A stretch of 64,000 bases of DNA from Aliikangiella marina (GTDB lineage: Bacteria > Pseudomonadota > Gammaproteobacteria > Enterobacterales > Kangiellaceae), in assembly GCF_007004765.1 (NCBI RefSeq), contig NZ_VIKR01000005.1:186001-250000 (forward strand). Reading direction: 5' to 3'. Of the stretch, positions 1-64,000 are shown piece by piece. Below the pieces are notes generated by a model. That model did no database searches, was not told the origin of the DNA, and was given only the letters and a program-made list of their open reading frames with translations. Every line of letters begins with the position of its first letter. Position 1 is the first letter of the stretch. Both the position numbers and the translations under genes were made by a program.

Positions 1-2
1 TA

Positions 3-488
3 GATAAAGATGCCGAGCATATCGACTTTGTTAAGCGGTTCGGGAATCAAGTGCATTTTGGCGATGCTTCGCGGCTCGATGTTTTAGAAGCTGCTGGTAT
101 TGATCATGTTCGAGTCGTTTTAATTGCGATTGATGATTCGAATGTTGCCAAGCATGTCATCGAGCTAGTGAAGCAGCACTATCCAAAAATAAAAATCATT
201 GCTCGAGCACATAACCGTGCTGATTTTTGGGAGCTACAAGCAGCAGGTGCAGATAAAGTGATTCGCGAAGTGTTTAAAGGAAGTCTAGAAGCTGCTACGG
301 ATACTTTGGCCTTTATGGGATTCACCAGCGGTGAGGCACTTAAAAGCGCTGATCGTTTTGAGGTTCATGATGAGTTCTTATTACAGGACGCGCTTGAACA
401 CCGTGACGATACAGAAAAACTCATTGAGATTGGTCGCAAAGGCCGGGCTGATTTGGAGCGTATCTTTAGCGCCGATCGTTCAAACTAA
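3..488 (+). CDS. KefB/KefC-type potassium efflux protein, C-terminal part
   Basis: The gene enters from the left edge; its frame is open from base 3, so only about 161 C-terminal residues are visible. They form the RCK/TrkA-N Rossmann domain of glutathione-gated K+/H+ antiporters: the GDASRLDVLEAAG segment followed by alternating strands and helices, as in VRVVLIAIDD and IKIIARAHN. The missing N-terminus should hold the CPA2 membrane domain. Known role of the family: electrophile-triggered K+ efflux that acidifies the cytoplasm. Whether it is KefB, KefC or a sister paralogue cannot be decided from this fragment. In E. coli yheV and yheS lie beside kefB; here they are 16 kb away. Confidence 0.8.
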   Translation, partial: DKDAEHIDFVKRFGNQVHFGDASRLDVLEAAGIDHVRVVLIAIDDSNVAKHVIELVKQHYPKIKIIARAHNRADFWELQAAGADKVIREVFKGSLEAATDTLAFMGFTSGEALKSADRFEVHDEFLLQDALEHRDDTEKLIEIGRKGRADLERIFSADRSN

Positions 489-502
489 CTTGAGGACAAA
501 AC

Positions 503-1357
503 ATGGCAATTTTATTGAGTTCGACTTCAAAAGATCTGGGCGGCTTTTCGGTAAAACGAATTTTGCCACATGCCGATAAGCGTACGGTTGGTCCCTTTAT
601 CTTTTTAGACCATATGGGACCGGCCGAATTTCCTGCGGGAACTGGCATCAACGTAAGGCCTCATCCTCATATTGGATTAGCAACGCTCTCTTACCTGTTC
701 AAAGGCAGTATGCTTCATCGAGATAGTTTGGGGTCTATCCAAGAGATATTTCCGGGTGATGTTAATTGGATGACCGCAGGTAAAGGTATCGTCCATTCAG
801 AGAGAGAAACGATCGAAACGCGCGGTAGTCATCATCAATTAGATGGCTTACAGTGTTGGATAGCATTACCTGAAGCCAAGGCTGAGATTGAACCCAGTTT
901 TTTGCATGTCCCGAAAACCCAATTACCTTATATCCATAAAGAAAAGTTGTTAATGCGCTTAATTGCTGGAGAAGCCTATAATCGAACGTCGCCAGTCAAA
1001 ACTTATTCACCCATGTTTTATCTGGATGTGATCGCTGAGCAGGGAGCAAAACTCGGCAGACCTTGTGGTTCATTAGAAACTGCGATGTACCTTCAAATGG
1101 GTAAAGTAAAACTTGAAGGCGTTGAGTACAGTGCTGGCGACTTTGTGGTTTATGATGACGCAGACTGTGAACTAGAAGTTGTAGAGAACGCGAGGTTTAT
1201 GCTTTTAGGTGGAGAGCCATTCGAGCGACCGCCACATATGTTTTGGAACTTTGTGTCTTTTGACAAAACCAAAATTGAAGAAGCCAAACGCCGTTGGAAT
1301 GAGGGGCTATTCCCCAAGATTCCTGGTGACGATGAAGAGTTTATCCCGCTACCTTGA
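503..1357 (+). CDS. Pirin family protein
   Basis: A 284-residue two-cupin pirin, close to the usual 280-300 residues. The N-terminal cupin carries the metal-binding set seen in pirins: RPHPHIG supplies His54 and His56, and GIVHSER supplies His98 and Glu100. Known pirins are cytoplasmic iron proteins; some act as quercetin dioxygenases, others as redox-dependent partners of regulators or enzymes. The physiological substrate cannot be read from sequence. It starts 14 bases after the potassium efflux gene with AGGA just upstream (tgaggacaaaacATG), so the two may be co-transcribed. Confidence 0.9.
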   Translation: MAILLSSTSKDLGGFSVKRILPHADKRTVGPFIFLDHMGPAEFPAGTGINVRPHPHIGLATLSYLFKGSMLHRDSLGSIQEIFPGDVNWMTAGKGIVHSERETIETRGSHHQLDGLQCWIALPEAKAEIEPSFLHVPKTQLPYIHKEKLLMRLIAGEAYNRTSPVKTYSPMFYLDVIAEQGAKLGRPCGSLETAMYLQMGKVKLEGVEYSAGDFVVYDDADCELEVVENARFMLLGGEPFERPPHMFWNFVSFDKTKIEEAKRRWNEGLFPKIPGDDEEFIPLP

Positions 1358-1428
1358 TTCTCAAGCAATTAACCTTTAACGTAAAACGTCGAATGACAAT
1401 AGATAAACCAAAAGGTCAAAGTTAATTT

Positions 1429-1680
1429 ATGGCGAAGCTTATTTCAGGTGCAATCGGTACGGTTTTCTTAATTATTATTGCGGTTACTTTACCGGTTGCT
1501 GTTGGCTTGGGCTTGGTAAAAGCTTATCGCCATTTCTTTCCTATCGAGCAAACCGATTCCGTAGGAATTGATGATATCATTGAACCGAATACCGATAGCT
1601 TTTTTAAAGTGTTGATTATTGGTTGGATTGTTTGTGCGCCGTTTTACTACTGGGTTTATTCGGCGGGGCTTTTAAACTAG
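1429..1680 (+). CDS. Small two-span membrane protein, unknown
   Basis: An 83-residue protein with two clear hydrophobic segments: residues about 5-28 (ISGAIGTVFLIIIAVTLPVA) and about 60-80 (VLIIGWIVCAPFYYWVY), separated by an acidic loop. I do not recognise the family. There is no strong Shine-Dalgarno before the ATG, but the membrane-protein composition and its place 70 bases after pirin support a real gene. A convergent DUF1272 gene follows 43 bases downstream. Confidence 0.6.
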   Translation: MAKLISGAIGTVFLIIIAVTLPVAVGLGLVKAYRHFFPIEQTDSVGIDDIIEPNTDSFFKVLIIGWIVCAPFYYWVYSAGLLN

Positions 1681-1723
1681 TCCGAACCACATAAAAAATA
1701 TTACAAAATGAGCAACGCCCAGA

Positions 1724-2032
1724 CTATCTATCTTTAGCCGCAAGGTCGACGATGGGTCGACTAAAAACCCGATGCTCATCCTGATCTACCGGTTTAAGAA
1801 CACGCTTTTCGCTTGCAGGATGATGGATAACCGAAACGCCTTCGCGCCACGCCTTTTTAGGACGAATAGGGCGACGAACAAACCCGCCGCCACAATTTGG
1901 ACACACGTTATTTAAGACATTATCAACACAGTCGCAGCAAAAGGTGCACTCATAACTGCAAATCATCGCTTCGATTGATTCCGCTGGTAAATCTTTATCG
2001 CAGTTTTCACAATTTGGTTTCAGTTTAAGCAT
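1724..2032 (-). CDS. DUF1272 family small zinc-ribbon-like protein
   Basis: A 102-residue protein rich in paired cysteines: CENC, CSYEC, CCDC and CPNC. This arrangement, with the opening MLKLKPNCENCDKDLP, is typical of DUF1272, a cysteine-rich probable metal-binding family without assigned function. I chose the ATG at 2032, not an in-frame start at 2050, because AGGAG lies 6 bases before it and family members begin at this position. A 10-bp stem-loop (2048-2072) sits immediately upstream of the ribosome site. The C-terminal 35 residues are basic and probably disordered. Confidence 0.85.
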   Translation of the reverse strand: MLKLKPNCENCDKDLPAESIEAMICSYECTFCCDCVDNVLNNVCPNCGGGFVRRPIRPKKAWREGVSVIHHPASEKRVLKPVDQDEHRVFSRPIVDLAAKDR

Positions 2033-2047
2033 GATAAACTCCTGTAA

Positions 2048-2072
2048 CACGGATTAAGCCTATTAATCCGTG
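2048..2072 (-). other. Stem-loop in the DUF1272 leader
   Basis: A perfect 10-bp inverted repeat (arms 2048-2057 and 2063-2072, loop gccta). Read on the minus strand it lies between the stop of the amidohydrolase gene and the AGGAG of the DUF1272 gene. It has no U-tract on that strand, so it is not a classical intrinsic terminator. It could stabilise mRNA ends or tune access to the nearby ribosome site. Confidence 0.5.
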
Positions 2073-2162
2073 GATGACTTGGTTCTCCTCCCAACTTTCA
2101 AGGGAGATTTGATGAAATGTCGCAAACTCCAATATGCCAAAGTAAATTTCATCGGCAGACTA

Positions 2163-5100
2163 TTATTCGAAAAACATTGGTGCCCTTTTCTTTGGGTGAT
2201 TGCCAATCTCATTCATTGTTTGGCTGTCATACAAACGTCCGTTCTTCATGACCATATTAACTTTATCTGTCTCATAAATGGATTCGATAGGGTCGATATC
2301 CAACACGACCAAGTCAGCAAGTTTACCGACTTCCAAGGATCCCAGGTGTTGCTCCATTCCGAGGTAACGCGCACCATCAATGGTTGATGCACGAATCACT
2401 TCTAAAGGTGTCATACCGCCCTGGGCAAACATCCACATTTCCCAGTGTGCCCCCAAACCTTCACGCTGACCGTGAGCGCCGATATGGACTTTGACACCCA
2501 GGTCTTGGAGTTCGGCTGCAACTGTCGCATTGTTGATATGGTTGTAGTCTTCTTTAGGGGCCATGGTACGGCGAATTGAGCGGGGATATAAAACGCTTTT
2601 GGGGACGAGTTTGGACAGTAAAGGGTGTTTCCAGACTTCACTGTGTTGGTACCAATAATTTTCGCCCCAGATTCCGCCAAACGCGACGGTTAAAGTTGGC
2701 GTATAAGCGGTTTCACTCTGTGACCATAGTTGTTTCACATCATCGTATATTTTAGCCACCGGAATAGAATGCTCAATCCCCGTGTGTCCGTCGACTATCA
2801 TCGTTAAATTATGTTGAAACGTGGAGCCTCCTTCTGGCATAACCATCATTTGATTATTGCGAGCGGCTTGCAAGACTTGTTGTCGTTGATCACGCCTTGG
2901 TTGGTTATAGCTTTTAACTGAAAAAGCGCCTTGTGCTTTTAATCTTTTTAAGTGATCGTCCGCATCTTCAAGGCTATTAATTTCTGCAGTAATAGAAGCT
3001 TCCGCACCATAAAGAATTGTCCCAGTAGAGAAAATTCTGGGGGCGACAATCTTGCCACTTTCTGCAAGCTCGGCAGCGGAAAAAATTTGTTGGGTATTGT
3101 TCGATGGATCATGAAGAGTCGTAACACCGAATGCTAAAGTTGCCAGGTTATACCAGTTTTGTTGCGGCGTTATCTGGTTGGTGCCTTGTCTGCCATGCCA
3201 ATGAACATCAACCAAGCCGGGGATGATCGTTTTACCGCGAGCGTTTATTCGTTTGGCATTATCCGGCACCGAAAGTGTTCCCGTTTCACCGATAGCTTTA
3301 ATCCGATTACCGGTGATCAAAATATCTCCCTCGTTAATGACTTCATAGCCTTTCATCGTGATAATTTTCGCGCCAATAAATAGAGTAGAGCCTCTTGGGA
3401 TGTCACTGTTAACTTTAAAGCCAAGCTCAATGCTTCGGCGATTTGCTGATTGGTCATCTTTCCAATTTTTCGGATCGGGTAAGGTTAAGCGGTAAAGGGT
3501 CGAACCGAGGGACCAATTAAGCGCTGCGTCTTGATTGCTCCAAGAAACGTATTGGCCGCCTTCTGTACTGACCTTAAGCAGCGGTAGATTAGTCGATTTG
3601 GGTGATAGTTCAATCGCCTGAGCCGCGTGAGTAAAAGGTGTAACATACAGTTGGTAGCGCTCTCTAAACACTAAATATTTTTGATTCGCAGACAATGAAA
3701 ATTCATTCGCATACTGAGTGGTCGCATGGGTGATCGGATCTTGGCCATTAAGATCGACGCTCACTAAGCTAATTTTTTGTCCCTGACTTCGCGTTAAATA
3801 GATGCGATCCATCGAATTGGCGAAGAAAGGCGCGCGACCGTTCTTGGTTACCAGTTGATTATTGCCACCTTTGGCGTCCATTCGATAGACCGCAGGATCG
3901 ATATCGTAGAGAGGTGAATTTATCCAGCCGCCGGTAATTTTTTGATAAATCACTTGTTTACCATCAGGAGAAAATTTTGGGGCGATGTACTTTCCTTTGG
4001 ATTTAGTGAGTTTGGTTCCTTTGCCACCTCTTGCTCGAACTTTTTTGATCGCTCCTTGCTGTTGATCATTCCAAGTCGCATAGATTATGTAGTCGCCATC
4101 AGGTGAGTAAGATGGATAGAATTCAAATTCATTATCGGCCTTAGTGAGGCGCTTGGGTTTGCCGTTGGGTAGTTTGCGCGTATATAGCTGCCCGAGCGCT
4201 TGAAAAACTACCTGATCGCCATCTGGACTCACTTGAACCCAGCGCAGCATGCGGGTATCAAACTTATCAGGTGATGGGTTTACGGGAGATTTAACGGCTT
4301 TACGCATTGCTTTACTGGTGGTTATTTGAAAAGGAATTTCTTCAGCCACTTGTGTAGTTATATTCAATTTGCGGATTTTTCCGCCCGCCCAAAAAATAAG
4401 GTTTTCGCTATCCGGGGTCCAAGCTAAGGTGGGGTAAACACCATGAATAGCCCAAGTTTCCTGCATATCTCGATCAAGCTTTTGGTAAATTGGAAACTCT
4501 TCGCCGGTATTTAAATCTTTTAAGAACAAGCTAGATTGGTTGCGGATCCGTCGTACAAAAGCAATGAGATTGCCATCGGGTGATGGTGTTGGGCGAACGC
4601 TCCCACCAAATCCAGAAATTTCCTTCTTGATTTCACCTGTTAGTCGGTCGATAGAAAAGATCTCATAAATTACTTGATTGGAGTCTTTACTATATTCAAA
4701 TATTTTTCCTGGGGTTGAATCTCGAGAAAAGAAAACCTTTTTACCATTCGCAGAAAATGCCGGTTCTCCGAGATCCTTTTGGTCGTTGGGGCGCTTGTTT
4801 AGTTGTAAACCTTTGCCCCCTGCAGTGTGGTACAACCAAATTTCACCGGCACCGAGCGAGCGGCGAGAAGTAAAGTGTTTACGTGCGGCAATATACTGTC
4901 CATCTGGACTCCAAGTGGGACTATTGAGAAGCCTAAAAGACTCTTTGGTTAATTGTCGTTGATTAGTACCATCGCGATCCATTAACCAAATATTGTCACC
5001 GCCTCCCGCATCAGAGGTGAATACGATTTGTTTTCCGTCTGGACTAAATTGAGGCTGCATTTCCCAAGCGATTGTTTTTGTCAGAGCCTTGGCTTTGCCC

Positions 5101-5330
5101 CCTTTAATGGGTAGCGTATAGATATCCCCCAATAAGTCGAAGGCAATCGTCTCGCCATCGGGACTCACAGAGATGTTCATCCAAGTGCCTTCATTGACTT
5201 CAATATTGGCTTGATACGCTTCTCCAGGCGGATTGTTGACATCCCATTTATTGCCCTCATGCTTTTCGCTTGCTGCGGTAGCCGTTGCAAGCGAGACAAG
5301 GCATGCAGTAATCAATGATTTAAAGTTCAT
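2163..5330 (-). CDS. Exported amidohydrolase with N-terminal TolB-like PD40 propeller
   Basis: A 1055-residue protein. Start taken at 5330, where GGAG precedes the ATG and a clean Sec signal peptide follows (MNFKSLITACLVSLATATAA); the longer start at 5369 would spoil the signal. The N-terminal ~620 residues hold repeated SPDGxxxxF motifs (SPDGKQIVF, SPDGNLIAF, SPDGDYIIY, SPDGKQVIY), i.e. PD40/TolB-type propeller blades. The C-terminal ~400 residues are a metal-dependent amidohydrolase: GLVDVHWHGRQG gives the HxH ligands, IEHSIPV and HIGAHGQ give further His, and GSLEVGKLADLVVLD closes the family. Probable periplasmic hydrolase of peptides or other amides; the substrate is unknown. It is transcribed away from algZ. 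Confidence 0.88.
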   Translation of the reverse strand: MNFKSLITACLVSLATATAASEKHEGNKWDVNNPPGEAYQANIEVNEGTWMNISVSPDGETIAFDLLGDIYTLPIKGGKAKALTKTIAWEMQPQFSPDGKQIVFTSDAGGGDNIWLMDRDGTNQRQLTKESFRLLNSPTWSPDGQYIAARKHFTSRRSLGAGEIWLYHTAGGKGLQLNKRPNDQKDLGEPAFSANGKKVFFSRDSTPGKIFEYSKDSNQVIYEIFSIDRLTGEIKKEISGFGGSVRPTPSPDGNLIAFVRRIRNQSSLFLKDLNTGEEFPIYQKLDRDMQETWAIHGVYPTLAWTPDSENLIFWAGGKIRKLNITTQVAEEIPFQITTSKAMRKAVKSPVNPSPDKFDTRMLRWVQVSPDGDQVVFQALGQLYTRKLPNGKPKRLTKADNEFEFYPSYSPDGDYIIYATWNDQQQGAIKKVRARGGKGTKLTKSKGKYIAPKFSPDGKQVIYQKITGGWINSPLYDIDPAVYRMDAKGGNNQLVTKNGRAPFFANSMDRIYLTRSQGQKISLVSVDLNGQDPITHATTQYANEFSLSANQKYLVFRERYQLYVTPFTHAAQAIELSPKSTNLPLLKVSTEGGQYVSWSNQDAALNWSLGSTLYRLTLPDPKNWKDDQSANRRSIELGFKVNSDIPRGSTLFIGAKIITMKGYEVINEGDILITGNRIKAIGETGTLSVPDNAKRINARGKTIIPGLVDVHWHGRQGTNQITPQQNWYNLATLAFGVTTLHDPSNNTQQIFSAAELAESGKIVAPRIFSTGTILYGAEASITAEINSLEDADDHLKRLKAQGAFSVKSYNQPRRDQRQQVLQAARNNQMMVMPEGGSTFQHNLTMIVDGHTGIEHSIPVAKIYDDVKQLWSQSETAYTPTLTVAFGGIWGENYWYQHSEVWKHPLLSKLVPKSVLYPRSIRRTMAPKEDYNHINNATVAAELQDLGVKVHIGAHGQREGLGAHWEMWMFAQGGMTPLEVIRASTIDGARYLGMEQHLGSLEVGKLADLVVLDIDPIESIYETDKVNMVMKNGRLYDSQTMNEIGNHPKKRAPMFFE

Positions 5331-5682
5331 AGTCACTCCGTCAGTGGGATTGTTACTTTTATGATGCACAGACTTTACGCTTTTTAGTTTGTTTTGGCTA
5401 ATGGATCAACCTAAAGGTCGTGTGCTTGAGAAAAAATATCGACCAAGTCTTAATCTGGCCTGCAAAAAGTTGCGTTGAATAAAGGCGAGCTTCTTAGTAT
5501 CCGCTTATGCATTAAAAACGCCACTAAGTCAGGTTACCGATGTCTTCGAGTGCTTCTTTTTGCGGCTTTGTGTTATGGTCTGCTATAGTTAAGCCGTTGA
5601 TTTGGATTATAAAAAGTAAAACTCCCGGCTGGCTTCAACATAGTGCCTAGCAACATCTAATTAAAAGAAAGTTATAACGAGT
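5331..5682. promoter_or_regulatory. Divergent intergenic region, amidohydrolase / algZ
   Basis: A 350-base gap between divergent genes with no convincing ORF. A plausible sigma70 promoter toward algZ is TTGCGG at 5560-5565 and TATAGT at 5584-5589 with an 18-base spacer. A promoter for the amidohydrolase gene must also lie here but I could not pick a good pair. Confidence 0.4.
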
Positions 5683-6738
5683 ATGCTTCCAGTTAAAAAA
5701 GCGAAAGATGCCCAAGAGTTTTTCCTGCCAGACTTTTGTCAGCCGCAGTCGCTATTTTTAGTCGTTCTGGTTGGTGAGCTTTTAGCGGTCATCTTTACCT
5801 TGTTGAATTTCCAACCGCAAGCTAACCTATGGAATCTACTTGGTATCTATTCGATTTCAATTCAAATTATTGCATTAATTTCTGTCAGTCTGCTTTGTTG
5901 GTTAAGACCGTGGCTCGCGAAATATAGTGATTGGGTTTCAGGGGCGCTCAGCTTGAGTGTGATATTGTTTGCGACGCTCGTATTTACCTATGTTGTTATC
6001 CGTTATTATTGGCAAATTCCAATTGACCTGACACAGCAAGCACAAAGCAACATTTTTTTACGTCATGTATTAATCGCTGGCTTGATTGGTGCGGTAGCAC
6101 TTCGTTACTTTTATTTACAACAACAGTACCGACAAAAACTCGCGTCAGAGGCATCAGCCAGACTTGAAGCGTTGCAAGCGAGAATCAGACCGCATTTTCT
6201 TTTCAATAGCATGAATGTTATCGCCAGTTTAACTCGGATCGATCCAGCCAAAGCCGAAGCGGCAATTGAGGACCTGAGTGACTTGTTTAGAGCGACGCTC
6301 GAAAACAAACAAGACTTAATCCCTTTTTCCGAAGAGTTACAAAATGCTGAGCGCTATCTTGCCATCGAGAAAATTCGTTTGGGTGATAGGATGCAAGTGA
6401 AAAAAAGTGTGAGCGCCGACTGTTTACAAGTTTTAGTACCGCCCTTGTCGGTTCAGCCTTTAGTAGAAAATGCTGTTTATCATGGTATTCAAATGCTTCC
6501 CGATGGGGGAACAGTTGATATAACTGCTGAGCTTGAGGGGGACTTGATGAAAATTTGTGTTGCTAACCCGCGTGCACGCGAACCGAGTCACAAAGGTCAC
6601 GGTATTGCTTTAAAAAATATTGGACAGCGGCTCGAAGTGATCTATTCTGGTAAAGCTAATCTGCATAGGCGATCTGATGAAGATTTTTATAAAGTCACCA
6701 TGAGTATCCCGCTTAAGCAGGCAGATGAATCAAAGTGA
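5683..6738 (+). CDS. algZ: LytS/AlgZ-type sensor histidine kinase
   Basis: A 351-residue membrane kinase of the His_kinase (PF06580) type. Residues about 24-150 hold four hydrophobic spans, and no periplasmic sensor domain is evident. The phospho-acceptor motif RPHFLFNSMN puts the His at residue 171. The ATP-binding part has the N-box LVENAVYHGI (Glu262, Asn263) and a G-box GHGIALKNIGQR near 305-317. It is followed after 50 bases by an AlgR-like regulator, as in Pseudomonas algZ/fimS-algR. In pseudomonads this pair controls alginate and type IV pili; the target here is unknown. Confidence 0.85.
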   Translation: MLPVKKAKDAQEFFLPDFCQPQSLFLVVLVGELLAVIFTLLNFQPQANLWNLLGIYSISIQIIALISVSLLCWLRPWLAKYSDWVSGALSLSVILFATLVFTYVVIRYYWQIPIDLTQQAQSNIFLRHVLIAGLIGAVALRYFYLQQQYRQKLASEASARLEALQARIRPHFLFNSMNVIASLTRIDPAKAEAAIEDLSDLFRATLENKQDLIPFSEELQNAERYLAIEKIRLGDRMQVKKSVSADCLQVLVPPLSVQPLVENAVYHGIQMLPDGGTVDITAELEGDLMKICVANPRAREPSHKGHGIALKNIGQRLEVIYSGKANLHRRSDEDFYKVTMSIPLKQADESK

Positions 6739-6788
6739 TCGAATTTAGAAATCAACTCAAAGCAACCTATCACTTCAGGAGTTTGTGA

Positions 6789-7514
6789 ATGAAAGTATTA
6801 GTCGTTGATGATGAACCGCTTGCGCAACAGCGGTTGGAGCAACTGCTGGCACAAATGTCACGAGTTGAGACAATACTCAAGGCCAACAATGGCCAACAAG
6901 CAATCGAGGTTTGTCAAACTGAAAAACCCGATCTTGTGTTGCTGGATATTCGCATGCCAGGGATCGATGGATTAGAGACTGCTCAGCATTTAAGTCAAAT
7001 GGAAAAAAGTCCTGCGATTATTTTTACCACGGCCTATGACGAGTATGCGCTAGATGCTTTTAAAGTTAATGCAGTTGATTATTTATTAAAACCGGTTCGT
7101 CAGGAAAAGCTTGCTGAATCGATTGAACGTGCTTCCCAGCTAAACCGGATACAACTCCAGGCGATTAAATCTCAGCCTGAAGGTCGAACCAATATAACGG
7201 CTAAGATTAGCGGTAACATTAAACTTATTCCTATCGCCGATATTTTTTATTTTCAAGCGGATCAGAAATATGTCACCGTTAAACATGTAAACGGTGAGAC
7301 AATTATCGAAGACACCTTAAAAGAGTTGCAAGCGGAGTTTGAAGCAGATTTTATCCGCGTGCATCGGAATGCGTTAGTAGCAAAAAAATATATTACCGGG
7401 ATTCATAAAAACGCTGCGGGTCACAATTTTGTGACCATGAATGATTGTGACAGTATGGTTGAAATTAGTCGTCGACACTTGTCCGGCGTTAAAAAACTTA
7501 TTACAAGCATGTAG
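6789..7514 (+). CDS. algR: AlgR-type LytTR response regulator
   Basis: A 241-residue two-domain regulator. The receiver domain (1-120) has the acidic pair Asp7/Asp8, phosphorylation site Asp53 in LLDIRMPG, Thr80/81 and Lys101. Residues about 140-240 form a LytTR DNA-binding domain (IPIADIFYFQADQKYVTV, FIRVHRNALVAK, MVEISRRHL). GGAG lies 8 bases before the ATG. It partners with the kinase just upstream. Its 3' end faces hemY 88 bases away; in Pseudomonas algR is also next to hemC-hemD but in the same direction, so the neighbourhood is kept and the orientation changed. Confidence 0.9.
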   Translation: MKVLVVDDEPLAQQRLEQLLAQMSRVETILKANNGQQAIEVCQTEKPDLVLLDIRMPGIDGLETAQHLSQMEKSPAIIFTTAYDEYALDAFKVNAVDYLLKPVRQEKLAESIERASQLNRIQLQAIKSQPEGRTNITAKISGNIKLIPIADIFYFQADQKYVTVKHVNGETIIEDTLKELQAEFEADFIRVHRNALVAKKYITGIHKNAAGHNFVTMNDCDSMVEISRRHLSGVKKLITSM

Positions 7515-7528
7515 TCTTTGGTTAGCAT

Positions 7529-7552
7529 AAACGGACGAAAAGCCGCCCGTTT
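7529..7552. terminator. Weak hairpin between convergent algR and hemY
   Basis: A 6-bp inverted repeat aaacgg/ccgttt with a 12-base loop and short T runs on both sides, in the 88-base gap between two converging genes. It could end transcription both ways, but the stem is short. Confidence 0.3.
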
Positions 7553-7602
7553 TGGCTCCGCTGATCGGTAATTAAATCTTGATTAAGACAATAAAATTCA
7601 AC

Positions 7603-8886
7603 CTAACCTTTCGATTCTAACTTTTGAAATTTTGGTAATACGTCGCTATTTACCATGTCGTCACTACCATCGGGCAAAGCAAGTAAATTCGCTTCGCTAT
7701 TCGGTATCGCAGCATATTCCAGTCCGAGGCGGAAACAGTCATTGGCATGATCTTGGTCATCGAGCTGCTGCAATGTTTTAGCCATGTAAAGATAGGCTTC
7801 TGCATTGGGATCAATTTGCAAGGCGCGTTCTAAAAAGAAACGCGCTTTTCCCCAAAGCTTCGCATGATAAGCAATTTTTCCAAGGGTGAGAAAAGTTTCA
7901 ACGGGTGTTTGGTTTTTACCTTTCTGCCAAGCTTCTAGAAAAGTCAGTTGTTTTGCGGGATCACTACTAACCACCTTGCCATAAAGACTGATCACTTGCG
8001 AGTCGGCTTGCTTTTTAAGTAGCGGTCGAATTAACGCTTCGGCTTCGTCCATTTGATCAAATTCAATTAATAACTCTGCATAGATTAGGATATTACAACG
8101 AGTCTTTCGGTATTGCGCCGGGAGGTTTTGCCAAGCGTCTGTGAGCTGTTCAATTTGACCCAGTTCTGCTTGCTTACTCAGTAAACCAGCAATACCGCGT
8201 TTTTCGTAATCTTGTAATGCTTCGCCTTGATACACTTGTTGTTTTTTCAACGCAGGTATGAGTTCGATCATTCGTGTCCAGTCTTGCAAGCGCTCGTAGA
8301 GCTCGCCGAGGAGTTTTAATACATAAGGGTGGTTGGGATTTATCGCTTTTAGTTCATTAAGGCTGGCGAGCGCTTGTTCATATTGGTTGTGCTGCAATTG
8401 GAGTTGCGCTTGGGTGAGCCTAATCGCTGTTTTTGCATCGGGCTCTGCGAGATGCGCCTGACGCAAATAAGCGTCTCGTCTCACTTCAGCATTTTGATGT
8501 TGCGCTGCTTGGGCAGCGATCAAGTAATTAATTAACTTGGTATCCGAATTTTTGGCTGCGCCGATCATTGCGTCTTCAGAAGCTTTCCATCGCCCCTCGG
8601 TAAAAGCGAGCATCCCTTGCGTCGTTTTTCTTCGAGCACGCTTTGCGCTACGATCGCTACTCCAGCTTTTCACTCGACCAGCGCTTGCAAAGATACTTCG
8701 ACCAATTTTGATGGTAAAAAATAATAGTACAAACGCCAGTAAAATAAAGAAGACCGCGACCCACAAGCGCATCTCGACACTGGTTTTGTCGTAAGCAATA
8801 ATAACGAAACCTGGTAGCTCTTTTATTGCCGATCCACCAATACCGCCAACTACCAGAGCGATGAGTAAGGAAAGCTTCCACTTCAT
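7603..8886 (-). CDS. hemY: HemY-type TPR membrane protein of the haem operon
   Basis: A 427-residue protein homologous to the proteobacterial HemY N-terminal family, which is unrelated to the Bacillus protoporphyrinogen oxidase of the same name. Two transmembrane spans lie at residues about 5-25 and 42-64, followed by a short basic segment (RSAKRARRKT) and a long TPR-like helical region, e.g. FFLERALQIDPNAEAYLYMAKTL. Its start overlaps the hemX stop in ATGA, indicating translational coupling. Its role is not settled; a membrane scaffold in tetrapyrrole synthesis is often proposed. Confidence 0.88.
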   Translation of the reverse strand: MKWKLSLLIALVVGGIGGSAIKELPGFVIIAYDKTSVEMRLWVAVFFILLAFVLLFFTIKIGRSIFASAGRVKSWSSDRSAKRARRKTTQGMLAFTEGRWKASEDAMIGAAKNSDTKLINYLIAAQAAQHQNAEVRRDAYLRQAHLAEPDAKTAIRLTQAQLQLQHNQYEQALASLNELKAINPNHPYVLKLLGELYERLQDWTRMIELIPALKKQQVYQGEALQDYEKRGIAGLLSKQAELGQIEQLTDAWQNLPAQYRKTRCNILIYAELLIEFDQMDEAEALIRPLLKKQADSQVISLYGKVVSSDPAKQLTFLEAWQKGKNQTPVETFLTLGKIAYHAKLWGKARFFLERALQIDPNAEAYLYMAKTLQQLDDQDHANDCFRLGLEYAAIPNSEANLLALPDGSDDMVNSDVLPKFQKLESKG

Positions 8887-10364
8887 TGCGGCTGCTCCTC
8901 ATTTGCATCGATTGGTTGGGTGGCATCTAACCACTGATAAAGTCTATCCTGATTGATACGCTCAATTTGCTTGCGCGAATCGAGTGACTTAGGTAAATCC
9001 ATCACAATGTTAGTATCGCGCAGCGTATTCAGTTCAGCTAATAGATTAGTTGCGAGCTCATCTTTTTGAAAAAAAGTTTCAATCCATTCTATCGCATTAT
9101 CAATTTTTGTCAGATATAAACCTGGCTCAGATCGGAGGACAGCGACTTGTGATTGTTGTAATGCTAGTTGTAAGTTGGCATTGAGCAAACCGCGCTGTTC
9201 GAGGGTCATCAACGGCATACGTGGTTCACTGTGATCTTTAATCGTGACAAAGTCATCGAGAAATTGTTGATAAAAATTCGACCAACTTAATGATTCGCGA
9301 TTTTCGCCTTCGGCTGATTGTTTTTCTTCGACGGGTTTAAATTCAAGCGCAATAAGGCTGAGAGAAGGAATCTGGCCACTAATTGCATCAAGCTGAACGG
9401 CGATACCACTGATGTCAGGGGCGATCACTAGCTGGAGGTTCGCGATGTCTTGCGCGATCGATTGGCGTAACTCAATCAGACTGTTATCTCCGATATCTTT
9501 AACTTTTTCGTCAGCGGCTTTAAGCAAACCGATTGCCGTCCGTTTATCACCTTCTAGCGTGATTTTAAATTCAGCCAGTTTAATGAGATATTCAGCTTCA
9601 GCGAGTAACCAATCTTGATGGCGACGCCCTGACAGATCTTTTAGCCTTTCTTGGGTAATGGTAAGTGAATCTCTTAATTGCTGAATTAATTGTTGTTGTT
9701 GATTAACGATCTGTTGATTTTGATTGGCCGTCGCGAGACTCGACTTTGCGATCTGGGCGCTTTCTTGATTTGCGGCAAGCTGTTGAGTAACTTGATTATT
9801 GATTTTGGTTTGTAGTTCTTGCCAATTTTGTTGCATCAAAAACTGCTGGTAAGCCGCCCAGCCGACACCGCCAAGCGTAAGTAATGCAAGAATGATTGCC
9901 ACAATCGAATAAATAGGGCGTTTTTTACTTGGACGGTGAGTCTCCATTTTTGGCATTGATTTATTGTCAAAAATCGGTTGTTGGGTTTTTTCTTCTGCGG
10001 GCTTTTCATCAGATAACTTCATGATACTTTCATTGCCACTATTCGAATGATTGTTTTTATCAATCTCATTGTCATCTTTGTCATTTTTAGTGTTGATGTT
10101 TTTAATATTACTCGGTTTACCGCTATGATCATCGGAATTTTTGCGATTGACAGCTTCAGGCGTCTGACTATCTACAGTCGAGTTGTCTGTTTGTTTCTTT
10201 TTACTGTCAGGTTTGAGGGAACTAGCATCTGTTGAATGAACTTGATCAGTCGATTCTCCGTGCGGTGAATGTTTGCTGTCAGTTTGGTTTGAATCCCTAT
10301 GTTGAGATTGACCCTTTGATTGGTCTTCAGTCGGTTTTGAGGAGTCCTTGGGATCATCGCTCAT
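8883..10364 (-). CDS. hemX: HemX-type membrane protein with long disordered N-terminus
   Basis: A 493-residue HemX family protein. Members are annotated as putative uroporphyrinogen-III C-methyltransferase, but the methyltransferase fold is not present, so the name is historical. The first ~145 residues are extremely hydrophilic (Ser, Asn, Asp, Lys and Gln rich, e.g. NIKNINTKNDKDDNEIDK), followed by one transmembrane span (YSIVAIILALLTLGGVGWAA), a Gln-rich coiled coil (about 180-245) and the conserved helical periplasmic part. It starts 6 bases after the hemD stop and overlaps hemY by 4 bases. Confidence 0.88.
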   Translation of the reverse strand: MSDDPKDSSKPTEDQSKGQSQHRDSNQTDSKHSPHGESTDQVHSTDASSLKPDSKKKQTDNSTVDSQTPEAVNRKNSDDHSGKPSNIKNINTKNDKDDNEIDKNNHSNSGNESIMKLSDEKPAEEKTQQPIFDNKSMPKMETHRPSKKRPIYSIVAIILALLTLGGVGWAAYQQFLMQQNWQELQTKINNQVTQQLAANQESAQIAKSSLATANQNQQIVNQQQQLIQQLRDSLTITQERLKDLSGRRHQDWLLAEAEYLIKLAEFKITLEGDKRTAIGLLKAADEKVKDIGDNSLIELRQSIAQDIANLQLVIAPDISGIAVQLDAISGQIPSLSLIALEFKPVEEKQSAEGENRESLSWSNFYQQFLDDFVTIKDHSEPRMPLMTLEQRGLLNANLQLALQQSQVAVLRSEPGLYLTKIDNAIEWIETFFQKDELATNLLAELNTLRDTNIVMDLPKSLDSRKQIERINQDRLYQWLDATQPIDANEEQPQ

Positions 10365-10370
10365 TTTCTG

Positions 10371-11141
10371 CTATTCCTGATTGTAAAAAAGGTTTTTCAC
10401 ACATTGTACCAGTTGTTCTTCTGCGGCGCCTGCTGATTGGCTAACAATTATAAACCCTTTTTGTAATGCAAGTTCTGCTAGTCGCTCACTGGTGATGATA
10501 ATTTTGGTGTGGTGCTCTGCATTGTCAGACAAGCCAAGGATTCGATGCAGGTTATTCAAAGCTTCAGCACTGCTGATAAGCCACAACGGGCGACGCTTGG
10601 CTTTTTCTTGAATCCCTTTTTGCGCCTCAAGTGAAGGTAAACAGCGTTTATACACGTCTATTTCGGTTACCTTCGCCCCCCGCGTTAATAGCACTTCGCG
10701 TAGTAGTGCTCTCCCGCCTTCGCCCTTGATGATGAGCCATTGTTGGCCCATTACATTAGTCAACTCGGGTAAGGCCAATAAACCCTCAGCATTCATTTTT
10801 TGTGGATAAAAAGCATCTCGCGAGAGGTAATCTTTGACTGACTTTGCGGTATTTTCACCGACAGCAAAAAGCTGGCTGTCAGCGACGGTGAATTTTAGAT
10901 GCTCGAGATGGGCAAAATGCTTTACCGCATTGCTGCTGATAAAAATAACCATGTCTGGGACTATTGACTCACTCGGGACATTTTGCAAAGGCTCGATACG
11001 GATTAGCGGAAAGTGCTCGATTTGAGGTGGTTTATCCAAGCTGGCTAAAGCGTGTTGTAATTTAGCGGCCAATTCCGGGCTCTGGCCCAATGGCCGAGTG
11101 ACGACTATTGAATCGAATTCTATCGCGGCGTCTGTAGTCAC
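10371..11141 (-). CDS. hemD: Uroporphyrinogen-III synthase
   Basis: A 256-residue HemD-family enzyme that closes hydroxymethylbilane into uroporphyrinogen III. Recognisable parts are the opening VVTRPLGQSPELAAKL, the interdomain VMGQQWLIIKGEGGRALL (this GxGG-containing segment is the best conserved in the family) and the C-terminal VSQSAGAAEEQLVQCV. The start is GTG at 11141 with GGAAAG about 8 bases upstream; the length agrees with about 250 in relatives. It lies 136 bases after hemC, a larger gap than within hemD-X-Y. Confidence 0.88.
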   Translation of the reverse strand: MTTDAAIEFDSIVVTRPLGQSPELAAKLQHALASLDKPPQIEHFPLIRIEPLQNVPSESIVPDMVIFISSNAVKHFAHLEHLKFTVADSQLFAVGENTAKSVKDYLSRDAFYPQKMNAEGLLALPELTNVMGQQWLIIKGEGGRALLREVLLTRGAKVTEIDVYKRCLPSLEAQKGIQEKAKRRPLWLISSAEALNNLHRILGLSDNAEHHTKIIITSERLAELALQKGFIIVSQSAGAAEEQLVQCVKNLFYNQE

Positions 11142-11277
11142 GTCGTTTCTTTCCGATGAAGTTTTTATCAGTTTAGCAGTATTGAATACCGAACTAAATA
11201 CGCTTTATCTAGCTTGTTGTATTGGCTTATTCGTCGACAGCTCGGCAGCAAGAATGTAGGCTAAACACACTTTATGG

Positions 11278-12195
11278 TCAATGAGCGCCGATTTGTTGGA
11301 GAATTTTGTCAGCGCCCGCAGACAACAAGGATTCAGCGATCTCAATACCAAGCTTCTCAGCAGCGTCAGCATCGCCAGTGATTGAGCGTTGGATAATCGT
11401 ATTCCCGTCCAACGAACCGACGAGTGCTTCAATGGTAATTTGCTCGTTGTTTAATTGAGCGAATGCGCCGATTGGCACCTGACAACCACCTTGTAGCCGG
11501 TTATTAACGGCTCTTTCGGCAAGAACGCGAGTCGCGGTACTTGGATGATTAAGCGGAGCAAGCAATTCAAGGGTTTGCTGATCATCAAGCCGGCATTCAA
11601 TGCCAACGGCTCCTTGCCCGCCGGCAGGTAAAATAAACTCTGCCGGTATTCTCTCAGCGATCCGTTCAGGCATCTCCAGTCGAATCAGACCAGCAGAGGC
11701 AAGAATGATAGCGTCATATTGGCCTTCATCTAACTTGCCTAAACGAGTTCCGAGATTACCTCTAAGGTCGCGAATTTGAAGATCAGGTCGTTTCGCTTTA
11801 AGCTGGCATTGGCGCCGTAAACTGGAAGTGCCGACTATCGCTCCCTCTGGTAACTGATCGATGCGGTTAAATTTATTGGAAACCAATGCATCGAATGGGT
11901 CTTCTCGCTCGCAGATAACAGCCAGCCCCAATCCTTGCGGAAACACCATCGGTACATCTTTCATTGAGTGAACCGCAATATCTGCGCGGTCTTCTAGCAT
12001 AGCCACTTCAAGCTCTTTTACAAACAATCCTTTACCACCCACTTTCGCCAGTGGTGTATCAAGAATCTTATCGCCCTTGGTAGACATTGGCACCAGTTCA
12101 ACCTTGAGTCCTGGATGGAATTTTTGCAGTTCTGCTTTTACAAATTCTGCTTGCCATAATGCGAGCGGGCTTTTTCTGGTGGCAATTCTTATCAT
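11278..12195 (-). CDS. hemC: Porphobilinogen deaminase (hydroxymethylbilane synthase)
   Basis: A 305-residue enzyme that polymerises four porphobilinogens. Clear signatures are [16 protein letters not shown] at the N-terminus, [31 protein letters not shown], and the dipyrromethane-cofactor cysteine in GGCQVPIG (Cys238). It heads the hemC-hemD-hemX-hemY cluster. The upstream DUF3135 gene is on the same strand, 138 bases away. Confidence 0.97.
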
Positions 12196-12333
12196 GAAGA
12201 AAACTCATTAATAAACAACTGGCGCAATTCTATCATTAGCCTATCGGTTGGGAAATGATAAAGATCAGATAGTCTCTAGCGCTGCTTTAGGGAAAAGAAA
12301 TCACGCCAAGTATCATGGATCGAAATTAATTAT

Positions 12334-12711
12334 TTAGCGGCGGCGAAACTCAAGTAATCGCGCGGTACGAGGCTGTTCAAATTTTCTGACTGGATAATCA
12401 ACTTGCACGTCGAACTCATTGAGTAATTGATGCAGTTGGTAAAAACTATCCCACATCATTTTAGTAATATCGACACAAGATTTGATAGGGTTGTTTGATT
12501 TTTCTCGAATGGCGTCAACTTGAAAAACTAAGCCACGCATTCTGCGCTTGTTTCTTTCGGAGGTCATTTCGATGACTTTTTCCATGTAAAGTCGTCGCGT
12601 TAATTCAAATTTTTGAGGGTCAGTTTCGTGCAGAGTTTTCCATTTATCAAAATCGAACCTTTCGCGAAGTATGCTATTCGACTCTAAATCCTTGTTACCG
12701 CTTAGCTGCAT
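12334..12711 (-). CDS. DUF3135 domain protein
   Basis: A 125-residue cytoplasmic protein with the DUF3135 pattern: FDFDKWKTLHETDPQKFE, then ERNKRRMRGLVFQVDAIREK, then NPIKSCVDITKMMWDSFYQL. Function unknown. I placed the start at the ATG at 12711, preceded by GAGG 7 bases upstream, rather than at a TTG 21 bases earlier. It lies directly upstream of hemC. The C-terminus is basic (ARLLEFRRR). Confidence 0.8.
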   Translation of the reverse strand: MQLSGNKDLESNSILRERFDFDKWKTLHETDPQKFELTRRLYMEKVIEMTSERNKRRMRGLVFQVDAIREKSNNPIKSCVDITKMMWDSFYQLHQLLNEFDVQVDYPVRKFEQPRTARLLEFRRR

Positions 12712-13082
12712 AGTCGGGCCTCTCGTTCTCAAAAACTAAGCCTGCTTCATTGAAAAATGAAGTCAAGAGACATTGGTTAAATATCATCCTATCAGAAATA
12801 ATATTGGAGTGAAATTGAATAAACATTCCGGATGTTACTGAATATTTTTTCCTGCAAGCGCTTCTTAGTTAGGCTATTTTTAAAAAGAATCTCAAAAAAT
12901 CAGCTAACCATTTGATAACTAGTATATTCTTTTGTAATCCAAATCGAGTGAGTCGGCGTCAAAATTAATAACTAATTAGCATAACTATTGCAAAACCAAA
13001 AATAAATGATTCTATCAACTTAGTGAGTAAAACCAGAAAAAAACATTAAAAAACACCAACAGACACTAAAAAGGCCGACTTA
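12712..13082. other. Divergent intergenic region, 371 bases
   Basis: Very AT-rich, with no supportable gene. A 7-bp stem with GAAA loop lies at 12745-12762, too far upstream to bear on the DUF3135 ribosome site. It must contain promoters for DUF3135 and for the acetyltransferase; none is clear enough to name. Confidence 0.4.
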
Positions 13083-13592
13083 ATGAATATCAGAGATATC
13101 TATCGCAACGAATACTTAGCGCTTGGGCAACTGATGGCAGATGTTTATGCCAATCTTGAAGACTTCCCCTCTAAAGAAGAGCAACCGGAGTATTATCAGA
13201 TGTTACTTGATATCGGTAAATTCTCTGAACAAGAAAATACTCGAGTTATTGTCGCGAAAGATGATGAAAATAATTTACTGGGTGGTTTGGTGTATTTCAG
13301 TGATATGGCCCATTATGGTTCAGGCGGTGAAGCGCCAAAAGTAAAAAATGCATCAGGTATTCGTCTGCTCGGTGTTGGCGAAAATGCACGAGGACAAGGC
13401 GTTGGTAAAGCCTTAACTGATTATTGTATCCAACAAGCTAAAGCGGATGGAAATCAGCAAGTAATTTTACATACAACGCAAGCAATGGACATTGCTTGGA
13501 AAATGTACGAGGGGCTTGGTTTTATTCGATCAGCTGATCTCGATTTTCGTCAAAAAGATTTACCCGTTTATGGGTTCCGATTAGCTATCTAA
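13083..13592 (+). CDS. GNAT family N-acetyltransferase
   Basis: A 169-residue GNAT enzyme. The acetyl-CoA loop is GENARGQGVGKALTDYCIQQA (the RxxGxG pattern), preceded by the strand IRLLGV and followed by the motif B region MYEGLGFIR. The acceptor is unknown. Its stop lies 2 bases from the stop of the convergent transporter gene, leaving no room for an intergenic terminator. Confidence 0.9.
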   Translation: MNIRDIYRNEYLALGQLMADVYANLEDFPSKEEQPEYYQMLLDIGKFSEQENTRVIVAKDDENNLLGGLVYFSDMAHYGSGGEAPKVKNASGIRLLGVGENARGQGVGKALTDYCIQQAKADGNQQVILHTTQAMDIAWKMYEGLGFIRSADLDFRQKDLPVYGFRLAI

Positions 13593-13594
13593 TT

Positions 13595-14911
13595 TTAATA
13601 TAAAAAGTAGATTAGCGTACCGATTAACAATCCACTCCAAATAAATACGACGGTACAAAAACCCATGATCTGGCGAATATTTAAACCCGCGATACCAAGC
13701 AGCGGCAATGCCCAAAAAGGCTGAATCATATTGGTCCAAGCATCACCCCAGGCAACTGACATCGCGGCATTTTTAACGGGTACTGCAAGTTCTTGTGCCG
13801 CTGGAATAACGATGGGGGCTTGTACTGCCCACTGACCACCGCCAGATGGAACGAAGAAATTTACGATTCCGGCGCTAATAAATGTTAAAACAGGGAAAGA
13901 GTCTTGAGTTGATATTTCGACAAACCAGTTACTGACTGAATCGGCTAAACCAGATTCTACCATCATTCCCATTAGGCCTGCGTAGATTGGAAATTGTAGA
14001 ATAATTCCACTTGCCCCGGAGACTGCTTTTTTTAAAGCGGCTAAATAATTAAATGGATTTCCATGCATTAATAATCCCAGCGTTAGTAAGCACAAGTTAA
14101 TGATGTTTAAATTGAGTCCATTACCTGCTGAAAAATAATTAAATAAATAAAGCCCGCACATGGCTGCAAGTAATAATGTGATTACTGGACTATGTTCTAG
14201 TTTTTCGGCTGGCGATAACTCGTGATGGTCCCGCTTAGCGACTTCATCTTTTTGATAATCCAATTCGATAATATTATCTTTTGGCATCATTAAAAAATTG
14301 ATAACAGGCAAGGTTATGAGTAACGCAAGCACAATAATGAGATTTTCTACGGCGAAAATTGTTTGCGAAACAGCGATGATTTCACCATTCAAAAGGGCGT
14401 TGAGAGAGTCTTGGTTGGTGGACGCGATTTTCAGTGGGATAGAGCCTGATAAACCGCCATGCCATACTAAAAATCCGCTGTAGGCTGATGCAATTAACAA
14501 AGGAAAATGGACTTGTTTCACTTTGTAGGCGACTTCTCTGGCCACTAAAGCGCCGACCACTAATCCAAATCCCCAATTAATCCATGCGGCAAGTATTGCA
14601 ACAATCGTAACTAGTACAACACCTTGAGCTGGTGTTGTTGCTAGTGAAGCAATCTTTTGTAGAAATACGCTGACTGGTTTGCTCATCGCTAGAATATGGC
14701 CTAGGACAAGAATTAAAACCATTTGCATCGAAAAAGTGAGTAACTTCCAGAAACCGTTACCCCAGTGATCAGCCATTTGAATTAGAGATTGATTTTGAAA
14801 AAACATTCCACAGAGAAAAACGATGGCTGAGAGTATGACTGCAAACAAGAATGCGTCCGGTAACCAACGTTGCATAACTCGACTAAAGAAATCAGCACTC
14901 GCTTTGATCAT
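13595..14911 (-). CDS. Short-chain fatty acid transporter, AtoE family
   Basis: A 438-residue permease with about 12 membrane spans, of the short-chain fatty acid:H+ symporter family (AtoE type). Typical segments are LPDAFLFAVILSAIVFLCGM at the N-terminus, WINWGFGLVVGALVARE, and VPSGGGQWAVQAPIVIPAA followed by WGDAWTNMIQPFWALPLLG, where conserved Gly, Trp and Asp residues occur. It probably takes up acetoacetate, butyrate or similar acids. No ato catabolic genes lie beside it, so it stands alone. Confidence 0.9.
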   Translation of the reverse strand: MIKASADFFSRVMQRWLPDAFLFAVILSAIVFLCGMFFQNQSLIQMADHWGNGFWKLLTFSMQMVLILVLGHILAMSKPVSVFLQKIASLATTPAQGVVLVTIVAILAAWINWGFGLVVGALVAREVAYKVKQVHFPLLIASAYSGFLVWHGGLSGSIPLKIASTNQDSLNALLNGEIIAVSQTIFAVENLIIVLALLITLPVINFLMMPKDNIIELDYQKDEVAKRDHHELSPAEKLEHSPVITLLLAAMCGLYLFNYFSAGNGLNLNIINLCLLTLGLLMHGNPFNYLAALKKAVSGASGIILQFPIYAGLMGMMVESGLADSVSNWFVEISTQDSFPVLTFISAGIVNFFVPSGGGQWAVQAPIVIPAAQELAVPVKNAAMSVAWGDAWTNMIQPFWALPLLGIAGLNIRQIMGFCTVVFIWSGLLIGTLIYFLY

Positions 14912-14965
14912 TTTTTCTTCTCCGTAAAGATATGTTGACTTATTGTTTAGTTAAAATCTTTATCT

Positions 14966-15724
14966 TTATTCTAAATCTTGGACTGTCTTGTTTTGTAAGT
15001 AGTCAACTATTTCTAAAACTTTATCATGCAAACATTGTGAAGCGTAACTTAGGTTTTTTATAAATTCAGATTCGGATTTATTATCGTGGTCAACTAAATT
15101 AGTAATCGATTTTAATGCCATCATTGGAATATTGAATAACATCGCAACCCACGCGATACCAGCAGCCTCCATCTCTTTGGCGACGGCGTTGTGCTCGTCG
15201 ATAACTAAAATATCTTTGTCACTTTTTTCTAAAGAAGAGCCGGTTGAAATAATACCCGTTTTCAAGTGTAAGTTTTTGGCTAGTCGGCTCACCTTTGCCG
15301 CTGGGTATTTACCTATCGAAGAATCATGGTAACCTTTAATCGGTACATGTCTGTCGTGGTAAACGAAGTGTTCTTCGCTGACATAAATTGTTCCAATATC
15401 AGCACCTCGACTGGCGAAACCCCCTGCCGTTCCAGCAGAAATAATAAGATCGGGTTGTAATTGTGTGATCGATTCATAGGCCATTAGCGTTGCTGCTTCA
15501 CTACCGATATTATCGACTTGATGACGGTCGTCGATGCCTGCAATAACCAGTGAAACATTGATCCGACCAATTTGATTCTGATAGCACCTCATCGGTAGTT
15601 GTACATGTAAGGCACCTAAGTTCTCTTTGAGTTCAAGCGATTTTATTATAGGCTGCGCTTCATCACGCATGGCCATAAGAATGACCAAGTTGTTGATAGG
15701 CTTTAGTTCATCGCTAGTAATCAA
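14966..15724 (-). CDS. MTA/SAH nucleosidase-like phosphorylase-superfamily enzyme
   Basis: A 252-residue PNP/UDP-family nucleosidase. It has the VILMAMRDEAQPI opening, DLIISAGTAGGFA (the GTAGG base/ribose loop), VAKEMEAAGIAWVA (the ribose-binding MEAA pattern) and ALKSITNLVD with the catalytic Asp region. The best guess is 5'-methylthioadenosine/S-adenosylhomocysteine nucleosidase, which frees adenine. It is followed upstream in the same direction by a hypoxanthine phosphoribosyltransferase 31 bases away, which fits purine salvage. Confidence 0.85.
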   Translation of the reverse strand: MITSDELKPINNLVILMAMRDEAQPIIKSLELKENLGALHVQLPMRCYQNQIGRINVSLVIAGIDDRHQVDNIGSEAATLMAYESITQLQPDLIISAGTAGGFASRGADIGTIYVSEEHFVYHDRHVPIKGYHDSSIGKYPAAKVSRLAKNLHLKTGIISTGSSLEKSDKDILVIDEHNAVAKEMEAAGIAWVAMLFNIPMMALKSITNLVDHDNKSESEFIKNLSYASQCLHDKVLEIVDYLQNKTVQDLE

Positions 15725-15755
15725 TGGTATTCTCTGCTGGTTATTGTGTATTTAG

Positions 15756-16316
15756 TTACTCGTTTAATAGGTAGATAGCATCGCAGTTTCGCCAATAATG
15801 ATTGTAATCCATACCGGCACCAAACGAGTATTGATCGGGGCCTTGAAGTTCGCAGTAATCAGGTTTCATATTTTTGAAGGCTTTTCTATCATGTAGTTTT
15901 TCAATCAATACTAACGTTTTTACTGAAAGTGCACCCATCGACTCACAAGCGGCAACGATACCTTGCAGGGTAAAGCCTTCATCTAAAATGTCGTCGACTA
16001 CGATGACATGTCTTCCGCTCAGGTCCATTTGCGGCTTAGCGCGCCATTCGATTTCACCACCGGTGGTTGCGCCTCGATAACGGGTTGCGTGACAATAATC
16101 GATTTGTATTGGAAAATTCAACAAAGGTAAAATCTTGCCTGCGAATATCAAACCACCATTCATGACCACCAAGAAAATCGGGTTCTTTTCTGCGTAATCA
16201 CTGGTCAATTGAGACTGAAGTTTGGCTAATGCTTCATCAATCACTTCTTTAGAATGTAATAAGGTTGCATTGCTTTTAATTTGATTGAGTTCGTTTATTT
16301 TGTCCATCGTTTCCAT
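15756..16316 (-). CDS. Hypoxanthine-guanine phosphoribosyltransferase
   Basis: A 186-residue type I phosphoribosyltransferase. The PRPP loop VIVVDDILDEGFTLQGI is intact and the N-terminal half has FLVVMNGGLIFAGKILP as in HGPRTases. It converts hypoxanthine or guanine with PRPP into IMP or GMP in the cytoplasm. Located between yheV and the nucleosidase on the same strand, with gaps of 13 and 31 bases, so an operon yheS-yheV-hpt-nucleosidase is likely. It belongs to the shorter branch often annotated as hypoxanthine-guanine PRTase in gammaproteobacteria. Confidence 0.9.
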   Translation of the reverse strand: METMDKINELNQIKSNATLLHSKEVIDEALAKLQSQLTSDYAEKNPIFLVVMNGGLIFAGKILPLLNFPIQIDYCHATRYRGATTGGEIEWRAKPQMDLSGRHVIVVDDILDEGFTLQGIVAACESMGALSVKTLVLIEKLHDRKAFKNMKPDYCELQGPDQYSFGAGMDYNHYWRNCDAIYLLNE

Positions 16317-16329
16317 GATTCAAACTACG

Positions 16330-16560
16330 TTAGTCTTTCAATTGGTTGACACGAATGATATTAGATATTTCGACTTTTTTGGGGGCCGTTTTGACTTTGG
16401 GTGATTCAGCCTGATTCGATTTATCTCTCTCTTCGGCGGTTTGCGTAAAGCCACACTCGACACATTCTATACTTTGATCGACACTATCCACGAGTAGTGA
16501 GTCGAGCTCATTACAACTTGGACAACTTGCGCCGGCAATAAATCGTTGGGTCTTTCTCAT
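16330..16560 (-). CDS. yheV: YheV family putative zinc-ribbon protein
   Basis: A 76-residue protein. The N-terminal half is a four-cysteine ribbon (CPSC and CVEC spaced 20 residues) preceded by KTQRFIAGA, which matches the YheV family. The C-terminal tail is charged and Lys-rich. Function unknown. It lies 25 bases downstream of yheS; in enterobacteria the same two genes flank kefB. Confidence 0.85.
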   Translation of the reverse strand: MRKTQRFIAGASCPSCNELDSLLVDSVDQSIECVECGFTQTAEERDKSNQAESPKVKTAPKKVEISNIIRVNQLKD

Positions 16561-16585
16561 CGTATTCTCTTATAGGTTAACTCGC

Positions 16586-18481
16586 TCATTCGCTAAATCC
16601 TTCTATTTTTTCTGATAAATCTAACCACTCTTCTTCAAGTTGTTCGAGTTCCATCTTAACTTGGTTAGATCGATCAACGGTCTGAGTCATTTTTTCTTTA
16701 TTAGCATCATTGTAGAGCTCATTGTCGGCTAATAATTCTTCAAGCGCTTGGCTTTCATTTTGTAGTTTGGTAATGAGTAGATCAACTTTTTTAAGTCGAT
16801 TAGTCAGTGGTGCTTTTTGTTGGCGAAGTTCAGCCTGTAATCGTTTTTGTTCCTTTTTAGCTTGGGCAGAATTATTTTTCTCTTTGACATCTGCTTTAGC
16901 CGCCGCACCCCATCGGTTTTCGTTTAGCCACTTCTGATAGTCTTGTAAATCGCCATTAAATGGATTGACTTTGCCATCATTGACTAACCAAAACTCATCA
17001 ACCACACTTTCCATTAAATTTTTATCATGGGCGACTAATAACACAGCACCGTCGTAATCTTGAAGTGCTAGCGCCAAAGCTTCGCGCATCTCGATATCAA
17101 AATGATTGGTAGGTTCGTCTAGAAGTAGTAAGTTGGGTTTTCGCCAAGTAATCATGGCTAGCACAAGGCGAGCTTTCTCTCCACCGGAAAAACCGGCTAC
17201 TTTATCTTGTGTTTTATCGCCATGAAACGCAAAGCCACCTAAAAAGTTCCTTGCATCTTGTTCGCTGATATCAGTACCCAGTGATTGGATATGCCAAACC
17301 GGGGATTGATCGAGGTTGAGTTGTTCTACTTGATGCTGAGCAAAATACCCCGCAGCAAAATGTTTATTTCGATTGAGCTCTCCGCCTCTTGCCTCAAGCT
17401 CGCCACAAATCAGTTTAATAAGTGTGGACTTGCCTTCGCCGTTACGGCCTAAGAGGCCTATTCTTTGTCCGGCTAATATTCGCATGCGGATTTGATTGAT
17501 AATATTTTTATCTTCGTAACCAACATTTGCATCTTGAATATTGATCAATTCGGTGATGTTCTTGTTTATGGGGGAAAACTCGAACCCGAACTTGGTTCTA
17601 ATTTGCACGGCACTGACCCGATCCATTTTTTCCAAAGCTTTTACTCGGCTTTGCGCTTGGGTTGCTTTACTCGCCTTAGCTTTAAATCGGGTGATGAATT
17701 TCTCTAAATGCTCAATCTCTTTTTGTTGTTTTTCAAATTGAGCTTGTTGTAACACTTCCCGTTCATGTTTCTGTTTTTCAAAACTGGAGTAGTTACCGCT
17801 ATAGCAATTGATGTTTTGATTGTCGAAGTGAAGGATATGCGTTGAAAAACTATCTAAAAAATCACGGTCGTGAGAGATAGTCATCAACATTCCTTGATAT
17901 TTTCTCAAGAAATCTTGGAGCCACAAGACTGCCTCTAAGTCTAGATGGTTGGTGGGTTCATCGAGGAGTAATAATTCTGCCGGTTGAATCAGCGCTTGTG
18001 CTAAGTTAAGACGCATCCGCCATCCGCCTGATAAAGCTTTTACCGGTGAAGCCATTTGTGCTTCAGTAAAACTCAATCCTGTCAGCAATTTCGCCGCTTC
18101 AGAAGGCAATGACCAGCCATTGATTGCCTCTAATTTAGCGTGAATTTCGGCGATTCGGTGACCATCTTCCTGTTTTTCTGCATCGATCAAAGCTTGCGTT
18201 AATTGGAAATATTCTTGATGACCTGACAAGACATAATCGACAGCACTTAAGTCGCTTGCCGGCGTTTCTTGTTTAGCGGAACTAATGCGCCATTTGGGTG
18301 GAAATTCGAGGTCACCTTGCTCTGCCGCTAGCTCGTTTTTTAATAGCTGAAATACGCTAGACTTGCCACAGCCATTTTTGCCAACAATCCCGATTTTGTG
18401 GTCGGGATAGAGGGTTAAATCGACTTTATCGAGGAGCTGTTTGCTGCCTTGAAACAAGGACAACTTCTTAAAGCGGATCAT
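16586..18481 (-). CDS. yheS: ABC-F ATPase YheS
   Basis: A 631-residue soluble protein with two ABC ATPase domains and no membrane part. Walker A motifs are GKNGCGKSS (about 34-42) and GRNGEGKST (about 348-356); signatures are LSGGWRMRL and FSGGEKARL; Walker B are LLLLDEPTNHLDL and LLLLDEPTNHFDI. The interdomain linker is basic (FKAKASKATQAQSRVKALEKM), as expected of the ribosome-binding P-site tip. The C-terminal coiled coil spans about 545-625. ABC-F proteins act on translating ribosomes; the length and order match E. coli YheS rather than EttA or Uup. Confidence 0.92.
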   Translation of the reverse strand: MIRFKKLSLFQGSKQLLDKVDLTLYPDHKIGIVGKNGCGKSSVFQLLKNELAAEQGDLEFPPKWRISSAKQETPASDLSAVDYVLSGHQEYFQLTQALIDAEKQEDGHRIAEIHAKLEAINGWSLPSEAAKLLTGLSFTEAQMASPVKALSGGWRMRLNLAQALIQPAELLLLDEPTNHLDLEAVLWLQDFLRKYQGMLMTISHDRDFLDSFSTHILHFDNQNINCYSGNYSSFEKQKHEREVLQQAQFEKQQKEIEHLEKFITRFKAKASKATQAQSRVKALEKMDRVSAVQIRTKFGFEFSPINKNITELINIQDANVGYEDKNIINQIRMRILAGQRIGLLGRNGEGKSTLIKLICGELEARGGELNRNKHFAAGYFAQHQVEQLNLDQSPVWHIQSLGTDISEQDARNFLGGFAFHGDKTQDKVAGFSGGEKARLVLAMITWRKPNLLLLDEPTNHFDIEMREALALALQDYDGAVLLVAHDKNLMESVVDEFWLVNDGKVNPFNGDLQDYQKWLNENRWGAAAKADVKEKNNSAQAKKEQKRLQAELRQQKAPLTNRLKKVDLLITKLQNESQALEELLADNELYNDANKEKMTQTVDRSNQVKMELEQLEEEWLDLSEKIEGFSE

Positions 18482-18618
18482 AATTTAAACAATCAGGTCT
18501 TATTTGCCAGGGTATTTATTGATGGCGGATCATAACACACATAAAGAACATCGCACCCCAGGTAATAGTTGAGGTGCGCAATAGCGTGGTGAAAATCAGA
18601 GGTGTAGTTTGGGGAAAC

Positions 18619-18873
18619 TTAAAAGTCGACTATCTCAAAATGAGGGTTTTCGTTGATGACTTTCATCGACTTAACTCGATTCAAAACGACTTGCAGAGTC
18701 TTACCTTTCTCCTCAATCACGAGGCATTCGTCACGATTATTGTCAATGGTTACATCTAAAGCCTTGCCTTGGCAGGTACTCTCATCATCCAATTTGAGCG
18801 TTAAATCGAAGCCATACATACATGCGATTTCGACATAATCATGTACTGCACAATCGATAATGGGATTACTCAT
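18619..18873 (-). CDS. rof: Rho-binding antiterminator (Rof-like)
   Basis: An 84-residue protein of the Rof/YaeO type: IDCAVHDYVEIACMYGFDLTLKLDD followed by ECLVIEEKGKTLQVVLNRVKSM. E. coli Rof binds transcription terminator Rho and inhibits it. The sequence keeps the acidic Rho-facing surface in general character; exact contacts cannot be judged here. GGAG is 6 bases before the ATG. Single gene, between yheS and a divergently transcribed exported protein. Confidence 0.85.
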   Translation of the reverse strand: MSNPIIDCAVHDYVEIACMYGFDLTLKLDDESTCQGKALDVTIDNNRDECLVIEEKGKTLQVVLNRVKSMKVINENPHFEIVDF

Positions 18874-18959
18874 AGCTCTCCTCCTGCAACTAGCGTCTTT
18901 AAGTTAGCGGTTAAGGCACCTGACGGGTATTAACCTTGCTAAATTTGTGACTAATTAGT

Positions 18960-18989
18960 TTGTGTTTCGTTACATTGCTCAAATATAAT
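18960..18989 (+). promoter_or_regulatory. Candidate sigma70 promoter for the DUF4412-like gene
   Basis: TTGTGT at 18960-18965 and a consensus TATAAT at 18984-18989 with an 18-base spacer, about 130 bases upstream of the ATG at 19120. Confidence 0.4.
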
Positions 18990-19119
18990 CCGAGAGTCGA
19001 CTGCTTTTCCAATATATAGGGACTATTTAATCGATAGACCCTGATTGGCCAATAAGTTAGGATGTTCGACAAAACTTATACCAAAATTTCTTTTTCAATC
19101 TAAAAGCATGGAGGCTCCG

Positions 19120-19935
19120 ATGAAACGCGGAAACACCTTAATAGCGGGCTTTTTGTTCGCATCAATAGCCATCTTTCCAGTCTCGGCTGGAACAGAAATC
19201 AAGATGAAAATTACTGGACCTGACCGCTCACCTGGAAATTCCACGATGATGATAGACGGTGGCAAAATGAGAGTTGATACAGTTGATCCTGCCCAAGACG
19301 ATAGCACTCAACTGATCTTCGATAGCCAGACAAAAACCATGATAATGGCCGATGTGAATCAGCGAATGTACAATGTAATGGATCAAGCCTCACTTGCGCA
19401 GTTAAAAGCAAGAATGGATGCGGCGAAAAAGCAAATGGAAGCACAACTTGCAAATATGCCTCCTGAGCAGCGGGAAATGATGAAGAAAATGATGGCTGGA
19501 CGCATGGGAATGGCGGACGATTCGGCCCCTAAGCCAACAAAAAATATTGTCAAAACAGGAAAATCTGCTTCCGCAGCTGGATATGATTGTCAGATCCATG
19601 AGGTTTATTCTGGTCAAAAGAAACTCAGAGAGTTGTGTGTTACGCCGTGGGGAAAGATTAAAAACGGTGGAGAAATAAAGCAGTCACTGGAAGAAATGAA
19701 TCGTTTTTTTAGTGCTTTTCTCGACTCCATGAAGGGTATGATGCCTGCCGATGAAGAATCGCCGTTCGCCGAAATTGAAAAGTTAAATGGCTTTCCTGTC
19801 ATATTTAAAGAGTTTGAAAATGGACAATTATTTGAGACATCGACATTGCAATCAATTTCAAGTAAAGATTTATCCGCCGATATTTTTAAAGCACCTAAGG
19901 GATTTACCAAACAGTCTATGATGGAGGGGATGTAG
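19120..19935 (+). CDS. Exported DUF4412-like protein
   Basis: A 271-residue protein. The start at 19120 is fixed by GGAGG 5 bases upstream and a Sec signal peptide (MKRGNTLIAGFLFASIAIFPVSAG); an earlier in-frame start would bury it. The mature part resembles DUF4412-type periplasmic proteins: MKITGPDR, a strand-rich region (MMIDGGKMRVDT, DSQTKTMIMADV), a Met- and Gln-rich helix (about 80-125) and a C-terminal beta region with a cysteine pair (YDCQIH, ELCVT). Function unknown. An ABC exporter gene follows after about 105 bases and a stem-loop. Confidence 0.7.
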   Translation: MKRGNTLIAGFLFASIAIFPVSAGTEIKMKITGPDRSPGNSTMMIDGGKMRVDTVDPAQDDSTQLIFDSQTKTMIMADVNQRMYNVMDQASLAQLKARMDAAKKQMEAQLANMPPEQREMMKKMMAGRMGMADDSAPKPTKNIVKTGKSASAAGYDCQIHEVYSGQKKLRELCVTPWGKIKNGGEIKQSLEEMNRFFSAFLDSMKGMMPADEESPFAEIEKLNGFPVIFKEFENGQLFETSTLQSISSKDLSADIFKAPKGFTKQSMMEGM

Positions 19936-19954
19936 ACTGAATTCAGATTACCTG

Positions 19955-19983
19955 AATCCGTTACTACTAAGTAGTAGCGGATT
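19955..19983 (+). terminator. Strong stem-loop after the DUF4412-like gene
   Basis: A 13-bp stem (arms 19955-19967 and 19971-19983, one G-U pair) with loop taa, 20 bases after the stop codon. The following bases (aatcatcttta) do not form a good U-tract, so termination may be partial, or the hairpin may protect the 3' end. Confidence 0.5.
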
Positions 19984-20040
19984 AATCATCTTTAGGGTAA
20001 AAGTATTAACTAATAAAAACGCTTCCAAGTAACCCTTCCA

Positions 20041-21828
20041 ATGCCCGAAATAAAAGACGACGAAAAAGTCAAAAAATCCTTAAAAAATTTACTCCCTATT
20101 TTTGCTTTTGTGCTGTCCTATAAAAAGATGTTGGCAGCGGCATTAATTGCATTATTGTTCACTGCGGCTGTCAGCTTATCGCTTGGACAAGGGGTTCGCT
20201 TGGTGATTGACAGTGGGTTTGTCGAGGGCTCCAAGGCACAATTAGCAAACGCAATTGGGGTTATTATTGTTATGATTGCTTTATTAGCCATAGGAACTTT
20301 TACTCGCTTTTATCTCATGTCATGGCTAGGCGAGCGGGTCAGTGCTGATATTCGCAAAAAAGTCTTTAATCAACTCGTCAGTTTGCACCCAAGCTATTTT
20401 GAAGAGAATCGTAGTGGTGAGCTGATGTCTCGACTTACAACTGACACGACGCTATTACAATCAATCATCGGATCCTCTTTTTCGATGGCGTTGAGAAGTG
20501 CGTTGATGTTAGTTGGCGGTTTAATCATGTTATTGGTTACCAATTTGAAGCTGTCGCTCATCGTAATCGGCTCGGTTCCGGTTGTTTTATTACCGATGAT
20601 GTTTTATGGCAAAAAGGTCAGAACATTAGCGAAAAAGAGCCAAGATAGTATTGCTGATATTAGCACCTATGCTGGCGAGATTATTCAGAATATCAAAGTA
20701 GTACAAAGCTACACTCATGAGACTCAAGAAAAAGCAGCATTCGGCCAAGAAGCCGAAAACGCATTTGAAGTTGCAAAAAAGCGAATAAAACAACGCTCAG
20801 TTTTGATTGCTGCAGCAATACTTTTATCCTATTGCGCGATTAGTGTCATGCTGTGGGTTGGTGGCAGTGATGTTCTTGATGGTGTGATCACTGCTGGAGA
20901 GTTAGCGGCATTTGTTTTTTATGCAATTATGGTAGCGATGTCATTTGCGACCATCGCTGAAGTTTATGGAGAACTTCAAAGAGCTGCAGGTTCTGCTGAG
21001 CGGCTTATTGATCTGATGGCGGTTGAAAGTGAAATACGCGTACCACTCAAGCTAGCAACAATGGATAGTCAAGCGAAAGAGGTCATTCGATTTAGCGCCG
21101 TAAGCTTCCGTTATCCGTCCAGACCAGATGATCCCGCGTTGATAAATATTGATCTTGGTATTGAAAAAGGCAAAGTAATTGCGTTAGTTGGTCCGTCTGG
21201 TGCTGGAAAAACAACGTTGTTTGAATTATTACAACGTTTCTATGATCCTCAAGATGGTGAAATACGATTTAACAATGCCCCGTTAACAAAACTTAATCCG
21301 ACCGATCTAAGGAAACACATGGGCGTTGTTCCGCAGCATCCGATTTTATTTAGTAGCGATGTGTGGCACAACATTCGCTATGGTCGACCAGAGGCAACGA
21401 GGGAAGAGGTAATTGCCGCTGCTAAGAAAGCTCATGCTCATGAGTTTGTGTCGATGTTACCTGATGGTTATGACAGCTTTTTAGGTGAACAAGGCGTCAG
21501 ACTTTCGGGCGGACAGAAGCAGAGAATTGCATTAGCAAGAGCGATCTTAAAAGACCCCGAAGTCCTCTTACTCGATGAGGCTACTAGTGCACTTGATGCT
21601 GAAAGTGAACATCATGTTCAAGCCGCATTGAATGAACTAATGAAAGGTAGAACAACGCTAATTATTGCTCATCGACTGGCGACGGTTGTTCATGCTGATC
21701 AAATTGTACTGATGGATAAAGGCGCTATTATCGCCACTGGAAACCATAACCAGTTAATTAAAGAATCTGCGCTTTATAAAAGACTCAGTGAATTGCAATT
21801 TAAGCGCACCAACGAGGCGATAGAGTAG
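20041..21828 (+). CDS. MsbA-like ABC exporter, half-transporter
   Basis: A 595-residue fused permease-ATPase. The N-terminal membrane domain (about 1-320) has six spans and the type IV exporter motifs GERVSADIRKKVFNQL and LHPSYFEENRSGELMSRLTTDTTLL. The ATPase has Walker A GPSGAGKTT (about 385), signature LSGGQKQRIALARA (about 489) and Walker B VLLLDEATSALDAES. It resembles the MsbA-related group of alpha- and gammaproteobacteria rather than MsbA itself; there is no lpxK next to it. It should act as a homodimer; the substrate is unknown. Confidence 0.9.
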   Translation: MPEIKDDEKVKKSLKNLLPIFAFVLSYKKMLAAALIALLFTAAVSLSLGQGVRLVIDSGFVEGSKAQLANAIGVIIVMIALLAIGTFTRFYLMSWLGERVSADIRKKVFNQLVSLHPSYFEENRSGELMSRLTTDTTLLQSIIGSSFSMALRSALMLVGGLIMLLVTNLKLSLIVIGSVPVVLLPMMFYGKKVRTLAKKSQDSIADISTYAGEIIQNIKVVQSYTHETQEKAAFGQEAENAFEVAKKRIKQRSVLIAAAILLSYCAISVMLWVGGSDVLDGVITAGELAAFVFYAIMVAMSFATIAEVYGELQRAAGSAERLIDLMAVESEIRVPLKLATMDSQAKEVIRFSAVSFRYPSRPDDPALINIDLGIEKGKVIALVGPSGAGKTTLFELLQRFYDPQDGEIRFNNAPLTKLNPTDLRKHMGVVPQHPILFSSDVWHNIRYGRPEATREEVIAAAKKAHAHEFVSMLPDGYDSFLGEQGVRLSGGQKQRIALARAILKDPEVLLLDEATSALDAESEHHVQAALNELMKGRTTLIIAHRLATVVHADQIVLMDKGAIIATGNHNQLIKESALYKRLSELQFKRTNEAIE

Positions 21829-21861
21829 TTTAGTTGAATCACCCTAACATGGTTAACTTGA

Positions 21862-22233
21862 ATGTTAAATTTTTTCTCTCGTTTATCTTTAAAACTCGGA
21901 TGGACTAAAGGACTTGCGATACTCTTTGGGAGTGGCTTTCTCGCTTTACTGGGCTTTTCAATATTGAATGAAAACACGAAAGAAAGCGATGTCTATATTA
22001 TTCCAAGTATTATGGGCTTTATTTGGAGTATGTTGCTTTATTCAATAGCGCAACTGTTTCCTAATGTACCTGCTATTCCAGATCCTTCTGAAAAAATTCT
22101 TAAACGGCTAAAAGTGAGAATTAAGAGAGGCTTCTATCATATTCTCAGTATTTTGTTTGTGATGATATCGATCGCGGCAATACTGTTATCGATACGAATG
22201 TTTTTAATATGGCTGGGAATCTATGCCAAATAA
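21862..22233 (+). CDS. Membrane protein, unknown
   Basis: A 123-residue protein with three hydrophobic segments at about 13-35, 45-65 and 95-117. I do not recognise a family. It lies 33 bases after the ABC exporter on the same strand and is followed by a clear terminator, so it probably belongs to that transcription unit. Confidence 0.65.
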   Translation: MLNFFSRLSLKLGWTKGLAILFGSGFLALLGFSILNENTKESDVYIIPSIMGFIWSMLLYSIAQLFPNVPAIPDPSEKILKRLKVRIKRGFYHILSILFVMISIAAILLSIRMFLIWLGIYAK

Positions 22234-22262
22234 AAAAGCGCACTCATGGTGCGCTTATTTAT
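22232..22262. terminator. Bidirectional intrinsic terminator
   Basis: An 8-bp stem aagcgcac/gtgcgctt (22236-22243, 22249-22256) with a 5-base loop, an A run before it and T-rich bases after it. It sits between the convergent membrane-protein and Sel1-repeat genes and can serve both. Confidence 0.75.
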
Positions 22263-22278
22263 TTTATATAAGTTAGTC

Positions 22279-22776
22279 TTACAGTCGTCGCTCATGCGCG
22301 TCGATTTGTTTCACACAAGTCATGCGTTTGATTCGACTTCCCGTTGGTGCTTTTTTGTAACAACTGACTTCCTGTGCCTCTGCACCATATTTTCCGAGAT
22401 AGTCATCGACATAAGGTTGAAGTGCGACTTTTTGCTGTTCCGATAGGGCATCTTTGATTTGGTCTCTGACTTTACGCCACTTTCGTTCATCGGCTTCAGA
22501 AGCAACGTTGAGCCATAAGTAAGCTTCGGTGTAATTTTGTTTAACACCTTTGCCTTCCATGTACATTAATGCGAGTGAAAACTGCGCAACTTTATTGCCC
22601 ATTTCAGAGGCGGCTCTTAAATGTGTATAAGCTTTGTCATAGTTCTCGTTTTTAATCGCTGCGTTACCTAATTCGTAAGCACGCTCATAATTTTCAACTT
22701 CAATAGCACTCGCGGCGTTAGCGTTGAAACCAGCGAGTCCTGTAGCAAATGCTGCACAAATTAATAAATTCTTCAC
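22279..22776 (-). CDS. Exported Sel1-repeat (TPR-like) protein
   Basis: A 165-residue protein with a Sec signal peptide (MKNLLICAAFATGLAGFNANA) and a GTG start. Residues about 30-105 hold Sel1/TPR-type helical pairs, e.g. AAIKNENYDKAYTHLRAASEMG and AQFSLALMYMEGKGVKQNYTEAYLWLNVA, the latter being a canonical Sel1 repeat. The C-terminal part has two cysteines (SCYKKAP, MTCVKQ). Probably a small periplasmic interaction module; partner unknown. Confidence 0.85.
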   Translation of the reverse strand: MKNLLICAAFATGLAGFNANAASAIEVENYERAYELGNAAIKNENYDKAYTHLRAASEMGNKVAQFSLALMYMEGKGVKQNYTEAYLWLNVASEADERKWRKVRDQIKDALSEQQKVALQPYVDDYLGKYGAEAQEVSCYKKAPTGSRIKRMTCVKQIDAHERRL

Positions 22777-22977
22777 GGGTAGTTACCTTCTATAAGTTAG
22801 TCGCCAAATAGTATGACTATTAATACGTAACTAACTTCGCGATAGATGTAACTAAAATTGTAAAATTAGGAATCAGTAAAATATTTTTACAAAAGCTGAC
22901 AATTAGACGCATGCTGTTGGAACAAAAAGCGCCTCAACAGTGGATATCTTGCCGCTCCCGTCGTTAAAAGCTTCGAT

Positions 22978-23697
22978 TTATCGAACACCATCCCAAATAA
23001 TATTCACCCGGCGGTTGCGTTTGCCCTTATTTTCAATTTTTGAAACTTTTAATGCGCCAATTTCAGCGGTGTTTTTGACGTGGGTTCCACCGCACGGTTG
23101 TAAATCAACAGTGTCGCCGATTTTTAACAGGCGAACCTTGCCCGCTCCTTTTGGGGGTTGCACTGACATGGTTCTCACAAGGTCAGGTGATTGGTCGAGC
23201 TCCTGGTCGGTTATCCATTGGGTGGTTACCGTAAGATTTTGATTGACCAAAGCCTGTAATGCTTCACTAATGGCCTGTTTATCGAGTGATGCCTCCCCAA
23301 TATCGAAATCTAGGCGACTTTTGGCTTCACCAATTTGTCCGCCGGTTACACCGCAAGGTATGACAGAACACAAAAGATGCAATGCGGTATGCATACGCAT
23401 ATGCAGATAACGTCGTTGCCAATCAATACTAGCTTGAACGTTTTCGCCAATCATTAGCTCTGGCTGGTTGTCTGCTGGCACATGGACTATTTCACCTGTA
23501 TCGCGATCCTTGATGGTTGTAGCGATGTTGATAGTCCGACCATCGATTGATAGAGTGCCGGAGTCACCCGGCTGGCCACCCCCGGTTGGATAAAACACCG
23601 TCTGGTCTAAGATAATGCCGCCTCTTTCGTTGATTGCAGTGACCTTAGCTTGGCAAGCTTTAAGGTAGGCATCGTCTGCAAATAGCGCAATTGTCAT
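22978..23697 (-). CDS. Alanyl-tRNA editing protein (AlaX-M type)
   Basis: A 239-residue free-standing editing domain. The zinc ligands are present: HTALHLL (HxxxH) and QPCGGTHV (CxxxH). The N-terminal AlaRS-like beta-barrel segment with VFYPTGGGQPGDSG is included, which marks the medium-length AlaX-M type. It hydrolyses mischarged Ser-tRNA(Ala) (and Gly in some members) in the cytoplasm. Stands alone. Confidence 0.93.
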   Translation of the reverse strand: MTIALFADDAYLKACQAKVTAINERGGIILDQTVFYPTGGGQPGDSGTLSIDGRTINIATTIKDRDTGEIVHVPADNQPELMIGENVQASIDWQRRYLHMRMHTALHLLCSVIPCGVTGGQIGEAKSRLDFDIGEASLDKQAISEALQALVNQNLTVTTQWITDQELDQSPDLVRTMSVQPPKGAGKVRLLKIGDTVDLQPCGGTHVKNTAEIGALKVSKIENKGKRNRRVNIIWDGVR

Positions 23698-23842
23698 AGA
23701 AATCCCTCAATAGTTTTGTTGCATTGTAGGAGTAAGTAATCGTTCAAGCAATTCAATTTAGTCGCCTTGACCTGTCTATAACTATAGGGTTTATTGTGTT
23801 GCTGGGTTAAAAATATTAGTTTTAAATTATTGGTTTTGAATA

Positions 23843-24241
23843 ATGCTATCAGACAGTCAATTTCTCACACAATTTGAAAATCACTCGCTACCGAGCGCTT
23901 ATTTTGATCACCAAGGACACTTAAGAATAGCTTGGCTTTATCTCAATAGGTTTAGCTGCAAGGTCGCAATTAGAAAGGTTTGTGAGGGTATTAAAAGCTA
24001 CGCTGTAAGTCTTGGTGCGAAAGATAAGTTTCACCATACGCTTACCGAGTTCACCGTCCGAATGATTGCTCATCGACTAACTACTCAGTCATATGATGAT
24101 TTCGCAGACTTTGTGAATAAAAATCGTGATTTAGTCGTGGATTTAAGGTCGCAAATTCTTCGTTATTATTCACCCTCATTGCTTAACAGTGATTTGGCAA
24201 AAAAAGGCTATTGTAAGCCCGATCTTATCGAGTTTGGTTAG
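23843..24241 (+). CDS. Conserved hypothetical protein
   Basis: A 132-residue soluble protein. The N-terminal YFDHQGHLRIAWLYLNR, with several His residues plus KFHHTLTEF, suggests a helical fold with a histidine-rich face; I have no functional assignment. Its 3' end overlaps the convergent XRE regulator gene by 17 bases, a tight pair that may be genetically linked. Confidence 0.65.
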   Translation: MLSDSQFLTQFENHSLPSAYFDHQGHLRIAWLYLNRFSCKVAIRKVCEGIKSYAVSLGAKDKFHHTLTEFTVRMIAHRLTTQSYDDFADFVNKNRDLVVDLRSQILRYYSPSLLNSDLAKKGYCKPDLIEFG

Positions 24242-25031
24242 CAATTAATTGGGGTAAATTGACGAAAAATGCTTTGGTCGCTTCATCACTTGGAAAGTAG
24301 CTCTCAATGGTCAATTCCTGCATCGTTATATCGATTGGGGTTCCAAATGAAGCCAGTGTTGAGAAAAAACGAAGCGTTTGATTATTGATCTCAAGTATTA
24401 CATCAACCATTGGCTGGGACTCTTGGTGCGCTGACATATTTTTCCAGCGATCAGGCACGCCGGGATAAGACATTAGTTTTTCCAGTAACCCTGAGTGTCT
24501 GTCCTGATACATTATTTTCTCTCGATGAAGTCGTTGCAACAAAACACAGGCAACTTCTTGCCAGTTTTTCACAAACGGTCTAAACCCATTTGGATCAAAC
24601 AGCATTTCTAAAATATTATTAGTTTGCGGAAAGTTGGGTTGGAGTTGTTTAATGAAATCACTCATTAGGAGGTTGGTTTGATTCATCATGACAATATTCC
24701 AGTCCCAGTCAAAAACGACGGCAGGATAGGGTTCGTGGTTTGAGAGCATGATTTCTAGTGCTTGTTTTACCGGCGCCATTTCTGGCTGAGTAATATCGCT
24801 GCGAGTGTAGGCCTCTGAAAACCCAGCTGCTGAAAATAAGACATTTCGTTCGCTTAGCGGAATATCAAGCGAGTTAGATAAGCGGATTATCATCTCACGA
24901 CTGGGCTGTGACCGCCCTGTTTCCAAGAAGCTGATATGCTTACTCGATATGTCCGCTTCAAACCCTAATTCCATCTGACTAAGTCCTCGAGTTTTGCGCC
25001 AATCTTTGATAAGTGAGCCGAAATGATTCAT
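24225..25031 (-). CDS. XRE-type transcriptional regulator with MmyB-like ligand domain
   Basis: A 268-residue regulator. The N-terminal helix-turn-helix (about 8-65) reads LIKDWRKTRGLSQMELGFEADISSKHISFLETGRSQPS, a canonical XRE domain. The C-terminal part (about 95-265) resembles the MmyB-like PAS-type ligand-binding domain: YPAVVFDWDWNIVMMNQTN and a late FFSTLASFGTPIDITMQELTIESYFPSD. It probably senses a small hydrophobic ligand. Divergent to the small membrane protein at 25185, which may be its target. Confidence 0.85.
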   Translation of the reverse strand: MNHFGSLIKDWRKTRGLSQMELGFEADISSKHISFLETGRSQPSREMIIRLSNSLDIPLSERNVLFSAAGFSEAYTRSDITQPEMAPVKQALEIMLSNHEPYPAVVFDWDWNIVMMNQTNLLMSDFIKQLQPNFPQTNNILEMLFDPNGFRPFVKNWQEVACVLLQRLHREKIMYQDRHSGLLEKLMSYPGVPDRWKNMSAHQESQPMVDVILEINNQTLRFFSTLASFGTPIDITMQELTIESYFPSDEATKAFFVNLPQLIANQTR

Positions 25032-25184
25032 TAGTTCTCCGATATTTCACTGACTTCAAGCTATCCAACAAGAGTATTACATCGATCTCTTTTCAACAAC
25101 ATTACCTCAAAGGTAATGGAAACTCTGCACGGAATAATCGATTCTTTAAGCGTCAATATTATTAACACTCAAATTGAGGAATCA

Positions 25185-25574
25185 ATGATGAAAAATATAT
25201 CATTAAGAAAAGTGTTGTTTTTGAATGCAAGTTTTTCAGTAGTTTGTGCATTTGACTTAATTGTTTTTTCCGAGTTAATCGCCGGCTATATGGGGAGCTT
25301 TTCGCCGCTTGTATTAGAGTTTATAGGGTTTGGCTTAATACCATTTGCGGTCTTTGTTGCCTGGGTCGCGTTAAAGACCAATAACCCAAAATTGGTCAAA
25401 GAGATTGTCTACATGGATCGAAGTTGGGTGGTTGGTTCAATCGTCTTGCTAGTTTTTGCGAGTAATTATTTAAATCTCATAGGAATCACAATAGTCATGT
25501 TGGTCGCTGTGATTGTTGCTGGATTTAGCGAAATTCAGAATAGATTGTTAACAGATTCGATCAAATTAACTTAG
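25185..25574 (+). CDS. Four-span membrane protein, unknown
   Basis: A 129-residue protein starting at the ATG at 25185, where GAGGA sits 4 bases upstream; a longer reading from 25116 would add a poor N-terminus. Four hydrophobic segments fill nearly its whole length (VLFLNASFSVVCAFDLIVFS, LEFIGFGLIPFAVFVAWVAL, WVVGSIVLLVFASNYLNLIG, ITIVMLVAVIVAGF). No family recognised. It diverges from the XRE/MmyB regulator, the usual arrangement of a regulator and its target. Confidence 0.7.
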   Translation: MMKNISLRKVLFLNASFSVVCAFDLIVFSELIAGYMGSFSPLVLEFIGFGLIPFAVFVAWVALKTNNPKLVKEIVYMDRSWVVGSIVLLVFASNYLNLIGITIVMLVAVIVAGFSEIQNRLLTDSIKLT

Positions 25575-25616
25575 TGATTTGGGTTAAAACCGACAGCGCT
25601 CTACTTGTCACATTTG

Positions 25617-25625
25617 TGTTATACT
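25617..25625 (+). promoter_or_regulatory. Extended -10 promoter candidate
   Basis: TGtTATACT at 25617-25625, about 47 bases before the small gene at 25672. A weak Pho-box-like pair, TGTCA and TGTTA 11 bases apart, overlaps its upstream side (25605-25622, about 13/18). Confidence 0.35.
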
Positions 25626-25671
25626 TTGCGCAGCATTTTATCAATGTTGTTGCTCAACAAGCGAGAATATA

Positions 25672-25866
25672 ATGTCTGTTTCCCCCAGTTATGAGACCTA
25701 CACCCTAACAGAGCTCCAGGATGCTCTTACTCATATTGATCATCTGAAGTTTCCAGAAAGGGTTAAAGAAATCGAAAGTTATATCCAGCAGCGGCTAGAG
25801 TCTGGTGACATTGAAAGTCAATTTGCATTGGCCAATAAAAAACATATCAATAAGTCATCAATCTAG
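25672..25866 (+). CDS. Small hypothetical protein, possible fragment
   Basis: A 64-residue acidic, helical, soluble protein. The pattern TYTLTELQDALTHIDHLKFPERVKEIESYI resembles an N-terminal module found in front of membrane or other domains in larger bacterial proteins. Here it stands alone and ends in a low-quality tail, so it could be a complete short protein or the remnant of a longer gene. It has an upstream extended -10. Confidence 0.45.
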   Translation: MSVSPSYETYTLTELQDALTHIDHLKFPERVKEIESYIQQRLESGDIESQFALANKKHINKSSI

Positions 25867-25927
25867 ATTATTTGGCGATTTCAATGGCGTCAAAACGATC
25901 GATTGTCCCAAGAGTTTAGCGCTTTTA

Positions 25928-25959
25928 ATGACAGAAAATTTGCTTTATGACAGAAAATT
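25928..25959. repeat. 13-bp direct repeat containing TGACAG
   Basis: Two copies of atgacagaaaatt at 25928-25940 and 25947-25959, 19 bases apart start to start. Read on the minus strand each contains CTGTCAT, the half-site of a Pho box, but the 19-base spacing is not the 11 or 22 expected. Confidence 0.6.
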
Positions 25960-26007
25960 AACATTGATTAAATATTGTCACAATAAGCGCGAAAACAATC
26001 AGATTCT

Positions 26008-26025
26008 TGGTAATAAATCTGTCAT
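26008..26025 (+). promoter_or_regulatory. Candidate Pho box
   Basis: Eighteen bases ending in ATAAATCTGTCAT match 15 of 18 positions of the E. coli PhoB consensus (CTGTCATAWAWCTGTCAY). The second half-site is perfect, the first is degenerate. Confidence 0.5.
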
Positions 26026-26172
26026 GTAAAAATGTTTTCGCTGCATTTCCGCTGCAAGTAGTTTCAAAAAAATTCTCCGTACGTCAACTGCTGCTCGAGA
26101 TTGCTGCGGCTGTGGATTAACTTTTTTAGCTAAGCTGTTATTTTATAAGTAGTTAAAAATCACTCTCTTGAG

Positions 26173-26190
26173 ATGTCATCAAACTGTCAT
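26173..26190 (+). promoter_or_regulatory. Strong candidate Pho box
   Basis: Two TGTCAT half-sites exactly 11 bases apart (26174 and 26185) with an A-rich spacer match about 16 of 18 consensus positions. A third degenerate unit (TGTAATC) follows at the next 11-base step. It lies 84 bases before the ATG of the repeat lipoprotein, a normal distance for PhoB activation. Confidence 0.7.
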
Positions 26191-26273
26191 CTTTTGTAAT
26201 CTTTTTGAAATTTACCTTCGCTACCCTACCCCAGTTTTTTTAACAATCTAATAAATCCGTTTTGGAGAATAAT

Positions 26274-29200
26274 ATGAAATTTACTCGATTGCTCTCAGTC
26301 GGTGCAGTGGCTGGCGTATTTGCGCTAACTGGCTGTGGTGGCGGAGACATTACCATTCAAGAAGGGGATGAAGTTGTTCAACCGCCAGTGGTTCAGCCGC
26401 CAGTTGGATTTCAATGTCCAAGTTTTGCGACTCAGCTAACCGCAATCGGTAGCTTTGACAACGTCTGTGAATTGTCAGGGACTTTAACTGCTAATGCGAC
26501 TCTATCTAATGATGCATTGTGGGTACTAAACGGAAGAGTTGCAGTTGGTGAAGATAGAGCCAACTCAGCAACCTTGAGTATCGAAGCCGGTACTACAATT
26601 ATGGGTCGTAGTGGTGATGACTTCTTAGTGGTTCGCCGTGACTCTCAAATCAATGCTGCAGGTACAGCGGCGGCGCCAATCACAATGACTTCTTTTGAGG
26701 ATGTTACTGGTGCACAAACAGGTATCGGCCAATGGGGCGGTTTAGTCCTTCTTGGTAACGCACCGGCAAATCTTTGCGATGGTGACGGTGATAATGTCGC
26801 TGACGCGACAGAGCTTGCTAACTGCTCAATTAACGCAGAAGGCGACGCGGGTCTTTACGGTGGAGACAATCCTAACGATGATTCAGGTACGCTTCGCTAT
26901 GTTGTTGTTAAACACGCAGGTAATGCACTTGGTTCAGGTGATGAACTTAACGGTATTACGTTTGCCGGTGTTGGTGATGCAACAGAAGTAGATTTCATTC
27001 AAGTTCACGAAAACCTTGACGACGGTGTCGAGTTTTTTGGTGGTACAGTAAATGTTAAACACGTTGTATTAACTGGCAACGGTGATGACAGCTTTGACTG
27101 GGCATTTGGCTGGAGTGGTCGTGCACAGTACGTATACATTCAACACAACGACGTATTCGCTAACCGCGGGTTTGAGTCTGATAACAGTGAAGACTTCCCA
27201 ACGGCAACACCCCTTACCGATCCAATGGTTTCTAACGTAACAATTGTTGGTGGTAATGTTCCTGATGAAGATTCAGAAGGTGTTTTACTTCGCCATGGTA
27301 CCGCAGGTCGATTACACAACTTTGTCATCACAGGTCCTGCCGGCATGGGTGAGTGTTTGGAAGTTGATAGCTTCCCTGAGACTCGTGCAAATGCGGCTTC
27401 TGGCGCGTTGATTATGACCAACTCTGTTGTGGCTTGTGACAACGGTGAAAACTTCAAAGGTAATGCAACGGATACATTAACAACTGAAGAATGGTTCTTA
27501 GGTCAATCAGGTAACTTAGCATTCGATGGCAGCGCTGCACTTAACCTAGATCTAAATGGTTACGTTCCATTGGTTGGTTCACCACTTTTAGGGGCTGGTA
27601 TTGACGCTTCAACGGTTGATGCTTGGTTCGATTCAACTGATTATATTGGTGCTTTCGATGGTACTAACAACTGGATGGAAGGTTGGACTGTTGGCGTTCG
27701 CGGCGGATTCCCAGCTGACGTTCAAAATGCATTACAGCAAGGTCTAGCGACTAACGCATCTGCTGAGTATCCTGAAATTACTGATAAGCCTGTTTACAAG
27801 CTTGCAACAGATACGACTTTTACTGCAGACGTTACGCTAACTAATGATGCTCACTGGGTATTAAAAGGTCGTACAGCGGTCGGTAACGACAATGCTGACA
27901 ATACGACGCTTTATATCGAAGCCGGAACAACTATCTTCGGTGAAACCGGAGACGACTTTTTAGTCGCTCGTCGTGGTTCGAAAATTGAAGCAGTTGGAAC
28001 GGTTGGTGCACCGATCGTAATGACTTCGGTTCAAGATGTAACTGGTCAAGAAACTGGCATTGGCCAATGGGGTGGATTAGTGCTTCTTGGGAACGCACCG
28101 GTTAACCTTTGTGACGGTAATGGCGATGACCTTGCTGATGCGACTGAGTTAGCGAACTGTGGTATCAATGCAGAGGGTGATGCCGGCCTATACGGTGGTG
28201 ATGACCCGACTGATAACTCTGGTACTTTAAAATTCGTTATTGTTAAGCACGCTGGTAACTCTTTAGGCTCTGGCGATGAACTTAACGGTATCTCTTTCGC
28301 TGGTGTCGGTTCTGGTACAACAGTTGACTACATCCAAGTTCACGAAAATCTTGACGATGGTGTTGAGTTCTTCGGTGGTACCGTTGATGTCCGTCACGTA
28401 GTTCTAACGGGTAACGGCGACGACAGCTTTGATTGGGCATTCGGTTGGACTGGTCGTGCACAATTCGTTTATGTACAGCATAACGATACAGCTGCTAATC
28501 GTGGTTTTGAGTCTGACAACAGTGAAGACTTCCCAGGTGCAGCTCCGCTAACTTCACCAACGGTTGCTAACGTAACAGTTCGTGGTAACAATGCACCAAG
28601 CGAAGACTCTGAAGGTGTACTGCTTCGTCACGGTACTGCGGGTATCTTACGCAACTTCGTTATCACCGGACCTGCCGGAATGGGTGAGTGTTTAGAAATT
28701 GACAGCTTCCCAGAAACTCGTGCTAACGCAGAAGACGGTAGCCTTATCATGACTCACTCAGTAGTGGCTTGTGAGAACGGCGAGAACTTCAAAGGTACGG
28801 CAAATACTTCTGGCGATACTGTTGAAGATTGGTTCCTCGCGCAAACGGGTAACTCAGCTTTCGACAATGCAGAAGCATTGCAAATGTTAGCAGACGGTTT
28901 CACGCCAAAATCAGGTTCGCCATTACTTGGTGCTGGCTATGATTTATCGGCCGATGACGACTGGTTCAAAGCGACTGATTACATCGGTGCTTTCGACGGT
29001 AACACTAACTGGATGGACGGTTGGGCTTTCGGTATCGATACTGGTATCCCAAGCAACGTAACTGCAGCTGATGCTCAAGGTCTTGCAACTGACGCTTCTG
29101 CAACTTACCCAGCAATTACCGACAAGCCTGTTTACTTGTTAAACACAGACGTTGTCTTCACAACTGATGTTGTTTTAACTAACGATAAGCACTGGATCAT

Positions 29201-30356
29201 GAAGGGTCGTACTGCAGTTGGCAATGACAATGCAGATAACACCACGCTTTACATCGAGCCTGGTACAACTTTGATCGGCGAAACGGGTGATGACTTCTTA
29301 GTTGCCCGTCGTGGTTCGAAAATCGAAGCACTTGGTTCAGCTTCTTCGCCAATCATTATGACTTCTATCCAAGACATGACTGGTCAAGCAACCGGTATTG
29401 GTCAATGGGGTGGATTAGTACTTCTGGGCAACGCACCAGTAAACCTCTGTGACGGTAACGGTGATGACGTTGCCGATGCGACTGAGTTAGCAAACTGCGG
29501 AATCAATGCAGAAGGTGATGCTGGCCTTTATGGTGGTGACGACCCTGCAGATAACTCTGGAACGCTTCGTTACGTTGTTGTTAAGCATGCAGGTAACGCA
29601 CTCGGTTCAGGTGATGAGCTTAACGGTATTTCATTCGCTGGTGTTGGTAACGGTACCACGGTTGATTACATCCAAGTTCACGAAAACCTTGACGATGGTG
29701 TTGAGTTCTTCGGTGGTACGGTTGACGTACGTCACTTAGTTCTAACAGCTAACGGTGACGACAGCTTCGACTGGGCATTCGGTTGGACGGGTCGTGCACA
29801 ATATGTATTGATTAAGCACGATGCAGCTTTTGCAAACCGCGGTATTGAGGGTGACAACAGCGAAGACTTCCCAGCTGCAACGCCGATGACTAAACCAACG
29901 GTTGCTAACTTCACAATCATTGGTGCGGCTAACACTGATTCAGAAGGTGTATTGTTACGTCACGGTACTTCAGGTGACCTTTACAACTTCATTATCACTG
30001 GTCCAGCTGGCATGGGTGAATGTTTAGAAATCGATAGCTTCGCTGAAACTCAAGCCAACGCGGAAGCGGGTGAGTTAACCATGATTAACTCGGTGGTTGC
30101 TTGTGAAAATGGTGAAAACTTCAAAGGTACAGCCAATACCTCTGGCGATACAGTTGAAGCTTGGTTCCTTGCACAAACTGGTAATGCGGTAGAAGCAACT
30201 CAAGCTGATGCCGTAACAGGTTATGTCACTAACACCGCTAACGCTGCTGCAGACATGAATGCAGTTGATAGTTGGTTCGACACCACTGACTTTGTTGGTG
30301 CCGTCGGTTCAGACAATGATTGGACTGCGGGTTGGGTAACAGTTGGATTAGAGTAA
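26274..30356 (+). CDS. Giant triple-repeat beta-helix lipoprotein
   Basis: A 1360-residue lipoprotein. The ATG at 26274 follows GGAG by 6 bases; the signal ends in a lipobox (FALTGCGGGD). The mature chain is three consecutive ~445-residue copies. Each has a predicted beta-helix with conserved stations WGGLVLLGNAP, YGGD(N/D)P, HAGN(A/S)LGSGDELNGI, QVHENLDDGVEFFGG, GDDSFDWAFGW and LLRHGT. Each copy has a Cys-bracketed loop (CDGDGDNVADATELANC type) that fits an EF-hand-like DxDxDGxxxxxE calcium site. Comparable proteins are known in Bacteroidetes and gammaproteobacteria; no function is established. It precedes a TonB receptor and has Pho boxes, so a surface-exposed capture role is inferred. Confidence 0.8.
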   Translation: MKFTRLLSVGAVAGVFALTGCGGGDITIQEGDEVVQPPVVQPPVGFQCPSFATQLTAIGSFDNVCELSGTLTANATLSNDALWVLNGRVAVGEDRANSATLSIEAGTTIMGRSGDDFLVVRRDSQINAAGTAAAPITMTSFEDVTGAQTGIGQWGGLVLLGNAPANLCDGDGDNVADATELANCSINAEGDAGLYGGDNPNDDSGTLRYVVVKHAGNALGSGDELNGITFAGVGDATEVDFIQVHENLDDGVEFFGGTVNVKHVVLTGNGDDSFDWAFGWSGRAQYVYIQHNDVFANRGFESDNSEDFPTATPLTDPMVSNVTIVGGNVPDEDSEGVLLRHGTAGRLHNFVITGPAGMGECLEVDSFPETRANAASGALIMTNSVVACDNGENFKGNATDTLTTEEWFLGQSGNLAFDGSAALNLDLNGYVPLVGSPLLGAGIDASTVDAWFDSTDYIGAFDGTNNWMEGWTVGVRGGFPADVQNALQQGLATNASAEYPEITDKPVYKLATDTTFTADVTLTNDAHWVLKGRTAVGNDNADNTTLYIEAGTTIFGETGDDFLVARRGSKIEAVGTVGAPIVMTSVQDVTGQETGIGQWGGLVLLGNAPVNLCDGNGDDLADATELANCGINAEGDAGLYGGDDPTDNSGTLKFVIVKHAGNSLGSGDELNGISFAGVGSGTTVDYIQVHENLDDGVEFFGGTVDVRHVVLTGNGDDSFDWAFGWTGRAQFVYVQHNDTAANRGFESDNSEDFPGAAPLTSPTVANVTVRGNNAPSEDSEGVLLRHGTAGILRNFVITGPAGMGECLEIDSFPETRANAEDGSLIMTHSVVACENGENFKGTANTSGDTVEDWFLAQTGNSAFDNAEALQMLADGFTPKSGSPLLGAGYDLSADDDWFKATDYIGAFDGNTNWMDGWAFGIDTGIPSNVTAADAQGLATDASATYPAITDKPVYLLNTDVVFTTDVVLTNDKHWIMKGRTAVGNDNADNTTLYIEPGTTLIGETGDDFLVARRGSKIEALGSASSPIIMTSIQDMTGQATGIGQWGGLVLLGNAPVNLCDGNGDDVADATELANCGINAEGDAGLYGGDDPADNSGTLRYVVVKHAGNALGSGDELNGISFAGVGNGTTVDYIQVHENLDDGVEFFGGTVDVRHLVLTANGDDSFDWAFGWTGRAQYVLIKHDAAFANRGIEGDNSEDFPAATPMTKPTVANFTIIGAANTDSEGVLLRHGTSGDLYNFIITGPAGMGECLEIDSFAETQANAEAGELTMINSVVACENGENFKGTANTSGDTVEAWFLAQTGNAVEATQADAVTGYVTNTANAAADMNAVDSWFDTTDFVGAVGSDNDWTAGWVTVGLE
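26508..27842 (+). repeat. Protein-level repeat unit 1 of the lipoprotein
   Basis: About 445 codons, from the NDALWVL station to the next NDAHWVL. It is the most divergent of the three, e.g. MGRSGDDFLVVRRDSQI against FGETGDDFLVARRGSKI in unit 2. Confidence 0.8.
27843..29180 (+). repeat. Protein-level repeat unit 2 of the lipoprotein
   Basis: About 446 codons. Over long stretches nearly identical in protein to unit 3 but with many synonymous base changes, so the duplication is not recent and the protein sequence is under selection. Confidence 0.8.
29181..30356 (+). repeat. Protein-level repeat unit 3 of the lipoprotein
   Basis: About 391 codons, ending at the stop codon; the last part after the LAQTGN station is shortened compared with units 1 and 2. 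Confidence 0.8.
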
Positions 30357-30417
30357 TTCAAGCCAACTTAAAGTTACCAATCATTGAAATCAATAAATAT
30401 TGATTAACGAAAAGGAT

Positions 30418-30464
30418 AAGGCACTTTGTAGCATCACTACATAAAGTGCCTTAACCGATTTTTT
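30418..30464 (+). terminator. Hairpin between lipoprotein and TonB receptor genes
   Basis: A long stem: aaggcacttt/aaagtgcctt (30418-30427, 30443-30452) continued by gtag/ctac around a 5-base loop. A run of six T follows 6 bases later (30459-30464). It can end or attenuate transcription, giving more lipoprotein than receptor message. Confidence 0.6.
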
Positions 30465-30512
30465 AAAGGTTATTAAAGTGGGTTGCTAATTAGTAACTTA
30501 TCGGAGTAAGCC

Positions 30513-33191
30513 ATGATAAAAAAACACAAATCACAAATGCCAAGCAAGGTTTACCGAGCGGTTTGCTTGGCGTTAATGGCAGGTGGGTTTTCTTTAGGGG
30601 TAAACGCGGCTGAAGCAGAAGCGGCTGAAGAAGATTTACAAGATATAGAAATGGAAGAGACGGTTGTCACTGGCAGTCGTTTGCAAGGAAGTGCACAAGC
30701 AGTATTAGGTGAGCGTAAAGATCAAGCGTTTGTTGCTGATATTTTAGGTTCAGAACAAATTTCTCGAACGGGTGACGGCGATGCTGCATCTGCATTGCGT
30801 CGGGTTACAGGTTTAACTTTAGTCGACGGAAAGTTTATTTATATTCGTGGTCTCGGTGAAAGATACTCAAGCACATTATTAAATGCGGCTTCGGTTCCTA
30901 GTCCCGATCCGACGCGTTCGGTTTTGCCACTCGATTTATTTCCGTCGTCGGTTATTGAAAGTTTAAGTGTCCAAAAATCTTATTCTCCTGACTTACCTGC
31001 ATATTTTGCGGGTGGTAATGTCAATATCCGTACAAAGTCGATTCCTAATGAAAGCATTTTTAAAATTGGTGGCAAGTTAGGCTACAACTTTGATAATGAA
31101 AAATCGCCTTGGTATGCAGGTGGCGGTGACGATTCTATCGGTTCTGATGATGGTACTCGTGAATTACCGGCTGCTTTTGAACAAGCGTTTCAAGCGGGTG
31201 ATATTAGCACCTTAAGTGGCCCAGAGTCAGTGGCTTTATTAGGGACTTTAAACAGAGACATTTCTGCTAGAGCAGAATCAGTTGATCCCGATATTGGCTT
31301 TAACGTGACTTTTGGTGACAAGATCGATGTTGCTGACGAGTCTCAATTTGGCTTTCTTGCTGCGGTTTCCTATAAGAACGAATGGCAAGTTGGCAATGAG
31401 CGAAATGTTAATAACTTAGCAAGCTCAGGCGGCCAAATTCGAATCAATGAGTTTGCAGACGGTGCTTCAACTGAACATGAAGTAAAGTGGAGTGGTCTCC
31501 TTAATTTCGGTTATGACTTTGATGCAAATCATAGCTTCGAATTCAATAACATTTACTTAAAAGATACTAAAGATCGTTTACGTGATCGTCAGTTCGAAAA
31601 CACAAACACGATTAATGAGCCTGATGAGTCTCGTCGTAAAGTCGACATTCTTTACGAAGAGCGAGAACTCTTCTCTAATCAATTAAAAGGTCGCCACAAC
31701 TTCCCTGAATGGTACAACGTTGGCGTAGACTGGTACTACAGTCGCAGTGAAACTGAACGTTTTGCACCCGGCGGATTTGAAACAACTTTCCGGTTGGATA
31801 GAGCGGGTAGCGGTTTTACATCACAACTAGCGCGTGATATTAACACGACCTACTCATTCCAAAAATTAGACGACGAAGTTGAAAACTGGGGGGGCAATGT
31901 TTCCATTCCTTTCTACTTCGACGATTGGAACTTAGAGTTAAAAGCCGGTGTTGACTTTATTGATAAGCAGCGTAACGCTGAGAATATTGGAATTACCGTA
32001 CAAACTTTCTCAATCCCAGCCCAGTTTTTGCCCGGTAGTGATTTCTCTCAGATCTTTTCTGATGGCAACCTAAGTCAGGCGGATTTTACGGTACGCTTAG
32101 ACGATACAACCGCCGATGGTGATAAGTATATCGCAGCAACATTAAACGACGCATATTACTTTATGGCGAGTGCAGAAATTGGTGCTGAGTGGAGAGTTAC
32201 AGGCGGATTGCGTTACGAAGATTTCCGTCAGGTTTCAGTGCCATTCCAACCACATTCCAATTTCTTCTCGGTTGAAGGTGAAGAAATAGCCGAATTACCA
32301 TTAGCCGAAGATGATGTGTTTGGTTCGTTTGCTGTCACTTACTCAATCGATTCTGAAATGCAGCTGCGTTTTAACGTCAGTCAAACAACGATTCGTCCTG
32401 ACTTCCGTGATGTTTCAACTAGCTTCTATATTGATCCATTAACGGAGTTCTTGGTCCGTGGTTCGACTTCTTTGCAAGGTTCAGATATTGATAACTTCGA
32501 TTTCCGTTGGGAATGGTATATGGAAACTGGTGAGAACCTATCGGTTGCCTTTTTCTACAAAGACATCACTAACCCAATTGAACAAATTGAATTACCAAGT
32601 GCAACTGAGGGCGCACCGCAGCTATTAACTGCTAACGCAAGTGACGGTGAAGTCTTCGGTCTTGAAGTAGAATTCTTAAAAGATTTCTCTTTTTTGGGTG
32701 ACGAGTATGCTAACTTCTTTGCTTCTGGTAACTTCACAGTATCTGAGTCAGAGGTAAATATTTGTTCTGATAACGATCCCAATACATTGTGTTTGTTTGA
32801 AGAGCAATTAAAAGAAGCTTTGAATACTACTGAAAGTGTTACTTCAGTAATCACAAACAACAGCCGTCGTTTAATCGGACACTCAGAGTGGGTTGTTAAC
32901 TTACAGCTGGGTTGGGACTCACTTGATGGTGAACACGCCGCGACCCTTGTTTACAATGTTTTTGGTCCACGAATCATTGTTCCAGGTGTTAATGGCTTCG
33001 AAGATGCTGAAGAGTTGTCATTCGATTCACTTGATGCCGTTTATACTTGGTATCCGACCTATGATTCAACCTTCAAAGTTAAGTTGAAAAACATTCTTGA
33101 TGAAGAAAAGACGATTAGGCAGGAAGGTGTCGATATATTAAGAGAAACCGTTGGTACTGAATTCTCAGTTGAATACAGCCATGAATTCTAA
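30513..33191 (+). CDS. TonB-dependent outer membrane receptor
   Basis: An 892-residue receptor. Signal peptide: VYRAVCLALMAGGFSLGVNAAEA. A TonB-box-like MEETVVTG lies at the mature N-terminus, then the plug (about 60-185) with DALRRVTGLTLV-type sequence, IYIRGLGERYSSTLLNA and VNIRTKS. The 22-strand barrel fills the rest and ends in Phe (VEYSHEF), as outer membrane proteins do. The family uses the proton motive force through TonB to import large or scarce ligands. The plug resembles receptors annotated generally as TonB-dependent receptor, without ligand. Position between the repeat lipoprotein and a TonB operon with Pho boxes points to a phosphorus-containing ligand. Confidence 0.9.
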   Translation: MIKKHKSQMPSKVYRAVCLALMAGGFSLGVNAAEAEAAEEDLQDIEMEETVVTGSRLQGSAQAVLGERKDQAFVADILGSEQISRTGDGDAASALRRVTGLTLVDGKFIYIRGLGERYSSTLLNAASVPSPDPTRSVLPLDLFPSSVIESLSVQKSYSPDLPAYFAGGNVNIRTKSIPNESIFKIGGKLGYNFDNEKSPWYAGGGDDSIGSDDGTRELPAAFEQAFQAGDISTLSGPESVALLGTLNRDISARAESVDPDIGFNVTFGDKIDVADESQFGFLAAVSYKNEWQVGNERNVNNLASSGGQIRINEFADGASTEHEVKWSGLLNFGYDFDANHSFEFNNIYLKDTKDRLRDRQFENTNTINEPDESRRKVDILYEERELFSNQLKGRHNFPEWYNVGVDWYYSRSETERFAPGGFETTFRLDRAGSGFTSQLARDINTTYSFQKLDDEVENWGGNVSIPFYFDDWNLELKAGVDFIDKQRNAENIGITVQTFSIPAQFLPGSDFSQIFSDGNLSQADFTVRLDDTTADGDKYIAATLNDAYYFMASAEIGAEWRVTGGLRYEDFRQVSVPFQPHSNFFSVEGEEIAELPLAEDDVFGSFAVTYSIDSEMQLRFNVSQTTIRPDFRDVSTSFYIDPLTEFLVRGSTSLQGSDIDNFDFRWEWYMETGENLSVAFFYKDITNPIEQIELPSATEGAPQLLTANASDGEVFGLEVEFLKDFSFLGDEYANFFASGNFTVSESEVNICSDNDPNTLCLFEEQLKEALNTTESVTSVITNNSRRLIGHSEWVVNLQLGWDSLDGEHAATLVYNVFGPRIIVPGVNGFEDAEELSFDSLDAVYTWYPTYDSTFKVKLKNILDEEKTIRQEGVDILRETVGTEFSVEYSHEF

Positions 33192-33212
33192 CCGCTGAGT
33201 AGATTGAGCTTT

Positions 33213-33243
33213 AAAAAAGGGAAACCAAGGGTTTCCCTTTTTT
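33213..33243 (+). terminator. Intrinsic terminator after the TonB receptor
   Basis: A 14-bp stem aaaaaagggaaacc/ggtttccctttttt with a 3-base loop and a T-run, 22 bases after the stop codon. A classical Rho-independent terminator. Confidence 0.9.
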
Positions 33244-33377
33244 ATTATCTATTTTTTCTGTATTCGATTTTCCCTCGATTTATGACAAAAAATCGGTTTC
33301 GGACTATTACTAAGCGAGATTTTTTAACTTGCTGATAAGTATAGAAAAAATCTTAAATATTACGGGCTTTCTTATAA

Positions 33378-33395
33378 GTGTCATAAAAGTGTAAA
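33378..33395 (+). promoter_or_regulatory. Candidate Pho box, distal
   Basis: TGTCAT at 33379 and TGTAAA at 33390, 11 bases apart with an AAAA spacer; about 14 of 18 positions fit the PhoB consensus. Confidence 0.4.
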
Positions 33396-33544
33396 AAAAT
33401 TGAAATATTTCATCTCTAGAATTGGCGGTTGATTTTTAGCGTCAATTGTCTTGGATTCAGGTTTTTCGGCGCGAAAACTCATTGAATCAATTTAAACAGA
33501 TTGTAATAAATGACTCCTTTATACCTTTTTCGGGTTACATAGGA

Positions 33545-33562
33545 ATGTCATTTTTTTGTCAT
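33545..33562 (+). promoter_or_regulatory. Candidate Pho box, proximal
   Basis: Two perfect TGTCAT half-sites at 33546 and 33557, exactly 11 bases apart, joined by a T-rich spacer (about 14/18). It lies 131 bases before the DUF3450 start codon. Confidence 0.55.
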
Positions 33563-33692
33563 TTTTGAAGTTGTCGGAGTAACTTCAAATAAGGTTTTGG
33601 ACGCTACGAGTAATTTATTTCTCCGATTAAACTTATTAATTACTCATAGCTAGACACGGAAGTCTATCTAATTTTTAGAGGTGTTTTTTAAA

Positions 33693-34469
33693 ATGAATAA
33701 ACCTAAGCGGTTTTTAATTATTTTGTCGGCATGTTTTGCGACAACGATAATGACCAATTCAGTCGCAACTGAAGTTAACTTAAAACCAGTGGTTGATCAA
33801 AGTGCCAAGATTAACGAGTCTGCCGCGCGTTCTCAGCAAAAAATTGACCGACTAGCTGAGCAAATCGACAATAAATTACAAGCTTTTAAAGCAGTCAACA
33901 AAGAGATTGACGGTCTTAAAGTTTATAACGCGCAAATGTCTCGCCAAATCGAGAACCAGCTACTTCAAATGCAATCACTATCTGACTCTATAGAAAAAGT
34001 TAGCGTTATCGAACGACAAATTACACCACTAATGTTACGGATGATTGATGGTTTAAAAGACTTTGTTGCATTGGATGTACCTTTCTTAGAAGAAGAGCGT
34101 AAAACTCGAATCGACTCATTAGAGACAATGATGGATCGCGCGGATGTTGCAGTGTCTGAAAAGTTCCGTCGCGTGCTAGAAGCCTATCAAATTGAAGTTG
34201 ATTACGGTCGTACTATTGAAGCATACAGCGGATTAGCTAGCTTAGGTAACGGTAGTGGTGAGCAAGAAGTCAACTATTTGCGCATTGGACGTGTTGCTTT
34301 GGTATATCAAACTCGCGATCGCAAGCAAATGGGTATCTGGAATCAGAATGAGCGTCGTTGGGATCCACTTGATGACGATTTTAGATCGCATATCTTAAAA
34401 GGTTTGCGAATGGCAAAAAAACAAATGGCGCCTGACATGATTGTCGTGCCCGTATCAGCCGCAGAATAG
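33693..34469 (+). CDS. DUF3450 protein, periplasmic coiled coil of the TonB system
   Basis: A 258-residue DUF3450 protein. Start at the ATG at 33693 with AGAGG upstream and a signal peptide (FLIILSACFATTIMTNSVA); a GTG 12 bases earlier overlaps the ribosome site. Residues about 35-130 form a long coiled coil (AARSQQKIDRLAEQIDN, MSRQIENQLLQMQSLSDSIEKV). The C-terminal half has the family GRTIEAYSGL and YLRIGRVALVYQTRD. DUF3450 genes regularly precede TtpC-ExbB-ExbD-TonB sets. First gene of a six-gene operon; 15 bases before the next. Confidence 0.9.
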   Translation: MNKPKRFLIILSACFATTIMTNSVATEVNLKPVVDQSAKINESAARSQQKIDRLAEQIDNKLQAFKAVNKEIDGLKVYNAQMSRQIENQLLQMQSLSDSIEKVSVIERQITPLMLRMIDGLKDFVALDVPFLEEERKTRIDSLETMMDRADVAVSEKFRRVLEAYQIEVDYGRTIEAYSGLASLGNGSGEQEVNYLRIGRVALVYQTRDRKQMGIWNQNERRWDPLDDDFRSHILKGLRMAKKQMAPDMIVVPVSAAE

Positions 34470-34484
34470 TTTAGGGAAGTATCA

Positions 34485-35843
34485 ATGAAAACTCTATTTA
34501 AAGTTATCGGTCTGGCTGGCGTACTTGCATCGAGTCAGCTAATAGCCGCAGAAAAAAGTGTAAACCTTGACGACTTGTTAAAGAAACTCGAGCAAGGTCA
34601 ATATCAACAATCACAAGAAAACAAGCGTCGTGAACAAGAGTTTGTGCAAAAACGAACTGAACAAGATCGTTTATTAAAAGACGCTGTTGCGGATAAGCGC
34701 AAAGAAGAAAGAAAATCGGAAGAGCTCGAAGTCGCTTCGCGTGATAACGATGTGAAAATTGAAAATTTAGAAAGAGCGCTTGATGAACGTCTTGGTTCAT
34801 TGAAAGAGCTATTCGGTGTATTACAACAAGTTGCCGGTGACACTACTAGCAAGTTCTCTAACTCAGTTATTTCTGCTGAGTACCCAGGTCGTGGTGAGTT
34901 TCTATCTAACTTGGCGCAAAAAATGGGTAACTCGTCTGAACTTGCTTCTATTGAAGAGATCGAGCGTGTTTGGTTTGAACTTCAACGCGAAATGACAGAA
35001 TCAGGCAAAGTGAGTCGATTTGAAACTGACGTTGTTAAGACTGATGGTGAAAAATCAAAACAACCTGTTATTCGTATCGGAACGTTCAACCTAGTTTCAG
35101 GTGGTAATTACTTAGAGTGGAATACGGATACACAGTCGGCTGCGGTAATGACTCGTCAACCAGTTTCACGTTTCCATGATACCGTTGCTGAACTTGAATC
35201 AACTACTTCTGGATACGCAGGCTTTGCTCTCGATCCAACCGGCGGTAACATTCTTGGCGCACTCATCCAAACGCCGAGTGACTTAGAGCGCATCGACCAA
35301 GGTGGTGCAGTAGGCTACGTTATTCTAGCGCTTGGTTTAATTGCTGTTTTGATTGCTTTAGAAAGATACATTGTTTTGTTTATCACTGAGCAAAAAGTGA
35401 AACGCCAATTAAAATCAACGGAACTTCGTGAAGATAACCCATTAGGCCGCGTACTCATGGTGAAAGAAAAGTATAAAGATGTCGCTTCCGATACTTTAGA
35501 GCTTAAACTCAGCGAAGCAATCTTAAAAGAAATGCCGAAGCTTACGCGTAGTATTAATTTTATCAAAATTATCTCGGTGGTGGCACCACTACTTGGTCTT
35601 CTAGGAACGGTCACGGGTATGATCAAAACCTTCCAAATGATTACCTTGTTTGGTGCAGGCGACCCTCAGATTATGGCTGGTGGTATCTCGCAAGCATTAG
35701 TGACTACAGTGCAAGGCTTGATCGTAGCGATTCCAACCGTGTTGTTATTCACATGGTTAAACACTCGAAGCAAAAATATTATTCACATTTTGCAAGAGCA
35801 AAGTGCTGGAATTATTGCTGAGCGTTCTGAACAGGAGCACTAA
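34485..35843 (+). CDS. TtpC-like MotA/TolQ/ExbB family protein with periplasmic coiled coil
   Basis: A 452-residue protein. Signal peptide (VIGLAGVLASSQLIAA), then a charged coiled coil (about 25-115: KRREQEFVQKRTEQDRLLKDAV), a periplasmic domain, and a C-terminal TolQ/ExbB channel (about 275-445) with three membrane spans, including PLLGLLGTVTGMIKTFQ and ISQALVTTVQGLIVAIPTVLL. This layout is that of TtpC, an extra component known to be needed by TonB2-type systems of Vibrio. The neighbour ExbB is a separate, shorter gene, so the complex should contain both. Confidence 0.88.
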   Translation: MKTLFKVIGLAGVLASSQLIAAEKSVNLDDLLKKLEQGQYQQSQENKRREQEFVQKRTEQDRLLKDAVADKRKEERKSEELEVASRDNDVKIENLERALDERLGSLKELFGVLQQVAGDTTSKFSNSVISAEYPGRGEFLSNLAQKMGNSSELASIEEIERVWFELQREMTESGKVSRFETDVVKTDGEKSKQPVIRIGTFNLVSGGNYLEWNTDTQSAAVMTRQPVSRFHDTVAELESTTSGYAGFALDPTGGNILGALIQTPSDLERIDQGGAVGYVILALGLIAVLIALERYIVLFITEQKVKRQLKSTELREDNPLGRVLMVKEKYKDVASDTLELKLSEAILKEMPKLTRSINFIKIISVVAPLLGLLGTVTGMIKTFQMITLFGAGDPQIMAGGISQALVTTVQGLIVAIPTVLLFTWLNTRSKNIIHILQEQSAGIIAERSEQEH

Positions 35844-35845
35844 TC

Positions 35846-36373
35846 GTGCTGAGTATTAGCGAAACAATTGATTTAATTCGCGAGTTTCTCGATGCCGGTG
35901 GTGTGGTTCTTAATTACATTGGCATACTCATTTTTGTTATGTGGATGTTAATTTTAGAGCGCGTGTTTTATGTAACACATACCTATAAAGTGGAAAAGAA
36001 AGCGATTATTGCGCAATGGAAAGGGCGCGCCGAGAGAGAATCTTGGAATGCCATCCAAATTCGCGATGCGATAATTTCTCGCGCGAAAATGTCATTGAAT
36101 CGTTCGCTGTCAACCATCCAAGCGTTTGTTGCCTTATGCCCACTTTTGGGTTTGCTCGGTACGGTGACTGGAATGATTGAAGTGTTTGACGTCATGGCAA
36201 CGTCGGGCTCTGGTAATGCTCGCTCAATGGCGAGTGGCGTGTCTAAAGCGACCATTCCGACGATGGCTGGAATGGTCGGTGCTTTGTCCGGCGTTTTTGC
36301 GTCAACTTGGCTGAAGCGGACTGCAAAAACAGAAACCGAGCTATTAGAAGATAAATTAACCCTGGACCATTAA
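35846..36373 (+). CDS. exbB: ExbB-type proton channel subunit
   Basis: A 175-residue MotA/TolQ/ExbB protein starting with GTG 2 bases after the TtpC-like stop and with AGGAG upstream. Three spans: about 20-40 (LNYIGILIFVMWMLILERVF), about 90-115 (FVALCPLLGLLGTVTGMIEVF) and about 125-155 (SKATIPTMAGMVGALSGVFA). Works with ExbD in the inner membrane to harness proton flow for TonB. The short form is typical of ExbB2. Confidence 0.92.
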   Translation: MLSISETIDLIREFLDAGGVVLNYIGILIFVMWMLILERVFYVTHTYKVEKKAIIAQWKGRAERESWNAIQIRDAIISRAKMSLNRSLSTIQAFVALCPLLGLLGTVTGMIEVFDVMATSGSGNARSMASGVSKATIPTMAGMVGALSGVFASTWLKRTAKTETELLEDKLTLDH

Positions 36374-36404
36374 TCGGTTCAGGCAGTATTAGAGGTAAAG
36401 TGCA

Positions 36405-36815
36405 ATGCGTGCCCCTTTTGCAAAATTAATGCAAGAAGAGGAAGAGTCAGAAATTAATATGACACCGATGTTGGATGTTGTATTCATCATGCTGATCTTC
36501 TTCATCGTGACGGCTTCATTTGTTAAAGAAGCAGGGATTGAAGTTAATCGTCCAGAAGCGGCAACTGCCGTCAAGAAAGAACGCGCTAATATTCTGATTG
36601 CGATCAGTGATAAAGGCGAAATTTGGATTAACAAGCGTCGTGTTGATGTGCGCGCGGTTCAAGCTAATGTTGAACGTCTGAAGGCTGAAAACCCACAAGG
36701 TACTGTGGTTATTCAAGCTGATAAAAATTCGAAGACCGATACTTTAATTAAAGTAATGGATGCGTCACGCGCCGCAGGCGTTTTTGATGTCTCGATAGCC
36801 GCGCAAGAGATGTAA
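36405..36815 (+). CDS. exbD: ExbD-type biopolymer transport protein
   Basis: A 136-residue ExbD/TolR protein: a short cytoplasmic tail, then INMTPMLDVVFIMLIFFIVTA, where the Asp in LDVVF is the conserved proton-path residue, and a periplasmic domain (IAISDKGEIWINKRRVDVRAV, VVIQADKNSKTDTLIKVMD). Lies between exbB and tonB with gaps of 31 and 1 bases. Confidence 0.95.
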   Translation: MRAPFAKLMQEEEESEINMTPMLDVVFIMLIFFIVTASFVKEAGIEVNRPEAATAVKKERANILIAISDKGEIWINKRRVDVRAVQANVERLKAENPQGTVVIQADKNSKTDTLIKVMDASRAAGVFDVSIAAQEM

Positions 36816-36816
36816 T

Positions 36817-37419
36817 ATGACTCGTTTTATTAATGCAGCTTTAATTGCATTTTTTATTACCGGTGGACTCTTTTTGGGTATGCGCGAGCTAATCATCGGC
36901 AGCGATATTGATATTAAAGATCCGGTGAAAGGTCCTGTTATCGACTTTGTACGTCTCAAGCGAGACGAAACTGTTGAGCGAAAAAAGCCTAAGCCAAAGA
37001 AGCCACCAAAACCAGAGCCACAACCACAAATGGAACAACCACCAATGCAGGCGGAAGATTTTAGTGCTGATGCAACAAGCATGGCTTTTAGCGGTCTTGA
37101 TGTCGCTGAGGGCAGTGGTGGTGGATTGGATTTGGGCTCTGGGGATGGAGACCTAATCAATACCTTAAAAGTTAATGCAATGTATCCACGTCGTGCTCTA
37201 TCGAGAGGCATTGAGGGTTACGTTATCGTGAAGTTTACTGTGACCAGACAAGGTACCGTTCGTGATCCTGTTGTAGTGGAAGCGGAACCTGCAGGGATTT
37301 TTAATCAAGCAGCAATAGAGGCAGCTAAAAAGTATAAATATAAAGCCAAAGAGGTAGATGGTAAGGCGGTAGAAGTACCGAACATCTATGAAAAAATCAC
37401 CTTTAAATTGGATAAATAA
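36817..37419 (+). CDS. tonB: TonB energy transducer
   Basis: A 200-residue TonB protein. One membrane anchor (about 4-22, INAALIAFFITGGLFLGM), a Pro/Lys-rich span (about 48-75: KKPKPKKPPKPEPQPQ), a Gly-rich linker and the C-terminal domain (about 108-200) with YPRRALSRGIEGYVIVKFTV, the YP and EGYV marks of TonB. It is short, as TonB2 proteins are. It should couple this ExbBD complex to the receptor upstream. Confidence 0.94.
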   Translation: MTRFINAALIAFFITGGLFLGMRELIIGSDIDIKDPVKGPVIDFVRLKRDETVERKKPKPKKPPKPEPQPQMEQPPMQAEDFSADATSMAFSGLDVAEGSGGGLDLGSGDGDLINTLKVNAMYPRRALSRGIEGYVIVKFTVTRQGTVRDPVVVEAEPAGIFNQAAIEAAKKYKYKAKEVDGKAVEVPNIYEKITFKLDK

Positions 37420-37422
37420 CCT

Positions 37423-38751
37423 ATGAGCAAATTTACCTTTATCAAACTCGTTATTGCAGTTGTGTTGTTCAATCCGGGATTTATCATTGGTCTTCAATCA
37501 ACCGATACCTTTGGAAATCTCGCTTACGCAGCCGAAAAGAAAACGCCAAAGAAAACTAGGCGTACGCCGGCAATGCGGGAGAAAATCTATAATCAAATCG
37601 CGCGAGCACAGAAGTTTCTTGATGAAGGTAATAAAGCCGAAAGTGTTGAAGTAATCGATCGCTTAAAGCGTCGTATGAAACAATTAAATTCCTACGAGAA
37701 AGCAAAAGTATGGCAGTTTGAAGGTTTTATGCACTTTAACGATAACGATTTAATGGCCGCCGTTAAGTCTTTTGAAAAAGTCATTGCGGAAGAAAACATT
37801 CCAGAAGCGTTCGAGTTATCAACGCTTTACGGTATCGCACAAATCTACATGCAAGCACAAGATTTTGGAAATGCACTGTTATACATTGATCGTTGGGCTG
37901 ATCTCAAAGGCGAAATGACTGATAAGTCGCATGCTTTTAAAGCGAGAATCTTGTATGCACAAAAGGACTGGCAAGGTAGTCTCAAAAGTATCGATAATGC
38001 TATCGCTTATCGTGAAGCAGAAAAGAAAGTGGCTAAGGAAAACTGGTTAAGCTTAAAGCGTGCGCTTCATTTTGAGCTCAAGCAACCTAAAAAGGTCACT
38101 GAAGTTTCAGAGAAACTCGTACGATTATTTCCTCAGAAGGGTAAATACTGGGTAGAGCTTGCCAATATGTATGGTGAAACGAACCAAGTTCGTAAGCAGT
38201 TGGCAGTGATGGAAGCCGCCTATCAGCAAGGATTTATTGAGAAAAAGTCGGATTTTAAAGCATTAGCGCAACTCTATTACTTCAATGGTGCGCCATTTAA
38301 AGCTGCAACAATTTTAACAGAACAGTTAGCAGCGGGAACCTTGGAAGAAGATATCCAGACTTTGCGGTTCCTTGCTCAGGCATGGTCATCAGCGAAAGAC
38401 CACGCAAAAGCGATTCCGGTGCTAAAGAGCGCTAGCAAAATTGCAGAAGACGGCAATATGGATGCAAGATTAGTAGAAGTTTATATCAACCTCGAAGACT
38501 GGGATAACGCTATCAAAGCGGGACAAGACGCGATTAAAAAGGGTGAGCTGAAGAATCCTGGAAATGTCCACGTTTGGATGGGAAAAGCAAGATACAACCT
38601 AAAACAATATGCTTCTGCCATTAAAAGCTTTCAAATGGCAAAAAAAGAGCAAAGCGTTAAGAAAACAGCGGATCAGTGGTTGCGGTTTGTGGAGAAAGAA
38701 AAGCGTAATGAAGAGCGCTTAAAATTAGCGCAGTCGTCTGTAGGCGCTTAA
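37423..38751 (+). CDS. Exported TPR protein of the TonB operon
   Basis: A 442-residue protein with an N-terminal signal or anchor (LVIAVVLFNPGFIIGL) and many TPR-like helical pairs, e.g. FLDEGNKAESVEVIDRLKRRM, FMHFNDNDLMAAVKSFEKVI and ARYNLKQYASAIKSFQMAKKE. TPR genes often close DUF3450/TtpC/ExbBD/TonB operons; the protein is thought to assist the complex, but its role is not established. Begins 3 bases after tonB and is followed by a terminator. Confidence 0.88.
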   Translation: MSKFTFIKLVIAVVLFNPGFIIGLQSTDTFGNLAYAAEKKTPKKTRRTPAMREKIYNQIARAQKFLDEGNKAESVEVIDRLKRRMKQLNSYEKAKVWQFEGFMHFNDNDLMAAVKSFEKVIAEENIPEAFELSTLYGIAQIYMQAQDFGNALLYIDRWADLKGEMTDKSHAFKARILYAQKDWQGSLKSIDNAIAYREAEKKVAKENWLSLKRALHFELKQPKKVTEVSEKLVRLFPQKGKYWVELANMYGETNQVRKQLAVMEAAYQQGFIEKKSDFKALAQLYYFNGAPFKAATILTEQLAAGTLEEDIQTLRFLAQAWSSAKDHAKAIPVLKSASKIAEDGNMDARLVEVYINLEDWDNAIKAGQDAIKKGELKNPGNVHVWMGKARYNLKQYASAIKSFQMAKKEQSVKKTADQWLRFVEKEKRNEERLKLAQSSVGA

Positions 38752-38773
38752 TAGCCACTTAACATTGATAATC

Positions 38774-38800
38774 AAAACGCCAGCTTTGCTGGCGTTTTTT
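38774..38800 (+). terminator. Intrinsic terminator of the TonB operon
   Basis: Stem aacgccagc/gctggcgtt with loop ttt and a T6 tract, 22 bases after the TPR gene. A classical Rho-independent terminator. Confidence 0.9.
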
Positions 38801-38956
38801 GTTTCTGGAATTGTTAAAACCTGTCACTTGCATATCAAAAGGAAGCATTTGAGTTTTTTGACTAGAATAAGTAGAGTAGAGAGTCTGGTCGGAAACCCTA
38901 TGATTCAGATACCAAAAGCACTCGCGATGGAAACTTTGACTTAATTAGGCAATATA

Positions 38957-41080
38957 ATGAGCGATAAGAAACAAACACAAACTGAAGCCAGCTCTCCGTC
39001 AGAAGATAAGCTGATTACCGAATTCGATAACAATTGCTTTATCAATCGTGAAGTCAGTCATATGCTGTTCAACGCTCGAGTTCTGGAGCAGTCTCTCGAT
39101 CAGCGACATCCTTTGCTGGAACGACTTAAATTTTTGTTAATTTTTAGCTCTAACATGGATGAGTTTTTTGAAGTCCGAATCGCTAAATTAAAACGTCAAG
39201 TATTATTCGGTAGAGAGATATTTGGGCCGGATGGTCTTTCGCCAAGAGCGACTTTGCGGAAGTTAAGTGAAATGTGTCACGCCTATGTGCAGAAACAATA
39301 TCAAATTTTAAATGATGTGTTGCTGCCACAGTTAGAAAAAGAAGATATTTATTTTATTAAGCGAGAAGATTGGACTAAGCCACAAAAAGAATGGATCAAA
39401 GGTTATTTTGAAAAAGAAGTCGCCCCGATCATTAGTCCAATTGCACTCGATCCATCACACCCTTTCCCCAAACTAGTTAACAAAAGCCTTAACTTTATCG
39501 TTACTTTAAAGGGAAAGGACGCGTTTGGTCGTGAGTCGCGAATGGCAATTGTTCCTGCGCCACGTTCATTACCGAGATTGATTAAATTACCGTCGGACGA
39601 TGAGAATACTCGTGATGAGTTTGTCTTTCTATCAGCAATTATTCATGAGTATGTATCGCACTTTTTCCATGGAATGAAAGCAACTGGTTGTTATCAATTT
39701 AGAGTAACCCGGAACTCTGACCTTGATGTTAACGAAGAAGAAATGGAAGATATTGCGGCTGAGGTGAAAGGCAAACTACTCAATCGGCGATATGGTAATG
39801 CTGTGCGCTTGGAAGTCGTTGAGAACTGTCCACAACATATTAAAGATTTCTTATTAGAGAAGTATGAGCTAACTGAGAAAGATCTCTATGAGACTAACGG
39901 GCCGGTGAATCTTCAAAGAATGTTTTCAGTGTTTGGAATGCTTGAGAAGCCACAGTTAGAATATCCAGAGTTTTCACCTGAGTTACCGAGTAGTTTGGAT
40001 TCTACGAGTAATTTATTTGACTCGATTAAAGCACAAGATTATTTATTGCTTCACCCCTACAGTTCTTTTAACCCTGTGCTGGATTTACTCCGTCAAGCTG
40101 CGAACGATCCCAATGTTATGTCGATTAAACAAACGTTATATCGGGTTGGACATGATTCAGAAATTGTCAATATACTAGTTGAGGCGGCGCGACGAGGTAA
40201 GGAAGTCACTGTTGTTGTTGAGTTAAGAGCGCGCTTTGATGAGCAAGAAAATTTATGGTTAGCGAGTCGTTTGCAAGAAGCCGGCGCTGTCGTTTGTTAT
40301 GGTGTTGTTGGCTATAAAACGCATGCTAAGATGATGATGATTCTGCGCAAAGAAGATGGCGAGTATTGTCGATATATTCATTTAGGTACCGGAAATTATC
40401 ACGCTCGTAATGCGAGGCTTTACACCGACTATAGTTTATTTAGTGCAGATAAAAATCTTTGCGAAGATGTTCATAATATTTTTCAACAGTTAACCGGCAT
40501 GGGTAAAACACTGCCGATGAATTCTGTCTTTAATGCACCGTTTACGTTGAAGAAAAAAATATTGAGGCTAATCGATGGTGAAATAGAGGCTGCTAAATCC
40601 GGAAAGTCGGCAAGAATTATTTTTAAGGCTAATTCGATCACTGAGAAGGAAGTGATTAAGCGATTGTATATCGCCTCGCAAGCTGGAGTAAAAATTGATC
40701 TCATCATACGCGGTATTTGTGTTCTGCGCCCTGGAATGCCGGGAATATCAGAAAATATTACCGTTCAATCTATTATCGGAAGATTTCTTGAGCATACGCG
40801 CGCTTTTTATTTTGAGAATGCTGAAAACAAAGTTTATGCATCTAGTGCTGATTTGATGGATAGAAATCTTAAGAATCGAGTCGAAGTGTGTTTTCCCATT
40901 CTTTCACCCAAGTTAAGAGATAGGGTAATCAATGATCTAATGATGTTTATTGAAGACGAAGGGCAATCTTGGATCCTCGATCAACATGGAGATTACCGCT
41001 TGATAACCGATAAACCTAACCAAAAGTTTGTGCAACAAATCCTACTTGATAAACACTGTGAGACAGCAAAGGCTGAGTAG
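38957..41080 (+). CDS. ppk1: Polyphosphate kinase 1
   Basis: A 707-residue PPK1 that makes long-chain polyphosphate from ATP. Typical features are FINREVSHMLFNARVLEQ and FSSNMDEFFEVRIAKLKRQV at the N-terminus, and in the phospholipase-D-like catalytic half KTHAKMMMI (His456, expected phospho-histidine) and HLGTGNYHARNARLYTDYSL (His475, His482). Length agrees with the ~690-720 of the family. It lies between a TonB operon with Pho boxes and convergent ppx. No good Pho box was found in its own upstream region. Confidence 0.97.
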   Translation: MSDKKQTQTEASSPSEDKLITEFDNNCFINREVSHMLFNARVLEQSLDQRHPLLERLKFLLIFSSNMDEFFEVRIAKLKRQVLFGREIFGPDGLSPRATLRKLSEMCHAYVQKQYQILNDVLLPQLEKEDIYFIKREDWTKPQKEWIKGYFEKEVAPIISPIALDPSHPFPKLVNKSLNFIVTLKGKDAFGRESRMAIVPAPRSLPRLIKLPSDDENTRDEFVFLSAIIHEYVSHFFHGMKATGCYQFRVTRNSDLDVNEEEMEDIAAEVKGKLLNRRYGNAVRLEVVENCPQHIKDFLLEKYELTEKDLYETNGPVNLQRMFSVFGMLEKPQLEYPEFSPELPSSLDSTSNLFDSIKAQDYLLLHPYSSFNPVLDLLRQAANDPNVMSIKQTLYRVGHDSEIVNILVEAARRGKEVTVVVELRARFDEQENLWLASRLQEAGAVVCYGVVGYKTHAKMMMILRKEDGEYCRYIHLGTGNYHARNARLYTDYSLFSADKNLCEDVHNIFQQLTGMGKTLPMNSVFNAPFTLKKKILRLIDGEIEAAKSGKSARIIFKANSITEKEVIKRLYIASQAGVKIDLIIRGICVLRPGMPGISENITVQSIIGRFLEHTRAFYFENAENKVYASSADLMDRNLKNRVEVCFPILSPKLRDRVINDLMMFIEDEGQSWILDQHGDYRLITDKPNQKFVQQILLDKHCETAKAE

Positions 41081-41542
41081 AGCCATAAGGCTCGGCTTGC
41101 TAGGCGCTATGGTTTTTATTGCTGACTGCGCCGAAAGAACGCTTCAACTATACGAAAATAAAAAAGTCGTTGGTGAATGTATTGCGGGGTATGACTGGCA
41201 CTTGTAAGGTTTACAAGATTCGATTGACTATATGTTGTACCTTTGCGCGAAGGACGCTATCGAAAAAGGTTTGTCTCTATCTGATCCATCGCTTTTAGGA
41301 AAAGATTTTAGTCTACCACAGCATCCACAAGGTCTTGTTTGGAATAAAAAACTCGCGATGGAAGCCTCTAAAAAAATGGAACGATCACCGAAACTAAACT
41401 TGGCTACATCTTGGCGGACGTTGAACACCTTTATCGAATCAAGGTACGCAACCTGCAAAAACAATTAGAAGCAGCTAAGCTAAGTCAAAAAGACTTTGAT
41501 CAAAAAGTGAAGCAAGCTGAGAGTGTTTGGCTAGGTGAATAA
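41058..41542 (+). pseudogene. Broken gene between ppk1 and ppx
   Basis: Traces of one protein in two frames. From GTG at 41058 or ATG at 41109 a lipoprotein-like start (GLLGAMVFIADCAER) runs to a TAA at 41205-41207. The same frame reopens (GLQDSIDYMLYLCAKDAIEKG) to about 41371, where a run of seven A occurs. One base shift there gives NGTITETKLGYILADVEHLYRIKVRNLQKQLEAAK and ends at the TAA closing VWLGE at 41540-41542, a far more protein-like ending than the in-frame one. I do not recognise the family. Either true decay or assembly error. Confidence 0.55.
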
Positions 41543-41545
41543 GCA

Positions 41546-43045
41546 CTAAACTAAGCTAATTTTCACGTTAAAATCGGCTTTACTCCAATACATAGACTCT
41601 AAAGCCAGTGCATGTTGAATCAAGGGATGTTTACTTAGCCACTTTTCTTCAACACATAGTATAATCGTACTCGACTTAAATTCAACGTTGAGATGGTTGC
41701 TTCGATTTGGTTTGCCGTTTTTTCCAATAATCGAAGCAAGCCTCAGTAAAAAAATTACTTGAACAAGCTTATACTTTTCTTTAACCGTTAAATCGATTAA
41801 GTCGAAAGGCGCAAGATTAACTTTTCGTCGTTGGTTTGCGACAATAGCGGCGAGAATTTTCCTCTCTCTTATCGAAAAACCACTCAGTTCTGAGTTGCGA
41901 ATTAAATAAGCACTATGGTTTTGGAATTGACTGTGATTAATCGCAAGACCTATGCGACAGCATTGTGCACTCCATTTCAATAGCTTTAAATGAAAGCCTG
42001 AAAGCGGATATTTACTGGTTGTATTTTTAGCGAGCTTCTTACAGATTCGAGCGAGTAAATTGCTTCGGAATTCGGGAACATTGTATCTTCTACAAATAGC
42101 AGTGATACTTCTTTGCCTAACATCCTCACTTTTCAAGCGACCTAAGAGATCATAAAGGATCCCTTCTCGTAATCCTCCTCGAGAAATATGAAGTTTTTTG
42201 ATGTTAAGGGATTTGAATATAGCCATAGTAATGGCTAGTCCAGGAACAATAGTTTTTTGCCTAGAAGGTTTCAAGCCGACGATATCAAGTTCGTGCATCG
42301 ATTTGAATTCTAATACTTGCTGCTTAAGCGCTTTTAGGCCTTTGTAGGTAATTCCTTCTTTGGTGAGACCTTGCTCCACCAGAATTCGTTCAAGGGCCTT
42401 GAAAGTTCCTGCCGATCCGATTGAATAGTCCCATGTTGATTCATGATAATCGGATTTAATATTGGATAACTCGAACTTTGCTGCTCGGACTGCACGAGAA
42501 AAATACTTGTTGTTGATTTCCAAGTTAGGGAAATAACGCTGAAATGCGATACACCCCATGCGTAAACTCTCGGCTTGTTTAAGTTTAAAGTTCTTACCGA
42601 TAATAAACTCTGTTGATCCGCCGCCAATATCAATCACTAAGTTTTTAGTAAACTGATCCAGACCACTCCAACTGTGATTGACTCCGAGAAAGATCAATCG
42701 TGCTTCCTCAATACCCGATACGATATCAATACGGTTAACACCGAGAACTTTTTCGATTTCATCCACATATTCTTGAGCATTTATTGCCGCTCTTAAGGTA
42801 TTAGTACCTACAATGCGAATGTTGTCTTTTGGTATAGCTTCTATCCTTTGAGCAAAACGCGCAATACAGTCGAGTCCGCGTTGCATGGCATCAGGGTGGA
42901 TTCCATGGGTTTTATCTAATCCTTCTGCGAGCATAACCTTTTCAGAGGTCGATTCGAGAATTTTGATTTCATGGTGCTCAAGCGCCGCGGTAAGCATGTG
43001 AAAACTATTGGAGCCTAAGTCAATGGTTGCATAAAGTTCGCGCAT
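41546..43045 (-). CDS. ppx: Exopolyphosphatase / guanosine pentaphosphatase family (Ppx/GppA)
   Basis: A 499-residue Ppx/GppA enzyme that removes terminal phosphate from polyphosphate. It has the sugar-kinase-like phosphate loops ATIDLGSNSFHML and LVIDIGGGSTEFIIG, plus RIVGTNTLRAA and SGIEEARLIFLGV with the catalytic acidic residue. The C-terminal helical HD-like part (about 310-495) is present, so it is the long form. Convergent to ppk1; together they set polyphosphate content. GppA activity on pppGpp cannot be excluded. Confidence 0.92.
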   Translation of the reverse strand: MRELYATIDLGSNSFHMLTAALEHHEIKILESTSEKVMLAEGLDKTHGIHPDAMQRGLDCIARFAQRIEAIPKDNIRIVGTNTLRAAINAQEYVDEIEKVLGVNRIDIVSGIEEARLIFLGVNHSWSGLDQFTKNLVIDIGGGSTEFIIGKNFKLKQAESLRMGCIAFQRYFPNLEINNKYFSRAVRAAKFELSNIKSDYHESTWDYSIGSAGTFKALERILVEQGLTKEGITYKGLKALKQQVLEFKSMHELDIVGLKPSRQKTIVPGLAITMAIFKSLNIKKLHISRGGLREGILYDLLGRLKSEDVRQRSITAICRRYNVPEFRSNLLARICKKLAKNTTSKYPLSGFHLKLLKWSAQCCRIGLAINHSQFQNHSAYLIRNSELSGFSIRERKILAAIVANQRRKVNLAPFDLIDLTVKEKYKLVQVIFLLRLASIIGKNGKPNRSNHLNVEFKSSTIILCVEEKWLSKHPLIQHALALESMYWSKADFNVKISLV

Positions 43046-43582
43046 AGATAAAAAGCGTTTAATACTATCATTGGAGAAAAGTATAAACGCTTCTTAGAAT
43101 AAATGTAAAAAATCAATGAATTAGTTAGGTTTCGAGGTGTCGAGCTTCCCTCAAAATGTTACCTGTTTCGTCGACGGCACAAGAGAATTTGAGCCGCTAG
43201 TTGATTCTTAGCTAGCATAATCATGCGAAACCTAAATCTTAATGTAGAGATTAGCTTGTTTAATTTTTATCCAAAGTCACAGATTTTCATTGCTTCGCAG
43301 GTGCTTTAAACTCAACCAGAGGTATTACTAGTCAAGTGATTAACTTGATTGATGGCATAAACCACTGCTCCTTACTCTTTGCGAACAGGGCTTGTTCCGT
43401 ATTCAATATTTCCCTATCAGGTTCTTTTTTAGAATCAATTCAATACCTGATATAGTGATGTTTTGGATATGAAACTGAAAAAGACTTAAAAAACAACGAG
43501 TAGGGATAAGGCTTGGAGTATTGGGTTGAGTACATGAAGAGAGTCCGTAAACAGAATAGTAGGGCAAGAGGATAGTTAATCG
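43046..43582. other. Divergent intergenic region, 537 bases
   Basis: AT-rich and without a gene I can support on either strand. It contains an 8-bp inverted repeat tatcaggt/acctgata (43415-43422, 43445-43452), 22 bases apart, which could be an operator for the LytTR gene. Otherwise I see nothing. Confidence 0.45.
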
Positions 43583-44431
43583 ATGAGTCGACTTCTGCAC
43601 TACCAAAAATATAAGCTGCATTATGAGATCGCGGTTATTTTGGCGTTTTTTATCATTAATGGGGCTATTTTGGCCACCTCTGTCATTATGGAAGATAGCC
43701 GTGATGGATCGCTTGGTAATAAGCTTTGGGAGCCTTTCGTTTGGGAATATTCAAGCGCAATTGGCACACTGCTGTTACTTTATCCTATTTTCAAGTTAAT
43801 CCAACGATTTCCAATATTTGGTCAAGCTTTCGTTCTGACGCTGTTAATTTATCTGTTAGCGAGCATTGTTTTTTCATTACTGCATGTTGGGATTATGGTC
43901 GGTATTCGTCATATCGTATACTGGCTTGTTGGTAGCCGTTATAGTTTTGGTGATGTTTGGTTTGAATTGCTCTACGAATACCGAAAAGATTTAATGTCGT
44001 TTATTTTTATTATCACTGCTTATTACAGTTATCAGTTTATTTCGAGCCGTTTAATCGGCGAAGCGAACCCTGTAGGCGATAGTGAAGATTCTCCGAATAA
44101 CCAGTCTTGTGATAGATTGTTGGTCAAGAAATTAGGTAAAGAGTTTATTATTAAGGTTGAAGATGTTGAATGGTTGGAGTCGTCAGGCAACTACGTTAAT
44201 TTGCATCTTGGCGGACGAATTTACCCAACTCGGGCGACATTGTCGGGTCTAGTCGCCCAGATCAGTGAAAAAGGGTTTTGCCGTATCCATCGATCGCATG
44301 CGGTTAACTTAGATGCAATCGACTCAATCACGCCGCTCAATAGCGGAGATAGTGAGGTCAAGCTGACCAACGGAAAAGTCTTAAACCTATCCAGACGATA
44401 TAAAGATGAGTTAAAAGCGAGGCTTCACTAA
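43583..44431 (+). CDS. Membrane-embedded LytTR transcription regulator
   Basis: A 282-residue one-component regulator. Four membrane spans (about 12-35, 50-72, 78-105 and 130-155) are followed by a LytTR DNA-binding domain (about 180-280): IIKVEDVEWLESSGNYVNLHL, GFCRIHRSHAVNLDAIDSI and KVLNLSRRYKDELKARL. There is no receiver domain, so it probably senses a membrane or envelope signal directly. Its stop overlaps the next start in TAATG, so the downstream exported protein is translationally coupled and probably functionally linked. Confidence 0.85.
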   Translation: MSRLLHYQKYKLHYEIAVILAFFIINGAILATSVIMEDSRDGSLGNKLWEPFVWEYSSAIGTLLLLYPIFKLIQRFPIFGQAFVLTLLIYLLASIVFSLLHVGIMVGIRHIVYWLVGSRYSFGDVWFELLYEYRKDLMSFIFIITAYYSYQFISSRLIGEANPVGDSEDSPNNQSCDRLLVKKLGKEFIIKVEDVEWLESSGNYVNLHLGGRIYPTRATLSGLVAQISEKGFCRIHRSHAVNLDAIDSITPLNSGDSEVKLTNGKVLNLSRRYKDELKARLH

Positions 44432-44952
44432 TGCTGTTTAAAAAAACTTTAATGCTTTGGACGGTTACATTAATCAATTTATCCATTATCGGCTCGCAGG
44501 ACCTGGTGGCCGATGAAGTTGACTGGAGTATGCCGCTTAACTATGAGGGCATCTTTATTTTAGGTGATTCAGGTAAAGAAGTGCTTGAGCAATGTGCCAG
44601 ACCGTCAGTCAAAGCCAAGGTAGTTTGGCGACCAACCTATGAGCAGGTTAAGCTGATTGATATTCGATTACGCAAGCATTTGAAAGCGATTAAATCAAAC
44701 TTTAAAGTGTTACCTAAAGATCGCTATCATCGTCAGTACATTGGTTATACCGATGAAGCCGGTGAATCGATCTATATCAATGTTTATCCTGTCTTAAAAG
44801 ATAGTCGCATTAATGAAACCCGAACACCGATAGTAAGCTGTGATAAGTCACGATTATTTTGGGGGATCAGTTTTAGTATTGAGACATTTAAATTTGGCGA
44901 AATCCAGTATAATGACCGACTGGTGATTCCTTTGAGAGAACCTGATATATGA
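44431..44952 (+). CDS. Exported protein of unknown function, coupled to LytTR
   Basis: A 173-residue protein with a signal peptide (MLFKKTLMLWTVTLINLSIIG) and a mature domain of mixed strands and helices, with two cysteines far apart (EQCARPS, VSCDKS) that may form a disulphide. It includes TYEQVKLIDIRLRKHL and QYIGYTDEAGESIYINVYPV. No family recognised. The 1-base overlap with the LytTR gene suggests it belongs to the signal that regulator senses or controls. Confidence 0.65.
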   Translation: MLFKKTLMLWTVTLINLSIIGSQDLVADEVDWSMPLNYEGIFILGDSGKEVLEQCARPSVKAKVVWRPTYEQVKLIDIRLRKHLKAIKSNFKVLPKDRYHRQYIGYTDEAGESIYINVYPVLKDSRINETRTPIVSCDKSRLFWGISFSIETFKFGEIQYNDRLVIPLREPDI

Positions 44953-45035
44953 AAAAGCCATGCATTTTTCAGCGTGATTTGAATCATTACATTCAAAGAG
45001 CTTAGGAAAAATAAAAATAGGGTAAAGGTAATTGA

Positions 45036-45641
45036 ATGAAAACGTTTGTCGTAATTTTATGCTGTATTTTTTTGTTTGGTTGTGATGAATTAAAGGAAAT
45101 TAAGCAAAGTAAAGCTGTTTTTAAGATTGAAAACAAAACTATTATTGATAGCGATATTGCTATATTTATAGCTCGTTTAGAGCAGCACCCAGTTTCGATA
45201 TTTTCTAGCATTGAATATAATCAAAAAACAAATGAAATTATTTTTATTAATGGCACCCCGGATGATGAGCTAGTCAATTATCTTGCCTTGACGATAGGAG
45301 ACTTTTATTTGCGAGGAGAGCACCCTCTTGATAAATGGATTTTACAGAGTCAGATAGAAACCGCTGCAATCACTGTCAAAGATGAAGAGCGGTATTTAGC
45401 TTTAAGTTTAAATCAAAGAGGGGCTGATAAAATGAAAAGAAAGACACGATCAAACATGGGAAAAGCGATGACGGTCATGCTTGATGAAAACGAGCTCGCT
45501 TCGGCTTTAATTTCGACCACATTAGGAAAGCGTTTTCAAGTACCTATCAGAAATAAAAGCCCAAAAGAATTGATGAGAATTCTTACTATAATAAAAACTG
45601 GTAGGCTTAACAGTCCTATAAAGCTTCGCCAAGTAGCCTGA
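45036..45641 (+). CDS. Lipoprotein with SecD P1-head-like domain
   Basis: A 201-residue lipoprotein: the signal ends in the lipobox LFGC at Cys16. Residues about 118-198 follow the first periplasmic head of SecD: YLALSLNQRGADKMKRKT, RSNMGKAMTVMLDENELASALI, LGKRFQVPI and LTIIKTGRLNSPIKL. These match SecD's strand, the NIGK element, the LDG/SAP-like strand and the LLLRAGALIAPI element. No SecD transmembrane part exists, so it is a free-standing relative with unknown job. It follows the LytTR pair by 83 bases, possibly in the same unit. Confidence 0.6.
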   Translation: MKTFVVILCCIFLFGCDELKEIKQSKAVFKIENKTIIDSDIAIFIARLEQHPVSIFSSIEYNQKTNEIIFINGTPDDELVNYLALTIGDFYLRGEHPLDKWILQSQIETAAITVKDEERYLALSLNQRGADKMKRKTRSNMGKAMTVMLDENELASALISTTLGKRFQVPIRNKSPKELMRILTIIKTGRLNSPIKLRQVA

Positions 45642-45662
45642 TTATCTATAAGTAATAGTGCA

Positions 45663-45688
45663 ATACCGAGAAGATAATTCTTCGGTAT
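45663..45688. terminator. Hairpin between convergent lipoprotein and chemoreceptor genes
   Basis: Arms ataccga (45663-45669) and tcggtat (45682-45688) with a further three pairs across a bulge. In the 60-base gap between two converging genes; no strong T-run. Confidence 0.45.
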
Positions 45689-45701
45689 CACACTCGTTGT
45701 A

Positions 45702-47183
45702 TTAAACCGAAAAGTTCTTCATTTCATCTTCAAGATTTTCAGCAAGCTTTGCGATTGCGATACCAGTTTGATTACTTTGATCGGCTAGTGCGACGTTTTC
45801 CTGTGCTTGAATGCGTATTTTTTCGATTTGCGAGCTGATTTCATTAGTTGCTGATGACTGTTGGTTAACTGACTCAAAAACTTGACTGACTAAACCGTCG
45901 ATAGCAGCCATTTTGTTTGCCATATCAGTGAGCGCTTCCTCTGCTTGCGCGGCTCTTTCGGCACTTTGTTCAGCTTGACCTTGGCTTTTTTCCATTGAGG
46001 CTACGGCTTTCGCGCTGGCGCTTTGTAAACTTTCAACCATCTTTTGAATTTCTTCCGTTGATTGTTGCGTTTTACCAGCAAGATTTCTCACCTCATCAGC
46101 AACAACGGCAAATCCCCTTCCTTGTTCGCCTGCACGGGCTGCTTCGATGGCTGCATTTAGCGCTAATAAATTCGTTTGGTCTGCGATACTTTTTATGACG
46201 TCTAACACTGAATCAATTTGTTCGTGCTCTAGTGCGAGTTGATTTATTTCACCCGACAGTTGTTTAAAGTCATTCGATAGTTCAAGCATTGCTTCTTTGT
46301 TATTAACCACAGTGTCTTTTGATTGCATTGCGCGTTGATTAGTTTCTTCAACAGAACTATTCACTTGTTGCATCTGTTCGTTAACTTCTTGTAAAGAGCT
46401 GGTCATTTCTTCAATCGCCGCCGAAATCATGGTGACATGCTCTTGGTTTCGATTGACGCTATCATGGGTATCGCTACTTAAATTTTTGAGTTCGCCACTG
46501 TTCTCAGAGAGATGAGTGGCGCTATCGGAAACACTTGTCACCGTTTTAACCATTGAGTCAATAAATTGGTTAAACTGGCGGTTTTCTTCGTCGTCTAAAC
46601 AACGGGTAGTCAAATCAAACTGTCCTTCATTACGCATAATCTTATGAATCGTTTTGGAAAGATCATCACTGGCTCTGGATTCTTTACCGACTTGAACGGC
46701 GAGGTAACATAAAATAATCGCTTCGACGACAACGTAAGCGGCGTGGATAAAAACCAAATTCCAACTCGGCTCAGGAAAGATAAAGACTGCAACTTCGGCC
46801 ATTTGTAACCAATTAAACAGCATATGGTGAACTGCTATGACTAGCGCGCCGATGATAACTGGAAAAATGTCTCTGTAAATGACCAGCACGGCCATCAAAG
46901 CAAAGACACTAAAATGTGCCTCAATAGTCCCCATAGATTGGTGAATGTGTAGCGCCGAAATTACCATTAAGGCACTAGCGTAGAAAAACTGTGATAATCG
47001 AGTGGCCGCCGCATTGGCATTAATTAAGAACGTCAAAATCACCAGGGGAATTGTCACGACTAATGAGGAAACCCAAGTACTGTGAAGCGCACTGTACAAT
47101 ATCGAAAAAGCTGAAAGGACGTAAATCAGCACCGATAGAACTTCGGACGCGTGCTTAGTGAGTTTAGGGTTAAACTGGGTCAT
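45702..47183 (-). CDS. Methyl-accepting chemotaxis protein with multi-span sensor
   Basis: A 493-residue chemoreceptor. The N-terminal ~165 residues contain about six membrane spans and no large periplasmic domain, so sensing is probably within the membrane. The cytoplasmic signalling hairpin has the highly conserved tip with [18 protein letters not shown], preceded by [17 protein letters not shown]. It should work with CheA/CheW, which are not in this window. In tandem with a DUF6436-like gene 11 bases upstream on the same strand. Confidence 0.9.
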
Positions 47184-47194
47184 TGATAACTCCT

Positions 47195-47743
47195 CTACAC
47201 ATTAAAGGTATCGGTGGTTTCGTTGCAGAAACATCCCTTACCGATGGTGTTTAAAAAAATTGAAGGTTGATTTGAGCGCTCAATTAATCGTGCCCAAATC
47301 GATTCTCCTGTTGGCTGGCAGAACTGACCAAAACCATAGGCACCAAAGTATTTGGGTTGATTAGTTTCGCTGACAACCATGAGTGCGGGTGTCGCGGGTA
47401 AATTAAATGATAGATTTACCTTATCCAAATCAATCGTCAGTAACTTGACCTTGGCGTTCTTTTTCAGCTCAATTAAGTGTTTGTTAATTAAGTAATTACA
47501 CCGACAACTACTGCGGTAAAAATGAACCGCGGTTTGCTCGGTGAAGTTTTGTTGCCTCAACCACGGCGTGACCATTTCAGTCACTGATTGTTCGTCATAG
47601 AAAACCTGATCGGATGTTTCCGTTAAAAACGGCGATAAGTGAGCGTCATTGAGTACGTAAATAGCCGCCATGCTAGTTGGCAACCAAATTAGCACGCAAA
47701 GTAATAACCATTTAGGCGCTTTTGTTCTATCGACCTGATCCAT
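47195..47743 (-). CDS. DUF6436-like thioredoxin-fold membrane-anchored protein
   Basis: A 182-residue protein with one membrane anchor (about 10-30, [20 protein letters not shown]). The body begins with [19 protein letters not shown], a thioredoxin-like strand with a CxC motif instead of CxxC, followed by [10 protein letters not shown] and the loop [11 protein letters not shown], where a cis-Pro is expected. The C-terminus has CFC. This fits DUF6436. Probable redox-active or metal-binding periplasmic role. Upstream of the chemoreceptor, which starts 11 bases after it. Confidence 0.65.
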
Positions 47744-48135
47744 GAGTACTAGAAAATAAACCTTTATCCGAAAAGTTTAGTACAAATATTGAGTCCTGGA
47801 TCTTTAATCGATAAAGAAATCGTTATATTACAGTTAGATGAGAGGTTGACGGGAGACTCAAATGGCAAATGTCCATTTTAGTTGTAAAGCCTGAATTAGT
47901 CGTTTATGAGAATTTTTCTTATTGGGGGGGCACGTTTTATTGATCCTTCTCAGCAAACTGAGACCAATAAAGCTCTAAGATAGTCATAATCAGTAATTTG
48001 ATATCTCGATACGAGAACTTGTTAAGAAGATTATTGCGATAGTTTAATGGCGTATTTTCAGATGCCAAAAGATCATTAAATCCGAACAACTACAGTTTTT
48101 TGCTAAAGTCTGGATTGTAAACTGAAGGAGAGTCG
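47744..48135. other. Intergenic region upstream of the Na/Pi cotransporter
   Basis: 392 bases with no supportable gene. Two small inverted repeats are visible: aaatgg/ccattt (47860-47878) and tctcag/ctgaga (47948-47963). GGAGAG lies shortly before the cotransporter start. No Pho-box-like pair was found. Confidence 0.45.
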
Positions 48136-49917
48136 ATGAGCTGGATAAGCTTCCTGAATTTAATCGGAGCCCTTGGACTGTTTTTATATGGCATGAAAGT
48201 GATGAGCGATGCGTTGATGAGCATTGCTGGCCACAAAATGCGGACTTTAATGGTCAAACTTACTTCTAACCGATTTAAAGGTGTGCTTACCGGCTTAACA
48301 ATTACAGGCCTTATCCAATCTTCGAGTGCTACGACTTTGATGGTCGTCAGTTTTGTTAATGCGCAGCTGCTCAGTTTAACCGAAGCAATTGGCGTAATAA
48401 TGGGAGCCAATATTGGGACGACGCTAACCGCGTGGCTAATCACATTATTGGGATTTAAAGTAAAGATTAGCGCAATGGCGATACCATTGATGATTGTTGG
48501 CTTTGTTTTGTATATCAGTAAAGTCAAGAAGCGTCACGATATTGGCAAATTTATTGTTGGATTCGCGCTACTGTTTATTGGCTTGCAGTTTATGAAAGAT
48601 GCAATACCCAACTTAGAGCAAAGTCCAGCCATTTACGAATTCTTTCAAGCCTCTTCAGATAAAGGATTTGGTGGCATTTTATTGTTTGTGTTGATTGGCA
48701 CAATTTTAACCCTAATCCTTCAATCTTCCAGCGCTACCATGGCAATTACACTAGTGGCGGCGGCACAAGGGCTACTCAGTTTTGAAGCCGCTGCCGCGAT
48801 TGTACTTGGTGAAAACATCGGCACAACGATTACCGCAAATATGGCTGCTTTAATTGCTGGCACTCAAGCAAAACGAACCGCCGCTGCGCATTTTTTATTT
48901 AATATTATCGGTGTTATCTGGGTATTGCTGTTCTTTTATTATTTTTTAGATTTGGTAAGTTTGGTCGCGGGTTATTTTCAGGGCGCTCAACCAATGAATA
49001 ATCCTACGGATATTCCAATAGGGCTATCAATATTCCACACTAGCTTTAATATTATAAATACGGTCTTATTACTCGGTTTTGTTTCAGTGATTGCCAATCT
49101 CGTTACCCGGCTGATCCCCGAGAAACCTCAAGAAATAATCGAGTTTTCTAAGCCCAAATTTTTGAAGAAAAATTTTTTAAAATACCCAGAAACAGCCATT
49201 CATGTGCTCTTAAGGGAAACCAGAAGACTCTACCGAAAAACGGTTTTTGAAGCGGTGACTCACGCGCTTAATTTGCATAGAGAGGATGTGATTTCTTCTT
49301 TATCGCCGCAGCAAGTGGTAAAGCAATCTTCACAAAAAATACCCATTGAAATTCACTCATTTATTGGTTTGAAAATCAAACCAATTTATAGCGCTATATT
49401 AGACTATGCCTCTAAAATTCAAGAACGGTTGGAATTAAATGATGAGCAATGGGATCTGGTTTATCGACTAAAGATAACGGTAAGAGACATTCTACATATC
49501 CTACAAAATGCCGCTCGCTTTCGTCATGAAATGAAAAAGTATGCAGACTCAGATAATGAAGCGATGAAGCGAGAAATCGATTACATGCGGGAGCAGGTTG
49601 TGATTTTAATGCGTGGTTATCATGACTGGAAGCCGAACTCTTCGCTTAAAAAGCGAAAAAGATTTATTAAATCAATCAAGCGCCAAGCGAGGATTCAAGA
49701 TAGTGAATTATTAACTCGTGTTGATGGACTTATTCGGAGCGAGGCAATTACCCCGGAGATGGGTGCGGCATTAATAAACTGTAGCTCTTTTATTTTGCAC
49801 ATGACAGAGCGTCTGAATGCAGCGGTAAAAACGCTGAGTTATGTTGCCGATGAATATGATGAGATTGGCCAGGTTCTACTTGAAAAAACACATTATCATG
49901 AAAGTATCTCGGCGTAA
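48136..49917 (+). CDS. Na+/phosphate cotransporter family protein with PhoU-like domain
   Basis: A 593-residue Na/Pi-cotransporter II related protein (NptA/YjbB type). It has two inverted membrane repeats each with QSSSATT(L/M) and GANIGTT or GENIGTT: GLIQSSSATTLMVVSFVNAQ with IMGANIGTTLTAW, and LILQSSSATMAITLVAAAQ with VLGENIGTTITAN. The C-terminal ~200 residues are helical and PhoU-like. Predicted to move phosphate across the inner membrane with Na+. Bacterial YjbB-type proteins can also export phosphate, so direction is uncertain. It lies 5 kb from ppk1/ppx. Confidence 0.88.
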   Translation: MSWISFLNLIGALGLFLYGMKVMSDALMSIAGHKMRTLMVKLTSNRFKGVLTGLTITGLIQSSSATTLMVVSFVNAQLLSLTEAIGVIMGANIGTTLTAWLITLLGFKVKISAMAIPLMIVGFVLYISKVKKRHDIGKFIVGFALLFIGLQFMKDAIPNLEQSPAIYEFFQASSDKGFGGILLFVLIGTILTLILQSSSATMAITLVAAAQGLLSFEAAAAIVLGENIGTTITANMAALIAGTQAKRTAAAHFLFNIIGVIWVLLFFYYFLDLVSLVAGYFQGAQPMNNPTDIPIGLSIFHTSFNIINTVLLLGFVSVIANLVTRLIPEKPQEIIEFSKPKFLKKNFLKYPETAIHVLLRETRRLYRKTVFEAVTHALNLHREDVISSLSPQQVVKQSSQKIPIEIHSFIGLKIKPIYSAILDYASKIQERLELNDEQWDLVYRLKITVRDILHILQNAARFRHEMKKYADSDNEAMKREIDYMREQVVILMRGYHDWKPNSSLKKRKRFIKSIKRQARIQDSELLTRVDGLIRSEAITPEMGAALINCSSFILHMTERLNAAVKTLSYVADEYDEIGQVLLEKTHYHESISA

Positions 49918-49950
49918 GCTGTTAGCAGCTGAATTTAGCATTGTTTCAGT

Positions 49951-49994
49951 CTTTTCCAGAGCGGCCGCTGATTAAGGGGCCTACTCTGGAAGAG
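49951..49994. terminator. Hairpin between cotransporter and M20-like gene
   Basis: An 11-bp stem (49951-49961 with 49984-49994, one G-U) with an inner ggcc/ggcc pairing. It lies between two convergent genes. T-runs are weak, so the assignment as terminator is moderate. Confidence 0.5.
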
Positions 49995-50033
49995 TTGATA
50001 GCATTCACGTCAATCAATCTATGCTTTGCTCGA

Positions 50034-51656
50034 TTATTTGTTCGCAAGCGCAAAAATGATATCCACATAAGCTTTTTCTATTTCAGCAAGACCAGCGGCT
50101 TTGGTTTGATCATTGGGTTTGATTAAAAGAAACTCATTGGGTGCATGGACGCCTGTACCATACCCAAGGCCAGTCGGAATCAAAGGTAAGTTTAAACGCT
50201 CAGTAAATTGATAGAATGGGGCGCTACCACCAATTCTTGGTATTACTGAGACGCCATTGGCATATTTATTATAAACCGAAAGTACCGCTTGACTAAGATC
50301 TGACTCGACGGAAGTTTGTGCACCAGGATAGCCTGATAATTTGCGAATTTTTATGTCATCAAATCCATGTTTGTCTAGATGCTTGCGTACTTTTTGAAGC
50401 ATCACATCAGGATCTTGTCCGAGTGGTAATCGGCTATCCATTTTAGCCGTTGCTAAATGAGGTAGAACCGTTTTCACGCCTTCTTCGATATAGCCAGACC
50501 AAATACCGTTGATGTTTAAAGTGGGGTTGTAAAGTAAATCTACTGTCGCGGCCCGTCCGGTTTGTCCATCAATCCATTGGGAAACATCGAGGCTTTTTTG
50601 TAATGCTTGATCGTCACCCATACTAACCGCTTTATTGATGAGTCGTTGCTCCTCTTGAGTGGGGGGGCGAATATCATCGTAATAACCATCAATTAATATC
50701 GTGTTGCCCGTTTTATCAGTCATACTGGCGATTGCTTGGACTAATCGGATGGTGGGTGAATCAACTAAGCCTTTATAGGATCCATGAATCTCTGCTTTTG
50801 CAGGGCCACCCCATTCACCCCCTTGTGATTCTAACTCGAAATACAAAATACCTTTGACGCCGAGTAACATACGAGAGCTACCATCGGGTGACTGAGAGAT
50901 CATCGGGAAGATCACACCTTTGGCGGTTTTCATGCGATCTTCATAGGCGTCGACAATTTGCGGATAGTGAGGAGAACCCAGCTCTTCCTCTCCTTCAGCT
51001 GCGATCATAATGTTGATAGGTAATTTTCCTTCAACAGCAATGATGGATTCTAAGGCATTTAAAAAAGCGCGTTGTGGGCCTTTTTGATTAACCGATCCTC
51101 TAGCCATCATCACTTGTCCGAGATCGTTTTCGATAATATTGGCTTCAAATGGTGGGCTTTGCCAATCATTCTCATTCACCGGTTGAACGTCATACATCAT
51201 ATAGACGAGCAGTGTTTCTTCAGCGCCAGCATCATAGTATCCCCAAACACCCGGATGGCCGTCTGTTTTGACCAAATTGCTTTCTTGAAATCCTAGGTTG
51301 GTTAGATCATCTCTCAGCATCTCTGCCATTTCTTGAATACCGATGTTTTGAGCACTGATGGAAGGTTGTCTCATCCATCGTTGCAAAGCCGCAGTGTGCT
51401 GTTCTATCGACTGATCGATATGCTTGTAAATGGCGGTGTGTTGGCCGCTGTAGGGGGCAATCGATTCTGAATCAAAGCTCTCTTCGGTCGAAAACTCATA
51501 TTGATTACGAGTTTTTTCTTTGCTCAGCGAAGAAGAAATTTTATCCTTCGATTCCCCTTCAACGGCTTTATCGCAAGCAGTGATAATAGTAATGATAAAA
51601 AGGAAAAAGATAGCGCCAAATTGTTTTGCAACGGGTAATTTGAATGGGCTTTGCAT
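50034..51656 (-). CDS. M20-like lipoprotein with altered metal site
   Basis: A 540-residue protein. The signal ends in a lipobox-like IITAC. The fold is of the M20/M25/M40 peptidase family: EEMAEMLR-type N-terminal helix, VYMMYDVQPV, MARGSVNQKGP, EGEEELGSPH, a dimerisation domain in the middle and GVHAPNEF near the end. Compared with canonical members, His of GHYD is Met, the bridging Asp of RGxxDxKG is Asn, and the later Asp ligand is not seen; EE and the final His remain. A clade with the NQKGP motif seems to exist among M20-annotated proteins. Hydrolytic activity is therefore doubtful or uses a different metal arrangement. Confidence 0.8.
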   Translation of the reverse strand: MQSPFKLPVAKQFGAIFFLFIITIITACDKAVEGESKDKISSSLSKEKTRNQYEFSTEESFDSESIAPYSGQHTAIYKHIDQSIEQHTAALQRWMRQPSISAQNIGIQEMAEMLRDDLTNLGFQESNLVKTDGHPGVWGYYDAGAEETLLVYMMYDVQPVNENDWQSPPFEANIIENDLGQVMMARGSVNQKGPQRAFLNALESIIAVEGKLPINIMIAAEGEEELGSPHYPQIVDAYEDRMKTAKGVIFPMISQSPDGSSRMLLGVKGILYFELESQGGEWGGPAKAEIHGSYKGLVDSPTIRLVQAIASMTDKTGNTILIDGYYDDIRPPTQEEQRLINKAVSMGDDQALQKSLDVSQWIDGQTGRAATVDLLYNPTLNINGIWSGYIEEGVKTVLPHLATAKMDSRLPLGQDPDVMLQKVRKHLDKHGFDDIKIRKLSGYPGAQTSVESDLSQAVLSVYNKYANGVSVIPRIGGSAPFYQFTERLNLPLIPTGLGYGTGVHAPNEFLLIKPNDQTKAAGLAEIEKAYVDIIFALANK

Positions 51657-51859
51657 TCATGCGTCCTTGTTCGGATTTATTATTCGGTTTATAGCAACTA
51701 AACTACCAAACCTGACTACAAAACTCAAAAGGATACTGCTCAAAAAAATGACGGTTCAAAAAAGTCTCTGCGCAAAAGCGCTGCTACGAAGACGGAGACT
51801 CAAGAAAGATTTAAGGCACAATCGAATTCCTAGTTATAGAATGCGGTGTAATTGAGTGG

Positions 51860-53077
51860 CTAAGATTGACGATAACTCAAGAGAAAATCTGCCATAGACT
51901 CAAGCGCGGTTTTAAGTTGATCTTTGTGCGGTAAAAACACAATGCGAAAGTGATCGGGTTGTTGCCAATTAAAAGCGCCACCAGGCACCAGTAATACCTG
52001 CTTATCGACTAAGTAATCGAGTACAAATTGTTCATCATCTTTAATATTAAATTTCTTAGTGTCGATCTTAGGAAAACAATACATTGCCCCCTTTGGGCGA
52101 ACGCAGCTAAGGCCGGGAATATCATTGATTAAGCGATGACAAAGGTCCATTTGTTGATAAAGCCGACCAGCTGGTGCGACCAAATCTTGAATACTCTGAT
52201 AACCGCCAAGCGCAGTTTGAATCGCATATTGCATGGGCATATTGGCGCAAAGCCGCATTGAAGAGAGCATGTCCAAGCCACTGATATAATCTTGCGCGAC
52301 TCTTTTGGGGCCAGTTAAAATCATCCAGCCTACTCGAAATCCAGCGACGCGATAATTTTTTGATAAGCCACTAAAAGTTACACAAAAAACATCATCACTT
52401 AATGTTGCAATCGGAATATGCATTGCTTGGTCAAACAAAACCTTGTCATAGATTTCATCACTAAAAATAATCAGCTGATGTTCTCGCGCAAAGTCGGTTA
52501 TCGCTTGCAAAATTGCTTTATCGTAAACAGCTCCCGTCGGATTATTGGGGTTGATGAGCACAATGGCTTTAGTTTTATCCGTGAGCTTAGCGCGAATATC
52601 GTCAAGATCTGGAAACCAATCGGATTGTTCATCACACACATAATGAATAGGATTTCCGCCAGAGAGTTTTATCGCAGCCGTCCATAAGGGATAATCTGGT
52701 GATGGTACGAGCACTTGATCGCCGTTGTTGAGTAACGCTTGCATCGCCATAACGATTAATTCACTAACGCCATTTCCCACATAGATATCATCGACCGTTG
52801 TATCCAGTAAACCATAAGTTTGATAATACTGGTGAATTGCAACTTTAGCAGAGTAAAGACCGTTTGAGTCTCCATAGCCTTGTGCCGTCGGCAAGTTATG
52901 GATGACATCTTTAAGAATATCTTCCGGTGCTTCAAAGCCAAATGGTGCTGGATTACCAATGTTAAGCTTAAGAATTTTGTGTCCTTCGTCTTCAAGCTGT
53001 TTGGCTTTTTGCAGTACAGGACCTCTGATGTCATAACTCACACCATGAAGTTTTTCAGACCGGTTAATCGGTTTCAT
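51860..53077 (-). CDS. alaA: Alanine aminotransferase AlaA-type
   Basis: A 405-residue class I PLP aminotransferase. Sequence runs parallel to E. coli AlaA along its length: KLHGVSYDIRGPVLQKAKQLE, LNIGNPAPFGF, NLPTAQGYGDSNGLYSAK, INPNNPTGAVY, the PLP lysine region FSGLSKNYRVAGFRVGWM, and MRLCANMPMQYAIQTALGGYQSI. It makes alanine from pyruvate and glutamate. I start at 53077 because MKPINRSEKL aligns with the AlaA N-terminus; an earlier in-frame start at 53158 adds unlikely residues. The ribosome site is weak. Confidence 0.95.
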   Translation of the reverse strand: MKPINRSEKLHGVSYDIRGPVLQKAKQLEDEGHKILKLNIGNPAPFGFEAPEDILKDVIHNLPTAQGYGDSNGLYSAKVAIHQYYQTYGLLDTTVDDIYVGNGVSELIVMAMQALLNNGDQVLVPSPDYPLWTAAIKLSGGNPIHYVCDEQSDWFPDLDDIRAKLTDKTKAIVLINPNNPTGAVYDKAILQAITDFAREHQLIIFSDEIYDKVLFDQAMHIPIATLSDDVFCVTFSGLSKNYRVAGFRVGWMILTGPKRVAQDYISGLDMLSSMRLCANMPMQYAIQTALGGYQSIQDLVAPAGRLYQQMDLCHRLINDIPGLSCVRPKGAMYCFPKIDTKKFNIKDDEQFVLDYLVDKQVLLVPGGAFNWQQPDHFRIVFLPHKDQLKTALESMADFLLSYRQS

Positions 53078-53390
53078 AGTAAATAATTTTAAGTCTTCGA
53101 TTTTATAGTTGGCTGTGACTGATGATAGGAAAATATCGCAAGAATGGGCAAATAGCATATAAGAATAAGGTGACTCAGATCATGGGAAATGACCATCATT
53201 TGACTGCGAATAGTGATAATTGCAGAAAACTTTAGCCTCGGGGGAAACTGTTGGTCGGTTGTTGATGGGTTGATTTGAGTTTTTATTGGCGAGCGAATAA
53301 GTGCAATTTTCGGCCCGAGTTGCTCCGCTATTGCGAAAAGTTGGCGGGTTATAGAATGATAGTGGCTACTAATTAACAACCGGTTGGATG

Positions 53391-54890
53391 TTAGCGAGAC
53401 ATCAGAATAACGACTTTGTTTTTTAACGCCTCATCATCTTGGCGGCCATATCGCACCATAAGGTCTTCTTTTCCATCGTTGTTCAAATCTTTAGTCTCCA
53501 CGAACTCACCATCTTTGGGTACTGTCACTTTAAATTTGCTCGACTTTCGTTTAAACATGCGCTTTTTATCTGTCCCCATATAGATTTTCATCGATTTCGA
53601 ACCGTTTGAAAACAATAGGTCTTTTAATCCATCACCGTTAAAATCTGCGGCTTTAACGACAGGCTGACCGCGCTTACCAGACGACAAGCTAAAGCTTAAC
53701 TCGACATCTTTACTGACTTTGGGATCTTCTTCGTATTTATCGTCCTGATTCATTTTAAACACGTAAACATCTTGGTCGATACTACCTGAGAGCAATGCGC
53801 CAATAATTTGTGATACACCAATATCGAGGCTAGTCAGCAGCACCTCAGACTTTTTGTCACCATCGAGGTCAATGGTCTTAACCGCGACGGTTGTTCCGTC
53901 AACCTCGAGAACGCTATCAGGTTTGTCAGCAAAATCGACCTTGCTACCATTGGGTTTACCAAGATAAATCTCATAATTATTTTGTCGATCTAAAACTCCA
54001 TCGGTTTTACTGAATCTCACCATCAAGTCAACGACTGAGTCATTATTAATATCTTTTAATTGAGAAACCGTGCGGTAAGCCAGTGAGCTTTGATCCATTT
54101 GCTCGCCATCCGACTCTCGAATTTCCCACCAATTCATCTCCTTAAAATCAATCGGTACTTGGATCAGTTGCGAGTCTGTTTTAAACGTACCGTTACCGTT
54201 TTGGTGAAAAACTTGAAAGCTCGCATCTTTAACAACAATAAGGTCATGTTTCTGATCGAGGTTTAGATCGGCGAAATAAACCGGTGTTTCTGAATAAGTG
54301 GCGGAACCATTGGACAGGCTTATTTTGGGATCGATTGGTAAAACTTGTTTGCTAAAATCGCCTTGCTCGTTCTGTAAAAAGACTTGGATGTTTCTAAAAT
54401 CGGGTACAATAATGTCATCGATTTCGTCGCCATTGGCGTCTTTGACAAATTCCCTCTGAGCGAGAAACTGTCCCTTTTCTTTGAGATAGATTGAAGGACT
54501 GTCGATAATTTTGATGAAGTTGCGGGTCACCAAATCAAGTTCGTAAATTGCTTCGTTTGATTGAAAGAGAATTTTTTCAGCATCTTTGGTTTTCAGTAAA
54601 TCAAATGCCAAGAAATTATCGGGTATTACTAACATGGCAATTTCTTGATATCTGAGCTTTTGGGTGTCAGCATCTTTTACCAGTTGATAGGTAGTAAGTA
54701 TTCTTTGTTTACTCTCGTCTTCGCCAATGATGACTATTTGTGGTTCTTCACCCCCAAGCAAATTCGCAGTGATTACCGGGTGAGTAATTTTAAACTCTGT
54801 TTGCAGAAAATGTTCTTCAAATTTTAGTTGAGCCGAAACCGCAGAGCTTAGGCTGAATAGAGCGATACAAAGAAGCCAGCGTATTGTCAT
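53391..54890 (-). CDS. Exported FG-GAP/VCBS repeat protein
   Basis: A 499-residue protein with a signal peptide (WLLCIALFSLSSAVSA). It has at least six calcium-loop repeats of the DxNxDxxxD type: DANGDEIDDIIV, DLNLDQKHDLIV, DINNDSVVDLMV, DLDGDKKSEVLL, DFNGDGLKDLLF and DLNNDGKEDLMV. These form an integrin-like beta-propeller. Secreted or surface function; ligand unknown. Upstream of alaA on the same strand but separated by about 310 bases. Confidence 0.88.
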   Translation of the reverse strand: MTIRWLLCIALFSLSSAVSAQLKFEEHFLQTEFKITHPVITANLLGGEEPQIVIIGEDESKQRILTTYQLVKDADTQKLRYQEIAMLVIPDNFLAFDLLKTKDAEKILFQSNEAIYELDLVTRNFIKIIDSPSIYLKEKGQFLAQREFVKDANGDEIDDIIVPDFRNIQVFLQNEQGDFSKQVLPIDPKISLSNGSATYSETPVYFADLNLDQKHDLIVVKDASFQVFHQNGNGTFKTDSQLIQVPIDFKEMNWWEIRESDGEQMDQSSLAYRTVSQLKDINNDSVVDLMVRFSKTDGVLDRQNNYEIYLGKPNGSKVDFADKPDSVLEVDGTTVAVKTIDLDGDKKSEVLLTSLDIGVSQIIGALLSGSIDQDVYVFKMNQDDKYEEDPKVSKDVELSFSLSSGKRGQPVVKAADFNGDGLKDLLFSNGSKSMKIYMGTDKKRMFKRKSSKFKVTVPKDGEFVETKDLNNDGKEDLMVRYGRQDDEALKNKVVILMSR

Positions 54891-55050
54891 GAATAAATCC
54901 TCAAATTCTTTTTCTCTGGTAAATTGCGATTTTAGAGATTAGGACACGAATCCAATATTGCATTATACGACCAATAATTAGGTATCTGGTTCAGCAAATT
55001 GTTATATTTGATGTCATTAACCCCTGAAAATCTATTAATAGACCGCTATT

Positions 55051-55482
55051 ATGCAATCCATTTCTAATATTGGCTTACCTCGGATGCAAGTTGATCCCGT
55101 CTTGGATTGGTTTGCGACTGCGATCAATGAACCGCAACAGCGAATCTTTTTAAGTTACGCATGCCACCGAGACTTTTTATCAGTACCAACCACGCATCAA
55201 ATAATAGAACTGATTGGCACGTCAGACCGTCCGGCATTGATTTTTCCGTTAAATCAAAACCAGCCAATTGCTAACACTGATTCAGAAGTTCAGCAATTAC
55301 AGCATGGCGAATATGAACCGGGGCTGTATCAAGTTGATAACCAGCAAGAAAACGGTTGGTTTTTAGTTGAAGAGTCGTCGATTTTTAAATTGAGATTTTC
55401 CGACTATAATTGCCTGGAAAAGTGCTACTACCATTTATCCGCAGAAGAAGCACTTGACTCATTCCTGCAAATTAACCCATGA
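55051..55482 (+). CDS. Hypothetical protein
   Basis: A 143-residue soluble protein, mildly acidic, with no signal or membrane segment and two cysteines (YACHRD, NCLEKCYY) in its ends. I do not recognise it. It diverges from the FG-GAP gene and precedes a drug efflux gene by 38 bases on the same strand, so the two may be co-transcribed. Confidence 0.6.
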   Translation: MQSISNIGLPRMQVDPVLDWFATAINEPQQRIFLSYACHRDFLSVPTTHQIIELIGTSDRPALIFPLNQNQPIANTDSEVQQLQHGEYEPGLYQVDNQQENGWFLVEESSIFKLRFSDYNCLEKCYYHLSAEEALDSFLQINP

Positions 55483-55520
55483 ATTAGCAGGCCCACTCGA
55501 CAACCGATCTAAGGTTTTAG

Positions 55521-56675
55521 ATGCGATTTTTACCGTTATTTGCCGCAATCTTTGCGATCACACCATTGGCTGTGGATATGTATTTACCTGCTTTGGTTCA
55601 GATTGCCGATGATTTTCAGGCGCCGATTCAAACCTTACAAAATTCGATAAGTATTTTTTTGGCCGGTTACGCATTGGGGATGTTTTTGTTTGGCCCGATG
55701 GCCGATCGCTTTGGTAGAAGGCCGTTATTGCTGATGGGGTTAACCGGTTTCGTCAGTTGCAGTGTCCTTTTAGCGATGACTCAATCGGCCGAGACGTTTT
55801 TGGTGTTGCGTTTTTTCCAGGCTTTTTTCGGCGGTGCCGCGACGGTTGTTATTCCTGGTGCTATCCGGATGATATTTGGGAAAGATACCGCCAAAGGCCT
55901 GTCTTATGTTTCAATGATAATGATGGTCGCCCCAATGTTAGCACCGGCGATAGGTGGCTACCTTTTACTACTCGACACCTGGCCGCTGATATTCAAAGTG
56001 ATTGCTGGTTATGCAGGGTTCATTCTCGTAGTAGCGAGTATATTCTTTCCAAACCTAGAGGTGCAGCAACAGACACCAACACAAACCATTAATTTTATAG
56101 GTCGCTATAAGATAGTGTTAGGAGAGGCCGCTTGCCGACCGCTGCTGATGGTGACCATGATGACTTCGGTTGTGTTTTTTACTTACATTACTTCGGTATC
56201 TTTTTTATATATTCAAGTGTTTGGCTTTAATGAACAAACCTTTAGTTGGTTGTTTGCTGCCAATGTAATCGGAATGATGGGTGCCTCTTTTATTAACACG
56301 CGGATTGTCCCTTCATGGGGTTCAAAAAAGATACTTCGCCGGGTAGCGCCGATCGGTGGCTGTGCGGCTTTATCAGTGATGCTCTCGATGTTTTCTCATG
56401 CCGCGCCTGGATTGATTATCGCAAGTATTATTCTGATGATCGCGACCTTGATGATTATTTCTGCCAATGCCGATGCGTTGATACTTCAGCAGTTTGGTCA
56501 ACATGCTGGAACGGCAACCGCGGTTATCGGTACCTTAAGGTTTGGTTGTGGTGCATTAGCGGGGCCCTTGTTAGCACTGGTGTTTGACCCTCAAGGTTAT
56601 TCCATTGGCATCATTTATGTAACGTGTTTAGCTTTTATCGTCATTGGAATATGGCGTTCACAGCGGGTTTCCTGA
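55521..56675 (+). CDS. Bcr/CflA family drug efflux transporter (MFS)
   Basis: A 384-residue major facilitator with about 12 spans. The start RFLPLFAAIFAITPLAVDMYLPAL and the loop FGPMADRFGRRPLLLMGL (motif A, G-x-x-x-D-R-x-G-R-R) are typical of the Bcr/CflA group, known for efflux of bicyclomycin, chloramphenicol or sulfonamides in enterobacteria. Substrate here is not known. Confidence 0.92.
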   Translation: MRFLPLFAAIFAITPLAVDMYLPALVQIADDFQAPIQTLQNSISIFLAGYALGMFLFGPMADRFGRRPLLLMGLTGFVSCSVLLAMTQSAETFLVLRFFQAFFGGAATVVIPGAIRMIFGKDTAKGLSYVSMIMMVAPMLAPAIGGYLLLLDTWPLIFKVIAGYAGFILVVASIFFPNLEVQQQTPTQTINFIGRYKIVLGEAACRPLLMVTMMTSVVFFTYITSVSFLYIQVFGFNEQTFSWLFAANVIGMMGASFINTRIVPSWGSKKILRRVAPIGGCAALSVMLSMFSHAAPGLIIASIILMIATLMIISANADALILQQFGQHAGTATAVIGTLRFGCGALAGPLLALVFDPQGYSIGIIYVTCLAFIVIGIWRSQRVS

Positions 56676-56790
56676 TGACTAACCTGGGTGACTAAGACTA
56701 ATAATCGCGACTATCAAAATGTTTTCCTGGGTTGTTATTCGTTTTGTAATGAATCTTAACAATTGTGGAATTCGACACTCCAAATGTACT

Positions 56791-56818
56791 TTGCCTGCAA
56801 CATCTAAGTTGCTATGAT
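56791..56818 (+). promoter_or_regulatory. Candidate sigma70 promoter for the DsbA-like gene
   Basis: TTGCCT at 56791-56796 and TATGAT at 56813-56818 with a 16-base spacer, 53 bases before the start codon. Confidence 0.45.
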
Positions 56819-56870
56819 GCTTGCTGATTTGAAATGATATATGGTGTAACCACCATTTTTAGGAGTTAAG

Positions 56871-57629
56871 GTGAAACAGTTATTTGGTATTTTGGCTATA
56901 GTCCTCTTGTTGGTTGGATGCCAGGGTGAACAAGACGCTGCACAACAACCCGCTGAGTCTCAAGAGGCGAAACAAGAAACCACGCAAGCACAAGCTGAGA
57001 CACAAGCACCAGCGGAAGATAAGCACCATGAGGCTGATGGACATGACCATGGTAGCCATTCGGCAATTCCTTCAGGTCAAGCTTACTCCGAAGTTGAACC
57101 GCAGTACGCCTGTGAAACGCCTGTGGTTTACGAATTTTTCGCTTATCAGTGTCCTCATTGTTACAACTTAGAACCCGAAGCTGAAAAGTGGAAAAAAGCG
57201 AATGCTGGCAAAGTAAAATTTGTCTCGGTTCCCACTCATTTAGGACGTGATCAATTCGGGTCTCTGTTATTAGTCCATCATGCGGCGGTCAAATTAGGTG
57301 TCTTGGATGGCGTTCAAAAAGCGCTGTTTGATCGGATCCATATCGAGAAAAAACTTTTTGCTTCACCAGATGAAGCTGCTGACTTTTTGGCAACCCACGG
57401 TGCCAATAAGGAGCAAGCGCTTACAGTTTTGGCAGATCAAGAAGCGATGACGGCAGCAATCAATAAAGATTTTGAAATGATGGCCAAATATAAAATTACC
57501 TCAGTACCTCGGGTGATTGTTAACCATCGATACATGACCGATATTACTGCTGCTGGCGGGACAGAAAATGTTTTCAAGTTAGTTGACGAGTTACTCGCCA
57601 AAGAACATAACTGTAAGTCTGGCTCATAG
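56871..57629 (+). CDS. DsbA-family lipoprotein thiol:disulphide oxidoreductase
   Basis: A 252-residue lipoprotein starting with GTG and AGGAG 6 bases upstream. The lipobox is LLVGC. A Gln/Ala/Glu-rich linker (about 20-60) with a His-rich patch (HHEADGHDHGSHS) precedes the thioredoxin fold: EFFAYQCPHCYNLEPEAEKW carries the CPHC active site, and TSVPRVIVN has the cis-Pro. The His-rich patch could bind metal. Role: disulphide formation or shuffling in the periplasm, anchored to a membrane. Confidence 0.88.
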   Translation: MKQLFGILAIVLLLVGCQGEQDAAQQPAESQEAKQETTQAQAETQAPAEDKHHEADGHDHGSHSAIPSGQAYSEVEPQYACETPVVYEFFAYQCPHCYNLEPEAEKWKKANAGKVKFVSVPTHLGRDQFGSLLLVHHAAVKLGVLDGVQKALFDRIHIEKKLFASPDEAADFLATHGANKEQALTVLADQEAMTAAINKDFEMMAKYKITSVPRVIVNHRYMTDITAAGGTENVFKLVDELLAKEHNCKSGS

Positions 57630-57645
57630 TCGACCCCAGAATATT

Positions 57646-58329
57646 ATGGAAAAGTTTTCCATCATTTATGAGCGCGCCGCCGAGCGAAAAGGCGGCGAAG
57701 CTAACTTAGAAGCGCTCCTGCCAGAGATTAAAACGGCAAGTCAGTTAACGCAATTGGCCGACGCGGCCTATCTTTCAGCGATGTCTAAAAAAATATTCCA
57801 ATCGGGTTTTGTGTGGCGTGTCGTTGAACAAAAATGGCCAGGTTTTGAGGAAGTCCTTTGGGGGTTCGCGCCTGAAAAGCTCGCTATCGCAAGTGATGAG
57901 CAAATAGAGCGGATGGCACAGGATAAGCGGATTATTCGCAATTTTACCAAAGTAAAGGCCGTTCGCGAAAATGCCTATTTTGTAAAGCTTGAATCTAAAA
58001 AACATAATGGCTTCGGTCGGTTCATCGCTGAATGGCCGGTGGAAGAGATTACTCAACTTTGGCTTTATCTCAAAAAACACGGCTCTCGGTTAGGTGGAAA
58101 CACTGGCCCCTATTTTTTAAGGGCTGTTGGCAAGGACTCTTTTCTTTTGACTCGCGATGTCGTGGCTTACTTGATTGGTCAGAATATCGTGACGAAACAG
58201 CCGACCTCGCAACGTGATCTCAAATTAGTTCAAGAAGCTTTTAATCAATGGCGAGATGAAAGTGGCCGCACTATGGCGGATATCAGTCGAACGATCTCCA
58301 TGTCAATTGGTGAGAACTTGGTCGTATAA
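57646..58329 (+). CDS. DNA-3-methyladenine glycosylase I-like protein
   Basis: A 227-residue protein of the Tag/HhH-GPD type: FSIIYERAAERKGGEANLEALLP, SAMSKKIFQSGFVWRVVEQKW, IIRNFTKVKAVRENAYFVK and LGGNTGPYFLRAVGKDSFLLTRDVVAYL. It would remove alkylated adenine from DNA. The start at 57646, after the DsbA-like stop, gives a family-like N-terminus. The N- and C-terminal zinc-binding Cys/His residues of E. coli Tag are missing; there is no Cys in this protein, so it is a Tag-like branch. Confidence 0.75.
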   Translation: MEKFSIIYERAAERKGGEANLEALLPEIKTASQLTQLADAAYLSAMSKKIFQSGFVWRVVEQKWPGFEEVLWGFAPEKLAIASDEQIERMAQDKRIIRNFTKVKAVRENAYFVKLESKKHNGFGRFIAEWPVEEITQLWLYLKKHGSRLGGNTGPYFLRAVGKDSFLLTRDVVAYLIGQNIVTKQPTSQRDLKLVQEAFNQWRDESGRTMADISRTISMSIGENLVV

Positions 58330-58433
58330 TTATCGACTATGGGTGGTCGAGCACGTTAATTGCGCTTTTACTCGGTAGCCCCCTGCAAGGCAGCCCCCCA
58401 TGCAGCGCCGGATTCTGGAAAATCTCAGGTTTT

Positions 58434-58448
58434 AGACTAAACTAGTCT
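58434..58448. promoter_or_regulatory. Inverted repeat upstream of the PilZ gene
   Basis: agacta/tagtct with a 3-base spacer, 30 bases before the ATG and next to a tataaa. A possible operator or a small leader hairpin. Confidence 0.3.
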
Positions 58449-58476
58449 ATAAAGTGAGATATTTTGAGATAGTCAG

Positions 58477-58791
58477 ATGGCGGTTGAACAACATACTGCT
58501 TCGCAGGGAAATCAAACAGGTGGCAAAGACAAACGAAGACACAAGCGAATGCCTATTCGTACTCATGTGTTTGTTTCCGGCGAAAATTTCACTCGTTTTA
58601 AATCGCGAACCATGGATTTTTCTGATGGTGGATTATTTATTGAAGGCAAAGCGCTCGCCTTGTTGAGCATTAATACGATAATTCAGGTTCAATCTGCCGA
58701 AGGGTTAGAAAACCCGCCGATTCTGAATGCCCGAGTTGCTTGGACCAATCGCTACGGTGCCGGGATCGAGTACTTACAAGAAGCCAGTTAA
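58477..58791 (+). CDS. PilZ domain protein
   Basis: A 104-residue single-domain PilZ protein with RRHKRMPI (RxxxR) and DFSDGGLFIEG (D/NxSxxG), the two halves of the cyclic-di-GMP binding site. It probably acts as a c-di-GMP effector on motility, biofilm or polysaccharide machinery. The N-terminal 20 residues are hydrophilic. No diguanylate cyclase lies nearby. Confidence 0.92.
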   Translation: MAVEQHTASQGNQTGGKDKRRHKRMPIRTHVFVSGENFTRFKSRTMDFSDGGLFIEGKALALLSINTIIQVQSAEGLENPPILNARVAWTNRYGAGIEYLQEAS

Positions 58792-58800
58792 GGTTGAGCT

Positions 58801-59253
58801 TTATAGTTCAAGACGCATCGGATAAGACAGAATCCCATTTTTCTCGATAGCACTCCCTTGCTTTTCAAATCCCAACTTTTCATAAAAACCAACCGCGATT
58901 TTCGATGAATTAAGGGTAAACTGTCGCTCAGTTGTCTGCTGCAAGTAGTCTTGCCACAGGGCGCGACCAATTCCCCGGCCATGAAGTGAGGGTTCAACAA
59001 ATAAATGAAATAGATGGGATGGAAGCCTTACTCCCAATACCCCGACAATGTCATTGTTTTGGTTAATTGAAATACGATACCGATAGTTGCTGTCGATATT
59101 TCCTGCTATCGCCGAGGCAGTCAAAGAGCCTAGCATTAATTGTTCGCTTGGCTGAGCGAACTCATGACTAATGAACTGTTTTACTATCGGGTGGATAAAC
59201 TCAGCAATTGCTCCAGCATCATCGGTAGTTGCTTGGCGAATAAGGTAATCCAT
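58801..59253 (-). CDS. GNAT family N-acetyltransferase
   Basis: A 150-residue GNAT enzyme: YLIRQATTDDAGAIAEFI at the start, then VGVLGVRLPSHLFHLFVEPSLHGRGIGRALWQDYL with the GRGIG loop, and KIAVGFYEKLGFE for motif B. Acceptor unknown. It converges with PilZ (9-base gap). Confidence 0.9.
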   Translation of the reverse strand: MDYLIRQATTDDAGAIAEFIHPIVKQFISHEFAQPSEQLMLGSLTASAIAGNIDSNYRYRISINQNNDIVGVLGVRLPSHLFHLFVEPSLHGRGIGRALWQDYLQQTTERQFTLNSSKIAVGFYEKLGFEKQGSAIEKNGILSYPMRLEL

Positions 59254-59312
59254 CGATTAGCGGTTAGTGTCCACTGGTATGGCCCTAGCAGGCTGAACTA
59301 AGCTAACCAGGC

Positions 59313-59834
59313 TTAAACTGTCGACTCAACCAGTTCTTTGAGTTTGTTTAAGCCATCTTCATAGCTTTGACCAACAAATTTATCCATCAGCTGGGCGAAA
59401 TAGTTACCAATAATGATGGGCTCCATTTTACCCTTCATAAACCAAGTAACAGTCGTCGCTTTACCATCCCATTGATAAGTTAAACCAGAGGTATAAACCG
59501 TCGAATCACCTTCAAAGTTCATACTATAGATAACCCCTTCCTCAAGTGAAGATTGAGTGATGGTCAGTGCGCCTGCGCCGCTCTGACCAGCCCAAGATTG
59601 CGACGCACCGACGCCTGCGGAAATGTTACCAATGGTCGTTTTCATTGATGGGTCGAGTTCCGCCCATGGTGTCCACTTTGGCCATTGTTTCAAGTCTGAA
59701 AGGTAGGGATGAATGGCTTGTGGCGCGGCTTCAATGACAACTTGCCGGCGGACATCAACGCTATTGTCCAACACCAATCCAACAATGATAAACAGTGCGA
59801 GTAATACGCCGAAGATCTTTAAAAATAATTTCAT
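59313..59834 (-). CDS. SRPBCC family protein with membrane anchor
   Basis: A 173-residue protein with an N-terminal membrane anchor (FLKIFGVLLALFIIVGLVL), then an SRPBCC/polyketide-cyclase fold: VVIEAAPQAIHPYLSDLKQWPKWTPWAELDPSM, ALTITQSSLEEG and TTVTWFMKGKMEPIIIGNYF. These proteins bind hydrophobic ligands. Ligand unknown; probably periplasmic side of the inner membrane. Confidence 0.85.
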   Translation of the reverse strand: MKLFLKIFGVLLALFIIVGLVLDNSVDVRRQVVIEAAPQAIHPYLSDLKQWPKWTPWAELDPSMKTTIGNISAGVGASQSWAGQSGAGALTITQSSLEEGVIYSMNFEGDSTVYTSGLTYQWDGKATTVTWFMKGKMEPIIIGNYFAQLMDKFVGQSYEDGLNKLKELVESTV

Positions 59835-60041
59835 AGTCGTCCCAAGAGTTAATCAAGTTTGTTGTTATTAAAAAAAATCGCCAGGGTTTTTATTGAAGAG
59901 ACTATAACATTTGTGGTTTTGGCGTGTTAAGCAATTTGATTGAAACCGGTGAGAGGTTGCTGAAACAAGTTGAAAAAACTGTCCGTACCCAGCACTTCGC
60001 CAGGCACGAACAGCAAGGTGAAAGCGGTATTAAAAGCGCGC

Positions 60042-60170
60042 TTATTCGGCGGTTTTGGACTTATTATCGTCCATCCAGCGAGAAATCTTGCGCTTGACGA
60101 CGCGATAAAGGTGGCGCCAAAACTCAGCGAAAGTTGCTCCGATAATGATACCCATAATCAATTCAAACAT
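60042..60170 (-). CDS. Small membrane protein, 42 residues
   Basis: A short protein: MFELIMGIIIGATFAEF is a likely membrane segment, and the rest is basic with a short acidic tail (WRHLYRVVKRKIS, then RWMDDNKSKTAE). The ATG at 60170 has AGGAG 9 bases upstream, and hydrophobic-then-basic layout is typical of small inner membrane proteins. No overlapping gene competes. It is in a 557-base gap between SRPBCC and the NhaC antiporter that otherwise looks empty. Confidence 0.6.
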   Translation of the reverse strand: MFELIMGIIIGATFAEFWRHLYRVVKRKISRWMDDNKSKTAE

Positions 60171-60391
60171 TTAATCAAACTCCTTGCTTAATAACCGTAT
60201 GAGAGATGCATAAAACTCAATCGAGCGTTGATTGGTTTTTGATAATTAATCTAAAGCAACTTCCGGACCAATCTATAAGCAATTGAATTTCTTTGAATTT
60301 ATTGGATTTAACCCTGCGAATAGTGGTTTAATGTGCAACAATTTAGTCAAATTACTTACTACTCGAAGCAAAGAGTCTTGGGGAGCCTATT

Positions 60392-61780
60392 TTGGATTGG
60401 TTTACGTTATTACCACCAGCAATCGCAATTGGCGTCGCTGTGTGGAAGAAAGATGTCATCATTTCATTGCTGACAGCTTTGTTAGTTGCCGAAGTGTTGC
60501 TGCAGCAATTTAATCCTGGCCTTGGTTTTCTGGCTGTATTTGATCGCATTGTCGACGTGTTCTCGAGTGCCGGAAATACCCGAATATTAATCTTCAGCTT
60601 GCTGATTGGCGCGCTATTGAGCCTTATTAAATTGTCCGGTGGGGTTGCCGCCTTCGTTAATTGGGTTAGTGAGAAAGGCCTTGCTAATAGCCAGCGCAAA
60701 GTTGCTTCTATGCCAACCTTGCTGGGTATCGTTATTTTTATCGAGACTAATCTGAGTATATTAACGGCTGGTTTTATATCACGAGACTTGTTCGATAAGG
60801 TAAAGATGAGTCGAGCAAGATTAGCCTATATTATTGATTCAACCTGCGCCCCGATCTGCGTAATTATTTTGTTTAATGCTTGGGGAGCTTTTCTGTTAAG
60901 TCTCCTCGATGATTATCCGATTGATAACCCCGTGGAAACACTTGTTTATTCCATACCTTACAACCTATATTCTTGGCTCACACTGGCGTTAGTTTTTTAC
61001 ACGGTTTGGAGTGGCAGAGTATTTGGACCGATGAAACGAGCTGAGCAACAACTTGAACAATCAAGCAGTCCCCAAACTGGTAATAATCCGTCAGCGCAAG
61101 ATGAGCCCGTCCAGCAAGCGACCAAAGTGAGTTTTATGCTGGTACCGTTACTAACGATGATTGGTGGAATTGTCTTTTTTATGTGGTATTCGGGTAATGG
61201 CGAGATTTTGAAGGGTTCGGGGTCCAAGTCAGTGCTATGGGCGGTATCGGTGGCGTGTTTGGTCGCTTTTGTAATGATTCGCTTTTCACGTTACAGCCAA
61301 AAAGCGACAACTTTAGTAAAGTGGAGCTTCCAAGGGATGTCTGATTTACTGCCGCTGGTAACCACTGTTTTGCTAGCTTTAGCGCTAGGCAACAGCATGA
61401 AAGCGCTAGGAACTGGCGAGTTTGTGTCGCAAATGGTTAGTCAGAATTTACCCTTATTTACCGTACCGGCACTAATTTTTATCAGTGCTTCGATTATCTC
61501 ATTTACCACTGGAACTTCGTGGGGGACATTTGGCATTCTGGTGCCAATTGGCGTTCCAATCGCTTTATCACTGGGTATACCCGTGGAAATTATTATGGCC
61601 GCAATTGTCGGTGGCGGCGTGTTTGGTGATCATTGTTCACCCATATCAGATACAACAATTGTTTCGTCACTGGCGGCTGGTTGTGACCACCTTGAGCATG
61701 TGAAAACTCAAATCCCTTATGCATTAATTGCCGGTGGAATTAGCATTTTAGGGTTTTTAGTAATCGGTGCGACGGTTTAA
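60392..61780 (+). CDS. NhaC-family Na+/H+ antiporter
   Basis: A 462-residue membrane protein of the NhaC/ArsB-like superfamily: PPAIAIGVAVWKKDVIISLLTALL, IDSTCAPICVIILFNAWGAF, FTTGTSWGTFGILVPIGVPIA and GGGVFGDHCSPISDTTIVSS (NhaC signature). Start is TTG at 60392 with GGGGAG 6 bases upstream. A cytoplasmic loop (about 215-245) is Gln/Ser-rich. Expected to export Na+ in exchange for H+, a common need in marine bacteria. Confidence 0.9.
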   Translation: MDWFTLLPPAIAIGVAVWKKDVIISLLTALLVAEVLLQQFNPGLGFLAVFDRIVDVFSSAGNTRILIFSLLIGALLSLIKLSGGVAAFVNWVSEKGLANSQRKVASMPTLLGIVIFIETNLSILTAGFISRDLFDKVKMSRARLAYIIDSTCAPICVIILFNAWGAFLLSLLDDYPIDNPVETLVYSIPYNLYSWLTLALVFYTVWSGRVFGPMKRAEQQLEQSSSPQTGNNPSAQDEPVQQATKVSFMLVPLLTMIGGIVFFMWYSGNGEILKGSGSKSVLWAVSVACLVAFVMIRFSRYSQKATTLVKWSFQGMSDLLPLVTTVLLALALGNSMKALGTGEFVSQMVSQNLPLFTVPALIFISASIISFTTGTSWGTFGILVPIGVPIALSLGIPVEIIMAAIVGGGVFGDHCSPISDTTIVSSLAAGCDHLEHVKTQIPYALIAGGISILGFLVIGATV

Positions 61781-61877
61781 CCAACAGCAGCGTTCGTTTT
61801 ACAAAATACACAGCGAAGTTGATAGCGATCAAGAGTAACCTGTCCCAGTATTCGAGTTCTGTTCGATAAAGCGTTAA

Positions 61878-62864
<987 letters not shown>

Positions 62865-63001
62865 CTGTTTGCCAGCAAATAGTGATTCAAACGAGCATTA
62901 CCGATTGATATCTCGAGCACCAGTCGTGTAAATAGATGAGTTGTGTTGATAGATGACTCGGGCCGATACATGAATCGTGCCGATACTAGATTAAACATTA
63001 A

Positions 63002-64000
<999 letters not shown>

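Follow-up and report, generated by a model that had tools for sequence, protein, structure and literature searches.

A near-consensus Pho box in Aliikangiella marina and a probable PhoB-controlled outer-membrane operon for phosphorus acquisition

The DNA analysed here is a 64-kb stretch of the Aliikangiella marina genome (hereafter the window), in which a near-consensus Pho box precedes the gene of a triple-repeat lipoprotein. We explain this box best as part of a PhoB-dependent promoter in control of an outer-membrane operon for phosphorus acquisition, with a probability of roughly 0.8. Taken separately, regulation of the lipoprotein promoter by PhoB appears, from the sequence, to be highly probable, and the acquisition of phosphorus by the locus via TonB is rather likely. 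The features of the locus are collected in Table 1.

Table 1. Features of the lipoprotein-receptor locus and its neighbours (window positions)
Feature	Position	Strand	Remark
Near-consensus Pho box, upstream pair of the four-unit array	26173..26190	+	1 of 2 exact TGTCAT-N5-TGTCAT sites of the genome
Promoter-proximal degenerate putative PhoB pair	26195..26211	+	TGTAAT 26195-26200, TGAAAT 26206-26211, pitch 11
Predicted -10 element TACCCT	26222..26227	+	exactly 10 bases past last PhoB unit, 46 bases 5' of ATG
Lipoprotein, ElpS-type	26274..30356	+	three repeats of ~445 aa, lipobox LTGC
TonB-dependent outer-membrane receptor, partner of lipoprotein	30513..33191	+	Plug domain, TBDT fold
Intrinsic terminator closing the lipoprotein-receptor operon	33212..33244	+	15-bp perfect stem and T-rich tail
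Putative PhoB promoter of the Exb/TonB operon	33379..33422	+	TGTCAT 33379, TGTAAA 33390, TGAAAT 33401, N10, -10 TAGAAT 33417-33422
Second near-consensus Pho box ATGTCATTTTTTTGTCAT, in Exb/TonB operon leader	33545..33562	+	exact units 33546-33562
DUF3450 protein, TtpB-like	33693..34469	+	literature link PMC6957404
ExbB-family protein, TtpC-like	34485..35843	+	long N-terminal part
Second ExbB-family protein	35846..36373	+	
ExbD	36405..36815	+	
TonB	36817..37419	+	
TPR protein, TtpD-like	37423..38751	+	
Polyphosphate kinase 1 (ppk)	38957..41080	+	neighbour, no Pho box claimed
Ppx/GppA exopolyphosphatase-type protein	41546..43045	-	neighbour

The box 26173-26190, ATGTCATCAAACTGTCAT on the forward strand, agrees with the PhoB consensus CTGTCATAWAWCTGTCAY at 16 of 18 positions and is very probably a real PhoB-binding site, judging by the sequence. 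It encloses two exact TGTCAT units with a pitch of 11 bases (starts 26174 and 26185), and 83 bases separate it from the lipoprotein ATG at 26274; the repeat, its spacing, the approximate agreement with the consensus and the short distance to the start codon had all been put forward in an earlier note on this DNA and are borne out. The same note had proposed a degenerate third unit, which is present (TGTAAT at 26195) but in another register: a unit 3 in 11-base register with unit 2 was rejected, since the measured step is 10. Unit 4 (TGAAAT, start 26206) lies 11 bases beyond unit 3, and the array before the lipoprotein gene comprises four CTGTCAT-like direct repeats in two pairs of 11-base pitch, exact at 26174/26185 and degenerate at 26195/26206. 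The proximal promoter reads TGTAAT-N5-TGAAAT-N10-TACCCT (26195-26227), with the last unit in the place of a -35 element about 10 bases before the -10. The near-consensus pair is thus the distal box, and the conserved promoter geometry is carried by the weaker downstream pair. The degeneracy of this proximal pair and the step of 10 instead of 11 between units 2 and 3 count against the model, as does the TACCCT at 26222 with only 3 of the 6 consensus -10 bases.

Pattern scans were run on the whole genome (5.34 Mb in 8 contigs). The exact sequence TGTCAT-N5-TGTCAT occurs twice, at 26174 and 33546, both in this locus. Exact TGTCAT pairs with spacers of 0 to 28 amount to 27 in the genome, about one per spacing, so the raw count of two N5 pairs is not strong evidence, and we rejected it as proof. 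Among the pairs at other spacings, 18 of the 20 examined lie inside ORFs, and both N5 pairs lie upstream of adjacent, functionally linked operons. When two mismatches to CTGTCAT-N4-CTGTCAT are allowed, the window contains 3 sites where 0.38 are expected, a number that no shuffle out of 100 reaches; on this count the low chance of such a match supposed in the earlier note holds, the plain count of exact pairs being unremarkable. With at most one mismatch, 20 sites were found in the genome, some of them inside genes, against 12 in the reversed control; because of these in-gene matches and this control, single weak sites were not trusted. Near-match sites were located 77 bases upstream of phoB, about 80 bases upstream of pstS, before an alkaline phosphatase gene and before a calcineurin-type phosphoesterase gene, and the genome encodes a PhoB-family protein above the curated cut-off. 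The pattern TGTMAY-N5-TGNMAY-N10-TANNNT, whose relaxed TGNMAY form was chosen after this site had been seen, occurs twice in the genome (before pstS and before the lipoprotein gene) and 0 times in the reversed control. Equal scores at many unrelated places of the genome had been named in advance as the result that would speak against the box; the scan did not yield this result, exact matches being found at this locus alone and the next-best sites including those before phoB, pstS, the alkaline phosphatase gene and the PhoD-linked receptor gene, besides others inside genes. A Pho-box-like site at C1:399372 (L003) of the same genome lies between the genes of a PhoD-like phosphatase and of a TonB receptor with a carboxypeptidase regulatory domain, the latter a candidate for a second phosphorus-linked receptor.

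A position-weight-matrix check, also proposed beforehand, was run on the window and selected further stretches of the same genome with a 33-base matrix built from 42 non-redundant promoters of relatives (own genome and own family left out). The downstream half of the array (26195-26227) ranks first in the window with 22.1 bits; the positive controls pstS and phoB score 31.6 and 23.0 bits, and the best score in 108 kb of other DNA of this genome is 12.5 bits. This test is not circular, because the site fails the strict rule by which the training set was picked. The near-consensus pair 26173-26190 scores 11.7 bits, a low value explained by the lack of a -10 at the right distance from this distal box. 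The array of the Exb operon (33390-33422) obtains 17.4 bits, on a par with an in-gene site at 46610-46642 of chance level (17.5 bits).

The promoter was then considered in relatives, which share ancestry, so that the counts are not independent events: at the level of the order, TGTMAY-N10-TANNNT is found in 21 of 28 lipoprotein promoters (shuffle mean 0.34, maximum 5/28 in 300 sets) and in 6 of 8 DUF3450 promoters (shuffle mean 0.09, maximum 2). In the set of named relatives (78 loci), the same pattern occurs in 41/75 lipoprotein promoters and 33/41 DUF3450 promoters, and in 0/70 of the receptor intergenic regions taken as control. There, the spacing from half-site to TANNNT has its main peaks solely at N10 and N21 (10+11), and the unit-to-unit distances peak at 11, 22, 33 and 55. 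Of 86 non-redundant lipoprotein regions, 51 contain the two-unit N5/N10 form; none of the other spacings tried exceeds 4, and the antisense strand gives 0. In Pleionea-type relatives the equivalent place is taken by TGTCAT-N5-TGAAAC or TGCAAC, followed by N10-TACYCT. The box 26173-26190 thus very probably belongs to a PhoB promoter conserved across many marine bacteria, and the dozens of natural PhoB promoters with this exact geometry would constitute a clean set.

The receptor gene follows the lipoprotein gene in all 27 order-level and all 78 named loci. No separate Pho box was found directly 5' of the receptor gene, which is reached from the lipoprotein promoter, and an Rfam scan of the window for a riboswitch or similar RNA element gave no match. 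The lipoprotein had no match in a scan of Pfam and NCBIfam, and a PDB sequence search with lipoprotein and receptor returned no meaningful relatives. The first lipoprotein repeat is predicted with high confidence to be a right-handed parallel beta-helix (pLDDT 88.9, pTM 0.90), for which VIA-align gives NosD, phage tailspikes, alginate epimerases and lyases as the nearest solved folds (Z about 20-23) and Foldseek alone gives weak matches; a fold shared with such proteins does not reveal what the lipoprotein does. The receptor model (pLDDT 80) has the standard fold of TonB-dependent transporters, and its closest solved structures are iron-chelate receptors, which may only mirror what has been solved. 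Among named relatives, Pleionea species come closest, with 72-78% identity in the first repeat. The number of lipoprotein repeats ranges from 1 to 3 (window; loci L146, L147, L156 and L158). In Alteromonadales, the repeats within one protein are 69-78% alike and each is 58-63% alike to the same repeat of the window protein, a pattern that points to repeated duplication or to concerted evolution.

Downstream, the window contains the six genes of a TonB2-type set in order (DUF3450, two ExbB-like, ExbD, TonB and TPR), which recurs in relatives and lies 5' or 3' of the lipoprotein-receptor pair in many of them. By general correspondence to the TonB2 system, the large ExbB protein is probably TtpC-like and the TPR protein probably TtpD-like. 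The exact box at 33546 follows the -10 of this operon at a distance of 123 bases. Lacking a -10 of its own in the canonical position, it was rejected as the main promoter, also because of the better three-unit promoter upstream; a perfect 9-bp inverted repeat (TTTGAAGTT/AACTTCAAA) follows the box (33545-33589). Three Pleionea-type loci (L142, L143 and L145) show long inverted repeats between receptor and DUF3450 genes, at the expected place of the Exb promoter, resembling a mobile or structured intergenic element, and the stretch immediately 5' of their DUF3450 gene yielded no canonical Pho array. Beyond the polyphosphate genes of Table 1, about 5 kb past the ppx-type gene, lies a putative Na/Pi cotransporter-like protein (48136-49917), named by eye from its sequence.

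Linkage to phosphate genes was observed in the relatives. In 43 of the 78 named loci the pair adjoins phoB-phoR (PhoB identity of at least 47%), and pstC-A-B stands beside it in several Rheinheimera-type loci. The Alteromonas macleodii plasmid pBGP9 (239 kb; NZ_OX359244.1, L263, positions 4804-19485) carries phoB, phoR, a PstS-like gene, a 2OG-Fe(II) oxygenase, the lipoprotein (annotated as "hypothetical protein"), the receptor, DUF3450, ExbB, ExbB, ExbD and TonB in one run. The lipoprotein is also present on Pseudoalteromonas records of 0.8-0.9 Mb listed as plasmids.

From the boxes, their geometry and conservation, the operons, the gene families and the phoBR and pst linkage, we infer PhoB binding, induction at low phosphate, the nature of the substrate and the direction of transport as follows. 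Under phosphate starvation, PhoR would phosphorylate PhoB, and PhoB dimers would occupy the tandem units 26174-26190 and 26195-26211. The promoter-proximal pair would stand in for the -35 and bring RNA polymerase to the TACCCT at 26222, so that the surface lipoprotein and the TonB-dependent receptor would be transcribed as far as the terminator at 33212. The second PhoB promoter (33379-33422) would drive the DUF3450-ExbB-ExbB-ExbD-TonB-TPR genes as a dedicated energizer. At the cell surface, the beta-helix lipoprotein may bind or process a substrate that contains phosphorus and pass it to the receptor; TonB would power the import and PstSCAB would take phosphate onward.

The explanation that survives best beside this one accepts PhoB control and disputes the import of phosphorus: the lipoprotein would activate or anchor secreted phosphatases, or the pair would import a metal or a carbon source needed in phosphate starvation. 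We consider it less likely. In Caulobacter, overproduction of ElpS raises extracellular alkaline phosphatase activity and ElpS itself is no phosphatase; the gene of its linked receptor is reported to be constitutive and intracellular phosphate to be unchanged, which counts against our main reading (PMC2996285). The resemblance of the predicted beta-helix to polysaccharide lyases, epimerases and NosD also fits this alternative, as does the nearness of the receptor to iron-chelate receptors, if this is more than a bias of the solved set. However, the presence of a TonB energizer of its own, controlled in the same way, favours transport, and the linkage with phoBR, pst and PstS-like genes points to phosphorus. 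It is very improbable that the boxes serve another OmpR/PhoB-family regulator that uses similar direct repeats. At least 9 further full-length OmpR-family regulators, which match the PhoB model below its cut-off, are encoded in the genome, but the same unit and spacing stand before phoB and pstS, and the regulator gene that relatives have next to the locus is phoB. Finally, a chance match without regulatory role, for which the ordinary number of exact pairs speaks, is extremely improbable in view of the position, the paired occurrence before two linked operons, the exact N10 geometry, the conservation in dozens of relatives and the phoBR neighbourhood.

Going further than PhoB-controlled phosphorus acquisition, we advance tentatively, and with the odds somewhat against it, the idea of a self-contained and partly plasmid-borne "Pho island" (phoBR, PstS-like protein, 2OG-oxygenase, repeat lipoprotein, receptor and private Exb/TonB motor). 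With it, marine gammaproteobacteria might use TonB to move phosphate or a phosphorylated compound actively across the outer membrane, in replacement of a passive phosphate porin, and the lipoprotein might represent a new class of surface beta-helix that binds or releases phosphorus. Much of the sea is phosphorus-limited for growth and, to our knowledge, the passage of phosphorus compounds through the outer membrane of Alteromonas-like bacteria is poorly known. A widespread family of "hypothetical proteins" and an orphan-looking TonB system are now tied by evidence to the phosphate regulon, and the naming of the regulated promoters base by base makes this role testable.

Among known systems, the closest promoter is that of E. 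coli phoA (TGTCAT-N5-TGTCAC-N10-TATAGT), which has the same geometry as the window promoter (TGTMAY-N5-TGNMAY-N10-TANNNT). In contrast to phoA, the window has two tandem pairs, the distal one consensus and the proximal one degenerate, with a 10-base step between them.

The gene pair recalls ElpS (CC_0170) and CC_0171 of Caulobacter, a lipoprotein followed by a TonB-dependent receptor; the window likewise has an ElpS-family lipoprotein and then its receptor, for which homology to the ElpS/CC0171 pair and not identity with ElpS is claimed. ElpS is induced in phosphate starvation (PMC2996285); for the window lipoprotein, the promoter speaks for the same. Homologues from GC-rich genomes (34-37% identity over one repeat), compared instead of CC_0170 itself, lie upstream of gspC-D-E-F, the position described for CC_0170/0171 (PMC2996285), and one of their loci has a PstS gene nearby. 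The window lipoprotein has three repeats against one in ElpS, and type II secretion genes, which stand beside the GC-rich homologue L251, do not adjoin the window pair; instead, the latter has a dedicated Exb/TonB operon with its own putative PhoB promoter. This T2SS position was not taken as essential because the source paper finds it in some species only (PMC2996285).

The energizer resembles the Vibrio TonB2 system, in which DUF3450 (TtpB) is likewise encoded beside Exb/TonB genes, and which is induced by iron limitation and serves iron uptake (PMC6957404). Unlike it, the window set has PhoB boxes before it and is associated with a phosphate-type receptor, and PhoB boxes at a TonB2-type energizer suggest a role in phosphorus rather than iron. 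In the open-access literature, as distinct from subscription journals, we found no description of a gammaproteobacterial PhoB-controlled TonB phosphate system. The PhoB regulon of Caulobacter, as presented in the passages of PMC11208175 considered here, includes TonB receptors that are believed to take up phosphate donors; for these receptors the passages describe no co-regulated dedicated TonB energizer, whereas the window has a putative one.
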